Positions 1-64,000 of a stretch of DNA of 64,000 nucleotides are shown piece after piece. The first letter of the stretch is position 1. Every line of letters starts with the position of its first letter. Below the pieces are notes generated by a model, which had not been told where the DNA came from, ran no database searches, and saw only the letters and a list, made by a program, of their open reading frames with translations. The DNA comes from Bugula neritina (lineage: Eukaryota > Bryozoa > Gymnolaemata > Cheilostomatida > Bugulidae): positions 35,229,504 through 35,293,503 of the forward strand of contig OZ037765.1 of NCBI GenBank assembly GCA_964035545.1, given 5' to 3'. Made by a program: the position numbers and the translations under genes.

Positions 1-22
1 CCCTCGCAACCGAAAAGCACAG

Positions 23-664
23 GTGCATCCCCAACTCCATGCACATGAGGTGTCGTCTCAAGAGACGAACCGCTCAATGAGCGCTCAGCCATATGGAAGC
101 AGCTATTTCCTCCCGGGCAAACTTGCTGGCAAAGCTGTCACATTCCTGTTGGATACTGGGTGCACCACCAACCTACTGAGTCGGCGTCTATTCGACACTC
201 TCAGTGCCAGGGACAGGGCTAGCCTAGAACCATATGAAGGGGAGCACGGCACGTTGGCGGACGGGTCGTGTATTCCTTTCTATGGGGTAATCCAGTTGAC
301 TGGTAGAGTCCGTGATCAGACGACCAGTGAGACCTTCATCGTCAGTCAACTCAAGGAGGACGCCATCTTGGGCATGCCATTTCTGAAGCGACACAGGTGC
401 TACATCGAATTTAACAAGTCGGCGGTGGTGATGGCCGGGCGTGAGCCGGCCTGTGTCGACCAATTTGGCCGACCTTTGGTGGGGGGAGTGCAGGTGGTAG
501 AGCGTTGTACTGTACCTGGGCGCTCCCGGGCTACAGTTCGCTGCAGAGTGAACTGTAGGGAAATCTCCGAGTTAGGAGTGGTGGAAGGTGCACTGGGGGG
601 CGTCCAGCTCACTAACAGTCTGAATAGGCTAGATGAGCGGGGGAGTTCCTGGTCCAGTGCGTAA
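23..664 (+). CDS. gypsy aspartic protease region of pol (element A)
   Basis: An open frame of 213 codons whose central part is a retropepsin-like domain. The active-site motif LLDTGCTTNLLS sits at residues 42-53 (catalytic DTG at 152-160). The flap and second half follow, with an ILGMPFLKRHRCYIEF motif around residues 114-129. In Ty3/gypsy elements this enzyme cuts the Gag-Pol precursor. The frame stops at 664 and the RT linker continues in another frame from 688, so pol is already broken here by a frameshift. The first ATG is probably not the true start, because pol is normally made as a fusion with Gag. Confidence 0.88.
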   Translation: MHPQLHAHEVSSQETNRSMSAQPYGSSYFLPGKLAGKAVTFLLDTGCTTNLLSRRLFDTLSARDRASLEPYEGEHGTLADGSCIPFYGVIQLTGRVRDQTTSETFIVSQLKEDAILGMPFLKRHRCYIEFNKSAVVMAGREPACVDQFGRPLVGGVQVVERCTVPGRSRATVRCRVNCREISELGVVEGALGGVQLTNSLNRLDERGSSWSSA

Positions 665-687
665 ATCCTTTCACGGAGCCGGTAGAA

Positions 688-1220
688 TTGCCGGCTGGGT
701 CTCTAGTGGGGAAGTTCCACTCCGTGCAGGAGGAGGATGTAGGGCCCGCGCTGGAGACGGCGGACGAAACCCATGGGGTACCCACTAGAGCCAGCAGGGG
801 GCCGGTGCCTGAACACGTAGCGGAGTTGTACAAGGATGCCTGTGATGGCTGTGAGAGCAAGCGAGAACGCCTGGTGATGGCCCGGCTACTCTCTGAGTAC
901 AAGGACGTGTTCAGTTGCGGCGACCATGACATGGGTCTGACTAAGACTGTCTGTCATGAGATACCCCTGGCGGCGGGGACGGCGCCCATTCGACAGCCGA
1001 CCCGCCGGTTAGGTCCTGAAAAAAGGAGAGAGAAGTGAACCGTCATTTGCATGACTTTCTGAACCGAGACCTGATTGAGCCAGGCCATGGGGCCTGGAGT
1101 TCTCCAGTCGTCCTGGTTCGGAAAAAGGATGGTAGCTGGAGGTTTTGCGTTGATTATCTCTTATGTACCCAGGCGCACCCACAGAAAGAGGAAGGGTACT
1201 GGCAATGCGCCCCGAGATGA
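688..1220 (+). pseudogene. gypsy pol linker and N-terminal reverse transcriptase stub (element A)
   Basis: Two overlapping frames (688-1038 and 1035-1220) give the protease-RT linker and the RT fingers, with the motif WSSPVVLVRKKDGSWRFCVD. Homology to element B stops just after the FCVDY motif, near 1157. Beyond that point the sequence is unrelated and the frame closes. A frameshift lies in the stretch of As near 1020. The RT palm with its YLDD motif is absent, so no active polymerase can be made. Confidence 0.85.
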
Positions 1221-1256
1221 CATTGGCCCTGACTAGTCCCTACTAGCAGACATCAA

Positions 1257-1363
1257 GAAACTACAGCGGCGTATGGCTCGCCTCAGTAAAGAACAGAAGC
1301 GAGCGGCTCCTGAACTGGCTAAGTTGCAAACACGACTGGAGAGACGACTGGCCAAAGAGTGAC
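1257..1363 (+). other. short charged reading frame in the 3' part of gypsy element A
   Basis: A short open frame rich in Arg, Lys, Glu, Leu and Ala reads MARLSKEQKRAAPELAK and onward to a TGA at 1361-1363. Its composition suggests a basic coiled coil. It sits between the deletion joint and the LTR and has no counterpart in element B at the matching place. It could be the end of an extra 3' ORF of this subfamily or chance; I cannot assign a function. Confidence 0.3.
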
Positions 1364-1599
1364 AGAGGAGCGGTTTCCCCCCATTGAGACTGTGTGTCGC
1401 GATGGTAATAGATAGGCGTTACTGATTATGCGTAGTAGAGACTCGATTATTCTACGTATACTGTTCTGTATTATATATTTTTTTTCCAGTTTTTTTGTTA
1501 TCTCTAGCTTTGTAAAACCCTATGTTAGTTCCAATCTTTTTATTTTTGTTATCATATCAGCGTTAACCATAGAGTGTACCTTTCGATAGGTGTGGCGAG

Positions 1600-2014
1600 T
1601 GTAATGGATTTCAGTGGCGCAATTAATTGTTAGTTATTATATCGAAAGGGTCGACTCTATATTGTATATTATTGTGGAGATCGACTGCATCGACCTCCAG
1701 CGACTTGTATCTATGGTCGACAGTGGCACCACTAATAACAGCCAATCAGGACTGACATGCTAATTGGTAGCAGGTGGAGCTAGCTACTCGTAGTGGAAGC
1801 GCGCTGAGTAGCTAGCCGGGCAGAGCAGCTTGGGACTTCGCTTAGAGTAGTTGTGTGTAAAGTCTCACTTATTATGTAATCCTTCAATTCATGTTAGCAG
1901 TAATTCAATTCTTGTATCTTGTAAATAATAAACTTATCATAACGTAAATAACCTGGTGTATTAGCTTTGTTTAAGTCGACCCACATAACATAGTGAATTG
2001 TGAAATTCACTACA
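1600..2014 (+). repeat. 3' LTR of gypsy element A
   Basis: Starts TGTAATGGAT and ends TTCACTACA, 415 bp. It is homologous throughout to the LTR at 34134-34548 (opposite strand), which fixes both ends. It is preceded by the same short sequence (GGTGTGGCGAG) that precedes the 3' LTR of element B, probably the weak polypurine primer site. An AATAAA-like stretch lies near 1926. Confidence 0.9.
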
Positions 2015-2379
2015 ATATATGAAATTAATTTAAGCTAATTATATGCAGCCTTTAATGAGATAAAATACAAAAATGTAAAATTATTATTGTTATTATTATT
2101 ATTGTTGTTATTTTAACGTCATGAAAAACTTGATCTTTAATTTGTCTTCAAATAAAACAGTTGAGTTTGATTTATTAAATTATATCTTGTAATATTGTAA
2201 TGGATTTGTCCTCTCATGTATTCATGTATTTTAGTTACCTGTTATAGTTATTATCTTTTACAATTATAAAACTTATATTAAATAGTATTTGTGTTACCTT
2301 TGTTTTTTTTCTGTTTATATTTGTTATTTTTGTTTTGAGTTTGCGCAAAGGTCAACTTCCAGCCTGCGCAAAGCGGGAA

Positions 2380-2590
2380 TTAGTTGAGAATTGAGTTATA
2401 ATTTTAGTTAGAGTTGAGAATTGAGAGTAATTTTAGTTAGAGTTGAGAATGGAGTTATAATTTTAGTTAGAGTTGAGAATGGAGTAGCAATTTTAGTTAG
2501 CGTTGGAATGGCGTAGTAGTAGGAAACGAGTTATAATTTGAGTAGTAGTTAGAATGGAGTAATAGTTAGAATGGAGTTAGTTAACCGTGG
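2380..2590. repeat. imperfect minisatellite, about 31-bp unit
   Basis: Repeats of a unit close to TTTTAGTTAGAGTTGAGAAT plus a variable GAGTTATAA part, decaying into shorter TTAGAATGGAGTAA pieces at the right. The flanking stretch from 2015 to about 2380 is AT-rich with ATT microsatellite tracts and shows no gene. Confidence 0.75.
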
Positions 2591-3381
2591 TCGTGTTTTC
2601 AATTATCGAATAAAATATTCATAAACGTATACAAGTAAGTTCTGTTTAATATAATAATAACAGACAGTGGTAAAGTGATTACGATGGCTAACATTACATT
2701 CTAATGCATTCTAATGAGTTAACTCACCCCCTAAGACTACTACTGCTGAATGCCAGGTCTGTCAAAGGCAAATCCCCAGAATTGACATCTCTTGCTATGA
2801 ATTACGATATAGTGTGTGTCACTGAAACCCATGTTGATGAGAGTGTCACTGATAAACAATTCCTGGATCTCTCTCAGAAGACTGTCTTTCGATGTGATAG
2901 GAACCTTCACGGTGGTGGTGTAATGATTGCCATTGACAATAAACTGAGTGTTTAACATGTAGAAGTCGGATCAGCAGACCTGGAAATAGTTGTCCTAAGA
3001 CTAGATGATAATACTATTATTGGGTGTTTCTATAGACCCAACATTGCACACAGTCTCTCTCAATTTTGGCTTCTCCTCGAAGAAATTTCTAGCAAATATC
3101 CTACCGATCGAATAATCATAACTGGTGATTTCAATCTTCCCAATGTTGATTGGAAATATACCTAACTAAAAAAAAACTGCCAATATCAAGCCCTTCACCG
3201 AGAGTTTCTCAATTTAATTGCTGAAAATAACCTGACTCAACTCATTGACCAACCTACTCACATCCAGGGTAATGCTTTAGATCTCATTCTCACAAATCAA
3301 CCCAAAGACATTCAATCAATCAATATTGTTGAACCTGGCTTAAGTGACCACTTTCTTATTGAGGCTTCTATACAACATAGA

Positions 3382-4218
3382 GTGGCTACTACTAGTGTCA
3401 CATCTCAATTGAAATACATTAAACTATACCGCCAAGCTAATATTGAGGGTTTCCGAGAACAAATGTCTCATGTACAACTTCAGCTGGAAGAAATGAGTGA
3501 TGTCGATAGCATGTGGCCGCTGTTTGTCTCCCAACTTAGAACCTCAATCTCTAACCACGTCCCTATAAGAATATGCAAACCAAAAGGTGATCAACCTGCA
3601 TGGTTCAATCTTAGAGCGAAGAAGCTAGTCCAGAAACAACGTGAAACGTATAACAAATTTAAACAAACAAATTACCCTTTTTTTCTGACAAAATACAAAC
3701 AACAAAGACGTGACACTAAACGCACTCTGAGAGAACTAAGGAACAACTATACCACTGAAGTAGTATGCGGACCATTGGAAGCTGGAAACAGCAAACCCTT
3801 CTTTAAATATCTGAAGAATATTCAGAACAAAACAAAACCCATGCTGACACTTACTCACCCTAATGGTACTTCCACAACTGATCCTCGAGAAAATGCTGAG
3901 ATGCTCAATAATTTTTTTCAGCAACAGTTCTGCCAGCAAGATTTCTACACCGACGACCTCCCTTATCACTCTGATGATCTGAATGTGACTCCCGATGGGG
4001 TGGAAAAGCTTCTGAACGATCTCAAAACTGGTAAGGCACCTGGTCCGGACGGACTTAACAAAGAGGATCTCTGCATCGATACTAGATTGATAGCCAACTG
4101 CCTAACACTAATCTTTAACGCATCCTTGCGCAGTGCCAAACTTCCTGCGGGATGGAAGCTAGCCAACATCATCCCTGTCCACAAGAAAAGCCAGCTAGAT
4201 ATGCCAAACAACTATTGA
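3382..4218 (+). pseudogene. LINE ORF2 middle part: after endonuclease to start of RT
   Basis: 278 codons open between the endonuclease end and a TGA at 4216. It covers the linker and the RT N-terminal motif KTGKAPGPDGLNKEDL with WKLANIIPVHKK. The stop falls inside the conserved NYRPISL-type motif, which reads NNY then stop then PISL. Otherwise the frame continues unchanged into the next segment, so the damage is a point mutation rather than a rearrangement. Confidence 0.88.
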
Positions 4219-4263
4219 CCAATATCATTAACCAGTATACCTTGCAAGTTACTGGAACACATT

Positions 4264-5130
4264 GTGCTACACTATCTCAATAAACTGTTAGATCCCATCC
4301 TCCATAATCGTCAACATGGTTTCCGTCGTGGCTTGTCCTGCGAAACACAGCTTTGTGGAACCATCCATGAAATTGCCAGGTCAATGAACAACTCTCACAC
4401 CACTCATGCTCTTGTTCTCGACTTCCAGAAGGCCTTCGACAAAGTCCCCCACAAGCTACTCATACATAAGTTAAGCGTCGTTGATGGAAATAATCCTCAC
4501 ATACTCCGATGGCTCCATAATTTTTTGACAAAGCGAGAGCAGCAAGTAATCATAGATGGCCACTCTTCTTGTAGATTACCAGTCTTTTCTGGCGTTCCAC
4601 AGGGCTCTGTCCTGGGGCCCACCCTATTCCTTCTTTACATCAATGATCTCCCTGATCTACTAAGTTGCAGTGTCAGTTTATTTGCTGATGACACACTGAT
4701 TTTTCAAGAGGTAGACTCCCTAGATGATGTCCGAAAATTCCAAAAGAATATTGAACAGATTGAGAATTGGTCTCTGAAGTGGAAGATGCCGTTCAACTCC
4801 TCAAAATGCCGAATCATGTCATTTGGCAAAGATCCCCAAATTCAACCATCATATCGACTAGGGGGAGAAACATTGCCCTACGTAGATGAGATTACCTACC
4901 TTGGAGTTACACTACAATCTAACCTCAAGTTTCACAGCCACATAACTAAGAAAATAAACAAAGCATACAAGGTTCTTGGCATGCTAAAGCTATCCCTCTA
5001 TGGAGCTCCCAAGAAAGCAAAGCTGCTGGCATATATGACTCTCTGCAGACCTATACTAGAATACGCTGCAACCACTTGGGATCCTGTAACAAAGCAACTT
5101 GTGAAAGAAATTGAGTTAGTCCATAACTGA
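4264..5130 (+). pseudogene. LINE reverse transcriptase core
   Basis: 288 codons with the RT palm intact: VLDFQKAFDKVPHK, the GVPQGSVLG motif, LLYINDLP, and the catalytic FADD near residue 139. The thumb-like segment ends with CRPILEYAATTWDP. A TGA at 5128 interrupts the conserved RxIRFI motif, and the frame resumes to 5448. No poly(A) is seen after 5448, only about 95 bp of AT-rich 3' sequence before the LTR-like block at 5544. Confidence 0.9.
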
Positions 5131-5543
5131 GCTATTAGATTCATCTGCTGTCTCAAAGGCCGGGAGGCTAGCATCAGTGATGCAAGACAACAACTCAACA
5201 TATCATCACTGGAAGATCGTCGCAAAAGCCTACGAATAACCCTCCTTTTGAAGATCTTGTCCAAAGAAGAATGTCATCAGGCATTATCTTCCAGCTACAC
5301 TGAACTGACAAGGGACAAGTCAACCGCTACGGTTACCACGAGGGCTGCCTCTAACGGAATACCAACTGCGATATCTGCCATGTGCACAGCATATCATAAC
5401 AGCTTCCTACCGCGCACTATTAGAGACCTAAGAATTGGAACTCCCTAAATACTTGATAAATGATAACCTGAAAGGTACTACAATTACCAAATTTAAAATG
5501 CATAATGTATGCAAATACAGTTATAATTCTATGTCAAATGTAT

Positions 5544-5981
5544 TGTAACAAGCTGCTGAGGCACGCCTCTTGCACCTTATGGTGATCTAGCGTGTGCTAA
5601 AGTCGAAGTATTGAAGTAAGTATATTCAGTCTACTCGGAGGTTGTCTAATTATAATTGTTCATCGCTTTTATAATTAGTCTAAGGTTGACAATAGTCTAC
5701 ACTGTTAATCCCAGTGTAGTTATTGGTTGCAAGTAATTAATTATTCATTAATTCTTGCTGTTGCCTGGTTTATAACTGCTTATCCCAGTCATAGCCAGTT
5801 TTATATTGTAGGCTGCAATAAATAAAGACAGGTTGTGGCAGCAAGAGAATAATCTTTTCTTGTCGCCTCCAGTTGATACTGTATTTGATAAGTTATCCCT
5901 GTTAAAACAGTAGTCATAAACTTATCACAATAACCTCCGCAAGTAGTTGTGTAGAGGCAACGTTAGTTCACTCGCCTTACA
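5544..5981 (+). repeat. probable solo LTR
   Basis: A 438-bp block that begins TGTAACAAGC and ends CGCCTTACA, giving the short inverted ends TGTAA/TTACA typical of LTRs. It has an AATAAATAAA signal about two thirds of the way in (5818-5825) and is less AT-rich than its flanks. Flanks GTAT and GTAA match at three of four bases, so a target duplication is only suggestive. No second copy is in the window, so the call rests on structure. Confidence 0.5.
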
Positions 5982-6250
5982 GTAAAAATCTTTTACAATA
6001 TTTTGTTGTATTTAGTTTACTTCAAAGTGGTGCAGTAACATTTCTACAGTAACACAATTGTATAGAGTTGGACATTTTTAAATGATGTATATAAGAATAG
6101 TTTGTCGACATTTTTGCAAATGCATAACAGTTTGAATAAGTGTTGGGTTGAGGTTGTGAAATATTTCTAAACATCTGTAAAAGTTGTAATCAGAAGGAAT
6201 ATATTTGCCGGATTTTGAGTTATTATAATATATGTTTATCTGAATTACAG

Positions 6251-8101
6251 TTTACAGTATCTGAAGAATCTGGAGTTTCTGAATATCGACAAAAACAATG
6301 ATCTAGCCACTCCCCCTTATGAAGTGTGTAGACAAGGATTGTCAGCTATCAGGCAGTACTACAGAGATTTTGCTAAAGGTAAAGGTGAAAGTCTTCCACT
6401 AGTCACCATTGCAGTGATTGGTAACACAATGGCAGGGAAGACAAGTCTCATCAGAACCTTGCAGAGTGAAGAGAGAAAGAGAGTGCTGACAAAACGTGGA
6501 CCTGAGGCTGTTGTTGATGAAACAACTAAAGTCTTTAAAGTTGAAGAGTTGAAAGTAAATAACACGGTTCTGAGACTAATTGACATGGGAGGACAACCAG
6601 TGTACCACATGACTTACCAGTTAACACTTAAACAGAACTGCATCCCGATAGTAGTGGTGAACATGAAGCAGTATGATCAGCTGGCACAGGAGAAGGGAGA
6701 CAGAGAGGCTGTGAGAAGACTGGCTTTTGATTGGCTAGCTCATTTATACGTAGCAAATCCTGACATTGGACCACCAAAACTTGTATTTACTCACAAAGAC
6801 AAGTTTGATGAGGAGAATTTCACAAGGATGACAACTGCTTTCACCAGCACAGCTGATCTACTGAAAGATGAAATAATCAGAGAAGAGAAAAAACTTGACC
6901 AATGCATAGCGAAGATAGAGCACTTCCATCAACACAGAGAGCTGTTCTTGCTAGAAGATATCTACTCAGTTGGAAAAGAAGATAATTATCAAACATACGA
7001 AGTCATGAAAACTGCCATTTTTGATTCAGCTCAAAATTTTGTGAAAGTGCTGCCAAAGCTATGGGAAGATGTGAATAAGAAAGTTTTAGGATTACAGACA
7101 GCATTCAGTACATTTGATGAGATACTTCGTACAGTGCAGCAAGTAGATAGAAGTATCACACCTGATCAGCTCGCCATAATCCTCACCTACATGCATGATT
7201 GTGGTAAAGTCTTATGGTACAAGGATATTAAAGAGTTGAAGCTGATTATTTTTCAAAAAATTGAAGAAGTTACTAAACTACTCACAATCTTGTTTCATCA
7301 TGATGAAGATGTGTGGCAGACTCGGCAAACAAGTTTCAAACCACTGCTTCTAACTAACGGAGCTTTTCTTGAGGAAGAACAGCTCCATCAACTTACAGAG
7401 GATTTCCGGTCCTCAGGTATTCTAGACAATCAACTTTTAGAATATCTGATTCGAACAGAGACAGCATTTTTTGATAAAGATAAAAGTCAATTTGCTGTCA
7501 CTTTGCTGCAGAAATTTAGCATTATCTACGGACCAGTTGATCTGGAGTCAAAAAGCTATTTCATTGTTCCCTTCCACTCCCCTGATTACCTAGAGAACAC
7601 TCTCAATACTGATCAAGACATTATTCTCCATGCTGAGATCATTTTCAAAGGTCTCTCAATCCCACAATATGTTTACCAACAGATGAGTGTAGTTGTCCTA
7701 CGAATGTTCCCAAATGAGACAAGTTTTCCCCTCGTTAAAAAAAACGGTGTGAAGGTTTATCACGATGATGTCTCAGTGTGCCTTGTCCATGACGGCCTCT
7801 CAAGGAAGGCAGAAGTTACAGTGTCTGGAGCAGCAGAGAAAATCACAGATTGTTGGAAACATATTGTCATGGTTACCAGAAAGATTTCTAAAGAAGTCCA
7901 AAGTTCATGGCCTGCCAGCAGAATGGTTCACAAGTCTAGTTGTACACACTGCATACTGAAAGGTGAATCTGGTCCTAAGATTCAGGTAACTCCCAGTTGG
8001 TGTCTTGACTTTCAAACTGAGAAACCCTTTCAACGGTTTCAGAAGGAGATGGTGACAGTTCGCTGTGGGGAACATAAGATCCTAAGCCCATTCATGCACC
8101 C
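6251..8101 (+). CDS. gene 1: last LRR, Roc GTPase and COR-like exon of a Roco-family protein
   Basis: A large exon of about 617 codons. It opens with the end of a leucine-rich repeat (QYLKNLEFLNIDKNN). The Roc (Ras-of-complex) GTPase follows: P-loop GNTMAGKTSL at 6420-6449, switch motif DMGGQP at 6582-6599, and base-recognition THKD at 6789-6800. A COR-like dimerisation region comes next, with LTYMHDCGKVLWY near 7190. Roco proteins are GTP-operated switches that dimerise through COR; MFHAS1 and LRRK2 are relatives. I chose acceptor 6250 (ATTACAG) rather than 6257, because it enters in phase 2 like the LRR exons at 39-58 kb. Donor GTGTAAGT at 8102 gives a frame that stays open through all following exons; GTAAGT two bases later would create a stop. 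All GTPase motifs look intact. Upstream LRR exons are not in the window. Confidence 0.92.
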
Positions 8102-8285
8102 GTGTAAGTTTGTGTTGTGATAGTTTTTGAGATATAATTTGTTATAAAAATATCAATAACATTAACATGATAGTCTATTTTTTCAAACATTAAGCATAAA
8201 TTTACTATTTAATTAAAGTGCTTTAAGCTTTTCACTTAAATCAGCAGATTAGATATTAAATTCTAACAGTATTTTGCACCCTTAG

Positions 8286-8449
8286 AAATCCACTTGCCCT
8301 CTATCCTTTTGGCACACATGTTCAGTTCAGAAATGTACTGTGGGATTTAGGTAATCGTTTGAATGAGTCTGAAACCAAGGATATAGAAAGAAGCGTTCAC
8401 AAGATAAAAAAAGAGAGAAAGGATTTGGAAATGCCCAAAAACAAGCCTG
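8286..8449 (+). CDS. gene 1: exon joining COR to the linker
   Basis: Acceptor CCCTTAG and donor GTAATG; enters in phase 2 and leaves in phase 1, matching both neighbours. The peptide includes FRNVLWDLGNRLNESETKDI and a lysine-rich helix (KIKKERKDLEMPK). The first part could be a worn death-effector-type helical fold, but the match is weak and I would not name it. The second half has a counterpart in the duplicated cassette at 16127-16216, which shows that the duplication included this exon. Confidence 0.7.
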
Positions 8450-8572
8450 GTAATGTATCATACGTCTAAAACTGAAAAAACTCAGTTTTCATGCTGGGCT
8501 CATATAACTAATTAATCGAAATGTCAATATTCGCATTATTGATTATTAACGCATTTATAGACTTGTTTACAG

Positions 8573-8745
8573 CATCAACTACATCAAGTCAGCCCATTGA
8601 GGAACATGAAGAAAGTGATTTGTCTGATGATGATGACTATCTGCTGCCTGAAACTGATGCTGACAGAAAGAAACTTTATCTTCACCAGACACCTGCTCCT
8701 ACAACTAAACAGAAAGTTAGAGACCTATTCTCACACTCTGATAAA
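8573..8745 (+). CDS. gene 1: acidic linker exon before the caspase
   Basis: 58 codons (phase 1 in, phase 0 out; donor GTGAGT) rich in Ser, Asp and Glu: EESDLSDDDDYLLPETDADR, then PAPTTKQKVRDLFSHSDK. The LPETD-A sequence resembles the (I/L)ETD sites cut by initiator caspases, so it is a plausible point for releasing the caspase from the Roco part; that is inference. The same exon, diverged, is present in the duplicate at about 16499-16671, with SDLSDDDEY conserved but the ETD site not conserved. Confidence 0.78.
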
Positions 8746-8878
8746 GTGAGTTTTATTTAAACAACACAACCAGTTTAAGTCACTTTTTCAAAAAATGAAT
8801 CCCGAATTGCTTGTTGGCTTGAGGTCTGAGAGTGTGAAAGCTAACATATGTTGGTTCATTTTTGTTCGCAACATCCAG

Positions 8879-9043
8879 GTGTTTCCAATGACCAGGAAAA
8901 GAGGCAGAGCTCTGATTATCAACAATAAAAAAGTGAAAGCTCATCTAGATAGACATGGCTCTGATGTAGATGTTAAAAATTTAGAAGATTTGCTGGAATC
9001 TTTTCAGTTTGATGTTGTTACCAAGACAGACCTCTCTGCTCAG
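8879..9043 (+). CDS. gene 1: caspase p20, first exon
   Basis: 165 nt, phase 0 on both sides, after acceptor ATCCAG. It encodes the first beta strand RGRALIINNKK and the motif DRHGSDVDVKNLEDLL, which aligns with the SRSGTDVD motif of animal caspases. The Arg of this motif (codon 8951-8953) is the one that binds the substrate aspartate in caspase-3 (Arg64). Its presence argues for a true caspase with Asp specificity rather than a metacaspase or paracaspase. The exon has the same length in the duplicate at 16878-17042. Confidence 0.9.
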
Positions 9044-9437
9044 GTGTTGACACATTGTGTTTTATGAATAAGTGATGATATAGTTAAATATACTATCATC
9101 TGTTGTTATTGGTTGCAGCAAATTTAATTTTATATATGCCCTGGTCTAAGCACAAACAAAGATATACTCATTAGCTGATTAGAAATCTGAATAATGAGTG
9201 CTCTGTTTGGCTGTGTATTATGTTGTTTATAGAAACAATTGAAATTAAGCCCGAACCAAGTTACCCAACTATCTAATAGAAATAAATATAATGAAATAGA
9301 AAATGATAACTTCAAATTAAACATTTTATAAATATTGAAATTTACTGAATGCAGACTAATGAAAATATTTTGTTGATTAAACTTTTTCCACAAAGTAGAC
9401 TGACAAAGTTTTCACATGATACTAAATGTAACTACAG

Positions 9438-9657
9438 GAGATGTGGGAAACAGTGAAGGGAGAAGTGAATGGTGTGAGGAATGCTGATCATGGAATGTTC
9501 TTCCTGTTTATTGGTTCTCATGGAGTTGAGAGTCATGTCTATGGATCAGATGGAAAGTTGGTGAAACTGATAGACCTGTATGACCTGCTGTCTGTTCCTC
9601 AGAACCCAGTGATTGCTGATAAACCTAAGCTGGTTGTCATCCAAGCTTGTAGTGGTG
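9438..9657 (+). CDS. gene 1: caspase p20, catalytic His and Cys exon
   Basis: 220 nt (phase 0 in, phase 1 out; donor GTGAGT). It holds both catalytic residues: His in LFIGSHGVES (codon 9519-9521) and Cys in KLVVIQACSGG (codon 9648-9650). The usual QACRG pentapeptide is QACSG here, a change seen at the fourth position only. Between them, SDGKLVKLIDLYDLLSVPQN matches the caspase helix before the last strand. Both residues are kept, so the enzyme is predicted to be active. Confidence 0.92.
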
Positions 9658-9817
9658 GTGAGTATCTATTGAGTTGATGTTTTATTTATTTGAAATTTAG
9701 CCACAGAGAATGCATATTTTTGACTGTTATTATTCTGACTGTTTCCTAATAATAGATGCTTCAATCTTCAAACTAGCAATAGTCACATGGTAAACAATGT
9801 TATTCCATGGTAAACAG

Positions 9818-10015
9818 GTAGAAAAGATTTGGGTAAAAAAGGATACAAAGATGTAGAGACAGGAGAAGACAATGAATTTGGTGATGAAGATGAGAGTGTG
9901 ACTCAACCAGAAGTATTCACTCCTCCAAAGTACGTCTCTGGTGGATACTATAAAGGAGATGGAATTGAGAGACTTCACTGTGAAAACCTGTTTATTATAA
10001 ATGCCAGCTTTGATT
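9818..10015 (+). CDS. gene 1: inter-subunit linker and start of caspase p10
   Basis: 66 codons, phase 1 on both sides. The peptide has an acidic stretch (TGEDNEFGDEDESVTQPEVF) in the place where caspases are cut between p20 and p10, followed by ENLFIINASFD, the first p10 strand. The acidic stretch has several Asp residues that could serve as processing sites. The duplicate at 18937-19056 keeps ENLYILKASF but has lost most of the acidic part. Confidence 0.85.
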
Positions 10016-10326
10016 GTGAGTGTCTTAACTGTTCTTCAAAAGTAGTCTTTGGCAAATTATATGAGTTAGATGCTGGTTTACTTTGATACAGTAATAAATT
10101 GTAGAGCAGAATTTAAAAAATCTTTTTAAGTATGATTACTGCATAGCATGACTCTATTTCCCCTTACAGTATTTCATTCCATCAGCTTGTATTTATTTGA
10201 TGACAGTGTAAACGTCTTAAAATCTTCATATGCTGATACCCTATACCATTAAGCATTGTTCATATGTCACATACTGTATATAAATATATACTGATGTAAT
10301 ATATTATAGTATTCACTTTGTTATAG

Positions 10327-10436
10327 CCTATGTGTCCATGAGATCTAATATCTATGGTTCTCTACTAGTCAGATGTCTGGTCAGAACGCTCTACCGTCAT
10401 GCCTGTCACAGAGACATGTACGAGATCTACAAAGCT
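10327..10436 (+). CDS. gene 1: caspase p10 exon with substrate-binding Arg
   Basis: 110 nt (phase 1 in, phase 0 out). SYVSMRSNIYGSLLVRCLV aligns with the caspase p10 motif around S-W-R...GSWF. The Arg (codon 10341-10343) corresponds to caspase-3 Arg207, which holds the P1 aspartate, and GSLLV replaces GSWFI. A helix with TLYRHACHRDMYEIYKA follows. Donor GTAAGC. Confidence 0.88.
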
Positions 10437-10780
10437 GTAAGCCTAACTATATACCAATTCCACAGGCTATTGTCTTCTAATGCTCTTCCTTTTATTGAGT
10501 TTGTAATACCTCATTAGCTGAAACTGAGTTGAATTACTATCTATACTCACTCAAACAGAAACATGGAACATAAAATATTGGGCTTTTACCAATAGATTTA
10601 AAACCTACATTTTCTCAGCAAAAATTCTAAGAAATATTTTCTAACTGTTTGATCATTCTGCCATCTAATTTTTCTGTGAAGTATTTGCATATAACTTTTA
10701 ACCAGCTATATAAGGCTATAGGATGTGTGAGGCTTGAAATACCAACACGTGAAAATTTATAAATAGAGTTCAGGTTCTGT

Positions 10781-11341
10781 ATACGAGATACTGTTAGAAC
10801 ATGTTACATATTCTATATACTAGATACTGTTAGAGTATGTTACATATTATATATACTAGATACTGTTAGATTATGTTACATATTCTATATACTATATACT
10901 GTTAGATTATGTTACATATTCTATATACTAGATACTGTTAGAACACGTTACATATTATATATACTAGATACTGTTAGAGTATGTTACATATTATATATAC
11001 TAGATACTGTTAGAGTATGTTACATATTCTATATACTAGATACTGTTAGAGTATGTTACATATTCTATATACTAGATACTGTTAGAGTATGTTACATATT
11101 CTATATACTAGATACTGTTAGATTATGTTACATATTCTATATACTATATACTGTTAGAGTATGTTACATATTATATATACTAGATACTGTTAGAGTATGT
11201 TACATATTATATATACTAGATACTGTTAGAGTATGTTACATATTCTATATACTATATACTGTTAGATTATGTTACATATTCTATATACTAGATACTGTTA
11301 GAGTATGTTACATATTATATATACTAGATACTGTTAGAACA
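10781..11341. repeat. 36-bp minisatellite, about 16 copies, inside the last caspase intron
   Basis: Unit close to AGATACTGTTAGAGTATGTT plus ACATATTCTATATACT, repeated about 16 times with single-base variants (GAGT/GATT/GAAC; ATTC/ATTA). It ends within about 10 bp of the acceptor of the last exon at 11350, so the pyrimidine tract and branch point must lie in or beside the repeat. Confidence 0.92.
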
Positions 11342-11349
11342 TATTTCAG

Positions 11350-11586
11350 GTTCAACACAGAATCAGTGAGTACTGTAAGAGAAAGAAGGACATTCTAACT
11401 GGACAGCTGGTAGTTGCTAGTGACACTCTCTCTCATGGAAGGAAACTCTACCTGTTTCCTGGATACAACGGAGTTTCTGGTACAGATATCCATCAGGGAG
11501 CTACTCAGATAGAAGGAGAGAATAAACCAGAGTCAGTTGGCTCTACCATGTTATATAGAAAACGGAATTCATGTTCTATAATATAA
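11350..11586 (+). CDS. gene 1: last exon, caspase p10 C-terminus
   Basis: 79 codons including a TAA at 11584-11586, phase 0 start after acceptor TTTCAG. VQHRISEYCKRKKDIL and SDTLSHGRKLYLFPGY match the end of caspase p10, where the DTL...LYLFP strand closes the fold. A short Ser/Gly-rich tail follows. A possible AATAAA lies at 12223-12228, so the 3' UTR could be about 640 bp; alternatively transcription runs on into the duplicated cassette. Confidence 0.88.
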   Translation, partial: VQHRISEYCKRKKDILTGQLVVASDTLSHGRKLYLFPGYNGVSGTDIHQGATQIEGENKPESVGSTMLYRKRNSCSII

Positions 11587-12872
11587 CAGTCTGTCTGATT
11601 TTCAGCTTTATTACCAACATTTAATCTACCACAAACAAGAAGATACATTCATGACATCATTTCCCTTTAGCTTTAGCAGCAAATGTATAGACAAAGAATT
11701 ATATTCTATGCAAGTTTTTTTACATTGAATAACATCTTAATTATTATGTAATCATGTTGCTACTTTATCTATTTCATTATTTTATATAGCCTCAACAACT
11801 ACTCATAATACTTTGTATTTTGCATCTTAGAAGTTAATTAATGCATAATTGAGTTTTCCAGTTGTCTATTTGAACCTTTGATTTTGGTAAAAATGATACA
11901 TTTTTCAACCGGAATTTCTAAATAAGTTAAACTTTGATCGTCTTCATGTAAAATAATGCTAATTAATTAAAGTTGAGGTTCTTTCATGAACACAACTTCT
12001 TTTGTTATAATTTTAATCTGGAACACAGGCTTTTCTCAGTTTATACTGCATCTACTTTTCTCTCTATAGCAGTAGAAGGTTGACTGTAGTATAGCGCTGC
12101 CTTTTCCCATTACAAAAGATAGTAAATTATTACCTAAACATTTTCAACTATACCATATAACATAACATAATATAATAACAATCTGGGATTTTTATATACT
12201 CCAAGTTTTACTCTAGTTTAAAAATAAAGTACTAAGCTTATTCTAAAAGTGACAAAAATCTCTTATAATGTATTAACCATGACTACTGTCTCAGCTAGAA
12301 ACTGTAGCTTAATTCAAGCAAACATACTTCAAGTCTTGACTCAGAGAGCTAACACAGCTTTAAGGAAGCTGAATTATGTGATATGCAACTCAAAGTGAAA
12401 TAACTTCATGTGAATAGCTCAGCTACAGAGAGAGACATGGAAGCACAACTCTACCATGTGTACATTAGCAAACAATAGGCCCTTTGCTAAGGGTTGGGCA
12501 CAGATTTCTTAAAAATCTTGTACATATCAAAGGTTCTACTAAAACTAGTAAAGTCATGCAGCTAAAAGTCGTACGAATTCAGAAGTATCAGAATATCAGA
12601 ATTTTGCCAGTATATGTTTCCAGAGCTATTTCTGAGATAAAGAGAGTAGGTTTGAGGTCCCTGACGCCATTTTTTATTTATCAGAAATGAACAATTCTTT
12701 GAGCATAACAAATACAGAAATGAGGTAAAAGTAAAAGATGAAAAATTTCACAGACAGCCTAGAAAGATAGACAATTTGATATTTATTCTTCTTATTCTCC
12801 ATCCCATTTCATTTCAGATATTATAACAATAGAGGGCTTGAAACTGTGAAGAATTTGAAGGTTGACCTTAGT
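11587..12872. other. gene 1 downstream region, no gene seen
   Basis: AT-rich sequence with the possible poly(A) signal at 12223-12228 and no convincing exon. A stretch near 12025-12080 (AACACAGGCTTTTCTCAG and the following 50 bases) recurs in diverged form near 40310-40370, so it is part of a dispersed repeat. Confidence 0.5.
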
Positions 12873-13094
12873 AATGCTGTGTAATGCTGTGTAATGCTGT
12901 GTAATGCTGTGTAATGCTGTGTAATGCTGTGTAATGCTGTGTAATGCTGTGTAATGCTGTGTAATGCTGTGTAATGCTGTGTAATGCTGTGTAATGCTGT
13001 GTAATGCTGTGTAATGCTGTGTAATGCTGTGTAATGCTGTGTAATGCTGTGTAATGCTGTGTAATGCTGTGTAATGCTGTGTAATGCTGTGTAA
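12873..13094. repeat. 10-bp minisatellite GTAATGCTGT, about 22 copies
   Basis: Nearly perfect head-to-tail copies of GTAATGCTGT, which points to recent expansion. Every unit contains a GTAATG hexamer, which resembles a 5' splice site. Confidence 0.97.
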
Positions 13095-13242
13095 AATGTT
13101 GGAGTCCTGGCAGTGTCAGCTGTTTATTACTCACTTGAATGTATTATTGGAAATGTGAACCAATTCCTAAACAACAACTACAAAGTTCTCTTTCTACCAG
13201 TTTATTATGAGATACATCTATCATGCATAATATTAATCATAT

Positions 13243-13790
13243 TGTAGTGAATTTTAGTAGTACAATTAGTTAGTATATTATATCGAAAGGGTTGACTCTA
13301 TGCCGGACTGACACGCGAGGCCGGCAGCATCTTGTCGTCAGGATGGCACCACCAGTGACAGCCAATCAAGTGTGACTGATAATTAACAATAGGCGGAGCT
13401 GTCAACGTGTTGCGAAAGCATGCTAGGCAGCTTGAGCCGCAGAGCAGATTGGGACTTGATCATGAACAGTTGTGTATAAATTGCTCTATATTATGTAATC
13501 GTGTGCATTAGTGTTAGTAACTTTTATTGCTGTATAATTCGTAAAAAACAAACTCTATTCAATTGTGAGAAACCTGGTGAAGTGGCTTTGCATAAGTAGA
13601 CCCTCTAATTATAGTGAATCGTAAATTCACTACAGTGGTGGCAGCAGTGGAATCTCGCTTATTGCAAATGCTCCTAGCCAGGGAGTAAAAAATGGCCAAC
13701 GATGAGGACATACCCGTCAGGAACCGGTAGTGATGGAGGAGGATAACATAGGCGACCCAGCGCTGCCTATGGACAGGTACCATTTGCGGG
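13243..13790 (+). mobile_element. gypsy fragment D: 5' LTR, primer site and start of gag
   Basis: LTR 13243-13634 (392 bp, TGTAGTGAAT to TTCACTACA) is followed by the primer-binding sequence TGGTGGCAGCAGTGG from 13636 and a leader with an ATG at 13692. It is related to the elements at 1-2014, 27974-34548 and 43.2 kb. Homology stops right after CATTTGCGGG near 13790, so everything downstream of the first gag codons is missing. It lies between the two caspase cassettes. Confidence 0.85.
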
Positions 13791-16126
13791 CAAACATCAA
13801 TAATATCATCATCCTAAAACTTAATGCTATTACATACAGTGATTAAAACTTTATTTTAAACTCATACTTCTAAAGTACTTTGACGTTTACTACTTATGAA
13901 TGTTTAGTACAGTATTTACTTGCTATAGTTGTATTCTTCCTAACAATAAAATACATGATGCACAAATGACTATAGCAATATTTCCTATCCAAGGCTGCAT
14001 GCAGCAAAGAAGCAAGAATTTCTAGCTCACCTTAGTATCTATGCAATATTTGAGTTTGGATTACCATGCACTTCCAGCTCTAACATCTAGGTTGTTTCAT
14101 TGTAATTTAAGCACTGTTTAAACTTTTCAAGAAAATGAGTTTTACCAACATTATAGGTGTTAGTATTCAGTAGTGTGGTTACTGTAGGGACAGCACTTAA
14201 TGATCTGTATATTGCAACATAGCGTGTCATATTCATATCATCATCACATATCTGAGAAGTGTTTTTACTACAAAATTTTTAACACACCCACATTTCTTTA
14301 GTAAATAATGTTTATTATATAGGTAAGCTTTAAATTATCATGTTCAGTTCCTCATAATATTTTACAACATTGAAAATCTTTAACACTACAGTAGTTAGTG
14401 AATTGGGTTCTTCTCATACCATTGTTGCTTCAAAAATATCAAGGACTCGTATACCAAATAAATATGCAATGTTTTCTAATCTTTTCTATATTTTCCACAG
14501 TTTACTTATACTTAGCTAAAAAGATACACAATGTCTAAATAGTTGTAAAAAAATAAAAAGTTTGCCTTTTATTTGGCTCAACCAGGTCATAAATTTTGCA
14601 GTTAGATAATTTATCACAGCAATTATAAGGAGCCAATCAATTTTCTACTTTTCACCAACCGAAACAAAACTTCTGTCTAAGGCTTTTTAATCAAGAGGCT
14701 ACCAAATACACTTATTAAAAATTTTATGTTTATCTTAATCCTTCAAAAGGATAGTCATAATCAAATTGAAAATCAGTCAACAAAAACCTAATGTAGGCAC
14801 TGATGGGTCAATAATTTTCTATACCAGTTTCAAATTTGTTAGCTTAATTCTCAAGCAAAACAGTGTAGCACAATGCTTTTAAATTGTAATAGATCTCAGG
14901 CATGCACCTTTTAGTGGATGATTTCAAATTATCTGCTAAGCAAAGAAAATTGAACGAAAACCAGCAGAGCCAATTCACAAACCAGTAACTAAATATGATC
15001 TAAAGGAATAAAAGTATATTTACCAAGGATGAAATATTAAATAATACAAAGTTGCAGAAAATCTATTATAAAAGAATGAATTGACTAAGCTTCAACTTCA
15101 TCCAGGTCATCGGCCTGTGAAGTCAAAACTTTGTATGCAGTAGCTTCTGGGTAACTTGAAGTCAATGTGTTTTTGTATGACACCTTTTCTATTTCCTTGC
15201 AGTAATGAGATATAAACTATAATAACGTAACAACACTTACACTTTTTGCTGCAGGCTTTGTTTACTATGTAATATGACAATACGCCTATCTTGCACAGTA
15301 ATAACATAAATTACAAACCTTTATGCTATGTGCTGCTTTGCAGAGTAGCACAAGTTTTTAATACACCAGTAATATATGGTTAAACATTTTAGTAAATAGG
15401 TGGTTTGACAAAACTATTAGCATAGTAATGCACATTCGAACAATTTATCTTGTATGTTTAGGGTGCAGAAGTTATCAAAGACCAGTGGGTCAAATTTTGC
15501 TCATTGGACATAATGTACCTTTTTATATACATTGCTTGAAATATAGTTTCTCATAGCTCGGAAAAGAACGGATTGAAATCTTTCTCTCAGAATTAACATT
15601 AGTAGCTCTAAAAAGTAGCTCAGACCTCATTTATTTCAACTGTAAGCAAGTGTACATATTAAATAACTTATAGCCCATCAGTTTGTGTACCAAGTTTATG
15701 AATGTTATGTCCTTTTCCAAATAAAAAACTTCTTTATACTATAATAACAAAATAGAATGGATTGTGTGTTTTTCCAGCAGTTGCTTCATTAGTGGTACAA
15801 TTACTTGTCCATGGTCTATTTTTAAACAAGCAATTTTTTAATTTTGCAACTATAAAACAATAAAGTTTGGAAATATATTAAAAAGATCAACTCAATGCTC
15901 TAAACTTATAATATGAAATTAAAAATGTACATGTTTTTTACAAATAACTTTTGGAAGCATGCATTTTGCACGTACAAATGTGCAGAATCTTATATAAGTT
16001 GAAAGGGCAAGATATTCCAGTGGGACAATCTTCTGATTGATTGAGTTTTACCTGGTCTATTGCAAGTATTATTGTACTAGTTGTCTGTTTTCAACACAGA
16101 GTACATGACTGATGTTGTTATTTCAG
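13791..16126. other. AT-rich stretch between the caspase cassettes
   Basis: No open frame of note, no recognised repeat and no clear splice-bounded exon. If the 5' part of the duplicated linker exon once existed it should be here, but I could not find it. Confidence 0.5.
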
Positions 16127-16216
16127 GCACTCCTTTGACAAGCCCAGATGTTCAAAAACTTAAAACTGCCATTGCAGATCTAAAACAGAAGAAACAAAAG
16201 GAAAGCTCCAAAAATG
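16127..16216 (+). pseudogene. duplicate cassette: linker-helix exon
   Basis: TPLTSPDVQKLKTAIADLKQ then a KKQKESSKNG tail, flanked by acceptor TTTCAG and donor GTAGAC. It corresponds to the second half of the exon at 8286-8449, sharing the pattern of a basic helix followed by K-N-G at the donor. The first half of the parental exon is missing. Confidence 0.65.
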
Positions 16217-16498
16217 GTAGACTTCAGGCTTTTTAGAATAGCTAGTATATATCTCTCCTTTAGCATTTTGATGTATAAGAAAATGAACATAATATGTCAA
16301 GTTTATTGCTCCGCCATAATAATTTTTTTTATGCAACAGTCAAAACTCGTACAAGATTGTCAATGCAAGAAATGTGATAATGAGAATTACAGAAAGTACA
16401 AAATTCTGCATTTATATACCTACGCTATCAATATATTACATTACTGACAGAGTATGTTAATATTCACAATACAGAGACTGTCAAATAACATCAGCAAA

Positions 16499-16671
16499 CT
16501 GCCACCACCTCTTCTGTGGAAGATGAGTCGAGTGATCTCTCTGATGATGATGAATATATGGTACCTTCACCATCTGCTGTTGGCAGATTGAAACATCTCA
16601 AACAAGTTCCTGTTCCTACAACTAGACAAGATATAATAGACCTCTTTCCAAACACTAACAAGATGATGTAA
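16499..16671 (+). pseudogene. duplicate cassette: acidic linker exon
   Basis: The frame reads TTSSVEDESSDLSDDDEYMV and later PVPTTRQDIIDLFPN, clearly the sister of 8573-8745. The acceptor corresponding to the parent is displaced by one base in phase, and the donor is mutated (AAC AAG ATG ATG TAA), so normal joining to the next exon is not possible without a cryptic site. Confidence 0.75.
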
Positions 16672-16877
16672 CAGTATCTTATTATAGCAATTAATGATGT
16701 TTCTTACCAAGCTGACCTTTTAAAAGTATTTGGTGTAGACAGATTTTTCATTGCCTTGTGTTTTGACTTTTATATTAAATTTTGAGGCTTTTTCGTCTAT
16801 GTTACTGTTCCTAAAAATTATGTCATGAGATTTATACAGTTAGAGGAATAATACTCTCAATAATTTGTTTCTACCAG

Positions 16878-17042
16878 GTGTTTCGTGTGACAAAGCCGAG
16901 GGGAACTGCTTTGATAATCAATAACAAGAAAATAAACAATCAAAAGGAAAGATTGGGTTCTGAAATAGATGTTGAAAATCTCACAGATATGCTCTAATTA
17001 TTTCAGTTCAATGTCAAGTCAGAAAAAGATCTTACCGCTAAG
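16878..17042 (+). pseudogene. duplicate cassette: caspase p20 first exon with stop codon
   Basis: 165 nt like its parent. RGTALIINNKK and KERLGSEIDVENLTDML are conserved, including the P1-binding Arg, but codon 40 is TAA (16995-16997) where the parent has GAA. One base change explains it (G to T). Donor GTAACA is kept. Confidence 0.88.
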
Positions 17043-18615
17043 GTAACAGTACAATATATCTATTTCTTATATCTAAACTTGTCTCACTGACAAACTTTTT
17101 ACACAGCTGCAGCCTAGACTACATGCAAAACAGCTACTTGAAGACACATAGTTGCATTTGGTGCAGCCTGCAACCTGCACTGTGCACTGACTTGTCAAAA
17201 CGCCTAGCTTGTGCAGTGAGTGACTTAAAACCAGGTTGGAACAGTTGCACAGCGACTGTTGAGTTTGGCAATACCAGCCATTGCACCAGCTCTGCAGCTA
17301 GTAGTTGAAGTGACTGTGCAGAGTAAAAAAATAAAAGAAGCAGGAAGGCAGCAATAGGATAACGTGGCACAAGGGCACCAGATGTTTAGAACCAGTGGGC
17401 CATGTAATATTTGTTGTAAGCTAGCATCGCTGAGATAGAAACTGGGTGGCGTCACTGCGATATGTGCACACACCAGTGGTAGTACCTTATGGTATATGAA
17501 AAATTGTTGTTGATCATACGGCCTTAGTACTGGTGACGCTTTCACTGAGTTTCTGATTTATCATGCTGCCGTCAACTGTTGTTATGATCATTATGGTGTT
17601 GACCAATAGCTGAAAATTCGGATCAAGTTCTATAGATGTGGCATGAAAAACAGCAACCACTATCAAAAAAGGCAGCAGGCGTGCAAAATAATTACTGCAG
17701 ACAATGAGAGGTATAGTGACAAGCAGTATCAATGGAGCGCATTTTTTGTTGCTGCATTTAGAATAAGCACATTTCAATACCTTTGATGACTGTCCACTTG
17801 AGGGTAAACCTGGTGCCAGCAATATATATCTACATACTTCCATTAAACATCAGAAGGAGAGAGTAGATGGCTCTACTGATCGTACTTTCCCAACCGAGCC
17901 AGGAGCAGAAGGCATACCTAATTTGTATTTTTCCAAGTGAACGTCTCATCTCTGTGTGTTCACTTTTAAGGAAATTGTAACTGCTTAGAGAAAAAATAAG
18001 ATTAGCTAGATATGATGAAACATGGGCTCTTGATGTTCAGAGAGCTAGGTAGATAATGATCAACAGGTACGGCCGTGGGTATTAGCACTCAGATAAGCAA
18101 GGCAGTCCACTGAACTTCAAACATGATAGGGATTGGAGATTGCATTTTTTATGTGCTTGAAGAATTTCTTGCATTAACGAGTCATCAGTCTGCAAAAAAT
18201 CCTTCTCTTTCAGTAGAGTGGTTTAAAAAGTTTAAAAAATGGCCATTACAGTGCGGCAACTGGAAAATGAACTTAATTGCTTTTATGTTCAATTGCCATA
18301 ATTATTGCTCGCATACAATTTTCATTAAAGCACAAAAGTATTTTTTATCAAATTTTGTTGGCTTGGAAAATTCAATATCTCCCAAACCTTTTTATTGTGG
18401 CTTCAGCAGATACATTCCATGTTTATAATATTCTGTATTGCGTTCTCCTAACTTGTTAACCGGTTTAGTCAAAAATAAAAAGCATAAAACTGAACATTGC
18501 ATTTATTATAGTGATAAACTTTAGTTAATATTTCTACGTGAAAGTCAGCATTCCTATAAGATCATCATTTTGCATTTACCTGTCAGAATGCTGTTTTTTC
18601 TTTTAAAACCAACAG
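17043..18615. other. long intron of the duplicate cassette
   Basis: The matching intron in gene 1 is only 394 bp, so about 1.2 kb has been added. From about 17100 to 17960 the sequence is less AT-rich than its surroundings, which suggests an old inserted element. I find no coding motif or clear terminal repeats in it. Confidence 0.45.
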
Positions 18616-18832
18616 GAAATATATGAAACAATTGAGAGAGAAGTAAATGATATTAGAAATGATCATGGAATGTTCTTCCTGTTTATTGGTTCCCATGGAG
18701 CTGAAGAATATGTCTGTGGATCAGATGGAGAGTTGGTAGAACTGGCAGGCGTCTATAACTTGCTGTCTGTTCCTCGAAAGAAAGAGATTCAGGATAAGCC
18801 TAAATTGGTCCTTATACAAGCGTGTAGCAATA
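18616..18832 (+). pseudogene. duplicate cassette: catalytic His/Cys exon
   Basis: HGMFFLFIGSHGAEEYVCGS and KLVLIQACSN keep both catalytic residues (His codon 18694-18696, Cys codon 18823-18825). Acceptor CAACAG and donor GTGAGT are intact, and the phase pattern equals that of 9438-9657. This exon shows no damage of its own. Confidence 0.85.
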
Positions 18833-18936
18833 GTGAGTGGCAACCTTAATATTTCTTTTATATTAACAAATGAAAATAGAAATCATTTGATCTGAGCATT
18901 ACAAGATAATAATAAAAATGCTATCTATTGATTTAG

Positions 18937-19056
18937 GGATACTTAAAGACAAAAAATATGCTGCACATAGAGTTTTACGTGCTGATGTTGGTAACGGAGC
19001 TGAATTAGAGAAAAATCATGGTGAAAATTTGTATATTTTAAAAGCCAGCTTCCCGT
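18937..19056 (+). pseudogene. duplicate cassette: inter-subunit exon
   Basis: 120 nt against 198 in the parent; phase 1 in and out. ENLYILKASF matches the p10 start, but the acidic processing segment is reduced to a short mixed stretch (RADVGNGAELEKNHG). Confidence 0.75.
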
Positions 19057-19238
19057 GTAAGGATACACCTAATTTTTTGAATTACAATGAAAATGTTCTG
19101 TGTGCATGGATATGTTTTTATGAAATATAAAAATAATGTTTCAGTGTATATATGTGATTATTAGCTTATATCTTTTAACATTAGCTTCCGGTCATAAGAG
19201 TTCAGCATTGTATGTTATCTAGCATATCCTTCTTTCAG

Positions 19239-19332
19239 ATATCTTGGCCGTGGTTCTCTACTAGTCAGATGTTTTGTCAGAACCATGTACCGACATGCCT
19301 GTCACAGAGATATGCATGAGATCTACAAAGCT
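19239..19332 (+). pseudogene. duplicate cassette: p10 exon, frame lost
   Basis: LGRGSLLVRCFVRTMYRHAC and HRDMHEIYKA match 10327-10436, but read in the phase imposed by the previous exon the sequence hits TAG. The region of the substrate-binding Arg has been replaced by a shorter sequence. Donor GTGAGT is conserved. Confidence 0.8.
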
Positions 19333-19675
19333 GTGAGTTTGTTGAATTAATTATTAGGTCAACCCATTTAATGAATATACACTGTATAGTGTCTTTCAAC
19401 AGTGATAATAATTTGTACCTCTCATGCACCTCCTTCGTTATAATAATCTGGGTGGCTGGTGATAAAATGAGTAGCAATGACAACAAATTATAACCAGTTA
19501 CAGCAAAAACTTGTACAGCTAGCAAACTTGTGTATTGGCTTGAGGCAAAACGTTAGTTTTTGCAAACTCAAAACTACATTTGAATGCCAGATGAATAACC
19601 ATGTTAACACGTTCATTTAAACATTTGGTAAAATTCACATTTCTTTGAAATCACATATGCATTATACTAATGTAG

Positions 19676-21625
19676 GTACAAGGCCGGATTAAAAAGTTCT
19701 GTGCAAAAACTAATCGCGATGTTGGGCAACTAGTACATGCTACAGACACCCTGACACACCATAGAAAGCTTTACCTGTTTCCAGGATATGATGGGGGTTC
19801 TGATAGAGAGGAGCTGAGTTTACTTCAACTCAGCAAGAGATTTCAATATCCTCCATCCAAACAACTTCTGTCAAGTTCAGCTGCACAGTCCACACTGTCA
19901 GAGACAGCCAGCACCTCACAGCAAGCAGAGACAGCCAGCACCTCACAGCAAGCAAAGACAGCCAGTACCTCACAGCAAGCAGAGACAGCCAGCACCTTAC
20001 AGCAAGCAGAGACATCCAGTACCTCACAGCAAGCAGAGACAGCCAGAACCTTACAGCAAGCAGAGACAGCCAGCACCTCACAGCAAGCAGAGACAGCCAG
20101 CACCTTACAGCAAGCAGAGACAGCCAGCACCTTACAGCAAGCAGAGAGAGCCAGTACCTCACAGCAAGCAGAGACAGCCAGCACCTCACAGCAAGCAGAG
20201 ACAGCCAGCACCTTACAGCAAGCAGAGACAGCCAGCACCTCACAGCAAGCAGAGACAGCCAGCACCTCACAGCAAGTAGAGACAGCCAGTACCTCACAGC
20301 AAGCAGAGACAGCCAGAACCTTACAGCAAGCAGTGACAGCCATCACCTCACAGCAAGCAGAGACAGCCAGTACCTCACAGCAAGCAGAGACATCCAGTAC
20401 CTCACAGCAAGCAGAGACAGCCAGAACCTTACAGCAAGCAGAGACAGCCAGCACCTCACAGCAAGCAGAGACAGCCAGTACCTCACAGCAAGCAGAGACA
20501 GCCAGAACCTTACAGCAAGCAGAGACAGCCATCACCTCACAGCAAGCAGAGACAGCCAGTACCTCACAGCAAGTAGAGACAGCCAGAACCTTACAGCAAG
20601 CAGAGAGAGCCAGTACCTCACAGCAAGCAGAGACAGCCAGCACCTCACAGCAAGCAGAGACAGCCAGCACCTTACAGCAAGCAGAGACAGCCAGCACCTC
20701 ACAGCAAGCAGAGACAGCCAGCACCTCACAGCAAGTAGAGACAGCCAGTACCTCACAGCAAGCAGAGACAGCCAGAACCTTACAGCAAGCAGTGACAGCC
20801 ATCACCTCACAGCAAGCAGAGACAGCCAGCACCTCACAGCAAGCAGAGACAGCCAGCACCTCACAGCAAGTAGAGACAGCCAGTACCTCACAGCAAGCAG
20901 AGACAGCCAGAACCTTACAGCAAGCAGTGACAGCCATCACCTCACAGCAAGCAGAAACAGCCAGCACCTCACAGCAAGCAGAGACAGCCAGTACCTCACA
21001 GCAAGTAGAGACAGCCAGTACCTCACAGCAAGTAGAGACAGCCAGCACCTCACAGCAAGCAGAGACAGCCAGCACCTCACAGCAAGTAGAGACAGCCAGC
21101 ACCTCACAGCAAGTAGAGACAGCCAGCACCTCACAGCAAGTAGAGACAGCCAGCACCTCACAGCAAGCAGAGACAGCCAGCACCTCACAGCAAGTAGAGA
21201 CAGCCAGCACCTCACAGCAAGTAGAGACAGCCAGCACCTCACAGCAAGCAGAGACAGCCAGTACCTCACAGCAAGCAGAGACAGCCAGCACCTCACAGCA
21301 AGCAGAGACAGCCAGCACCTCACAGCAAGTAGAGACAGTCAGCACCTCACAGCAAGCAGAGACAGCCAGTACCTCACAGCAAGTAGAGACAGCCAGCACC
21401 TCACAGCAAGCAGAGACAGTCAGCACCTCACAGCAAGCAGAGACAGCCAGCACCTCACAGCAAGTAGAGACAGCCAGCACCTCACAGCAAGCAGAGTCAG
21501 CCAGCACCTCACAGCAAGTAGAGACAGCCAGCACCTCACAGCAAGCAGAGACATCCATCACTTTCCAGCAAATAAAGATAAAACGCAAGCGCAAATCAAA
21601 AAGGAAGTTTTGTAAACAACAGTGA
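19676..21625 (+). pseudogene. duplicate cassette: last exon, p10 end fused to 61 x 9-residue repeats and a basic tail
   Basis: 650 codons including the stop, open throughout from acceptor TGTAG. It starts with the p10 end (VQGRIKKFCAKTNR, TDTLTHHRKLYLFPGY), continues about 30 residues, then runs in frame through a Ser/Thr/Gln-rich repeat with consensus ETASTSQQA from 19901 to about 21573. It ends with the very basic IKIKRKRKSKRKFCKQQ, which looks like a nuclear-targeting cluster. AATAAA lies at 21738-21743, 113 bp after the stop. Because the unit is 27 bp and contains no stop in several frames, openness of the repeat by itself is not evidence of coding. Upstream damage means the normal frame would not reach it. 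Confidence 0.7.
19901..21573. repeat. 27-bp minisatellite, 61 full units plus one degenerate unit
   Basis: Unit GAGACAGCCAGCACCTCACA + GCAAGCA, exactly 27 bp with no length variants over 61 units ((21548-19901)/27 = 61). Variants are single substitutions at a few fixed sites (GCA/GTA, TCA/TTA, AGC/AGA/AGT). A variant block with GTGACAGCCATC recurs at 20333, 20792 and 20927, which are 17 and then 5 units apart, showing higher-order duplication. Confidence 0.97.
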
Positions 21626-21743
21626 AGATAGCACTGAAATTATAAAACACAAAAGAGTTGATTCACTAAAAATACAGACCTCATAAAAGCATTTGAGTAT
21701 TTAATTTAGTATGGATTTTAATTTCTGCATGGCTCAAAATAAA

Positions 21744-22541
21744 CACTAAATGTTTCTAAAACCTTTATCTGTAAATAATTTAGAAATCATAAAAAATGGC
21801 TGACAAGGAAGGCTTAGAGAAATGCTTTTAAGATGATTCAAACACATTTCAATTCTATCTAAGTTTTGTATTATTTTACTGAAATTATAAGAAATGAATG
21901 CAAGCGTTTTTAAACTAAATATTTAGCAGTTTTATAGTCTACTAAACTGAATCACTATTTAGTGTCAGCTTCTAACGAGGAATATCAGCTTAGTTAATGT
22001 TGTAAAATAGTAAGAGAAATTACTTTTAGAATAATATATCATAACTCTGCAACTCTGCATATTACATTTACCACTATAGTAATATTATGTTACATTTTAT
22101 TATTATTTCTAAACATAGAATTGTTTTACTTGCAGTTATTCTGTATCCCCTTTCCTAATGTAGGTTACTATTTAGACTCCATTACTAGTTCTGTCAATTT
22201 GAACTCTGCGTGGTAGTATTTTTCAGTGGCTTTGATATATAATTAGAAATTATTAATCTTTCTTACAACTTATATGCCTATTTTGTGTGAAGAAAATATA
22301 ATATTCTGTGAAAACTTGCAGTTCGAGAAGTGTTTAATGTTTTACAGCTGGCATTTTAAAAAGTTGAAGCAGCAGTTTAAATGACTATCAATTTAAAATC
22401 TAGAATTTTACTAAACCGGCAACAATTATGACATTAACATGATATTATATATCTGCTGAGAAGTAATACGTATGTCAAATGTTACCAACTAGGTTGGAGT
22501 GTGAAGAGAACTGTCTCAGAGTAACTTAATTGTTTCATATA
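21744..22541. other. intergenic AT-rich stretch after the duplicate cassette
   Basis: No gene or recognised repeat; AT-rich sequence leading into a TA microsatellite. Confidence 0.5.
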
Positions 22542-22650
<109 letters not shown>

Positions 22651-22973
22651 CCTGTGGTCCTGTGTGCAGGTATGATAGCTACATAGTAGCTAGTTGGGAT
22701 AACTCCAGGTCTTACAATAATGTAGACTGTTATCTAAACCTTGTAATGTGTCAGCTAGTATAACAGTCACAGCATCATATCCTGTTCCTTGTCATGAGAT
22801 GAAGATACAGAGTCAGAAACTAACCAGAGTCCATAAGTTGCTGGATATATCAGATAACATAAGTCGTGGAGAAGTTTATATACATACCTATATAACAAAG
22901 ATCTCTTGGAAAGCACAGTTGGTACATAATAATATAAACATTGATGTCTTTATGATAAGTTGTCTGTGACACA

Positions 22974-23920
22974 CAGAGTATATATACATGATAGATAACT
23001 CCTGTGTAATGGCCTACAGAGTATATATACATGGTAGATAACTCCTATGTAATACAGAGTAAATATACATGGTAGATAACTCCTGTGTAATACAGAGTAA
23101 ATATACATGATAGATAACTCCTATGTAATACAGAGTAAATATACATGGTAGATAACTCCTGTGTAATACAGAGTAAATATACATGGTAGATAACTCCTAT
23201 GTAATACAGAGTAAATATACATGATAGATAACTTCTATGTAATACAGAGTAAATATACATGATAGATAACTTCTATGTAATACAGAGTAAATATACATGA
23301 TAGATAACTCCTATGTAATACAGAGTAAATATACATGGTAGATAACTCCTATGTAATACAGAGTAAATATACATGGTAGATAACTCCTATGTAATACAGA
23401 GTATATATACATGGTAGATAACTCCTATGTAATACAGAGTAAATATACATGGTAGATAACTCCTATGTAATACAGAGTAAATATACATGGTAGATAACTC
23501 CCATATGTAATACAGAGTAAATATACATGGTAGCTAACTCCCATATGTAATACAGAGTAAATATACATGGTAGATAACTCCCATATGTAATACAGAGTAT
23601 ATATACATGGTAGATAACTCCTATGTAATACAGAGTATATATACATGATAGATAACTTCTATGTAATACAGAGTAAATATACATGATAGATAACTTCTAT
23701 GTAATACAGAGTAAATATACATGGTAGCTAACTCCCATATGTAATACAGAGTAAATATACATGGTAGATAACTCCCATATGTAATACAGAGTAAATATAC
23801 ATGGTAGATAACTCCCATATGTAATACAGAGTATATATACATGGTAGATAACTCCCATATGTAATACAGAGTAAATATACATGGTAGCTAACTCCCATAT
23901 GTAATACAGAGTAAATATAC
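22974..23920. repeat. 38-41 bp minisatellite, about 24 copies
   Basis: Unit TACAGAGTAAATATACATGG + TAGATAACTCCTATGTAA (38 bp), with a longer form containing CCCATATGTAA. The long form is clustered at 23495-23610 and 23720-23910. Variants GGTAGATAA, GATAGATAA and GGTAGCTAA form blocks, which suggests spread by unequal exchange. It lies between gene 1 and gene 2. Confidence 0.95.
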
Positions 23921-24394
23921 TATTATATAGTCATTATGTAGTCATGTATATAACTATATACTAACTAATACTATAACTATATAGGCCTACTAACCTGTAA
24001 CATATGGTGGATAGTACATGTATATAACTGTGCACTGTACATGCACTGTGCTACCAGTAATACCAACATGAAAGATCATGTTGGCACAAACTCAAATATT
24101 TATAAACAATCTGTCATGTTGATAGAATTCCCTTGCAAGCTACAGGACAGTATAGCGCACTATGTAAATATCCTGTAGCCTGTCACTATGTGCAGTATAG
24201 CTAGCAGTATTCTCATTATATCATATCTATATTCAGTCATCTCAACTGCACTCTCTTCCATAACTTATACCTTCTGCTACGAAATACACCTTATAATACT
24301 GAAAGAGATTGGTAATCATTCTTACTTCCTATGTAGATTTAGAGTTACAATTTTCTTATTGATTGAGTTACAAACATATTAAGAGACATAATTG

Positions 24395-24830
24395 GTAACT
24401 ATCTATAGTATTATATAGTCATATTGTATAGTATATTATAGTATTATATAGTCATATTGTATAGTATATTGTAGTATTATATAGTCATATTGTATAGTAT
24501 ATTATAGTATTATATAGTCATATTGTATAGTATATTATAGTATTGTATAGTCATATTGTATAGTATATTATAGTATTATATAGTCATTATATTGTATAGT
24601 ATATTATAGTATTATATAGTCATATTGTATAGTATATTATAGTATTACATAGTCATGTTGTATAGTATATTATAGTATTATATAGTAATGTTGTATAGTA
24701 TGTTATAGTATTATATAGTCATATTGTATAGTGTATTATAGTATTATATAGTCATGTTGTATAGTATATTTTAGTAATATTATATAGTCATATTGTATAG
24801 TATATTATAGTATTATATAGTCATATTAGT
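24395..24830. repeat. 33-bp minisatellite, about 13 copies
   Basis: Unit GTATTATATAGTCATATTGT + ATAGTATATTATA. It ends about 180 bp before the start codon of gene 2. Confidence 0.93.
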
Positions 24831-25011
24831 ATACCATGCAAGTGTATTTAAGGTTGGAGTTTGACCTGTACTCAGTTACTTAACCACTCACTATCAGTTA
24901 ATGTAAACATTACTTAGTATATCCTCTGATAAGGTAACTTTACTTTACTCTGTTACTCTGTAGTTACAGTCTACACAGTGTCACACAGGCACACAGTTTA
25001 CAGAATACAGT
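24831..25011 (+). promoter_or_regulatory. presumed promoter and 5' UTR of gene 2
   Basis: The only non-repetitive stretch between the 33-bp minisatellite and the ATG at 25012. It contains AGTATATCC near 24915 but no clear TATA box or other element I can name. Placement is by position only. Confidence 0.35.
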
Positions 25012-25030
25012 ATGGAGTCTGCAGTAACAG
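25012..25030 (+). CDS. gene 2: first coding exon
   Basis: ATG with six codons and one base (MESAVT + G) before donor GTAGGT. The start is chosen because the phase-1 donor joins exactly to the open exon at 26450, and that exon leaves in phase 2, as the LRR exons require. A short first exon of this kind cannot be proved without a transcript. Confidence 0.6.
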
Positions 25031-25302
25031 GTAGGTGTGGCTATGGTTGAATTCTCAAACATTATAATATAGTATATATTATATTATATGTTATAATATA
25101 GCATTTAGGATTGTCGTATTTCTGGGTTGTGATATGAACAAGATGGAATAAAATATGTACACAAAAATGTTTTTTAATCGGAAAATGTTTTTATTCAAAA
25201 GAATCACTGTCTATATATTTTATAAGTTTATCAGAAGATTTAAAATGAAGAGATGAATGGGTTTACATCAGTTCTATCTCTTATATCAGTCTATATTCAA
25301 GT

Positions 25303-26300
25303 CAGTAGACACACAGACAGACTACTTACTGTAGACACACAGACAGACTACTTACTGTAGACACACAGACAGACTACTTTTACTGTAGACACACAGACAG
25401 ACTACTTACTGTAGACACACAGACAGACAACTTACTGTAGACACACAGACAGACTACTTACTGTAGACACACAGACAGACTACATACTGTAGACACACAG
25501 ACAGACTACTTACTGTAGACACACAGACGGACTACTTTTACTGTAGACACACAGACAGACTACTTACTGTAGACATACAGACAGACAACTTACTGTAGAC
25601 ACACAGACAGAATACTTATTGTAGACACACAGACAGACTACTTAGTCTAGGGCCACACTGTGCGTATTTTCGCATGCGAAAGTTGAAACCACAAGTAGCA
25701 AAGGTGTCCACTGTAGCGTCAGTGATGCGGGATAAATAAAGTTTTCATTTTTAAATCGCACTCGCTTTCAATAAAACACAATTTACTGGAATGTAGCACT
25801 AAAATAAAGGAATCGGGCTCGCTGAATAACTACCAGCCAATTAGGTGACGGAGACAGAGACGATTCGCACTTCGTTCAGAATGCTGAGCGACAAGTGCGA
25901 ATGTTTTCTCAACACATACAGTGGACACCTTTGCTACTTGTGGTTTAAATGTTCGCATGCGAAAATACGCACAGTGTGACCTTAGGCTTACTGTAGACAC
26001 ACAGACAGACTAATTATACTGTAGACACACAGACAGACTACTTACTGTAGACACACAGACAGACTACTCAATGTAGACACACAGACAGACTACTTACTGT
26101 AGACACACAGGCAGACTTCTTACTGTAGACACACAGACAGACTACTCACTGTAGACACACAGACAGACTACTTCCTGTAGACACACAGACAGACTACTTA
26201 CTGTAGACACACAGACAGACTACTTACTGTAGACACACAGACAGACTACTTACTGTAGACACACAGACAGGCTACTTACTGTAGACACACAGACAGACTA
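25303..26300. repeat. 26-bp minisatellite, about 25 copies, split by a MITE
   Basis: Unit ACTGTAGACACACAGACAGA + CTACTT. A few units have TTTTACTG instead of TTACTG. The array resumes in register on the far side of the MITE at 25645-25987, so it existed before the insertion. Confidence 0.95.
25645..25987. mobile_element. MITE, PIF/Harbinger-like (TTA target duplication)
   Basis: Terminal inverted repeats of about 70 bp: the left end starts GTCTAGGGCCACACTGTGCG and the right end, reverse-complemented, starts GCCTAAGGTCACACTGTGCG. Both continue through TATTTTCGCATGCGAA and the shared ACCACAAGTAGCAAAGGTGT. The flanks TTA (25642-25644) and TTA (25988-25990) fit the TWA duplication of PIF/Harbinger transposons. 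The 343-bp length leaves no room for a transposase. Confidence 0.88.
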
Positions 26301-26449
26301 TTTATAGTGCATGTGTATATACTGCTATTGTCAGCTCAACACACACATCAGAGTCACAGAGTGAAACTGGATATAAATAAGATGTTTTGCTCAGTTATTC
26401 AGAGTTCATTTATTTTTTATTAATTTTTGTGAATATCATATAATTATAG

Positions 26450-26678
26450 GGGAATACAGAGTCTGGTTCAGACACTCCGGAGAGGATCCACCTGATGACA
26501 AATGGTATCGAAGTGACACAAGAAAACAGACCATAGAGGGTATAAAGGAAAAGGTTAAAGGTCACACAATCACCCACATGATAGTAGATGGAAATCTACC
26601 AGATAATATTCATCTACTGGCTCCAGAGTTGAGTCACCTGATCGTGAAGAATGTGAAATCTGTCTCTAACCTGTCTGT
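26450..26678 (+). CDS. gene 2: N-terminal domain exon leading into the LRRs
   Basis: Acceptor ATTATAG, donor GTAAGT; phase 1 in, phase 2 out. It is open for 76 codons: GEYRVWFRHSGEDPPDDKWY, a basic middle, then THMIVDGNLPDNIHLLAPEL and SHLIVKNVKSVSNLSV. The last part has the spacing of an irregular LRR cap, and joined to 39601 it continues naturally into ANLKNLETLNI. I do not recognise the first 40 residues as a named domain. No signal peptide or membrane segment is visible, which fits a cytoplasmic protein. Confidence 0.75.
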
Positions 26679-27759
26679 GTAAGTCTCAGATTATTATTAT
26701 GGTGTTTAGGTAAAATAAAATAAGAATATTTTCAGTGGAGGTGCCCACGTGCACAAATAGGCAGGTGGAGCACATCAATACCAACATTTTCACCACCAAG
26801 CCAACATTCTTTGTTTTGTATCTAGAGTTCTCAATAAAAGAGGTAAATTTGCAGGGGTCAGGCAATTTTCAAGGAGATATGATGGAATTTTAGATATGTA
26901 ATTATTTGAGTGATTTAAGTTTTTTATTTAAATTTTTTTCATACAAATCCTGACTAAAGATTGACATGTGGACAGAGCCTATGACACAATGTGTTGCTGT
27001 TTTTCTGGAAATTCCTGATGTTCTCTGAGCTGACACTTTTGTTCCAGCATCTAGATTAATAAACTTTAGGATGTTATGAGCACTCCATAGTGTCCTCTTA
27101 ACTCCAGTTCATTCTGACAAATACTACTTCTTCTATCTCTCTAGAAATTAAAATTTTTGTTATATGTAGACACTCTATAGTGTTTCCTTAACCCCACCAA
27201 TTTCTATTCCAGTTTGACAAATGGAACTTTTTCTGCAGCTCTGAAAATTAAAGATTTCAAAATCAGAGTTAGCCCCCCATTTTCACCCAATATTATTGTG
27301 TTTTATCAATTGGGTTAATATTATTCTGGTGTAAACTAACCTTTAGATAGGAATGATGAGCTGATTAAAATTAATATACAGAGAGTGGTTATTGGCTGAT
27401 GAGTTATGTCTTTAGATTTTTCTGTATCATGGTCAAAATAAGAAGAGGTCCTTTTGTTACACTAAATACTTATCGAATTATCTACCGACTATAGATAAAC
27501 AAAAAGTTGAATATGTAATACATGTTGGCGCAGTGGTTTTGTAATGTATAACATGTTACATACAGTGTATAGTTTCTTAGAATAAAGAGTTGTATATGAA
27601 ATAGACTAATATGTTGCTAGCTATTTCTTAGGACAATATAAAAACATATTTTGTTCTTATGTCTAAATACATTTCCGACTTTTCTAGCCAACAGAAAGTT
27701 AATTCATTACATTATTAGAAACATATTTCCAAAGAGTAATGTAGCTCAAAGTAACGGCT
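26679..27759 (+). other. gene 2 intron 2, left part
   Basis: AT-rich intron sequence with no exon seen, ending at the copia insertion. The intron as a whole runs from 26679 to 39600 (12.9 kb), and most of it is the nested retroelement. Confidence 0.6.
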
Positions 27760-28367
27760 ATTACTGTTAGAGTTAAAATTTGACAGAGCTCTTTATTGCA
27801 CTGAATATTACAAGCAAGGGAATGAAGAACAACAAAAAAAAAAAGAAAAGTATAAAGTAAATAGCTATAAACTTGCTATTACAGAAAAGCAGCTAAGTAC
27901 AATAGGCATAAGCTAAGAAACAAAAGCACATTGAAATAACATCAACCGATTCAATGTGTGGCTATAAACATATTGTAGTGAATTTCGCAATTCACTATAT
28001 TATGTGGGTCGACTTATACAAAGCTACTACACCAGGTTATTTACGTTATTACAAGTTTATTATTTACAAGATACAAGAATTGAATTACTACTAACATGAA
28101 TTGAACGATTACATAATAAGTGAGCCTTTACACACAACTACTCTAAGCGAAGCCCCAAGCTGCTCTGCCCGGCTAGCTACTTAGCGTGCTTCCACTACGA
28201 GTAGTTAGCTCCACCTGCTATCAATTAACACTCAGTCCTGATTGGCTGGTATTAGTGGTGCCACTGTCGACCATAAGATACAAGTCGCAGGAGGTCGATG
28301 TAATCGATCTCCACAATAGCATACAATATAGAGTTGACCCTTTCAATATAATACTAATAATAAATTG

Positions 28368-28787
28368 GGTCATTTTACTTAATTTAGTACACACTGGATA
28401 TCTTCAGTTTTTGGCTATTTTTCACAATTTAGCTGGTAATGAACATGGTTTTTTGGCCGAAACTAGTGAAACACCAACAAATACACCTAAATAATCAAAG
28501 TTCTTTTTAATTTTGCTTCATTCCCTATGTTTTTTCCTAATTATTCAGCTAGTTTTGGTTACGGACCGTTACGTTTTTTTCGTAACGGTCGCACATATAG
28601 AATATTAAGTGCATATGACAATGACCAGTGCTTTAATGTTGGGGAATCCCCTCCCAGCCTTTTCTGTTATGCGTAGTTAAAACCAGCACATAAAAAGACC
28701 ATGTATAGTAAATTTCAATTAATTTTGAGCAAACTTTAGTATTAGGTCATAAGTTGCTGGTGTGTACTAAATGAAGTAAACTGAATC
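28368..28787. mobile_element. MITE inside the gypsy LTR
   Basis: 420 bp with inverted ends of about 27 bp: left GGTCATTTTACTTAATTTAG, right (reverse complement) GATTCAGTTTACTTCATTTA, both continuing TACACA. Target duplication AATTG at 28363-28367 and 28788-28792. No coding capacity. The superfamily is not clear from the ends. It carries a perfect 10-bp hairpin at 28564-28590. Confidence 0.88.
28564..28590. other. perfect hairpin inside the MITE
   Basis: GACCGTTACG, a loop of seven T, then CGTAACGGTC: a 10-bp perfect stem. Confidence 0.8.
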
Positions 28788-28812
28788 AATTGCACCACTG
28801 AAATCCATTACA

Positions 28813-30040
28813 CTCGCCACACCAATCGAAAGGTACACTCTATGATTAATTCTTGTATGACAACATTATAAAAATTAAAAATATTGAAAAGTAGACAAGA
28901 ATAAAAGAACACAAAATAACATCAGGATAACATAATCAAGTGATTTACATAACATTAACAAAACGATCGATTAATGGCCCGTCGCAGGGTCGAAGTGTCT
29001 CTCACCCGATAACGTAAGGCAGCATAAAGGGGATGGGGAAGGACTGTATCACACTCACATAGTTCGAACCAAGCAATGGGTGGCGTCGAGAAGCCACCAG
29101 AAGAATCAAGCGTGGCAAAGGAATCTCCCCAAGGGGGGGGGAGAAAAAGAAGGGGGGGTTGACTGGTCTCTTTCTAGAGGGTCGTGTCGAACACCAACAT
29201 CCACACTGATCACCGTCGAATTCCCAAAGGGGAGAATTTAAAGTTTCTTTATCTTGGCTTTCACCTTTAATTATTAACTTTCATGCAGGATTCTTTTAAT
29301 ATTACTTATTACATTTATTACTTCTTATTATTACGATTTGCTCCCTCCTTGCAGTATTATTACGTCGTCGCTATGACGAAAAGAGAGAAGAACTCCTCTG
29401 TCTAGTTGCATCTCTGCACCTCCCTGTTGTAGGGCACCATCCGCCACAACAGTCAACAGAACTGCTATTATGGCGCTACAGGAATCAAGTCAAGCAGTCA
29501 ACATCGCAGTCGACAAATTAATGTAATGAGTGATGGGTAACTGCGGGACGGTGGTGCCAGGAGAAAGAACATGCCATTAAAGTATCACCTGCAACAGAAT
29601 GCCAGAAACTGTTGAAGGGGTTTTCACCTGGTCAGTACGACACCTCGACTGAGTCTCGCAATCTACTAACCACTGATTATTACTAAATCATGCGGTCGAT
29701 TGCCCCACTCAAGTCGTCAGTGAAATCACCTGACTTGGGAAACCAGCTTTATCAGTATGATAAAGCGAGACTGATTTAAAGCTACCAGCTTGAATTCTAC
29801 TTAAATAATAGAATTATACTAGTAGACTTACCATAGGACAGCCACGACGTTAGTCTGCTGCCCACTTAGGCCTCGTAGTACGCCAGCCTGCCGGGTACGT
29901 GCGTGCACGTTGGCAGTTGAAATAGAAAAGAACGCTCTTCGCAGTGAAAGTGATTACATAATACCCCCTTCACTAGCGAGCTGGCTTTGCTCTTTTCTTT
30001 ACCCCCGGTGGTGTTACATTTACACTACTGGGTAGGCAAC
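28813..30040 (-). other. gypsy B 3' noncoding region with an intron-like segment
   Basis: 1.2 kb between the end of pol and the 3' LTR without a clear ORF. It contains a segment bounded on the minus strand by GTAAGT (from 29831) and TTGCAG (to 29589) that is kept in element C. G-rich runs occur at 29135-29160. Confidence 0.6.
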
Positions 30041-30539
30041 TCACAGTTGCGTCTCCTTGTATTTCGGAAACGCAACTCTCAATTGCTCGTCGCCCCAGAT
30101 TTCTTTTATGATAGCTGATGGATGTTTTTCCACTGCATCACACAATAAATCTTTTAAATAAGATGGAGGCGCCCTAGTGCGTTGCCTACGCTCCAACTGC
30201 ACTGGGGAATTTGCTACGACTGGTGACTCTTTCACCACTGGTGGTGTCGCCAGTACGGGGGGTCCACCAGTACAGGTGGTCCTCCCCAGCTGCCTCTTCC
30301 TCATGATTTTGAGGAATTTCCATCTCATCCGGGGTGATGGGCCTGTCGACCGGCTCCACAGGTGGTGGAGCTGGCTCGGACAGGTCTTCTGGTGTGTTGG
30401 CCTCCTCCTCCTGGGGTGGAGGTGGCCGGGGCAGGTCGGGCGGCGCGTCGGCCGGCGCGTCAGTCGGCGCGTTGGCCGCCCTGTCCTGATCTTGCAGTAT
30501 CTCCTCTATCTCTCTATACGCCATGCCTCGCCCCCTCAT
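30041..30539 (-). pseudogene. gypsy B C-terminal proline/acid-rich tail, frameshifted
   Basis: Two overlapping frames encode a Pro/Ala/Asp-rich segment and then RRQRTRAPPSYLKDLLCD. The same end (RSQRTRAPSSYLKDFLCDAV) occurs in element C at 48231-48515, so it is a conserved part of pol in this family. The change of frame lies around 30250-30300. Confidence 0.8.
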
Positions 30540-30575
30540 AGGAGGGCGTCTAGCGGGCTCTAAGAGAGGAGGTGC

Positions 30576-31181
30576 TTAACCTGTTGCATCAGGACTCGCC
30601 CAGTGAGGTTTCAGCCGTGCTTCGTTCTGGACCGACACTTGTCCAGACCGTTCCACTTTATAAGTGTGATTAGGCATCACCTCAATCACGCAGTAGGAAC
30701 TTACGAACTTCGGCTGCAACTTGGCTGCCTGTCCGCGTCGCCGGCAATGACTGGTCATCCAGACCCAGTCTCCCACCTTGTATAGGGGGGGGTCGTCAGA
30801 GTCACCACTTCTGACCTGCCATTGCTGCTCACGTAGCACCTCGTGAGCCGTCCCCATGCGCTTTATGAGCTTGTCCACGTAATCGTGGACGTTGCTCTCC
30901 GGAGCTGGAACATGATAGGTTACGTGCTCAGGAACCCTGGTTTCTCTCCCCAGCATGAGAAAATTAGGGGTCTCCAGTGTACTGGAGTGAGGGGTACTAC
31001 GGTAAGCTCGCATGATTTGCGGCAGCACCATGTCCCACTCTTCCTGGCTCCTACCGATAAGCAGGCTTCTCAGTGAGTCTCTTAGCATTCGGTTGTTCCG
31101 CTCCACAACCCCGTTCCCTTGCGGGTGATACGGGGTCGTCCGACTCTGGTTTACCCCCCACATTTTACAGAGATCGCTCAT
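30576..31181 (-). CDS. gypsy B integrase, C-terminal part
   Basis: Continues in the same frame after the stop: HPQGNGVVERNNRMLRDSLR holds the catalytic Glu, then MRAYRSTPHSSTLETPNFLM and the C-terminal KVGDWVWMTS segment with HTYKVERSGQ. It is 202 codons and ends at a stop before the proline-rich tail. Confidence 0.9.
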   Translation of the reverse strand: MSDLCKMWGVNQSRTTPYHPQGNGVVERNNRMLRDSLRSLLIGRSQEEWDMVLPQIMRAYRSTPHSSTLETPNFLMLGRETRVPEHVTYHVPAPESNVHDYVDKLIKRMGTAHEVLREQQWQVRSGDSDDPPLYKVGDWVWMTSHCRRRGQAAKLQPKFVSSYCVIEVMPNHTYKVERSGQVSVQNEARLKPHWASPDATG

Positions 31182-31184
31182 AAG

Positions 31185-32057
31185 TTACGACTGAAACTGG
31201 GCGCCTTGATCAGAGTGTATCTGTTCCGGCAAGCCGAAATAGCAGAACACATGCTGATCCAAAGCTCTGGCCACCGAGGGGGCCGACGCATCTGGAATAG
31301 CCAGTGCATCAGCCCACCGCGTGAAATGGTCAGCTAGTACCAGTATCCAGTTATTACCTCTCACTGTTGTGGGCATGGGGCCTACCAGATCTACAGCAAC
31401 TATTTGCCACGGACGACCGGCATGGAGGCGGCGCCTCCCTGCGGTCTCAGTGGGGCCGCCGCGCTTACTAGCTTGGCACACCTCGCACTTCCGCACCCGG
31501 AGTCGGACATCCCGGGTCATACCGGGCCAAAACCACTGAAGTTGAAGACACCTAGTCACCCGGCTAGCTCCCGCCTGAGCTTGCTTATGGGTGTCCCAGA
31601 TCAACTTCCGCCTCAGAGCGGACGGGCAGACTACCTTCTCTTGTTCACTGCGATTGGTGCCGGCTGCCAACGTTATCGTTAGCAGCCCATCGCTGTTAAA
31701 CCGGAGAGAGCCCCAGCGGTCACAGAAGTACTCAAACTCTGCACTTTTTACTCGCTGTTCGGCCTTACTCGGCCGCCGTTCCTCCTTCTTGGCCCGGACT
31801 AGGTCAGCTACCACCCCTGGTAGTGTAGCCTGGAGCCGACACAGCTCTCTGACGTTCCTGAGCAGCGTGGGGTTTGCGTGAAGGTTGTTAACAGCTTCAT
31901 TAGGGGATTCAAAGTTGTCCTTCTTCCTAGCTGTATACACCCGCTTTCCCCAACTGTGCTTCAACGTCCGAGCGAGGGGGTCCACCATCCTTGCGCTCAA
32001 TACTCTGGCACTGCTTACACCCATCTGCCTGGCGGCCGCTGAGTTCGTCGGCGTCAC
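31185..32057 (-). CDS. gypsy B integrase, N-terminal and catalytic part
   Basis: The zinc-binding segment reads IWDTHKQAQAGASRVTRC then KCEVCQ; the second His of the HHCC motif is replaced by Gln (QAQAG), and element C has Asn there. Catalytic residues: Asp in IVAVDLVGPM and Asp in IHSDQGAQF. An in-frame TAA at 31182-31184 follows, before the Glu of the triad. Confidence 0.88.
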   Translation of the reverse strand: MTPTNSAAARQMGVSSARVLSARMVDPLARTLKHSWGKRVYTARKKDNFESPNEAVNNLHANPTLLRNVRELCRLQATLPGVVADLVRAKKEERRPSKAEQRVKSAEFEYFCDRWGSLRFNSDGLLTITLAAGTNRSEQEKVVCPSALRRKLIWDTHKQAQAGASRVTRCLQLQWFWPGMTRDVRLRVRKCEVCQASKRGGPTETAGRRRLHAGRPWQIVAVDLVGPMPTTVRGNNWILVLADHFTRWADALAIPDASAPSVARALDQHVFCYFGLPEQIHSDQGAQFQS

Positions 32058-33630
32058 CGTGTTTCTTACCGGGTTGATGTTCGATCCGATAAGAAAACTC
32101 TGCCAGGATTTCCAGCCAGCGCACTACTTGGCTTGATGGTTCCGCCCGTCGACACAGCCATATCAAAGACGCATGATCCGTCCGAAGCCGGAATGTGCGC
32201 CTATATAGGTATGGTCTAAAGTGTTTGACCGCCTTGACTACTGCCAAGAGTTCCCTCCTGGTTGTACAGTAGTTCTTCTCAGGCGCCGACAGGGCTTTGC
32301 TATAGTAAGCCACCGCCACCTCGCGGCCATCTTGGACATGCGACAGCACAGCCCCCACATTATGGTTACTGGCATCAGTATCCAAAATGTACTCCTTCGC
32401 AGGGTCAGGATACCCCAAGATGGGTGCTTCCACCAGGCGATCCTTTACGTGGTCAAATGCCTTCTGCTTGGCCTGTGTCCACTGCCATCGCACCCCTTTT
32501 GCTGTCAGCCGATTTAACGGCTGTGCAATTCCGGCGAAGCCTGGTATGTACTGACGATAGTACCCTACCAGTCCCAGGAATGCCCGCAATTCAGGGAGGT
32601 CGACAGGGACAGCCCAGTCCCTCACAGCCCGTACCTTCTCGGGGTCGGTGGCGACCCCGTCTCGACCAACTACATGGCCCAGGTACTTAACCTCGCGATG
32701 CAATAATGCACACTTAGAGGGCTTGAGCTTCAGACCAGCAGCTCGAAGTCCGTCAAACACCTCCCTGAGTCGACTGACATGTGTGTCGAAGTCGGGGGAG
32801 ATGACAATGACATCATCGAGGTAGATGAGCAAGGTCTTCCAGTGTAGCCCACTCAGGACCTGCTCCATGAGTCGCTGGAAGGTGGCCGGTGCGGGCGTAA
32901 GTCCGAATGGCAACACCTTCCATTTCCAGAGCCCATCCCGCGTAATAAACGCGGCCTTGTCCTGTGCTTCAGGAATCAGGGGCACCTGCCAATACCTGCT
33001 TAACAAGTCCAACGTGCTGAAGAACTTGCTACCAGCTAAGGCATCGAGCGACTCATCGATCTTAGGAAGAGGGTAAGCGTCCTGGATGGTCATGCTGTTC
33101 AGCCTGCGATAATCAACGCAAAACCTCCACCTCCGATCCTTTTTCCGAACCAGGACAACTGGAGAACTCCAGGCCCCATGGCCTGGCTCAATCAGGTCCC
33201 GGTTCAGAAGGTCTTGCACCTGAGGGCTCACTTTTCTCTCCTTCTCAGGACCTAACCGGCGGGTCGGCTGCCAGATGGGCGCCGCCCCCGCCGCCAGGGG
33301 TATCTCATGACAGACAGTCTTAGTCAGACCCATGTCGTGGTCGCCGCAACTGAACACGTCCTTGTACTCAGAGAGTAGCCGCGCCATCATCAGGCGTTCT
33401 CGCTTGCTCTCACAGCCATCACAGGCATCCTCGTTCAACTCCGCTACGTGTTCAGGCACCGGCCCCCTGCTGTCTCTAGTGGGTACCCCAGGGGCTTTGT
33501 CTGCTGTCTCCAGCGCGGCCCTACATCCTCCTCCTGTACGGAGTGCAACTTCCCCACTAGAGACCCAGCCGGCAATTCTACCGGCTCCGTGAAAGGATTT
33601 ACGCACTGGACCAGGAACTTCCCCGCTCAT
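31927..33630 (-). CDS. gypsy B reverse transcriptase and RNase H
   Basis: 567 codons. A linker is followed by RT (WSSPVVLVRKKDRRWRFCVD, YRRLNSMTIQDAYPLPKIDE, catalytic IYLDDVIV with YLDD at 32812-32823, GLKLKPSKCALLHREVKYLG). RNase H has ILDTDASNHNVGAVLSHVQD, CTTRRELLAVVKAVKHFRPY and RTDHASLIWL. A spacer ends the frame. The motifs are of the Ty3/gypsy type and look intact. The frame closes at 31927, and integrase resumes in another frame, so a frameshift lies near 31945. Confidence 0.93.
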   Translation of the reverse strand: MSGEVPGPVRKSFHGAGRIAGWVSSGEVALRTGGGCRAALETADKAPGVPTRDSRGPVPEHVAELNEDACDGCESKRERLMMARLLSEYKDVFSCGDHDMGLTKTVCHEIPLAAGAAPIWQPTRRLGPEKERKVSPQVQDLLNRDLIEPGHGAWSSPVVLVRKKDRRWRFCVDYRRLNSMTIQDAYPLPKIDESLDALAGSKFFSTLDLLSRYWQVPLIPEAQDKAAFITRDGLWKWKVLPFGLTPAPATFQRLMEQVLSGLHWKTLLIYLDDVIVISPDFDTHVSRLREVFDGLRAAGLKLKPSKCALLHREVKYLGHVVGRDGVATDPEKVRAVRDWAVPVDLPELRAFLGLVGYYRQYIPGFAGIAQPLNRLTAKGVRWQWTQAKQKAFDHVKDRLVEAPILGYPDPAKEYILDTDASNHNVGAVLSHVQDGREVAVAYYSKALSAPEKNYCTTRRELLAVVKAVKHFRPYLYRRTFRLRTDHASLIWLCRRAEPSSQVVRWLEILAEFSYRIEHQPGKKHGDADELSGRQADGCKQCQSIERKDGGPPRSDVEAQLGKAGVYS

Positions 33631-33760
33631 CCAGTCTATTCAGACTGTTGGCGAGCTGGACGCCCCCCAATGCACCTTCCACCACTCCTAGCTCGGAGAT
33701 TTCTCTACAGTTCACTCTGCAGCAAACTGTAGCTCGGGAGCGCCCAGGTACAGTACAACG

Positions 33761-33967
33761 CTACACCACCTGCACTCCCCCCACCAAGGGTCGGCCAAGT
33801 CGGTCGACACAGGCCAGCTCACGTCTGGCCATCACCACCGCCGACTTGCTAAAGTCGATGTAGCACCTGTGTCGCTTCAGAAATGGCATGCCCAAGATGG
33901 CGTCCTCCTTGAGTTGACTGACGATGAAGGTCTCACTGATCGTCTGATCACTGACTCTACCAGTCAA
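33761..33967 (-). pseudogene. gypsy B protease remnant without active site
   Basis: 68 codons of the second half of the retropepsin domain (ETFIVSQLKEDAILGMPFLK, HRCYIDFSKSAVVMARRELA). The DTG active-site segment visible in element A at 152-160 is absent, removed together with gag. Confidence 0.85.
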
Positions 33968-34110
33968 CTGGATTACCCCATAGAAAGGAAACCCGCAAGT
34001 GGTACCTGTTCATAGGCAGCGCTGGGCCGCCTACGTGATCTTCCTCTATTACGCGTCGTCCTCGACAGCCATCTTCTTTCTACTCCCTGGCTAGGAGCAT
34101 TTGTATTAAG

Positions 34111-34132
34111 TGGGATCCCACCGCTGCCACCA
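34111..34132 (-). other. gypsy B primer-binding site, matches the 3' end of a tRNA-Leu
   Basis: The + strand TGGGATCCCACCGCTGCCAC + CA equals, except near its left end, the 3' end of a eukaryotic tRNA-Leu (…ATCCCACCGCTGCCACCA). It sits one base inside the 5' LTR. The same site occurs at 43225 and, with changes, at 13636. Confidence 0.8.
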
Positions 34133-34133
34133 C

Positions 34134-34548
34134 TGTAGTGAATTTCGCAATTCACTATATTATGTGGGTCGACTTATACAAAGCTACTACACCAGGTTAT
34201 TTAGGTTATCACAAGTTTATTATTTACAAGATACAAGAATTGAATTACTACTAACATGAATTGAACCATTACATAATAATGAGCACTTTGCACACAACTA
34301 CTCTAAGCGAAGTCCCAAGCTGCTCTGCCCAGCTAGCTACTTAGCGTGCTTCTACTACGAGTAGCGAGCTCCACCTGCTATCAATTAACAGTCAGTCCTG
34401 ATTGGCTGGTATTAGTGGTGCCACTGTCGACCATAAGATACAAGTCGGCTGGAAGTTGATATAGTCTATCTCCATAATAGCATACAACATAGAGTCGACC
34501 CTTTCGATATATAACTAACAATCAATTGCACTACTGATATCCATTACA
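34134..34548 (-). repeat. 5' LTR of gypsy element B
   Basis: 415 bp; ends TGTAGTGAAT and CCATTACA on the + strand. It differs from the 3' LTR (MITE removed) at roughly 20-25 positions by eye, so the insertion is fairly old. Confidence 0.93.
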
Positions 34549-34587
34549 ATATTTACTGTCAACACTCCCACTAACTCCACATTGAAT

Positions 34588-36333
34588 CTAAATTATATAC
34601 AAGTGTTTACTGCATAGTTGCAAAAATCTAGTTTTAGGCATTGGCTTTGTCAACAGGTCTGCCAAAATTACCTCACTTGGACAAAAGTTTGTTGCTACAG
34701 TTTTTGAGTTAACAGCTTCCCTAACATAGTGGTATTTAATGTCCATGTGCTTGATACGCTTGGTGCTTTTGTTATTGTTAGCAATGGCTGCGGCAAATTG
34801 ATTGTCTACATTAATAACAGTTGCGTCCAAGATTGGACTATCTATATCTGTTAGGAGTTGTCTTAACCAGACCGCTTCTTTTGTAGCTTCAAACAATGAG
34901 ATGTATTCTGACTCAGCGGTTGAGAGGGCAACCGTATTTTGTCCCTTGCTAAACCATGTGATAAGATTGTCTGCATATGAGAATACTACCCCAGTTGTTG
35001 AGTGCCGATCATCACTATTATCTGCCCAACTAGCATCTAAATATCCAATTAATGTTCCATTATTTTTTCTGTAACTAAGTCCAACATCACTAGAACCTTT
35101 CAAATATCGCAAAACACGTTTAGCTGCAGTAAGGTGTGTTACAGTGGGGCAGGAATTGAACTTAGAGAGGACTCCCACTGCATAGGCAATGTCAGGTCGG
35201 GTTGCAACCGCAAGGTATAATAGACTGCCTACGATTGACTGGTACAGCTTTTGATCAACTGGTTTGCTTCTATCTGATTTGACCAGCTTTACATCTATAG
35301 CCGCAGGTGTAGATACTGGATTACAGTTTTCCATATTCTGAACTTTGTGAGTATTTTTGCGATTGATGAAGGCCTGCTGACTTATCTTTAGAAAGTTTTC
35401 TCCAGGCTCTATTGACATACCAAGAAGGAAATTTAGTTTACCCAAGTCTTTCATTGCAAATCTATTGGCTAGTCTTTGTTTAACCTGAAGCAGAGCAGAT
35501 TCAGTGCTTGACATAATCACAAGATCATCTACATAAATAGCAATAATGGTTTTTACATATATGCACTGGTCAGCAGATGACTGAGTAAAACCTTCTGATT
35601 TCAAAAAATTATCTAGAACAGCATTCCAACACCTAGGTGATTGCTTGAGGCCATAGATTGACTTATTGAGTTTACACACTAATTTCTCTTTTCCCCGTTT
35701 CACGAAATCCTCTGGTTGTGACATATATATCTCTTCACTTAAATGTCCATTTAGGAATGCCGTTATTACGTCCATTTGATGAATGTACATGTTGTTGCAG
35801 AGAGCATAAGCTAGCAAGGCTCTTAACGATGGATATTTTACTACTGGCGCATACGTTTTATCATAGTCCACACCAGCTTGTTGTGTGAACCCTCGAGCTA
35901 CTAGTCGACCTTTGTAGCGCTCAATGTTTCCGTCTTTGTCGTATTTAGATCTAAATACCCATTTACAGTCAACCGTCTGACGGTTGCTAGGTAAAGAAAC
36001 AAGCTCCCATGTGTTGTTCTCAACCAAAGAGTAGTATTCAGCTTGTGCTGCAGCTAGCCATTCTCTTGAATGTGGACTGGTCAATGCTTCTGCATTGCTT
36101 TTAGGTTCTACAATTCCTTGGGCGTAGCATGCTCTGTGACTGGTTTCTGCTGCTACAGACGAGTTACTTATATATTCATCTATACCAAATCTTACTGGAG
36201 GGTGATGTGTGTGAGTAGGCCTACGTGGTTCATCACAGCTTGGAGCATCAGAGTTGTCCTCACTTGGGGCACCAGAGTTGTCTTGAGTTTGCATGTCTAC
36301 AGAAAACCTGTTTGCATATGGAGTTGCCTCCAC
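34588..36333 (-). CDS. copia reverse transcriptase and RNase H
   Basis: RT motifs run in order from VDCKWVFRSKYDKDG through GVDYDKTYAPVVKYPSLRAL and DVITAFLNGHL to the catalytic IYVDDLVI (YVDD at 35524-35535). RNase H has GYLDASWADN and TVALSTAESEYISLFEATKE. The domain appears undamaged over 581 codons. The frame is the same as that of the integrase part. Confidence 0.94.
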   Translation of the reverse strand: MEATPYANRFSVDMQTQDNSGAPSEDNSDAPSCDEPRRPTHTHHPPVRFGIDEYISNSSVAAETSHRACYAQGIVEPKSNAEALTSPHSREWLAAAQAEYYSLVENNTWELVSLPSNRQTVDCKWVFRSKYDKDGNIERYKGRLVARGFTQQAGVDYDKTYAPVVKYPSLRALLAYALCNNMYIHQMDVITAFLNGHLSEEIYMSQPEDFVKRGKEKLVCKLNKSIYGLKQSPRCWNAVLDNFLKSEGFTQSSADQCIYVKTIIAIYVDDLVIMSSTESALLQVKQRLANRFAMKDLGKLNFLLGMSIEPGENFLKISQQAFINRKNTHKVQNMENCNPVSTPAAIDVKLVKSDRSKPVDQKLYQSIVGSLLYLAVATRPDIAYAVGVLSKFNSCPTVTHLTAAKRVLRYLKGSSDVGLSYRKNNGTLIGYLDASWADNSDDRHSTTGVVFSYADNLITWFSKGQNTVALSTAESEYISLFEATKEAVWLRQLLTDIDSPILDATVINVDNQFAAAIANNNKSTKRIKHMDIKYHYVREAVNSKTVATNFCPSEVILADLLTKPMPKTRFLQLCSKHLYII

Positions 36334-36348
36334 TATTTCGTTTGTAAC

Positions 36349-37911
36349 TCAAGCACCAAATTTTGTTTCGTCGAATGTAACATCACGTCTGATTACAACC
36401 TTTTTGGAGTTGGGATTGTACAGCCGGTACCCTTTTGACTGTGAGGCATAGCCCACCAAAACCATATTTTCTGCTTTGCTGTCTGGTTTTGACCTGAGTT
36501 GCTCAGGAATATGACTGTAAGCGAGACATCCAAATACTCTAATATGACTTATATTTGGCTTATAACCAAACCAGCTTTCATGAGGTGTCACTGATGTTGC
36601 TTTGGTGGGCAGACGATTTCTTGTGTATGCAGCAGTGTTGATAGCTTCAGCCCAAAATAACTTTGGTAAACCTGATTGAATTATCATAGCTCTGGCTGAC
36701 TCGCATACGGTACGATTAAAACGCTCAGCAACACCGTTTTGCTCTGGGGAGTATCTTACAGTGGTTTGGTGTTGAATACCATGTGACAATAAATATTGTT
36801 CAAAGCTTTTGCTGGTGTATTCACCACCACCATCACTGCGGAGTGCACCAATTTTTAGACCTGTGTGATTTGTCACCAATGCCTGAAACTCCCTAAATCT
36901 ATCAAAAACCTCTGATTTTTCTTTAATAAAACACACATAAGAATATCTTGAAAAATCATCAATAAAAGATACAAAATATGCACTGCCTCCAATAGACTTT
37001 GTTTTCATAGGACCACAAACATCTGTATGCACTAATTCAAGTGGTCTACTAGACTTGATACCTACATGCTTACTAAAACATTTTCTAGTCATTTTGCCTT
37101 TGATGCATGGCTCACACACACCTACATGTACATTAGATAAGTCTGCCCCTACTACTAACCTATTTTGTTGAGCAGATTGAATGCTTTGCATGCCAGCATG
37201 TCCAAGGCGTTGATGCCACAAATCAGTATCACTAGCAGGGGAAGCAACGTGGTAGTTCGAGTACATAGTGTCCAGATAATATAGTTCATTGCAGAGTGTT
37301 CCTGTTGCACGCAGCTTTCCTGATTTGTTTTTCAGCCAACAGCGGCTATGTCTAAATTGTATTATAAGATTCTTCTCTGCTGCTGATCGTACTGAAAAGA
37401 GATTAGTTTTCAGTCCAGGCACATGCAATACGTCATACATTGTGTTCAGCTTTATTTGTTGGCCTCTTATGCGAGTGAAAATTTCTATATTTCCCTTGCC
37501 AACGACTTCCAGCACATGACCACCAAGAGTAACTTTCTGTGGAACTTCAAAGTTGTTGTATACCTTAAATAGATCTTTGTTGTGCGTCATATGTGAAGTG
37601 GCACCTGAGTCTATGAGCCAGTTATTCTCCTTTTCCCTTTTTGATACGAGGAAGGCACTCTCAGTTTCCTCAATTGCATTCTGATTCTGTATTACTGGTT
37701 TAGCCTTATGACTGGATTCATCAGCTAGACCTAGTTTTGGACAGTTCCGTATAAGATGCGCTGGAGAGCCACACTTGAAACATGTCCTTTTTGTGTAGTG
37801 TGGCTTGCTTCGATAGTTACCAGTGGCGAGAGCTGTGTCTATGTTACGATCTGTTGGTACACGAGTTTGTTCTTTTCGTCGTTGTTCTTCAGACATAAGA
37901 GCCTGTTGCAC
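36349..37911 (-). CDS. copia nucleocapsid, protease and integrase
   Basis: Zinc knuckle CFKCGSPAHLIRNC, protease active site WLIDSGATSHMT, then an integrase with the HHCC zinc-binding segment (LWHQRLGHAG, then CEPCIKGK). Catalytic residues are the Asp in LVHTDVCGPM, the Asp in ALRSDGGGEY and the Glu in QNGVAERFNRT, the DDE triad. It stops at a TGA (36349-36351) just before RT. The frame is otherwise unchanged across it, so one point mutation separates the two halves of pol. Confidence 0.93.
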   Translation of the reverse strand: MQQALMSEEQRRKEQTRVPTDRNIDTALATGNYRSKPHYTKRTCFKCGSPAHLIRNCPKLGLADESSHKAKPVIQNQNAIEETESAFLVSKREKENNWLIDSGATSHMTHNKDLFKVYNNFEVPQKVTLGGHVLEVVGKGNIEIFTRIRGQQIKLNTMYDVLHVPGLKTNLFSVRSAAEKNLIIQFRHSRCWLKNKSGKLRATGTLCNELYYLDTMYSNYHVASPASDTDLWHQRLGHAGMQSIQSAQQNRLVVGADLSNVHVGVCEPCIKGKMTRKCFSKHVGIKSSRPLELVHTDVCGPMKTKSIGGSAYFVSFIDDFSRYSYVCFIKEKSEVFDRFREFQALVTNHTGLKIGALRSDGGGEYTSKSFEQYLLSHGIQHQTTVRYSPEQNGVAERFNRTVCESARAMIIQSGLPKLFWAEAINTAAYTRNRLPTKATSVTPHESWFGYKPNISHIRVFGCLAYSHIPEQLRSKPDSKAENMVLVGYASQSKGYRLYNPNSKKVVIRRDVTFDETKFGA

Positions 37912-38453
37912 ATATAGTTCAGTGTCAGGTCTTCGAATCTAGCTTCTAGAGCAATTACCAGTGTTGAGTAGCTGCTAGGTAGGCTACCAAGTAGTGTCAC
38001 TACCTGATCTTCTTCGCTAATAGAGGAGTTTACAGCAGCCAGTTTGTCAGTTAATTCCTTCATATATCTAATGTGCTGCTCAATCGATGCATTTTCTCCC
38101 ATTACGGTTCTGAAATATTGCTTTTTTAGAAACAGTCTGTTAGTTAACGTGTCACGCTCAAAATGTTGTTGTAAAGTGCCCCATGCTTGCTTTGGTTCTG
38201 TGCAGCTGGTTATGAGATATAGCAAGTCATCGCTCACCGAGAGTATAATAATTGACATAGCCTTGCTTGATTTCTTTGTATAGTCCAGTTTCGTTTGAAC
38301 ACCAGCTGATTCTTCAGGCTCAGTTATAGAGCCATCAACATATCCCCATAGCTCTTTAGCAATCAGCAAATGCTTGAGTTTAAACTTCCAAGTGCTAAAA
38401 TTTTTACTCGTCAGCTTGTCTACAGATTGCTTGTCTTCAATAATTCCAGCCAT
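37839..38453 (-). CDS. copia Gag (capsid-like)
   Basis: 205 codons starting MAGIIEDKQSVDKLTSKNFS. NFSTWKFKLKHLLIAKELW and later LLGSLPSSYSTLVIALEA are typical of copia-type Gag (the UBN2/DUF4219 class). Its reading frame overlaps the start of pol by 73 nt in a different frame. The residues that should continue (EEQRRKEQTR) lie in the other frame, so I infer an indel near 37915 rather than programmed shifting. Confidence 0.85.
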   Translation of the reverse strand: MAGIIEDKQSVDKLTSKNFSTWKFKLKHLLIAKELWGYVDGSITEPEESAGVQTKLDYTKKSSKAMSIIILSVSDDLLYLITSCTEPKQAWGTLQQHFERDTLTNRLFLKKQYFRTVMGENASIEQHIRYMKELTDKLAAVNSSISEEDQVVTLLGSLPSSYSTLVIALEARFEDLTLNYMCNRLLCLKNNDEKNKLVYQQIVT

Positions 38454-38490
38454 TTCGTCTTTTTATACTACTGTAACTAGTGTTTGAGAT

Positions 38491-38510
38491 AGCGCTCTGG
38501 GCCCATAACC
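38491..38510 (-). other. copia primer-binding site, complementary to the anticodon region of initiator tRNA-Met
   Basis: Directly inside the 5' LTR, the + strand reads AGCGCTCTGGGCCCATAACC. CTGGGCCCATAACC equals the anticodon stem-loop of eukaryotic initiator tRNA-Met, not its 3' end. Drosophila copia uses such an internal half-tRNA primer; the match suggests the same mechanism here. Confidence 0.85.
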
Positions 38511-38731
38511 TGTTAGAGTTATAATTTGACAGAGCTCTTTATTGCACTGAATATTACAAGCAAGTGAACTAAGAACAAAAAAGCATAAAGTAGCACACAT
38601 AAGTAGATAGCTATAAACTTGCTATTACAGATAAGCAGCTAAGTACAATAGGCATAAGCTAAGAAGCAAAAGCACATTGAAATAACATCAACTGATTTAA
38701 TGTGTGGCTATAAACATATTTACTGACAACA
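38511..38731 (-). repeat. 5' LTR of the copia element
   Basis: 221 bp with ends TGTTAGAG and TGACAACA on the + strand (so TGTTGTCA...CTCTAACA in element sense). Matches 27765-27973 + 34549-34564 in order. Confidence 0.93.
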
Positions 38732-38736
38732 ATTAC

Positions 38737-39600
38737 ATGGTACTTTTATTCCACTGCTTTTATACTACATTTTATGTAGATTTTAGGCATTTAAAATATG
38801 TTTGGCAAATAGCTATATAGTAGTTTGAGTAAATTATTTATCTATTGCAGGAAATATTTTTACAAAAACAGAGCAGCTTAATTGATTATTATACAACACC
38901 TAGGAATGTTAATGACTATCTAAATGTTGTGACAGATAAGCTAAGTGACATGTCACAAGCATATAGCCACCTTCTGCAGTCTTTCAATATTGTAATGTTT
39001 TGTTGTTGGGACATTACATGAGCTTGGAAAGTTTGTTGAATAATTATAGCTTTACTCGCATTATTATAGCTATGTTAGCTATATTATGCTTTTCTACAAT
39101 GAGTTTTGCTACTGCAAAATAGCTATCTTTTTAGAATGTTATATGAACCCAGCATTTTCTGTTATTCACTCTCCTTTCTCTTTTCATTCAGTCTGCTATA
39201 ATGAACATAATTATGTCTATATATATTCAAACACAACATTTGTGATGTAAAAATTTGAAAAAGCAATGAACTGTGCTTCAGTAATTGTAGTTTATGTGAA
39301 CATAGAAACACCTATAAGTCTCAGCTACTTAATTCCAGCTCTCCTGTTAAGTTTTACACAATTTATGCTAGTTTTTTCTTAATGGAGAAGTTACCACATT
39401 ATGCAAGACAATGTTTATGATAAATTCGCAAATGGTATTTTATCTTATTCCTATAATATATTATAGACATGCGTTTTCTGTTGGAAATTGTTTTTTCAAA
39501 GTTCAAATAAATCATCTGAAACCTTATTAACACATTTAATTTCTTTTAGTAATATTCAGTATTATTATATCGTATTTCAACTAGTATATGTTTACTATAG
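38737..39600 (+). other. gene 2 intron 2, right part
   Basis: AT-rich; ends with the acceptor TTTACTATAG shared by all LRR exons. A short frame at 38851 after TTGCAG closes quickly and is not an exon. Confidence 0.6.
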
Positions 39601-39741
39601 AATGGCTAATCTGAAGAATCTGGAGACTCTTAATATATCATGGAATAACTTCAGTGAAGGATTACCTGATGTATTCACATCAATGACATATCTAAGAGAG
39701 TTGGGTATTAGTGGCTGTAAACTACCAACTCTACCTGAGAG
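39601..39741 (+). CDS. gene 2: LRR exon 1 (two leucine-rich repeats)
   Basis: 141 nt, phase 2 in and out, acceptor TTTACTATAG, donor GAGAG|GTTAGT. Encodes ANLKNLETLNISWNNFSEG, then LPDVFTSMTYLRELGISGCK and LPTLPE: two repeats of 24 and 23 residues. LRRs of this kind form a curved beta sheet for ligand binding. It joins the exon at 26450 in frame. The exposed strand residues differ from those of the other copies. Confidence 0.88.
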
Positions 39742-41925
39742 GTTAGTGAAAAGACAATTTGCATAAATAACTCATATATAGACTACTTTCTGATGTCTAA
39801 GATTTACCTGCATGTTTTTCGACTTGCATTTTTTGTTGCTAACTATTTTGTGAAAATTTATCAAGTCTGTTGAACTTGACATGAATACATGCATGTATAT
39901 ACAGAACAAATTCTAAATAGCATATACAGAAATAAAAATAGGCTATATGTAATATAAAAAGTGCAGGTTATGGAATATATAGGATTTGTTACAATATTTT
40001 AATCTATTATCTACTTCAAAGAAGTAAAAGTTAGTAAGTCAAGTTAATTAGCCATTTCTTGAAAAATAAAAAGCCTAATGAAAACAATTGTGCTCAAATA
40101 AATATATCTAGATAAACCCAGATAGCCTTTAAGCTGTTAGCATTCTGGCTTTTGTGTTACAGTTTTGTTATTTCTTAAAATGATGCCTGTGCCTTGTAGC
40201 ATTTAGGAGCAGCAGTGGAGAGATTGAGATAGCCTAAGTTCTTTGAATTCCTTTATAAATTTTGTTGTTGCTCATAACATAAATTCTTTTGCTACATTTC
40301 TAATCTAGAACGCAGGCTTTTCTCAACTTCTCCATTACTGCACCTACTTCGTATGTAGTAGTCATCTCTGTCAGCTGCAGTAGACTCAAGGTCCTAGTTA
40401 ATAGTTAACGTAGGTGGTAGGTTAAAACATAGTTACATAATGAAATAGGTAAAAGGCCAAGCTAAGCCAACCACTACTGAAGCTGAAAGCCCAAGTTTCC
40501 CAACTCATCAAATTGCAGCATAAACTGAATTCTCTGAAAACCACTTCTGAAAGAAATTCTGGTTGAAAAGTAAATTAAGCAGATTCTGACAAGGGAAGCA
40601 GTAAAAGCACATTGATAATATTGAGTTATTAACTTTTTGCTTGGGTTTTCAGTGAAACCATTTATTTTTATAGCTTCTCAACTTCTCATGCTCCAAATAT
40701 CTACATCAGCTAGTCTTATTGTAACTTAGCTGTAGTTTTACAGCTGGCTTGGCTGATCCTGGGTCACAAATTGTTATGCATAAGTGTAAACTATCATCCC
40801 TGGTTTGTAAACAAGCACAATGTGGTCTTTAGTTTCTACTGATGTTTTATTGGTAAAACTGTCGTGAAAACTATACAATTAATGAAATTGTGAATATGCC
40901 ATAATGAATGATAATATGTGATGAAACTTTTATCAGTGATAATTTGACACTAACTAATAAGCTTCAAGTAAAGAACAAGTCTTGCTATAAAATTCAGTAT
41001 ACACCATCTAAATTATTGAAATTGATATTAAAAAAGATAATACAAATGCCATAAATGATTGTCAAAAATACTACAATAACAATAATTACCTTGTTAGACC
41101 ATCCAGGAATGGAGCTTATAACTTTGATGTCAATGTAGTAGGTATTTATTCTCTACTTTGATAATATTGATTTAAATGCAACAAAAAATTTAACATAACA
41201 TAAGTGAAAGGTTACTCAGCAGTTTATGCTACATGTTAGTTGACTGAAAGTGTAGCATAGAATGAGAGCTAAAAATAAAATATACCTCAATGAATGAATC
41301 ATTTCAGGAAGCTGATGGTGTAAAAAACTATTTATATAATTTAGTCATGCATAGTGAAATCATGCATATGAGGAAATCATGTTGACTTTCGTGTGCAAAT
41401 TTGTCATAGCCATAAAAGCAAAACAGCTACATATACATGACTAATTCAATGGGTTTCTAATTGGTTAACTTTGTTTGTTTTGATGAGAGCAAGAAATTTC
41501 ACTGGCATTCCAATTAATTACAATAAGCGAGGATAAGTACACATCAAGTATAACATTGTAACTAAAACTGTCAAATAAAGCTATTAGACCTATTGTAAAA
41601 TAATTATGCGATAAATATATAGGGCAGACAAAATATTTCAAGATGATATTGAATTAAATTATGTCTGCTTAAATATAAAATTTTTTAAATACTTTTTGTA
41701 TAAACTGAGCTTTGCTTCTCTTAGTAACATTTTTCTTTTAAAGACGTTTTGGCCATAACACGAAACTATGTAAAGCATTCAAGGTTCCTTGAACATAATG
41801 TAGTACAAACTCTTCAAAGTATAATTATATGCACATGCTATAACACAGCTAAGCTGCTGAGCAGGCATGTGAGTAATTACATGTAACTAGCAGTGAAACT
41901 GGACCACTGCAGAGTTGAAAGATCA
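39742..41925 (+). other. gene 2 intron, no gene seen
   Basis: AT-rich. A stretch at 40310-40370 resembles 12025-12080 (dispersed repeat). No exon found. Confidence 0.5.
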
Positions 41926-41933
41926 ATTCAGCT

Positions 41934-43029
41934 ATGAATTGTATAGTCATAACAGATAAGACAACAAATAATAATAGAGATTTAATCATAGTTGCCATAT
42001 CAGCATTGCCCAGCAACGAAAACCACAAAAATTCGTTCAAGCATATTTTAGGCAACGGCTTTTCATGTTGGGAGGACACAACTATTAATTATAGGGGGAT
42101 CTCATGCAATGACACTGGAAAAGGGTCTATTGAGTTTGCTGCAGAACATACTACCATAACAGATACGGACCGCACTGTGATTTTTCACGCCAGGAAAATG
42201 CTATTATACCAATCCGGCCAACCCTGGAGGAAAAAGTGCGGCCCATTATTTGACATCACAATGGGCAGCTATGACGGTGCAAAATGTTGCACTCTGTTTG
42301 GCATATTTTAACTATATAAAATCAACCAGAAGCTTAAAAATACGTTCGGTATATACCGTGATGACGGCCTAGGAGTAACCAACGACACTGCAAAAAAATA
42401 TAGATAGAATTAAAAAATCAATATGCAAAATTTTCTAAAAGTATATTCTAAAAATTACTATTGAAGTAAACCAGAAAGTTGTCAACTATATAAATATAAA
42501 TTTTGACATCAGCAAAAGAATACACAAACCCCATGTAAAAGCTAACAGTGAAATTTTATATGTAAACTCTAGATTTAACCATCCTCCGCATATCACAAGA
42601 AACATCCCACAAGCCATAAACAACAGGCTTTCCAAACCTCTCATCTAACGAGGAAGTGTTTAGTCAGACAACAAAGATGCACCAAGGAGCTCTAACTAAA
42701 AGTGGGTACACACATAACCTAACTTTCCAGCCAACACACACTACTAGCAGACCATAAAGAGGAAGAAGACGAAATATCACATGGTATAAGCCCCCATTCT
42801 CCAAAAGTGTAACAAGTAACCTGACAAAGCATTTTTTTAAAATCCTGGAGGAAGAAATACCCAGAGATCACAAACTCTACAAAATTTTCAACAAAAACAA
42901 TATAAAACTCAGTTACAGTTGCTGCAGAAATTTGAACAACATAATCAACAGCCACAATAAAATATTACTCAACCCAGCAAACCAATCTCCTCGAGAATGT
43001 AACTGCAGAAGCAACACAGTGTGCGCCTA
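41934..43029 (+). mobile_element. Penelope-like element remnant, RT middle and C-terminal part
   Basis: Conserved pieces in changing frames: HARKMLLYQSGQPW and FDITMGSYDGAKC, catalytic FGIYRDDGLGV (about 42340), ITIEVNQKVVNYININFDIS, SRFNHPPHITRNIPQAINNR, NITWYKPPFSKSVTSNL, ILEEEIPRDHKLYKIFNKNN, KLSYSCCRN and finally ECNCRSNTVC. From memory of the family these match the RT of Penelope-like elements that carry a Cys motif before a GIY-YIG nuclease. Many stops show it is dead, and the nuclease part is missing. Confidence 0.7.
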
Positions 43030-43281
43030 GATAAAAAATAGGAAAAGGAACAGTTGAATAGACAAGTTGTGTTTACTCGTTTGCAATTATGTAATGCTTG
43101 TAATTTTCTGTAGTTAGTGATTCTTGTATTATTCGTAGCAATAAATTATATTCTTATTCTAAATCAGCGATATCAGTTCAACTTTAATTACCCACAATTA
43201 GGTGAATGTGTAAATTCACAACAGTGGTGGCAGCGATGGGATTGTTTTAAAGCCAATGCTCCTGGCCGAGGAGTAGGAGAG

Positions 43282-44120
43282 ATGGCCGACAAAGGAGACA
43301 TTCCTTGTCTAGAGCCGATCAAATCAGCAGCTGTGGAGAATGTCATAAGCGGCCCAGCGCTGCCTATGGACAGGCATCATTTGCAGGCTCCAAACTTCTC
43401 CGGAGAAGAAGATGTGGAGCAATTTATCACTGAGTTCAGTGATGTGGCAGCTATCTGTCGATGGCCTGCCCGAGTTACTCTGATCCAGCTGCAGTTGTGC
43501 TTGACGGGAACGGCCAAACCTTATGGTATTGACCAGAATGTCGGCGAGATCTTTGATGCGTTGAGAGCCAGGTGTGGGCTCACCGCCCAAGATGCGCGTA
43601 TCCAACTCCAAGAACTTAGGGGAGATCGTAAGACTGCCTTGCGAGAACACGCAACTCTGGTGGAACGGCTGGCACAAGTTGCTTATGGTGATTTGCCTGC
43701 AAATGGCCGACAGAGTTTGGCACTGGATGCCTTCCTCCAGTCTATAAACAACATGGGCTTAAAAAAGCATTTGCTGGTAGCTGAAGTTGAGACAATGGAG
43801 AGGGCTCTCCGGCTTGGGAATGCCTATTTCTAAGCTGATAGTACGTGCCGGCCTAGAATGGCTGTACAGCAAATAGAGGCCGACCACGACAACGTGTCGC
43901 CATCGTCGGCCACGGCGACTGTACACGTGGCTACGGCGGCAGCCGACGAGCCGACCGGCTTCATCACAAGCCTGGTTGGAGAGCTGCTGGCCGAATCACG
44001 CATATCCGCCAACAGTCGACAGTTGAGCGACCCGCTAGGTCGCCGACAACTGTCGTCGGCAGGCGTACTCTTGTATGTTGGGGTTGTGGTAGTGGTGGGC
44101 ACCTTCTGAGGAGCTGCCTC
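43282..44120 (+). pseudogene. gypsy C Gag with zinc knuckle
   Basis: The leader ATG at 43282 (MADKGDIPCLEPIKS) opens a capsid-like frame with FSGEEDVEQFITEFSDVAAI and later LRGDRKTALREHATLVERLA, stopping at 43831. A second stretch follows (43850-44060). Near 44070-44115, in a shifted frame, CWGCGSGGHLLRSC is a CX2CX4HX4C zinc knuckle. This is the only copy in the window that keeps most of gag. At least one stop and one frameshift separate its parts. Confidence 0.82.
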
Positions 44121-44192
44121 TATGGCAGGAGGAAACAGTTAAATGACAACGGTCCACGGTGGACTCCGCCAACCGTGGACCTCGGTTTAACC

Positions 44193-44291
44193 CTCCGAGG
44201 CCGAGGCCAAGGCCAAGGCCAAGGCCAAGGCCAAGGCCAAGGCCAAGGCCAAGGCCAAGGCCAAGGCCAAGGCCAAGGCCAAGGCCAAGGC
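44193..44291. repeat. AGGCCA hexanucleotide repeat, about 16 copies
   Basis: (AGGCCA)n between the gag zinc knuckle and protease of element C. In one frame it reads (PR)n. GC-rich and nearly perfect, so it expanded recently compared with the decay around it. Confidence 0.95.
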
Positions 44292-44564
44292 CCAAACCCA
44301 TTCGAGTGAGGAGGCCGCCTTTGCCGGAGTGGCAAGCCCCACGGAAAGTTAGCAGACCACAAGGTTTGCCAAAACCTATGGCTTGGCCACGCAAAAAACC
44401 GCTTTGAAGTGTTTCCTGATGAGGGGGCGTACGACGAGTGGGAGCAAGACCGAGATTTCCCTTGGCTGCCCACGCATGAGCAGGACCGAGCCTTCACTCG
44501 GCCGCCCGTGTGCGAGCAAGGCCAAGATGTAACTCGGCAACCCTTTTGCAATTGGAAAGCATAA

Positions 44565-45173
44565 GTGCAAACCCGAATCCATGCACATGAGGTGTCACTT
44601 CCGGAGACAGACCGCTCAGTGGGCGCCCAGCCATATGGAAGCAGTTATTTCTTGCCCGGTAAACTTGCCGGCAAAGTTGCGACATTTCTTTTGTATACTG
44701 AGTGTACCACAAATCTCCTAAGTTGGCGTCTCTTTGACACACTCAATGCTAGAGATTGGGCAAATCTGAAGCCATATGAAGAAGAACACCGAACGTTGGC
44801 GGACGGGTTGTGTATCCTTTTCTATTGAGTGATCAGCGAGACTTTCATCATCAGTCAGCTTAAAGAGGATGCCATCTCATGAATGCCATTCCTGAAGCAA
44901 CAAAAGTGCCACATTGACTTTAGTGAGTTGGCGGTGATGCTGGCCGGGCGTGAGCTTGCTTGTGTGGATAGGTTTGGTAGACCCTTGGTGGGGGAAGTGC
45001 AGGTGGTGCGGCGCTGTACCATTACTGGGTGCTCCTGGGCCTCGGTTCACTGCAGAGTAAACTGCAAGAAAATCTCCATCTTAGAAGTGGTGGAAGGGGC
45101 ACTGGGGGGCATCCAGCTCGCTAATGGCCTAAATAGGCTGGATGAGCGGGGGAGTTCCTGGTACAGTGTGTGA
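44565..45173 (+). pseudogene. gypsy C protease, active site destroyed
   Basis: Clear homologue of the protease at 23-664. The active-site triplet DTG reads YTE here (TAT at 44694-44696, GAG at 44700-44702), so both the catalytic Asp and the Gly are gone. A stop follows at 44826, and the second half continues at 44883-45173. Confidence 0.9.
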
Positions 45174-46560
45174 ACCCTTTCACGGAGCCGGTAGAGTTGC
45201 CGGCTGGTTTGCTAGTGGGGAAGTTCCATTCTGTGCAGGAGGAGGATGTGGGGCTTTCTAGGAACGGCAGGGGGCCGGTGCCTGAACACTTGGCAGATTT
45301 GTACGGGGATGCCTGTGATGGCTGTGAGAATAAGCGAGAATGCCTGGTAGTGGCGCAGTTACTCTCTAAGTACAAAGATGCGTTTAGTTGCGGCGATCAT
45401 GATATGGGCTTGACCAAGGCTGTCTGTCATGAGATACCCCTGGCGGCAGGGACAGGGCCTATTCGGCAGTCGACCCACCGGTTAGGTCCCGAAAAAAAGA
45501 AAGTGAGCCGTCAGGTGCAAGACCTTCTGAACCGGGACCTGATTGAGCCAGCTCATGATCCTTGGAGCTCTCCGGTTGTCCCGGTTCGAAAAAAAGATGG
45601 GAGCTGGAGGTTTTGCGTGGATTATCGCAGACTGAACAGCGTGACCATCCAGGACGCTTACCCTCTACCGAGGATCGATGGGTCGCTGGATGCTTCAGCT
45701 GGTAGCTAGTTCTTCAGTACGCTGAACTTGTTGAGTGGGTACTGGCAGGTGCCCCTGAGTCCTGATGCACAGGACAAGGCTGCTTTTAAAACGCGGGACC
45801 GGCTCTGGAAGTGGAAGGTTCTGCCGTTAGGACTTACGTCTGCTCTGGCCACCTTCCAGCGACTCATGGAGCAGGTCTTCAATGGGCTACACTGGAAGAC
45901 TCTGCTCGTCTACCTCGATGATGTCATTTTCATCATCCCGACTTCAACACCTCTGTCAGTCGTCTCAGAGAGGTGTTTGACAGACTTCGAGCTGCTGGTC
46001 TGAAGCTCAAGCCCTCCAAGTGTGTGTTGCTGCGACAAAAGGTTAAGTACCTAGGCCACATAGTTGGCCGAGACGGGGTCACCACCGACTCCGAGAAGGT
46101 ACGGGCTGTAAGGGACCGGGCCGTTCTTGTCGACCATCCTGAATCGCAAGCATTTCTGAAGTTGGTAGGGTTCTATAGGCAGTACAGACCCAACTTTGCA
46201 GAATGGCTCAGCCGTCAAACCGGCCTGACCGCTAAGGGAGTGCGTTGGCAGTGGACGTATGCAGAGTGGAAGCTGTGCTGTCGCAGGTCCAGAATATTCG
46301 CGATATGGTGGTGGCTCACTACAGTAAAGTTATGTCAGCCCCTGAAGAGAGCTACTGCACGACCAGGAAGCAGCTTCTGGCAGTAGTCAAGGTGGTCAAG
46401 CACTTTAGGCCATATCTGTATGAGTGTACGTTCACACTGCAAATGGATCACGCGTCCTTGATATGGTTGTGTCGACGAGCTGAACCCTCTAGCTAATTAG
46501 CGCTGGCTTGAAATCTTGATTGAGTTTTTATACCGGATCGAGCACCGACCCGGTAAGAAA
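45170..46560 (+). pseudogene. gypsy C reverse transcriptase and RNase H
   Basis: Pieces 45170-45709, 45728-46003, 45973-46386 and 46245-46560 together cover RT and RNase H. SSPVVPVRKKDGSWRFCVDY, YLDD (45911-45922) and QMDHASLIWLCRRAEPSS are recognisable. A stop at 45707 falls in the AGSKFF motif, there is a frameshift near 45950, and a deletion near 46260 removes the start of RNase H with its catalytic DAS motif. Confidence 0.88.
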
Positions 46561-46699
46561 CACAGTAATGCTGACGGATTGAGCCGCCGTCAGGCAGACG
46601 GGTGTAAGCAATGCCTAAACATTGAGCGCAGGGATGGACCCCATTGCTCGGACATGGAGAAGCAGATAGGGAAAGCAGGTGTATAAAGCTGGGAGGAAG

Positions 46700-47995
46700 G
46701 ACAACTCCAGTCTGAACTTCCCTCTAAAGCTGTCAACACCTTTCATGCAAACCCTATACTGCCCCGAAACGTCAGGAAGCTGTGTAGACTCCAAGCTATG
46801 CTACCTGGGGTGGTAGCCGACTTAGTCAGGGCCAAGAAGGAGGGACGGCGGCCTAGCGAGGCTGAACGTGTTCAGAATTCAAGTATTTCTGCAACTGCTG
46901 GAACTCCCTCCAGTTCAATGGTGATGGGTTGCTAATGATAACGTTGGCGACCGCTGTGAATCACCAGGAGCGGGAGAAGGTAGTCTGTCCGTTTGCTCTT
47001 CGCCGGGAGCTGATTTGGGAAACTCATAAGCAAGCTAATGCTGGAGCTGGGCGGTGGACTAGGTGTCTTCAGCTCTGGTGGTATTGGCCCGGCATGACCT
47101 GGGACGTCCGACTCCGTGCGGAAGTGTGAGATATGACAGGCCAGTAAGCATGGCCGCTCCACTGAGACTGCGGGGAGGCGTCGCCTCCATGCCGGTCGTT
47201 TGTGGCAGATAGTTACCGTAAATCTGGTGGGCCGCATGCCCACATCTGTGAAAGGTAATAACTGGATACTGGTACTAACTGACCACTTTACGTGGTGGGC
47301 TAATGCTCTGGCTATCCCAGATGCGTCTGCCCCCATGGTGGCCAGGACCTTAGATCAGAACGTATTCTGTTATTTCGGCGTGCCAGAACAAATACACTCT
47401 GATCAGGGCGCCCAGTTTCTGTCGCAGCTTATTAGCGATCTCTGTAAGACGTGGGGGATCAACCAGAGTCGGACGACTCAATATTAGCCGCAAGGGAATG
47501 GGGTTGTAGTGCAGAGCAATCGTATGTTAGGCGAGTCTCTGAGAAGTCTACTATTGGGTAGGAGTCAGGAAGAGTGGGACTTGGTGCTGCCGCAAACCAT
47601 GCGAGCCTACCGTAGTACCCCTCACTCCAGCCCGCTGGAGGCCCCTCGCTTTCTCATGCTCGGTCAAGTAACGCGGGTTTCTGAGCATTTAATTTACCAT
47701 GTTCCGACTCCAGAAAGCAATGTCCATGAGTACGTGGACGAGCTCATTACACGCATGAGGACAGCCCACGAGGTGTTGCGTGAGCAGCAATGGCAGTTGA
47801 GGAGTGGGAACTCTGACGACCCCCTCCTTTGTCTAAGGTGGGAGACTGGGTCTGAATCACCAGTCACCGCTGGCGGCACGGACAGGCGGCTATGTTACAG
47901 CGGAAGTTTGTGGGTCTTTTCTGCGTGACTGAGGTGATGCTAGATCACACGTATAAAGTGGAACATTTCGGCCAGGTGTCGGTCCAGAATAAAAC
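46700..47995 (+). pseudogene. gypsy C integrase
   Basis: Pieces at 46929-47129 (ETHKQANAGAGRWTRC, the zinc-finger part), 47200-47487 (VTVNLVGRMP, HSDQGAQFLSQL) and 47509-47928. The first catalytic Asp is Asn (VNLVG instead of VDLVG), the frame is broken after RAEV, and a TAG interrupts the segment before NGVV, where Glu is also replaced (VVQSNRM). Confidence 0.85.
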
Positions 47996-48230
47996 ACGAT
48001 TTTAGCTGTACTGGTCGAGTCTTGATGCAACAGAACAGGTCCCTCTACTCCTGGAACCTATGCGCCGTCCGACCATGAGGGGGCGAGCTAGGGCCGACAG
48101 GGAGTTCAAGGTGGTGTTGCAAGATCAGGAAGGAGCGGCCGATGCGCCGACCAACTAGCCCCGTCCGCCCCCAACTCTGAAAGAGGCGGCCGACCAGCCG
48201 GCAGACCGGCCCGGGCCGGCCCCACCACCA

Positions 48231-48515
48231 GTGACGAGAGCCGACACACCTGTCATCCCTGATGAGATGGAAACTCCTCAAACTCATGAGGCGGAGGTAG
48301 CTAAGGAGGAACCACCCGTACAGGTGAACCGCCCTACACTAAAGACCCCATCCGTAGTGGTGGATTCACCGGTGGCAGCAGCCCCCCCCCCAGTACAGTT
48401 GGAACGTAGTCAACGTACTAGGGCTCCATCATCTTATTTAAAAGATTTCTTGTGTGATGCAGTGGATAAACCACCTACACTCATCATAAAAGAAATCTGG
48501 GAGACAAGCAATTGA
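48231..48515 (+). pseudogene. gypsy C C-terminal tail
   Basis: IPDEMETPQTHEAEVAKEEP and, at the end, RSQRTRAPSSYLKDFLCDAV, matching the tail of element B. Confidence 0.8.
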
Positions 48516-49018
48516 GAGTTGTGGTTCCTCATTATCGAGAAACACAACTGTGAGTTGCAGGCCCAGTGGCATGTATAACTATCATCACTGGGAGAACAGA
48601 AAAGGGCGGAGTCAGCCGACCGGTAGAAGGGAGTGTTATGTAATCACTTTCACCGTGGAGAGCGCCCTTTTCAATTGTAACTGTCAATGTTCGCGCAGGT
48701 ACTATGGCAGGCTGGCAACCACGTAGCCTAAGTGGACAGTAGACTAATATCGTGGTTGTCTTATGGTAAGTCTACTAGTGAAATTTCATTAGTTAATTAG
48801 AATTTAGCCTAGTAGCCAAGTTCAGTCTCACATTGTCATAATGATGAAGTTGTACTGATGTCAGATGATTTCACTGACGACTTTGAGTAGAGTAGTCACC
48901 CGGACGACTTTGATAATCAGAAGGTTGATAGACTACTTGACTCAGTCACAGTGTCGTACCGACTAGGTGGAGTCCTCTACAACATAATCTGGTACCCTGT
49001 TCTGTTGCAGGTGAGACT

Positions 49019-49608
49019 TTGAGGAACTTGAAGATAGATTCTATGACCACCAGCCATGCAGTCGCCCCTCCCCCCTCCCCCCCGTTCTCTTCTTTCTAAT
49101 TTCAAGTGGACCGCTCTTGACCGGTTTGAGGAGATGACAACGTAATCTTCTCAGTGATGACAAGATGCATAGCATCAGGCGGCTGTAATGGGCTGGTGGT
49201 ATATTAGTTGGCGGTCTCTTTATTCCTATCATGATATAACTCTGTAGCTGGGGTCGAAGACCTGAGCAGCAATATCCTTCGTCACCCTGAACTGAGACCG
49301 CGACTGTGCCATAGCAGATATAGTAACATAATATTTTTAATAGTGAATATTTACTCATATAGAAAATAATGATATTAGTATATGTATAGCTGGGAGGGGA
49401 TTTCTGCCTAGTTTTATTGCCCTAGTGACTAAAGGAAAAAAAGGGGGGGGGGGGCTTCAAATTTTGATCCTCAACTCTGATCGTTAAAGTGTCGGCTAGA
49501 GACACATGTGATGTCGGAAATATTTTGATGATTATCTTATCATTCATTTATTCTTTTTGTTTTGTTTTTGTTCTCTTTTGTAAATTTTTAATACGCGTCA
49601 GATGGAAA
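49019..49608. other. stretch between gypsy C and the Penelope-like half, nothing recognised
   Basis: Contains a C-rich run at 49063-49082 and a G run near 49444-49454. No gene or repeat identified. Confidence 0.5.
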
Positions 49609-50025
49609 GCTTTCTTCTACTTAAACCCAGACTGCAAGCCTACTACCAGCAAACTAACACCTTACATTAAAGAATTAGACCACTTTGAAACTGAAATATT
49701 CAACCTACTAGCCAACATCAGGTTTGAACCATTTACAAATTAACTACAAACCGAAATTAGAAATAATGTAAAGGATATATAAGATGATGACAAACCGCTA
49801 GTGAAAGCTGCCAAAACTACTAATTTCTACAAAATATCTACTTTTCAATACTGAGATTTTGTTAAACAAAACATTACCAAAGAGTAAAAAAAGCCCCACA
49901 TGGCCTAGCTAAATCAATCACAACAAAGGATCGACATCACAATCGCCAAATCACTAAATTTAGACACCAGAATAGAAGTACTGGCCAAGAAAGAAGCATT
50001 TATTACATTTTTTTGAATGCTGGCA
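49609..50025 (+). mobile_element. Penelope-like element remnant, N-terminal part
   Basis: FYLNPDCKPTTSKLTPYIKE, LDHFETEIFNLLANIRFEPF, DDDKPLVKAAKTTNFYK and SLNLDTRIEVLAKKEAFIT are N-terminal blocks of the same protein family as 41934-43029. Stops and frameshifts are frequent. The two pieces flank gypsy element C in C-terminal, then N-terminal order. Confidence 0.65.
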
Positions 50026-50208
50026 AGTTGATAAGAGTTTGTTTTGTTTGTTTAAAATACACATTTGCGTTAAACACTATACATGACACATAGTATAGAG
50101 AGTGGCAGTTATTACAAATTATTTAAACTGAGGAAGATAATCTTGTTTTTTATATTACGTGAGTTAACAATTATACTGATTTCTTTACATAAAAATGAGT
50201 TGGAGTTG

Positions 50209-50212
<4 letters not shown>

Positions 50213-50294
<82 letters not shown>
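50213..50294. repeat. (TA)n microsatellite
   Basis: About 80 bp of alternating TA; reading frames through it are artefacts. Confidence 0.97.
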
Positions 50295-50297
<3 letters not shown>

Positions 50298-51108
50298 GTA
50301 TATAGAAACAACATGGATTAGTGAAAGGTGTGTAGAGTTGAGTAGTGTAGAGCTTATTGGTAAAGTTTTAGTGGTATGTAGCAATTTTGTTTATTCAGTT
50401 GAGGTTTTACTGTTTAACGTAAAAAGCTTCAGCTAATTTTCGATGATGGATTCCTTTAAATGACTGATTTAGAACTGTTACATTGTCTAATTATACGTTT
50501 CCATGGTTAGTAGTGGAGATATGAGAATATATTTTCATAGTAATTTCATGGTAATGTTCATTTATCCTGTGTGATAGGCAACGCCAATTTCGCCTATAAT
50601 ATAGGTTTGTTGACGTGAAGCTTCAGAGCAGGTTATTTTGTAAACTATGTTGTGTAAGTGTTCTTTACTAGTTTTGTCTTTGAGGTTGGAATGTGAATTT
50701 AAGGAAGTTCCTTTGAATATAATTCGGGCGTTGATTCATTTGGAAGTGAGTCTGCAATGAATTTGTTGAGGAAATGAAATAGCTTTCCTCCTGCTACTCT
50801 TTTATAATTAGCTAGTTGAAGTAAAATATTATGTTTCCTGTTGTCCTTTTCACGGAGTAGTCCGTCACTAATGTTGGTAACAGTTTTCTCTATTACGTAT
50901 ATACAATTTAAATTTGATCAATTGTTGCTAATTCTTCTTCAATTGGGAAGTTGATATATCATGCAAGACCAAACTTATAATAGTGTCACTAAATTTCTTC
51001 AAAGTTCAAATAAGTCTGCTAAATTTTTTTTAAACACATTTTATTTCCTATAAAAATAGATAGATGTATACTTCATATCACATGTCAACTAGTATATGTT
51101 TACTATAG
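50295..51108 (+). other. gene 2 intron before LRR exon 2
   Basis: AT-rich sequence with no exon or element recognised. It ends in the shared acceptor context ACTAGTATATGTTTACTATA. Confidence 0.55.
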
Positions 51109-51249
51109 CATGTCTAACCTGGAGAATCTGGAAACTCTTAATATATCAGGGAATAACTTCAGTGAAGGATTACCTGATGTATTCACATCAATGACATCTC
51201 TAAGAGAGTTGCTTATGTATAACTGTGAACTACCAACTCTACCTGAGAG
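51109..51249 (+). CDS. gene 2: LRR exon 2
   Basis: 141 nt, phase 2/2. SNLENLETLNISGNNFSEGL then MTSLRELLMYNCELPTLPE. Identical splice contexts to LRR exon 1. The second strand (ELLMYNCE) is the most different of the seven copies. Confidence 0.88.
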
Positions 51250-52399
51250 GTTAGTAAATGCAAGCACCCTCCTAGTGTTTTGCCTCCATGTTTATAGACA
51301 TGCACCTCCTGTTGCTATGTACTGTTAAAATTATTGCAAATTTGTTATTCTGTATTTAAAGTTGACCAAAAATATAAAATTTACCTACCTGTATGTTTTG
51401 AGACTTACATTTTTTTGCTAAATAATCTGTGAAAATCTCTCAAATCTGTTGAATGTTTGCTTATATGATGTATACAATATGCAGATAAATATATGCTAAT
51501 AAAGAGATGCTATGTAATATTATGACATGTGGTTATATGAAATAAATAAGACATGTTCCAATATTTTAATTTCCTACTTAATGCTTGAATTAAGTAGAAG
51601 TTATAGTAAGCTGAGTTTATTAGACTTTTCTTGAAGAATAAATTAAGATGAAACTTTACTATACATGTCATCTTGCAGACTAAAACAAGGCGCTGATCTA
51701 ACAATATAATACAAAAGTGATATAATTGATAATTAAATAAATCATACCGTCTTTTATTATACTATAAACAATGTTTAACTTTATTTTAATGCTTTATATT
51801 ACTTTTTAAATTTAAGGGTAAAAAAAAACAAATACTCTTAGCAAATGACCTGTAATCATGGAAAATATAAGCTAATGAAGATATGCTACGTAATGCTATA
51901 ACGCCAATAATCTAATTTCCTATAATGCTTGAATTACGTAAAAATTACAGTAATAGCTGAGTTTATTAGAATTTTCTTGAAAAATAAAACGCTGAAGCCT
52001 TATTATGTAATATCCTGCAGACTAAAATCAGGCTTTCAATATAATGTATAGTTGATTAGGTGTTATAAATAATTATTAATTTAAATTTGAAGTTTGAAAC
52101 AGAAATGAAATATTTTAGCAAATTACCTGTAAGTATGACAAATATTATTATATATATGAATAAAATGCTAGTTGTATATTTTGTACTCAGCTTAAGGTTT
52201 TCAAAATAAAGACTCATGCAGTATATTTCACATGTATATGTGAGATTCATATCTACTGATGTCTTTTATTCCAACTTTATACTCCATTAGATGAAATTTA
52301 TTATATATCAATGAGAAACTTTATGCTAGAATTATATTTCTATTCCTTTAGATGGTTGTATTACTATATGATGTCTCAACTAGTATATGTTTACTATAG

Positions 52400-52540
52400 C
52401 ATGTCTAATCTGAAGAATCTGGAGACTCTTAATATGTTAGGGAATAACTTCAGTGAAGGATTACCTGATGTAGTCACATCAATGACATCTCTAAGGAAGT
52501 TGTATATTAGTGGCTGTAGACTACCAACTCTACCTGAAAG
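52400..52540 (+). CDS. gene 2: LRR exon 3
   Basis: 141 nt, phase 2/2. NLETLNMLGNNFSEGLPDVV then SLRKLYISGCRLPTLPE. The donor is GAAAG|GTTAGT (one change from the others, still a good site). Confidence 0.88.
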
Positions 52541-53412
52541 GTTAGTAAATGCAAGCACGTCCTCCTAGTGCTTTGTCTCCATGTTTATAGACATGCATCT
52601 CCTGTTGCTATGTATTGTTAAAATTATTGCAAATTTCTCATTCTGTATTTAAAGTTAACCAAAAATCTAAAGGGTTTATGTGTATGTTTTGAGACTTACA
52701 CTTTTTTTGCTAACTAATCTGTGAAAACATCTCAAATCTGTTAAATATTTGCTTATATGATGTATACAATATGCAGATAAATATAAGCTAATAAAGAGAT
52801 GCTATGTAATATTATGACATGTGGTTATATGAAATATATAAGACATGTTTCAATATTTTAAATTCCTATTATGCTTGAATTAAGTAGAAGTTATAGTAAG
52901 CTGAGTTTATTAGAATTTTCTTGAAAAATAAAAAGCTTAAGATTTATTATGTAATATCCTGCAGACTAAAATCAGGTTCTGATCTAGCAATATAATGTAT
53001 AGTTGGTATCTAAATAAGTTATACAGTCGTTTGTCATACTATAAGCAGTAATAACCTTTAATTGAAGTGTTATAAATAATTAATTTGTATTTTGAAGTAT
53101 GAAACAAAAATGAATTATTTTAGCAATTATCTGTAACTATGACAAATATTATTATATATAAAATATAAATGCATGAAATGTGAAGGGTATATACTTTGTA
53201 TTCAGCTTGATGTTGAAAAAAAGGACTCATGCAGTATATTTCACATGTATATGTGAGATTCATATCTACTGATGTCTTTTATTCCAACTTTATCTTCCAT
53301 TAAATGAAATTTATTATATATCAATGGGAAACTTTATGCTAGAATTATATTTCTATTGCTTTAGATGGTTGTATTACTACATGATGTCTCAACTAGTATA
53401 TGTTTACTATAG

Positions 53413-53553
53413 CATGTCTAATCTGAAGAATCTGGAGACTCTTAATATGCCATGGAATAACTTCAGTAAAGGATTACCTGATGTAGTCACATCAATGACA
53501 TCTCTAAGACAGTTGGATATTAGTCACTGTAACCTACCAACTCTACCTGAGAG
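53413..53553 (+). CDS. gene 2: LRR exon 4
   Basis: 141 nt, phase 2/2. NLETLNMPWNNFSKGLPDVV then SLRQLDISHCNLPTLPE. Followed by the first fold-back element 469 bp downstream. Confidence 0.88.
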
Positions 53554-54022
53554 GTTAGTAAATGCAAGCACCCTCCTAGTGTTTTGCTTCCATGTTTATA
53601 GACATGCATCTCCTGTTGCTATGTATTGTTAAAATTATTGCAAATTTCTTATTCTGTATTTAAAGTTAAGCAAAAATCTAGAATTTACCTGCATGTTTTA
53701 AGACTTACATTTTTTTTGTTAACTAATCTGTGGAAATTTCTTAAATCTGTGGAATGTTTTCTTATCTGATGTATACAATATGCAGATAAATATAAGCTAA
53801 TAAAGAGATGCTATGTAATATTATGACATGAGGTTATGGAATATATAAGACATGTTCCAATATTTTAATTTTCTATAATGCTTGAATTAAGTAGAAGTTA
53901 TAGTAAGCTGAGTTTATTAGAATTTTCTTGAAAAAAAATAAATTAAGCTTAGACTTTACTACATGTCACTTGCAGACTAAAACAAGGTGCTGATCTAGCA
54001 ATATAATGCAAAAGTAATATAA

Positions 54023-55174
54023 GGGTCATTCCATGTCAACTCAACAAAGTTTTTGAAGATTGTCACCGACCCGTTTCAGATTTTTTTGAGACCCTAGTAT
54101 GGTATTTCAAAACATGCCAATTAAAAAAATCTCAAATATTAGCCCATAATTCCTAATAGTTTTATAGTTACGGCACTTTTTGTGTGCAAAGGTTGGTAAA
54201 AAGTCGGTACTTTTTCATGGGTTTCAGTACCGAAGGTCAACTTCATAGATTTATATCTCGGAGAAGATTCAAGACAAACCTTTCATCCTTTTATGGATGA
54301 TAGTTCTACATGACTTTAATCAACTAAAAGCAAAGGACTTGCCATAAATGTTGATCAGAAAAACTCTCTGTTGTATTACGTTTTCAGGTCAAAAACTTGG
54401 TAGTTTTTCAAAATCGTCAATTTTTAGGCGCCTAAAATTCACCTTTTGCAAATAGCTATGAACTTCATATTTTAGCACCTAATAAATATATTATATAAAT
54501 CATATTAGAAAAGATTCAGTTTTTTACTGGCATAAGTGTGTTGAAATATTAAAATCTGAAAATTATGCATTTTTTCATGCATGAGCTCATGCATGAAAAA
54601 ATACATAATTTTCTAGGAGAAAACTAAATGTGGGTATAAATGAACTTTTTTAAAAATGGTTTCATTTCAGGTGATTGTGATGAATCTTATCCCAGTAAAA
54701 AGCTGAGACTTTTCTAATGTGATATATATATATAACAAAGTTTTTAGGTGCTAAAAATATCAAGATCATAGCTATTTGTAAAAGGTGAGTTTTAAGTGCC
54801 GGAGAATTGACGATTTTGAAAAATTACCAAATTTTTGGCCTAAAAACGTAATGCAACAGAACTTTTTTCTCAACACTTATGGCAGATTTTTTGCTTCAAT
54901 TTAAATAAAATCATGTAGAACTATCATCCATAAATGTATGAAAGGTTTGTCTTGAATCTTCTCCGGGATATAAATTTATGAAGTTGACCTTCGGTACTGA
55001 AACCCATGAAAGAAGGACTGATTTTTTTTACAAACCTTTGCTCACAAAAAGTGCCATAACTACAAAACTACCAGGAATTAAGAGCTAATATTTATTATTT
55101 TTTTATTTGACATGTTCTAGAATACTCTACTAAAATTTTGGTTTTGGCCTTGTTGAGTTGGCGTGGAATGACCC
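54023..55174. mobile_element. fold-back (palindromic) element, copy 1
   Basis: 1152 bp, ends GGGTCATTCCATGTCAACTC and GAGTTGGCGTGGAATGACCC (inverted). The inverted homology continues along almost the whole length, meeting at TTCATGCATGAGCTCATGCA near 54585. No coding frame. Transcription through it, as part of the gene 2 intron, would give a long RNA hairpin. Confidence 0.92.
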
Positions 55175-55273
55175 ATACATCAATGGGAAACTTTATGCTA
55201 GAATTATACTTCCATTGCTTCAGATGGTTGTATTACTATACATGATGTCTCAACTAGTATATGTTTACTGTAG

Positions 55274-55414
55274 CATGTCTAATCTGAAGAATCTGGAGAC
55301 TCTTGATGTGTCAGAGAATAACTTCAATGAAGGATTACCTGATTTAGTCACATCAATGACATCTCTAAGGAAGTTGAATATAAAGAGATGTGAACTACCA
55401 ACTCTACCTGAGAG
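55274..55414 (+). CDS. gene 2: LRR exon 5
   Basis: 141 nt, phase 2/2. NLETLDVSENNFNEGLPDLV then SLRKLNIKRCELPTLPE. The acceptor is ACTGTAG rather than ACTATAG. Confidence 0.88.
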
Positions 55415-56285
55415 GTTAGTAAATGCAAGCACCCTCCTAGTGTTTTCCCTCCATGTTTATAGACATGCATCTCCTGTTGCTATGTATTGTTAAAATTATT
55501 GCAAGTTTCTTATTTTGTATTTAAAGTTAACCAAAAATCTAGAATTTACCTGCATGTTTTGAGACTTACATTTTTTTTGCTATAAAAAATCTGTGAAAAT
55601 TTCTCAAATCTGTTGAATGTTTGCCTATATGATGTATACAATATGCAAGTAAATATAAGCTAATAAAGAGATGCTATGTAATATTATGACATGTGGTTAT
55701 GGAATATATAAGACATGTTCCGATATTTTAATTTCCTATAATGCTTGAGTTAAGTAGAAGTTATAGTAAGCTGAGTTTATTAGACTTTTCTTGTAAAATA
55801 AAAAGCTTAAGCTTTATTATGTAATATCCTGCAGACTAAAATCAGGTTCTGATGTAGCAATATAATGTATAGTTGGTATCTAAATAAGTTATACAGTCGT
55901 TTGTTATACTATAAGCAGTAATAACCTTTAATTGAAGTGTTATAAATAATTAATTTGTATTTTGAAGTATGAAACAAAAATGAATTATTTTAGCAATTAT
56001 CTGTAACTATGACAAATATTATTATATATAAAAATATAAATGCATAAACTGTGAAGGGTATATACTTTGTATTCAGCTTGGTGTTGAAAAAAAGGACTCA
56101 TGCAGTATATTTCACATGTGTATGTGAGATTCACATCTACTGAAGTCTTTTATTCCAACTTTATATACTCCATTAAATGAAATTTATTATACATCAATGG
56201 GAAACTTTATGCTAGAATTATATTTCTATTGCTTTAGATGGTTGTATTACTACATGATGTCTCAACTAGTATATGTTTACTATAG

Positions 56286-56426
56286 CATGTCTAATCTGAA
56301 GAATCTGGAGACTCTTAATATGTCAAGGAATAACTTCAGTAAAGGATTACCTGATGTATTCACATCAATGACATTTCTAAGACAGTTGGATATTAGTCAC
56401 TGTAACCTACCAACTCTACCTGAGAG
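56286..56426 (+). CDS. gene 2: LRR exon 6
   Basis: 141 nt, phase 2/2. NLETLNMSRNNFSKGLPDVF then FLRQLDISHCNLPTLPE. The second repeat equals that of exon 4. The start of exon 6 lies 2873 bp after that of exon 4, which marks a two-exon duplication unit. Confidence 0.88.
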
Positions 56427-56897
56427 GTTAGTAAATGCAAGCACCCTCCTAGTGTTTTGCTTCCATGTTTATAGACATGCATCTCCTGTTGCTATGTATT
56501 GTTTAAATTATTGCAAATTTCTCATTCTATATTTAAAGTTAACCAAAAATCTAGAATTTACCTGTATGTTTTGTGACTTACATTTTTTTTGCTAACTCAT
56601 CTGTGGAAATTTCCTAAATCTGTGGAATGTTTGCTTATATGATGTATACAATATGCAAATAAATATAAGCTAATAAAGAGATGCTACGTAATATTATGAC
56701 ATGTGGTTATATGGAATATATAAGACATGTTCCAATACTCTAATTTTCTATAATGTTTGAATTAAGTAAAAGTTATAGTAAGCTGAGTTTATTAGCCTTT
56801 TCTTGAAAAAAAATAAATTAAGCTTAAACTTTACTACATGTCACTTGCAGACTAAAACAAGGTGCTGATCTAGCCATATAATACAAAAGTAATATAA

Positions 56898-58050
56898 GGG
56901 TCATTCCATGTCAACTCAACAAAGTTTTTGAAGATTTTCACTGACCCGTTTCAGATTTTTTTGAGACCCTAGTATGGTATTTCAAAATATGTCAATTGAA
57001 AAAATCTCAAATATTAGCCCATAATTCCTAATAGTTTCATAGTTATGGCACTTTTTGTGAGCAAAGGTTGGTAAAAAATCAGTCCTTTTTTCATGGGTTT
57101 CAGTACCGAAGGTCAACTTCATAGATTTATATCTCAGAGACGATTCAATACAAACCTTTCATACATTTATGGATGATAGTTCTACATGATTTTATTCAAC
57201 TAAAAGCAAAAGACTTGCCATGAATGTTGATCAGAAAAACTCTCTGTTGTATTACGTTTTCAGGTCAAAAACTTGGTAGTTTTTCAAAATCGTCAATTTT
57301 TAGGCGCCTAAAATTCACCTTTTGCAAATAGCTATGAACTTCATATTTTTAGCACCTAATAAATATATTATATAAATCATTTTAGAAAAGATTCAGTTTT
57401 TTACTGGCATAAGTGTGTTGAAATATTAAAATCTGAAAATTATGCATTTTTTCATGCATGAGCTCATGCATGAAAAAATGCATAATTTTCTAGGAGAAAA
57501 CTAAATGTGGGTATAAATGAACTTTTTTAAAAATGGTTTCATTTCAGGTGATTGTGATGAATCTTATCCCAGTAAAAAGCTGAGACTTTTCTAATGTGAT
57601 ATATATATATAACAAAGTATGTAGGTGCTAAAAATATCAAGATCATAGCTATTTGTAAAAGGTGAGTTTTAAGTGCCGGAGAATTGACGATTTTGAAAAA
57701 TTACCAAATTTTTGGCCTAAAAACGCAATGCAACAGAATATTTTTCTCAACACTTATGGCAGATTTTTTGCTTTTAGTTGAATAAAATCATGTAGAACTA
57801 TCATCCATAAATGTATGAAAGGTTTGTATTGAATCGTCTCCGAGATATAAATCTATGAAGTTGACCTTCCGTACCGAAACCCATGAAAGAAGGACTGATT
57901 TTTTTACAAACCTTTGCTCACAAAAAGTGCCATAACTACAAAACTACCAGGAATTAAGAGCTAATATTTATTATTTTTTCATTTGACATGTTCTAGAATA
58001 CTCTACTAAAATTTTGGTTTTGGCCTTGTTGAGTTGGCGTGGAATGACCC
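56898..58050. mobile_element. fold-back element, copy 2
   Basis: 1153 bp, same ends and structure as copy 1, centre GAGCTC at 57460-57465 inside a perfect palindrome of about 36 bp. It lies 471 bp after exon 6, the same distance as copy 1 after exon 4 (469 bp), so it was copied with the exon. Confidence 0.92.
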
Positions 58051-58151
58051 ATACATCAATAAGAAACTTTATGCTAGAATTACATTTCCTTTTACTCTGA
58101 TGCATGGTTGTATTACTACATGATGTCTCAACTAGTATATGTTTACTATAG

Positions 58152-58292
58152 CATGTCTAATCTGAAGAATCTGGAGACTCTTGATGTGTCAGAGAATAAC
58201 TTCAGTAAAGGATTACCTGATGTATTCACATCAATGACATCTCTAAGAAAGTTGGATATTAGTCACTGTAACCTACCAACTCTACCTGAGAG
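58152..58292 (+). CDS. gene 2: LRR exon 7 (last in window)
   Basis: 141 nt, phase 2/2. NLETLDVSENNFSKGLPDVF then SLRKLDISHCNLPTLPE. The first strand is like exon 5 and the second like exons 4 and 6, so it is a mosaic. Later exons, including any Roc, COR or effector part, must lie beyond 64000. Confidence 0.88.
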
Positions 58293-58764
58293 GTTAGTAA
58301 ATGCAAGCACCCTCCTAGTGTTTTGCTTCCATGTTTATAGACATGCATCTCCTGTTGCTATGTATTGTTAAAATTATTGCAAATTTCTCATTCTATATTT
58401 AAAGTTAACCAAAAATCTAGAATTTACCTGTATGTTTTGTGACTTACATTTTTTTTTGCTAACTAATCTGTGGAAATTTCCTAAATCTGTGGAATGTTTG
58501 CTTATATGATGTATACAATATGCAAATAAATATAAGCTAATAAAGAGATGCTACGTAATATTATGACATGTGGTTATATGGAATATATAAGACATGTTCC
58601 AATACTCTAATTTTCTATAATGTTTGAATTAAGTAAAAGTTATAGTAAGCTGAGTTTATTAGCCTTTTCTTGAAAAAAAATAAATTAAGCTTAAACTTTA
58701 CTACATGTCACTTGCAGACTAAAACAAGGTGCTGATCTAGCCATATAATACAAAAGTAATATAA

Positions 58765-59319
58765 GGGTCATTCCATGTCAACTCAACAAAGTTTTTGAAG
58801 ATTTTCACTGACCCGTTTCAGATTTTTTTGAGACCCTAGTATGGTATTTCAAAATATGTCAATTGAAAAAATCTCAAATATTAGCCCATAATTCCTAATA
58901 GTTTCATAGTTATGGCACTTTTTGTGTGCAAAGGTTGGTAAAAAATCAGTCCTTTTTTCATGGGTTTCAGTACCGAAGGTCAACTTCATAGATTTATATC
59001 TCGGAGAAGATTCAAGACAAACCTTTCATACTTTTATGGATGATAGTTCTACATGATTTTATTCAACTAAAAGCAAAAGACTTGCCATGAATGTTGATCA
59101 GAAAAACTCTCTGTTGTATTACGTTTTCAGGTCAAAAACTTGGTAGTTTTTCAAAATCGTCAATTTTTAGGCGCCTAAAATTCACCTTTTGCAAATAGCT
59201 ATGAACTTCATATTTTTAGCACCTAATAAATATATTATATAAATCATTTTAGAAAAGATTCAGTTTTTTACTGGCATAAGTGTGTTGAAATATTAAAATC
59301 TGAAAATTATGCATTTTTT
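58765..59319. mobile_element. fold-back element, copy 3, left arm only
   Basis: Matches the left half of copies 1 and 2 up to GAAAATTATGCATTTTTTC, then changes to unrelated sequence at the centre of the palindrome. The right arm is gone. Confidence 0.88.
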
Positions 59320-59527
59320 CCAGTATATATTTTCCTAGAATGTTGTTTAGAGACATAAATAAACTGCCTATGCACAACATACTTTGCATCTGTTTAGTAT
59401 CTCGTAATTAGACATAAAAAAATCAAAGCCAATTATAAGGCAAAAGACCATAATACTGTACTATCATTGGATAGTTCTTCATCAATAAACAGGTAGTCGC
59501 CAGTGGTGGATATGAACCCCTCCTAGA

Positions 59528-59565
59528 TCTTTCTCATCTCATCTCATCTCATCTCATCTCATCTA
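59528..59565 (-). repeat. (ATCTC)n tail, probably the 3' tail of the minus-strand LINE
   Basis: About six copies of TCTCA on the + strand, (GAGAT)n in LINE sense, beyond the 3' end of the RT frame. Short tandem tails of this type replace poly(A) in several LINE clades. Confidence 0.55.
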
Positions 59566-59872
59566 ATTAATCTCACTCGGAGCGCTTTGGCTCCTTTATC
59601 GAGATGCAGTGGTGTATGAACAATTGTTTAGATTATCAGTAGTAAGGAAGAAAACTATTTTGTCTACGAGATAAGAATATAGTTAATTATGCTTCGATTC
59701 AAAGCTCAATAGCTAGCTACTGCCAGGGGAGAAAGAAAAAAAGAAAAAAGAAAGAAAAAAAAAAAAAAAAAAAGTAAATAAATAAATAGATATACACCGC
59801 ACAGCTTCAGATGATATAAAGCAGAGTCGGTGTTAAGTGCTTATAATCAGTTAGGCAAAGCAGCTAGAATCA

Positions 59873-61095
59873 TTAAAAAAGTTTATGGATGCGATGTTTA
59901 TATGAATGTTTGGCAGTTTTGGTATTGATATTGCCCTTAATAGCACCATGTCTGGTATTGTGAGACTCTGCAAAATGAAGGGAGAACCGGTCTTGGTCTA
60001 TAGCGGCATTACCAGAAAGCATACGAAAGTACATTTTTTGGTCTGCATTGTCACGTCTTTGTGCAAGGCTATCCCAATTAGAATTTGTCATGAGCTCAGT
60101 TATATGATTTCGTTTTCTCTTACAGAATGTCCACCTGAAGGCTTTTCTATTTATACCTTCTATGATGTTGATGTTTTTCAATTTAAATGGAGACCAGGTG
60201 TGGGTCGCAAATTCTAGTATAGGGCGACAGACTGTTTTATAAGCTATGGCTCTGGTTTTACTTTTAGCCTTTTTTAGACAGCGCATCAGCATGTGTAATA
60301 ATTTATTAGCTTTTGAGCAAATGTTTATTATATGTTGATCGAATGACAGTTTATTATCAATCGTGACACCAAGGTATAATACTTTGTCAACACATTGTAA
60401 GGGGTCATTATTCATGCTGTATTGAGATACTAGAGGATTTACAGTGGAGCGTTGAATTGTCATATGCTCACATTTATTTATATTGAACTTCATCTGAGAA
60501 CTGTCTGCCCAAGTTATAAGATGGTCTAAGTCATTCTGAAATAAACTAGAATCAGCAGGTGTTGTGATTGGTTTGTACAACAAGGAATCATCTGCATATA
60601 GTTTAAGCTTGCTGTTGGCTACCGCAGAGTGCATGTCATTTATGTACACATTAAATAACAATGGTCCTAATACACTGCCTTGTGGCACTCCTGAGGTCAC
60701 ATGTCTAGTGGCCGATTTGACGTTGTTGACACACACTGAAAGAAGACGGTTCTGAAGCCATGAAAAAATCCATTTGACAGTTTTATCAGCTATTCCGATA
60801 TTTAGCAGTTTAACCTGTAGTTTATGGTGCGACACAACGTCAAAGGCCTTTGAAAAATCCAAGACAGCGAGATCAACCGGTATCATTTCGTCAAAAAAAT
60901 CTATAAATTCACTCACTGTATTCAACAACTGAGTATCGCAGCCATGATTTGTCCTGAAACCATGTTGGTGTGGGTAAAACAGGTCATTTGATTCGAGGAA
61001 ACAGTTGATATTATGTGATACGATATGCTCGAAGATTTTGGATATGATAGAAGTGAGTGATATTGGCCTGTAATTCAGCGGGTCTGTACGACTTC
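59873..61095 (-). pseudogene. LINE reverse transcriptase, 5'-truncated
   Basis: On the minus strand, from about 61095: LNYRPISLTSIISKIFEHIV, HQHGFRTNHGCDTQLLNT, VLDFSKAFDVVSHHKL, TSGVPQGSVLGPLLFNVYIN, catalytic LYADDSLL, YLGVTIDNKLSFDQHI and CRPILEFATHTWSP, ending in IHKLF and TAA. The last 351 codons are uninterrupted. The endonuclease and RT N-terminus are missing, as expected for a 5'-truncated copy. It is of the jockey/CR1 type but clearly a different family from the LINE at 2704-5448. It lies antisense in the last gene 2 intron of the window. Confidence 0.9.
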
Positions 61096-61099
61096 CTCA

Positions 61100-64000
61100 A
61101 AAAACATTTTCGTTAAGCCAAAAAGAAATAGTAATACGCTTTTTTAGTTGACAGTTTTTAATTTCTGACTGATATTTCACCTTATTTCCAATTATAATTA
61201 ACTTTTAACCGGCACTTTTCTTTGTAGTAATTCCTACCCTTTAGACTGTGTACTTTGAAATGAGTCTGTTTTACTCGTTACATAAAGTATAGTTGCACTG
61301 GCTACAGGTTGACACAAAAGCAAGCCTATCTTGATAAAATCATGCGCAAATGTAGAAACTACCGAGGAGTTTGTTCCTCATAATTAGAAATTGACAAATT
61401 ATTTTTAATCCGTTTAAAAGCATCTGGTTAGGGAAGCATATGCCTTGTTCAATTTGTTATTCTAGCATTAAAAATAACAGAATGCAATAATTATAAGTTT
61501 ATGAAAGTAATTTGTTTTCTTTCTAATTACAAATATAATATTTTAGTATATATTGTAAATTTATAAGGCTTGCATTAGGAATAACGCAGCTAAAACATCA
61601 TTTTCCTTAAAGTCTTAAAAATATATAAGTATAACATAATACACTATGCCAATAAACTTATTAAAGTACCAAGCAAGCTTAGCTAGTTTAAGAAAAATTA
61701 CGCTAGGTAAATTCCCATTATTTATAGAATGCTTGCTGATATATTAGCTTTTGATGTAATTAAAGTAAATTATTATTTATCTTTCTAGCTAAGGATTTCT
61801 TGCCGTAGGTATGTTTTGCTTTTATGCATGGAGAAATGTCGTAACAAACGAGTTAAATTTTTATAGCACATAAAAATGTAATCTACAAGTCGAAGATATT
61901 TAAACTTAGCCATTAACTCATTTTAATTAGCAATGTAGCCTAAATCTAATACAATACAAAGTATATACCAGTATATATAATATATTTTTACCATATGCTG
62001 TTAATTACAGTATTTGTAAAACAAATTTTATGCTCATTAATTAAATGCAACAAATATTTATAAAATACTAATAATGTTGAATAAATAAATTCAATAATTC
62101 CTTTTCTATTTAAACGGCTGCATAATTTCTTGCAAGGTTGTATAAAGGAGTTGTGGCCTACAACTTATTATGTGTTCAATTGCCACATATGTCTTAGGAA
62201 GAAGAAAACTCCCCAAAAATTCTTAGTTTGAAAATTCTAGTATAATTAAAATCACTTAATATATGTCTTTGAAATGCATTTTGCCACTCTGCAAAATTGC
62301 AGGAACAAATATTGCATGAAGTAATAAATGATTTATGAAGTAATTAACAAACCAATGTAAAAACTGTTGTTGTATATAGAACGCAACATATTGATTTTCT
62401 TCAATTTCCACATCAAATCTATATATTCAATTATATCTAACCAATGCTAATAAACTAAACATGCATGCATACAAATATTTGCACCATATGCAAGTAATAT
62501 TAGCTAATTAGCAACTATAGCATTTTTTCATTATCTTTATTGCTTGCATATGTCTAAGTATTATTAAAATAAGGTTTTTATTTGCAACTTTGCACCACAA
62601 ATTACATAAAATCTAAAAACTTGAGTTGTGACATAGGGCTACCTATACACAAATAGACCTTCATAAAACTCTCAATGATTTTATTCAACTCATGTATGCA
62701 AAAGTTTTGCTTTAAAACAATTCTTCTAAACCACTCTAGAGCAGGGAATTATTACAGAAACAGCTTCTCATATATAATTTTTCCCCAGATTAATTTTTTT
62801 TCCTGTATTTAAACTAACTTAGCAAGTGAAGATTGTGATATCACTCAGGTAATCACATATATATTATTCATAGCTGTAATACTTTAGCAATGAATAGATC
62901 ATATTTAATTTCCACTTTACCTAGCAGTTTTTCAGAATTATAGAGCTATGTATATCGTGAAATTGGAATAGCCTAATAGTTTTACATGTGTTTATAGCTA
63001 GACAAATTAACTTAAAAAGCTTACAATAATTAGATGATATTTGCATTCTTTTGAAGGTTATGGTGAAGCTACTGCAAAACTGGCCATTGGTTTAGCATAA
63101 TATGCAATGCCACGCAAAAGCATGCCAAACAAGCAATTTTTATTTACCTTACCAGTGCAATTTTATCACCTTAAACACAAAAGCAAGTATAAAATACGCA
63201 TCCATATTAGATTAACTGTCAAGTTAAAAAAAGACAACATATATTCATGAGCTGGTTCTGTTTGCACAAGTACAATTTAGACCAGCTTATTATTTAGATT
63301 GCCACAAAAACATGACGTAAAATATGTCTTTAATCATTATTTTGATATTCACTGGTTGAAGATATTTTTTATATCCTAATATGTAAATATTGTACATAAA
63401 TCTTAAAAATTAACTAGGTGAATAAGGAAAACTGCTAATTTTATGAAACTGTTATGTTAATAAAGACAATGGCTATCAACAAATCCCACCAGACCACAAA
63501 CTAATTGTAAATACTAAAGCAATTACATAGTGCTATGTGTTGATCTAGCCTAGTCAATACACCACAAATATGTATTATGACATACCACATTTTATGTACT
63601 GGGTTACCACTTATTCTAATGGGTATTTGTTTAAACTGTTATATACAGCTTTTTGCACTACCAATATACAAGCCAGTTGTTATTCTGTCACTTTTTATCT
63701 ACAACTCTTTTTAATGCCAGTTACTTGTTAGCTTTAGTACAAACAGCTAAACATTCTACTCTACAGCTAATCTTACTGTTAACTCTTGTTTAACAATATT
63801 ACAAGAATCTAAAAATTTGAGTGTGTTTTAAGTATAATATTCTATCATTATAACTTTTAAATGAAACAATAATATGATAAATGCATTATAACTTTCTGAA
63901 AAGTTTGTTTGCAAAGTAAATGTTTTTGGAAAATAGTTTTACAACATTTGCTAGGAGCATTATATTTATTCCTATCTCAAATAATTTTGTTTGAACTGCT
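61100..64000. other. AT-rich, intron-like stretch
   Basis: 2.9 kb with no ORF of note, no repeat of the LRR exon context and no recognised element. It is probably the continuing intron of gene 2. Confidence 0.5.

Follow-up and report, generated by a model that had tools for sequence, protein, structure and literature searches.

Introduction

NLR inflammasomes and the Apaf-1/CED-4 apoptosome combine a sensor, a nucleotide switch and a caspase output. Their switch is a STAND NTPase, and the caspase lies on a separate chain that is engaged through CARD or death domains. Initiator caspases are generally activated by dimerization. Among Roco proteins, LRRK1/LRRK2, MFHAS1 and CtRoco carry different domains or none after COR, and are not known to carry a caspase. 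Hypervariable receptors count allorecognition among their roles. Passages of a study on brown algae describe LRR-ROC-COR candidate immune receptors in many copies, with duplicated phase-2 LRR cassette exons and diversifying selection on the concave face (PMC11378527), and passages of an amphioxus study describe the receptor-caspase hybrids "LRRs-caspase" and "TNFR-caspase" (PMC2575513). CtRoco, the best studied Roco, is according to two further papers a dimer when nucleotide-free or GDP-bound and a monomer with GTP (PMC5714945, PMC11052575).

Here we analyze a locus on chromosome 1 of the bryozoan Bugula neritina in a window of 64,000 nt, the whole stretch of DNA under study. We propose, with a probability of roughly 0.7, that it is a member of an expanded Roco family, seen so far in bryozoans only, encoding a single-chain receptor composed of an N-terminal domain, an LRR horseshoe built from cassettes, a Roc-COR GTPase module, an acidic linker and a caspase.

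Results

The gene occupies eight exons at 6251-11586 on the forward strand, which encode, in this order, the end of an LRR, Roc, COR, an acidic linker and a caspase:

6251-8103, +, exon 1: end of the last LRR, Roc GTPase and COR (from Pfam, hhalign and reading frame)
6420-6446, +, GNTMAGKTS, read in the exon 1 sequence
6582-6596, +, DMGGQ, read in the exon 1 sequence
6789-6800, +, THKD, read in the exon 1 sequence
8351-8449, +, exon 2 (revised acceptor): predicted helix 3′ of COR, LNESETKDIERSVHKIKKER
8573-8745, +, exon 3: acidic linker, with the ESDLSD motif at 8611-8628
8879-9043, +, exon 4: start of caspase p20, with a pocket Arg at 8951-8953
9438-9657, +, exon 5: caspase p20, with the catalytic His at 9519-9521 and Cys at 9648-9650
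9818-10015, +, exon 6: inter-subunit linker of the caspase and start of p10
10327-10436, +, exon 7: caspase p10, with a pocket Arg at 10341-10343
11350-11586, +, exon 8: end of p10, C-terminal tail and TAA

The initial annotation had proposed consistent splice phases through eight exons, and this was borne out: all introns are GT-AG and the exons join into a single open frame of 1017 amino acids, closed by the TAA at 11584-11586. A stop between the Roc-COR and caspase exons, which that annotation had named as evidence against a single gene, is absent from the 1017 codons. Its exon 1 end at 8101 was replaced. Although a junction at 8101/8286 also leaves the frame open, we preferred 8103/8351 because its donor reads GTAAGT and because a Cys that spans the junction ("PC") is conserved; in alignments guided by the window protein, this "PC" junction was clear at 28 of 29 paralogous loci (L020-L048) and doubtful at the remaining one (L041). 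The Pfam scan and the homologue search used a 1038-aa version with the 8101/8286 junction, which has 21 extra residues between COR and the linker, and the PDB match search and the first reading of five paralogs likewise used that junction. Stops near exon 2 in two of these paralogs (L049 and L050, identical to L021 and L022) disappear under 8103/8351, one is retained in L051 (= L038), and in L026 two occur where the region from exon 2 to exon 3 aligns poorly. A start-codon-bearing first coding exon of the window gene was not found, and Rfam at gathering score gave zero matches within the window.

In the Roc-COR half, Pfam Roc matched above its cut-off (PF08477, 1.1e-6, 29.3 bits against a cut-off of 27; 30.5 bits with exon 1 alone). 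Together with GNTMAGKTS, DMGGQ and THKD, which we take to be G1, G3 and G4, this agrees with the Roc domain originally annotated. COR-A and COR-B both fell under their Pfam cut-offs (COR-A 1.1e-4, 22.5-25.2 bits against 35.3). However, hhalign gave an alignment of 510 columns that runs through the COR region, with a probability of 99.8, to metagenomic LRR-Roc-COR proteins, namely three with COR-A, two of which also have COR-B. The domain search that the initial annotation had called for thus returned Roc and Peptidase_C14 above their cut-offs and COR-A below, with COR backed by hhalign. At E ≤ 0.001, Roc was matched by 45 and COR-A by 23 of the 46 members of the window Roc-COR set, one of which also gave a weak NACHT match (2e-4); the Pfam scan of the window protein itself detected Roc without NACHT or NB-ARC. 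In the PDB, the Roc-COR exon matched CtRoco best (8.4e-10) and LRRK2 Roc weakly (0.0094). With Roc, COR after it and predicted N-terminal LRRs, the predicted protein classifies as a Roco protein.

The caspase half matched Peptidase_C14 strongly (PF00656, 4e-33, 115.5 bits against a cut-off of 21.4). All four annotated key residues (Arg 8951, His 9519, Cys 9648 and Arg 10341) are at those positions and align with CED-3, and this His/Cys dyad with its pocket arginines classifies the predicted domain as a caspase (peptidase C14A). Compared with the nearest paralog, Roc-COR gave a dN/dS of 0.31 and the caspase half one of 0.34; both switch and protease evolve under purifying selection, at a dN/dS of about 0.3. 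Linker exons 2 and 3 preserve their phase and sequence across paralogs and species, and the ESDLSD of exon 3 has a Watersipora counterpart, with the consensus ESDVSDxExEGYCDE.

Upstream of the window, on the same strand, lie an N-terminal exon, for which a motif search gave zero matches and which was located by tblastn with Watersipora N-termini, and nine LRR cassette exons of 138 bp, each in phase 2-2 and with two LRRs. The following further elements lie within the window:

1-5448, +, retroelement remnants: LTR pol-like fragment and, at 2692-5448, LINE reverse transcriptase (types judged by eye from translations)
10775-11338, +, 36-bp minisatellite within intron 7
16490-21627 (approximate limits), +, decayed partial linker-caspase copy, with no Roc-COR exon listed upstream
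26452-26658, +, N-terminal exon, 82.6% identical to the one 5′ of the window
39601-39741, +, LRR cassette exon, probably of the next family member
51109-58292, +, six more LRR cassette exons, starting at 51109, 52400, 53413, 55274, 56286 and 58152

The exon at 26452-26658 probably belongs to the next family member, whose Roc-COR exon is at chr1 35,334,481, beyond the window.

All 17 cassettes analyzed are 138 bp long, encode two LRRs each, are in phase 2-2 and stand in tandem; all are intact and they give 17 distinct peptides. At exposed positions (predicted concave face), which were picked from the LRR consensus after the cassette alignment had been viewed, piN was 0.31 and piS 0.07 (piN/piS 4.3), and none of 20,000 random codon sets was as extreme. 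The 60-bp intron flanks, compared ungapped, differ by a median of 0.37 versus 0.10 for the cassette exons, so the exon overall is not fast-evolving. Amino-acid change in the cassettes appears to be clustered at predicted concave-face positions. Of the 150 cassettes scored, out of 870 candidates, so that the cassette count is a lower bound, 135 are followed on their own strand by a Roc-COR exon no more than 50 kb away; on the opposite strand the figure is 0.

Genome-wide, we found at least 97 Roc-COR loci (71 + 19 + 7, the last being long open frames that match Pfam Roc). Like the other exon counts this is a lower bound: the Roc-COR scan scored 71 of 123 candidates, the caspase scan gave 133 matches from 134, and a further scan scored 40 of 135. 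A caspase exon follows on the same strand within 10 kb at 94 of the 97 Roc-COR exons and within 20 kb at all 97, versus 0 of 97 on the other strand. Under 500 coordinate shifts the pairing averaged 2.9 with a maximum of 15, which argues that the juxtaposition is not due to chance. Of 30 loci, the window counted, 25 allowed the chain to be followed as far as the start of the caspase; the remaining five (L028, L030, L034, L035 and L041) fell short of it within the flank or aligned poorly.

The architecture is conserved across two bryozoan families. Models from Watersipora subatra (P0030, P0053-P0061 and others) have LRR, Roc, COR and caspase in the same order, LRR and caspase sharing a chain; in an older Bugula model (P0032), the Roc-COR and caspase halves are likewise joined in that domain order. 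RNA-seq has been reported for the W. subatra specimen tzWatSuba4 (PMC12902671). These deposited models are named "uncharacterized", "MFHAS1 homolog", "caspase family" or "caspase-8-like". The best full-length homologues of the window protein were bryozoan; because the searches scored limited numbers of candidates (about 8000 in each of two and 4458 in a third), this does not prove absence outside Bryozoa. The initial annotation had also suggested that the architecture was novel. In open-licence PMC we found neither a description of a Roco-caspase protein nor a paper on the deposited models; the sequences themselves were already deposited for Watersipora and in the older Bugula model.

Discussion

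The single chain first proposed from the window is supported by the genome-wide co-inheritance of its two halves and by the full-length Watersipora models, and further by the upstream cassettes and N-terminal exon and by the purifying selection that acts on Roc-COR and caspase alike. Most likely, these proteins are self-contained intracellular receptors in which LRRs would sense, Roc-COR would switch and the protein's own caspase would execute; an immune role is suggested by the pattern of the sequences. A ligand, most likely microbial, from a parasite or from foreign colony tissue, would meet the variable LRR face and thereby alter the nucleotide state and the self-association of Roc-COR. This would pair the caspase domains of two chains and activate them by proximity. 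The protease could then release itself by cutting the conserved (S/G)[D/E]xSD linker as well as the p20/p10 boundary, and the freed caspase would lead to cell death or local signaling, with no need for a separate adaptor (CARD, death domain).

Alternatively, the same protein may use the opposite switch, with a resting Roc-COR dimer keeping the caspases apart or shut until GTP-dependent monomerization and opening free them. Since CtRoco is monomeric with GTP, as cited above, a logic leading from GTP to dimer to protease is not to be assumed. However, initiator caspases generally need dimerization, and a freed monomer would require another pairing device, so we consider this reversed order unlikely, if a serious contender. 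Comparably doubtful is a different job for the same protein, in colony allorecognition, larval settlement or developmental remodeling (polypide regression) rather than pathogen sensing. Bryozoans are colonial, and allorecognition is another use of hypervariable receptors, but the near absence of NLR-type nucleotide-binding domains from the genome (zero NB-ARC matches, one NACHT match) is in keeping with an immune or death function, without being decisive.

It is very unlikely that the window copy is a decaying pseudogene disrupted upstream by retroelements. Retroelement remnants do occupy the large intron that leads from the last LRR cassette, which lies 5′ of the window (chr1 about 35,227,112), to exon 1; a caspase copy 5 kb downstream has decayed, its exon-4 equivalent being interrupted by an in-frame stop and its tail made of 27-bp tandem repeats; and one of the five paralogs read (L052) is broken. 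The window gene, however, is free of stops with every splice site intact, its dN/dS values of 0.31-0.34 indicate constraint, and the upstream cassettes are intact in nine of nine cases. A caspase serving as a scaffold devoid of protease activity seems slightly less probable still: although the second pocket Arg is substituted in 4 of 17 covering sequences (two Lys, one Ser, one Leu), His, Cys and the first Arg are each kept in 20 of 20 (21 aligned), and the window copy retains all four. Least probable of all, and by our estimate highly improbable, is an adjacent Roco gene and caspase gene repeatedly duplicated together, since the linker exons keep phase and sequence across paralogs and species and both halves are joined in Watersipora and old Bugula models, even though exon 4 has a Met (VFPMT) at which a separate caspase could begin and caspase exons without detected Roc exist (for 39 of 133, no Roc-COR exon is listed in the 10 kb preceding them).

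Returning to the single-chain receptor, we tentatively suggest, at not quite even odds, that bryozoans have largely swapped NLR inflammasomes and the apoptosome for one-chain Roco-caspase receptors, of which Bugula has about a hundred, as a separate animal invention of a diverse set of receptor-executioners, with LRR faces diversified by cassette turnover, perhaps also by alternative splicing, and caspase halves exchanged between paralogs. If the single-chain reading is right, a Roco GTPase can serve to build the sensor-switch-caspase logic of inflammasomes within a single polypeptide. As a natural fusion, the protein could allow Roco switching to be measured as protease activity; its Roc-COR module is common to LRRK2, the Parkinson's disease protein, for which the control of output by GTPase state is open. 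For bryozoans, in which our open-licence PMC searches turned up no described immune or allorecognition repertoire, the family would also be a candidate for one.

The combination appears to be new, whereas its kinds of component, shuffled LRR-Roco receptors and receptor-caspase hybrids, are known. The Bugula architecture shares sensor, nucleotide switch and caspase output with NLR inflammasomes and the apoptosome, but its switch is a Roc GTPase and its caspase is on the same chain; the predicted protein, having no NACHT or NB-ARC, is not of the NLR/Apaf-1 class, although it may work like one. Its caspase has the p20/p10 organization, His, Cys and pocket Arg of initiator caspases and CED-3, with Roc-COR in the prodomain position where those have CARD or DED. 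With LRRK1/LRRK2, MFHAS1 and CtRoco it has the LRR-Roc-COR core in common. The brown-algal receptors, as described in passages of that study, are alike in LRR-Roc-COR, high copy number, tandem phase-2 LRR cassettes and concave-face diversification, but their cassettes are of 72 bp with one LRR, versus 138 bp with two in Bugula, and the protein ends at COR where that of Bugula continues into a caspase (PMC11378527). The amphioxus hybrids, in the corresponding passages, similarly place a recognition domain directly on a caspase, an adaptor-free shortcut; the main text of that paper does not contain "Roc", and these passages describe no GTPase switch between LRR and caspase (PMC2575513), such as the one that the Bugula family appears to encode.

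Gene structure and domain content

The initial annotation read eight exons as one gene running from the end of an LRR through Roc, a COR-like region and an acidic linker into a caspase. This reading was borne out: the joined exons (6251-8103, 8351-8449, 8573-8745, 8879-9043, 9438-9657, 9818-10015, 10327-10436 and 11350-11586) encode 1017 codons plus a stop in one frame, all introns are GT-AG, and chromosome 1 continues for about 0.4 Mb past the gene. The end of exon 1, previously placed at 8101, was corrected to 8103, as the junction 8103|8351 has a GTAAGT donor and restores a Cys shared by almost all family members (A1); the first junction, 8101/8286, also keeps the frame open but was dropped on these grounds. 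Equivalents of the exon 1/2 junction, fitted with guidance from the window protein in 29 paralogous loci (L020-L048), were clear in 28 and doubtful in L041. A purpose-written spliced aligner recovered the first-model exons when given that model's protein. It gave exons 5-8 of L054, the nearest paralog, the same lengths as in the window gene; exon 4 of L054 is 6 bases longer. Exon 4 of the window gene contains a Met. With one junction corrected, the original observation is confirmed.

Peptidase_C14 (4e-33) and Roc (1.1e-6) exceed their Pfam cut-offs in the window protein, while COR-A falls below its own and COR-B scores 0.038. At E<=0.001, the 46 members of the family set (A2) include 45 with a Roc match, 23 with a COR-A match and 3 with a COR-B match, and the profile of this set matched three metagenomic LRR-Roc-COR proteins across LRR, Roc and COR (99.8%, E 3.7e-30, 510 columns). 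Among solved structures, CtRoco comes closest to the Roc domain (8.4e-10, a match that spans Roc but leaves out COR), and caspases come closest to the C-terminus (7.9e-19). The G1 (GNTMAGKTS), G3 (DMGGQ) and G4 (THKD) motifs are all intact.

We compared 21 sequences, comprising the window gene, five Bugula paralogs, 14 Watersipora subatra models and P0032, a deposited Bugula neritina model. Of the four key caspase residues noted originally, the His, the Cys and the first pocket Arg are each kept in 20/20 covering sequences, and the second pocket Arg in 13 of 17 (Lys in 2, Ser in 1, Leu in 1). A linker motif, (S/G)[D/E]xSD, occurs in 19/21; P0060 lacks it and the version in the Bugula locus L052 ends in E. 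Because this motif has the form of a caspase site, we propose, as a guess, that it could be a site of self-cleavage; that it is a phosphorylation site is equally possible.

Genome-wide pairing and apparent module exchange

The Bugula genome contains at least 97 Roc-COR exons (71 from protein search, 19 from a P0032 query and 7 from Pfam Roc matches whose open frames are 450 aa or longer) and at least 133 caspase exon-5 matches; 70 of the 71 and 131 of the 133 lack a stop. Downstream, same-strand caspase exons were found within 3 kb of 82/97 Roc-COR exons, within 6 kb of 92/97, within 10 kb of 94/97 and within 20 kb of 97/97; for upstream, same-strand caspase exons the counts were 0/97 at 6 kb, 1/97 at 10 kb and 11/97 at 20 kb. 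On the opposite strand, none of the 97 had a caspase exon within 20 kb on either side. In 500 trials with caspase positions moved by 50 kb to 1 Mb, pairs at 10 kb averaged 2.9 and reached 15 at most, and the neighborhood is not due to chance. Within 10 kb upstream of 39/133 caspase exons there is no listed Roc-COR exon, a decayed copy in the window being among them. On chromosome 1, 32 of 38 loci lie in the final 3.1 Mb.

Between the window gene and its nearest paralog, Roc-COR has a dN/dS of 0.31 (dS 0.31); the caspase half, over 364 codons, has a dN/dS of 0.34 (dS 0.20). Against another paralog, L021 (also L049), dS was 0.30 for Roc-COR but 1.57 for the caspase, which indicates that one half was exchanged or homogenized, and modules therefore appear to recombine. 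Identity of L049 and L050 to the window gene is 81-83% in the Roc-COR halves versus 48-50% in the caspase halves. Judging from these sequences, caspase modules seem to have been swapped between paralogs.

LRR cassettes and the surrounding cluster

The features around the gene are as follows.

Chromosome 1, 35,209,965-35,210,195 (upstream of the window), same strand as the window gene: N-terminal exon, matched by Watersipora N-termini
Chromosome 1, 35,221,744 to about 35,227,112 (upstream of the window), same strand as the window gene: nine LRR cassette exons
Window 16490-21627: decayed second linker-caspase copy, which has no listed Roc-COR exon and whose exon-4 equivalent contains an in-frame stop
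Window 26452-26658: N-terminal exon, probably of the next family member
Window 39601-58292: seven LRR cassettes that probably belong to the next family member
Window 2692-5448, 30041-38462, 43114-48515 and 59873-61096: Gypsy-like and copia-like LTR elements and LINE reverse transcriptases (translations judged by eye)

The upstream N-terminal exon matched Watersipora models P0058 (2e-7), P0053 (1e-5) and P0054 (0.02). The Roc-COR exon of the probable next member lies at 35,334,481 on chromosome 1, about 41 kb past the window, and that gene would span about 83 kb. The LTR and LINE elements sit in introns and intergenic DNA. The decayed copy has a tail in which a 27-bp repeat recurs about 60 times. 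The two N-terminal exons of the cluster are each directly preceded by a satellite (GTAGACACACAGACAGA...), similar in both places (window 25305-26304 and the start of locus L017).

Each cassette is a symmetric phase 2-2 exon whose whole codons take up 138 bp and which encodes two LRRs. All 17 examined (nine upstream of the window gene, seven in the window, one in L021) are intact, each with a peptide of its own. At ten predicted beta-strand-face positions, which follow the LRR consensus but were chosen with the alignment already seen, piN was 0.31 and piS 0.07, compared with 0.060 and 0.048 (ratio 1.25) in the other 36 codons. No random ten-codon set in 20,000 was as extreme; the cassettes are mutually related, and this excess is a pattern rather than the outcome of a formal likelihood test. 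The 60-bp intron flanks had a median difference of 0.37 versus 0.10 for the exons (ungapped comparison), and fast change is therefore confined to particular positions. Genome-wide there are at least 150 cassettes (150 scored of 870 candidates), 148 of them without a stop. A same-strand Roc-COR exon lies within 50 kb downstream of 135/150 and, in clusters, within 50 kb upstream of 51/150; an opposite-strand one was found for 0/150.

Homologs in deposited proteins

The window protein matched 52 proteins, mostly metagenomic Roc-COR pieces; among these listed matches only two, both bryozoan, have a caspase domain: P0030 of Watersipora (31% over 96%) and P0032. Residues 700-1176 of P0030 matched, among those listed, nine more Watersipora models, P0062 (a 672-aa LRR-COR protein) and six mammalian caspases with CARD, and in a search with the family profile (A3) the listed matches with a caspase domain were from Watersipora only. 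LRR, Roc and caspase match Pfam in a single chain in P0030, P0053, P0054, P0055 and P0060, with Roc under its cut-off in all five. P0032 is identical to no locus in this assembly (best matches 85-90%, P0032 against C7); its locus may be missing, the family may evolve fast, or the model may come from another lineage that shares the name. P0060 has FN3 domains after the caspase and a hydrophobic C-terminus, which may point to a membrane receptor or to a fused gene model. P0053 and P0054 begin MGAKSS and MGCSLS, which resemble lipid-attachment signals, making membrane anchoring possible.

Proposed mechanism and comparison with known systems

The initial annotation suggested a sensor, switch and executioner in one protein. 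At the level of architecture the one-chain reading is supported, and the evolutionary evidence strengthens it; from the observed parts, order, family and selection pattern we infer a receptor function. A ligand would bind the LRR face, the Roc nucleotide state would then change, followed by a change in COR self-association; the caspases would pair, and the caspase would release itself, leading to death or signaling. Since caspases activate as dimers, we give the edge to pairing through self-association. An exon-wise search at E<=0.001, which split domains could escape, turned up a single NACHT match and no NB-ARC in the Bugula genome, whose Roc-COR loci number at least 97 and whose caspase exon matches number at least 133. 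The near-absence of NB-ARC and NACHT leaves room for the Roco-caspase family in that role. CtRoco is reported to be a dimer without nucleotide or with GDP and a monomer with GTP (PMC5714945, PMC11052575), and the polarity of the Roc-COR switch may therefore run either way.

Our search of the open-licence PMC literature found no description of a Roco-caspase. Prokaryotic conflict systems are described as having caspase proteins fused to many domains, including STAND NTPases (PMC7159879). Amphioxus has LRR-caspase and TNFR-caspase hybrids; the word "Roc" is absent from the consulted text of that paper (PMC2575513), whereas the Bugula family has Roc. Brown-algal LRR-Roc-COR genes are described with LRR exons of phase 2 and with selection on the concave face, but without a caspase (PMC11378527), whereas the Bugula family has one after COR.
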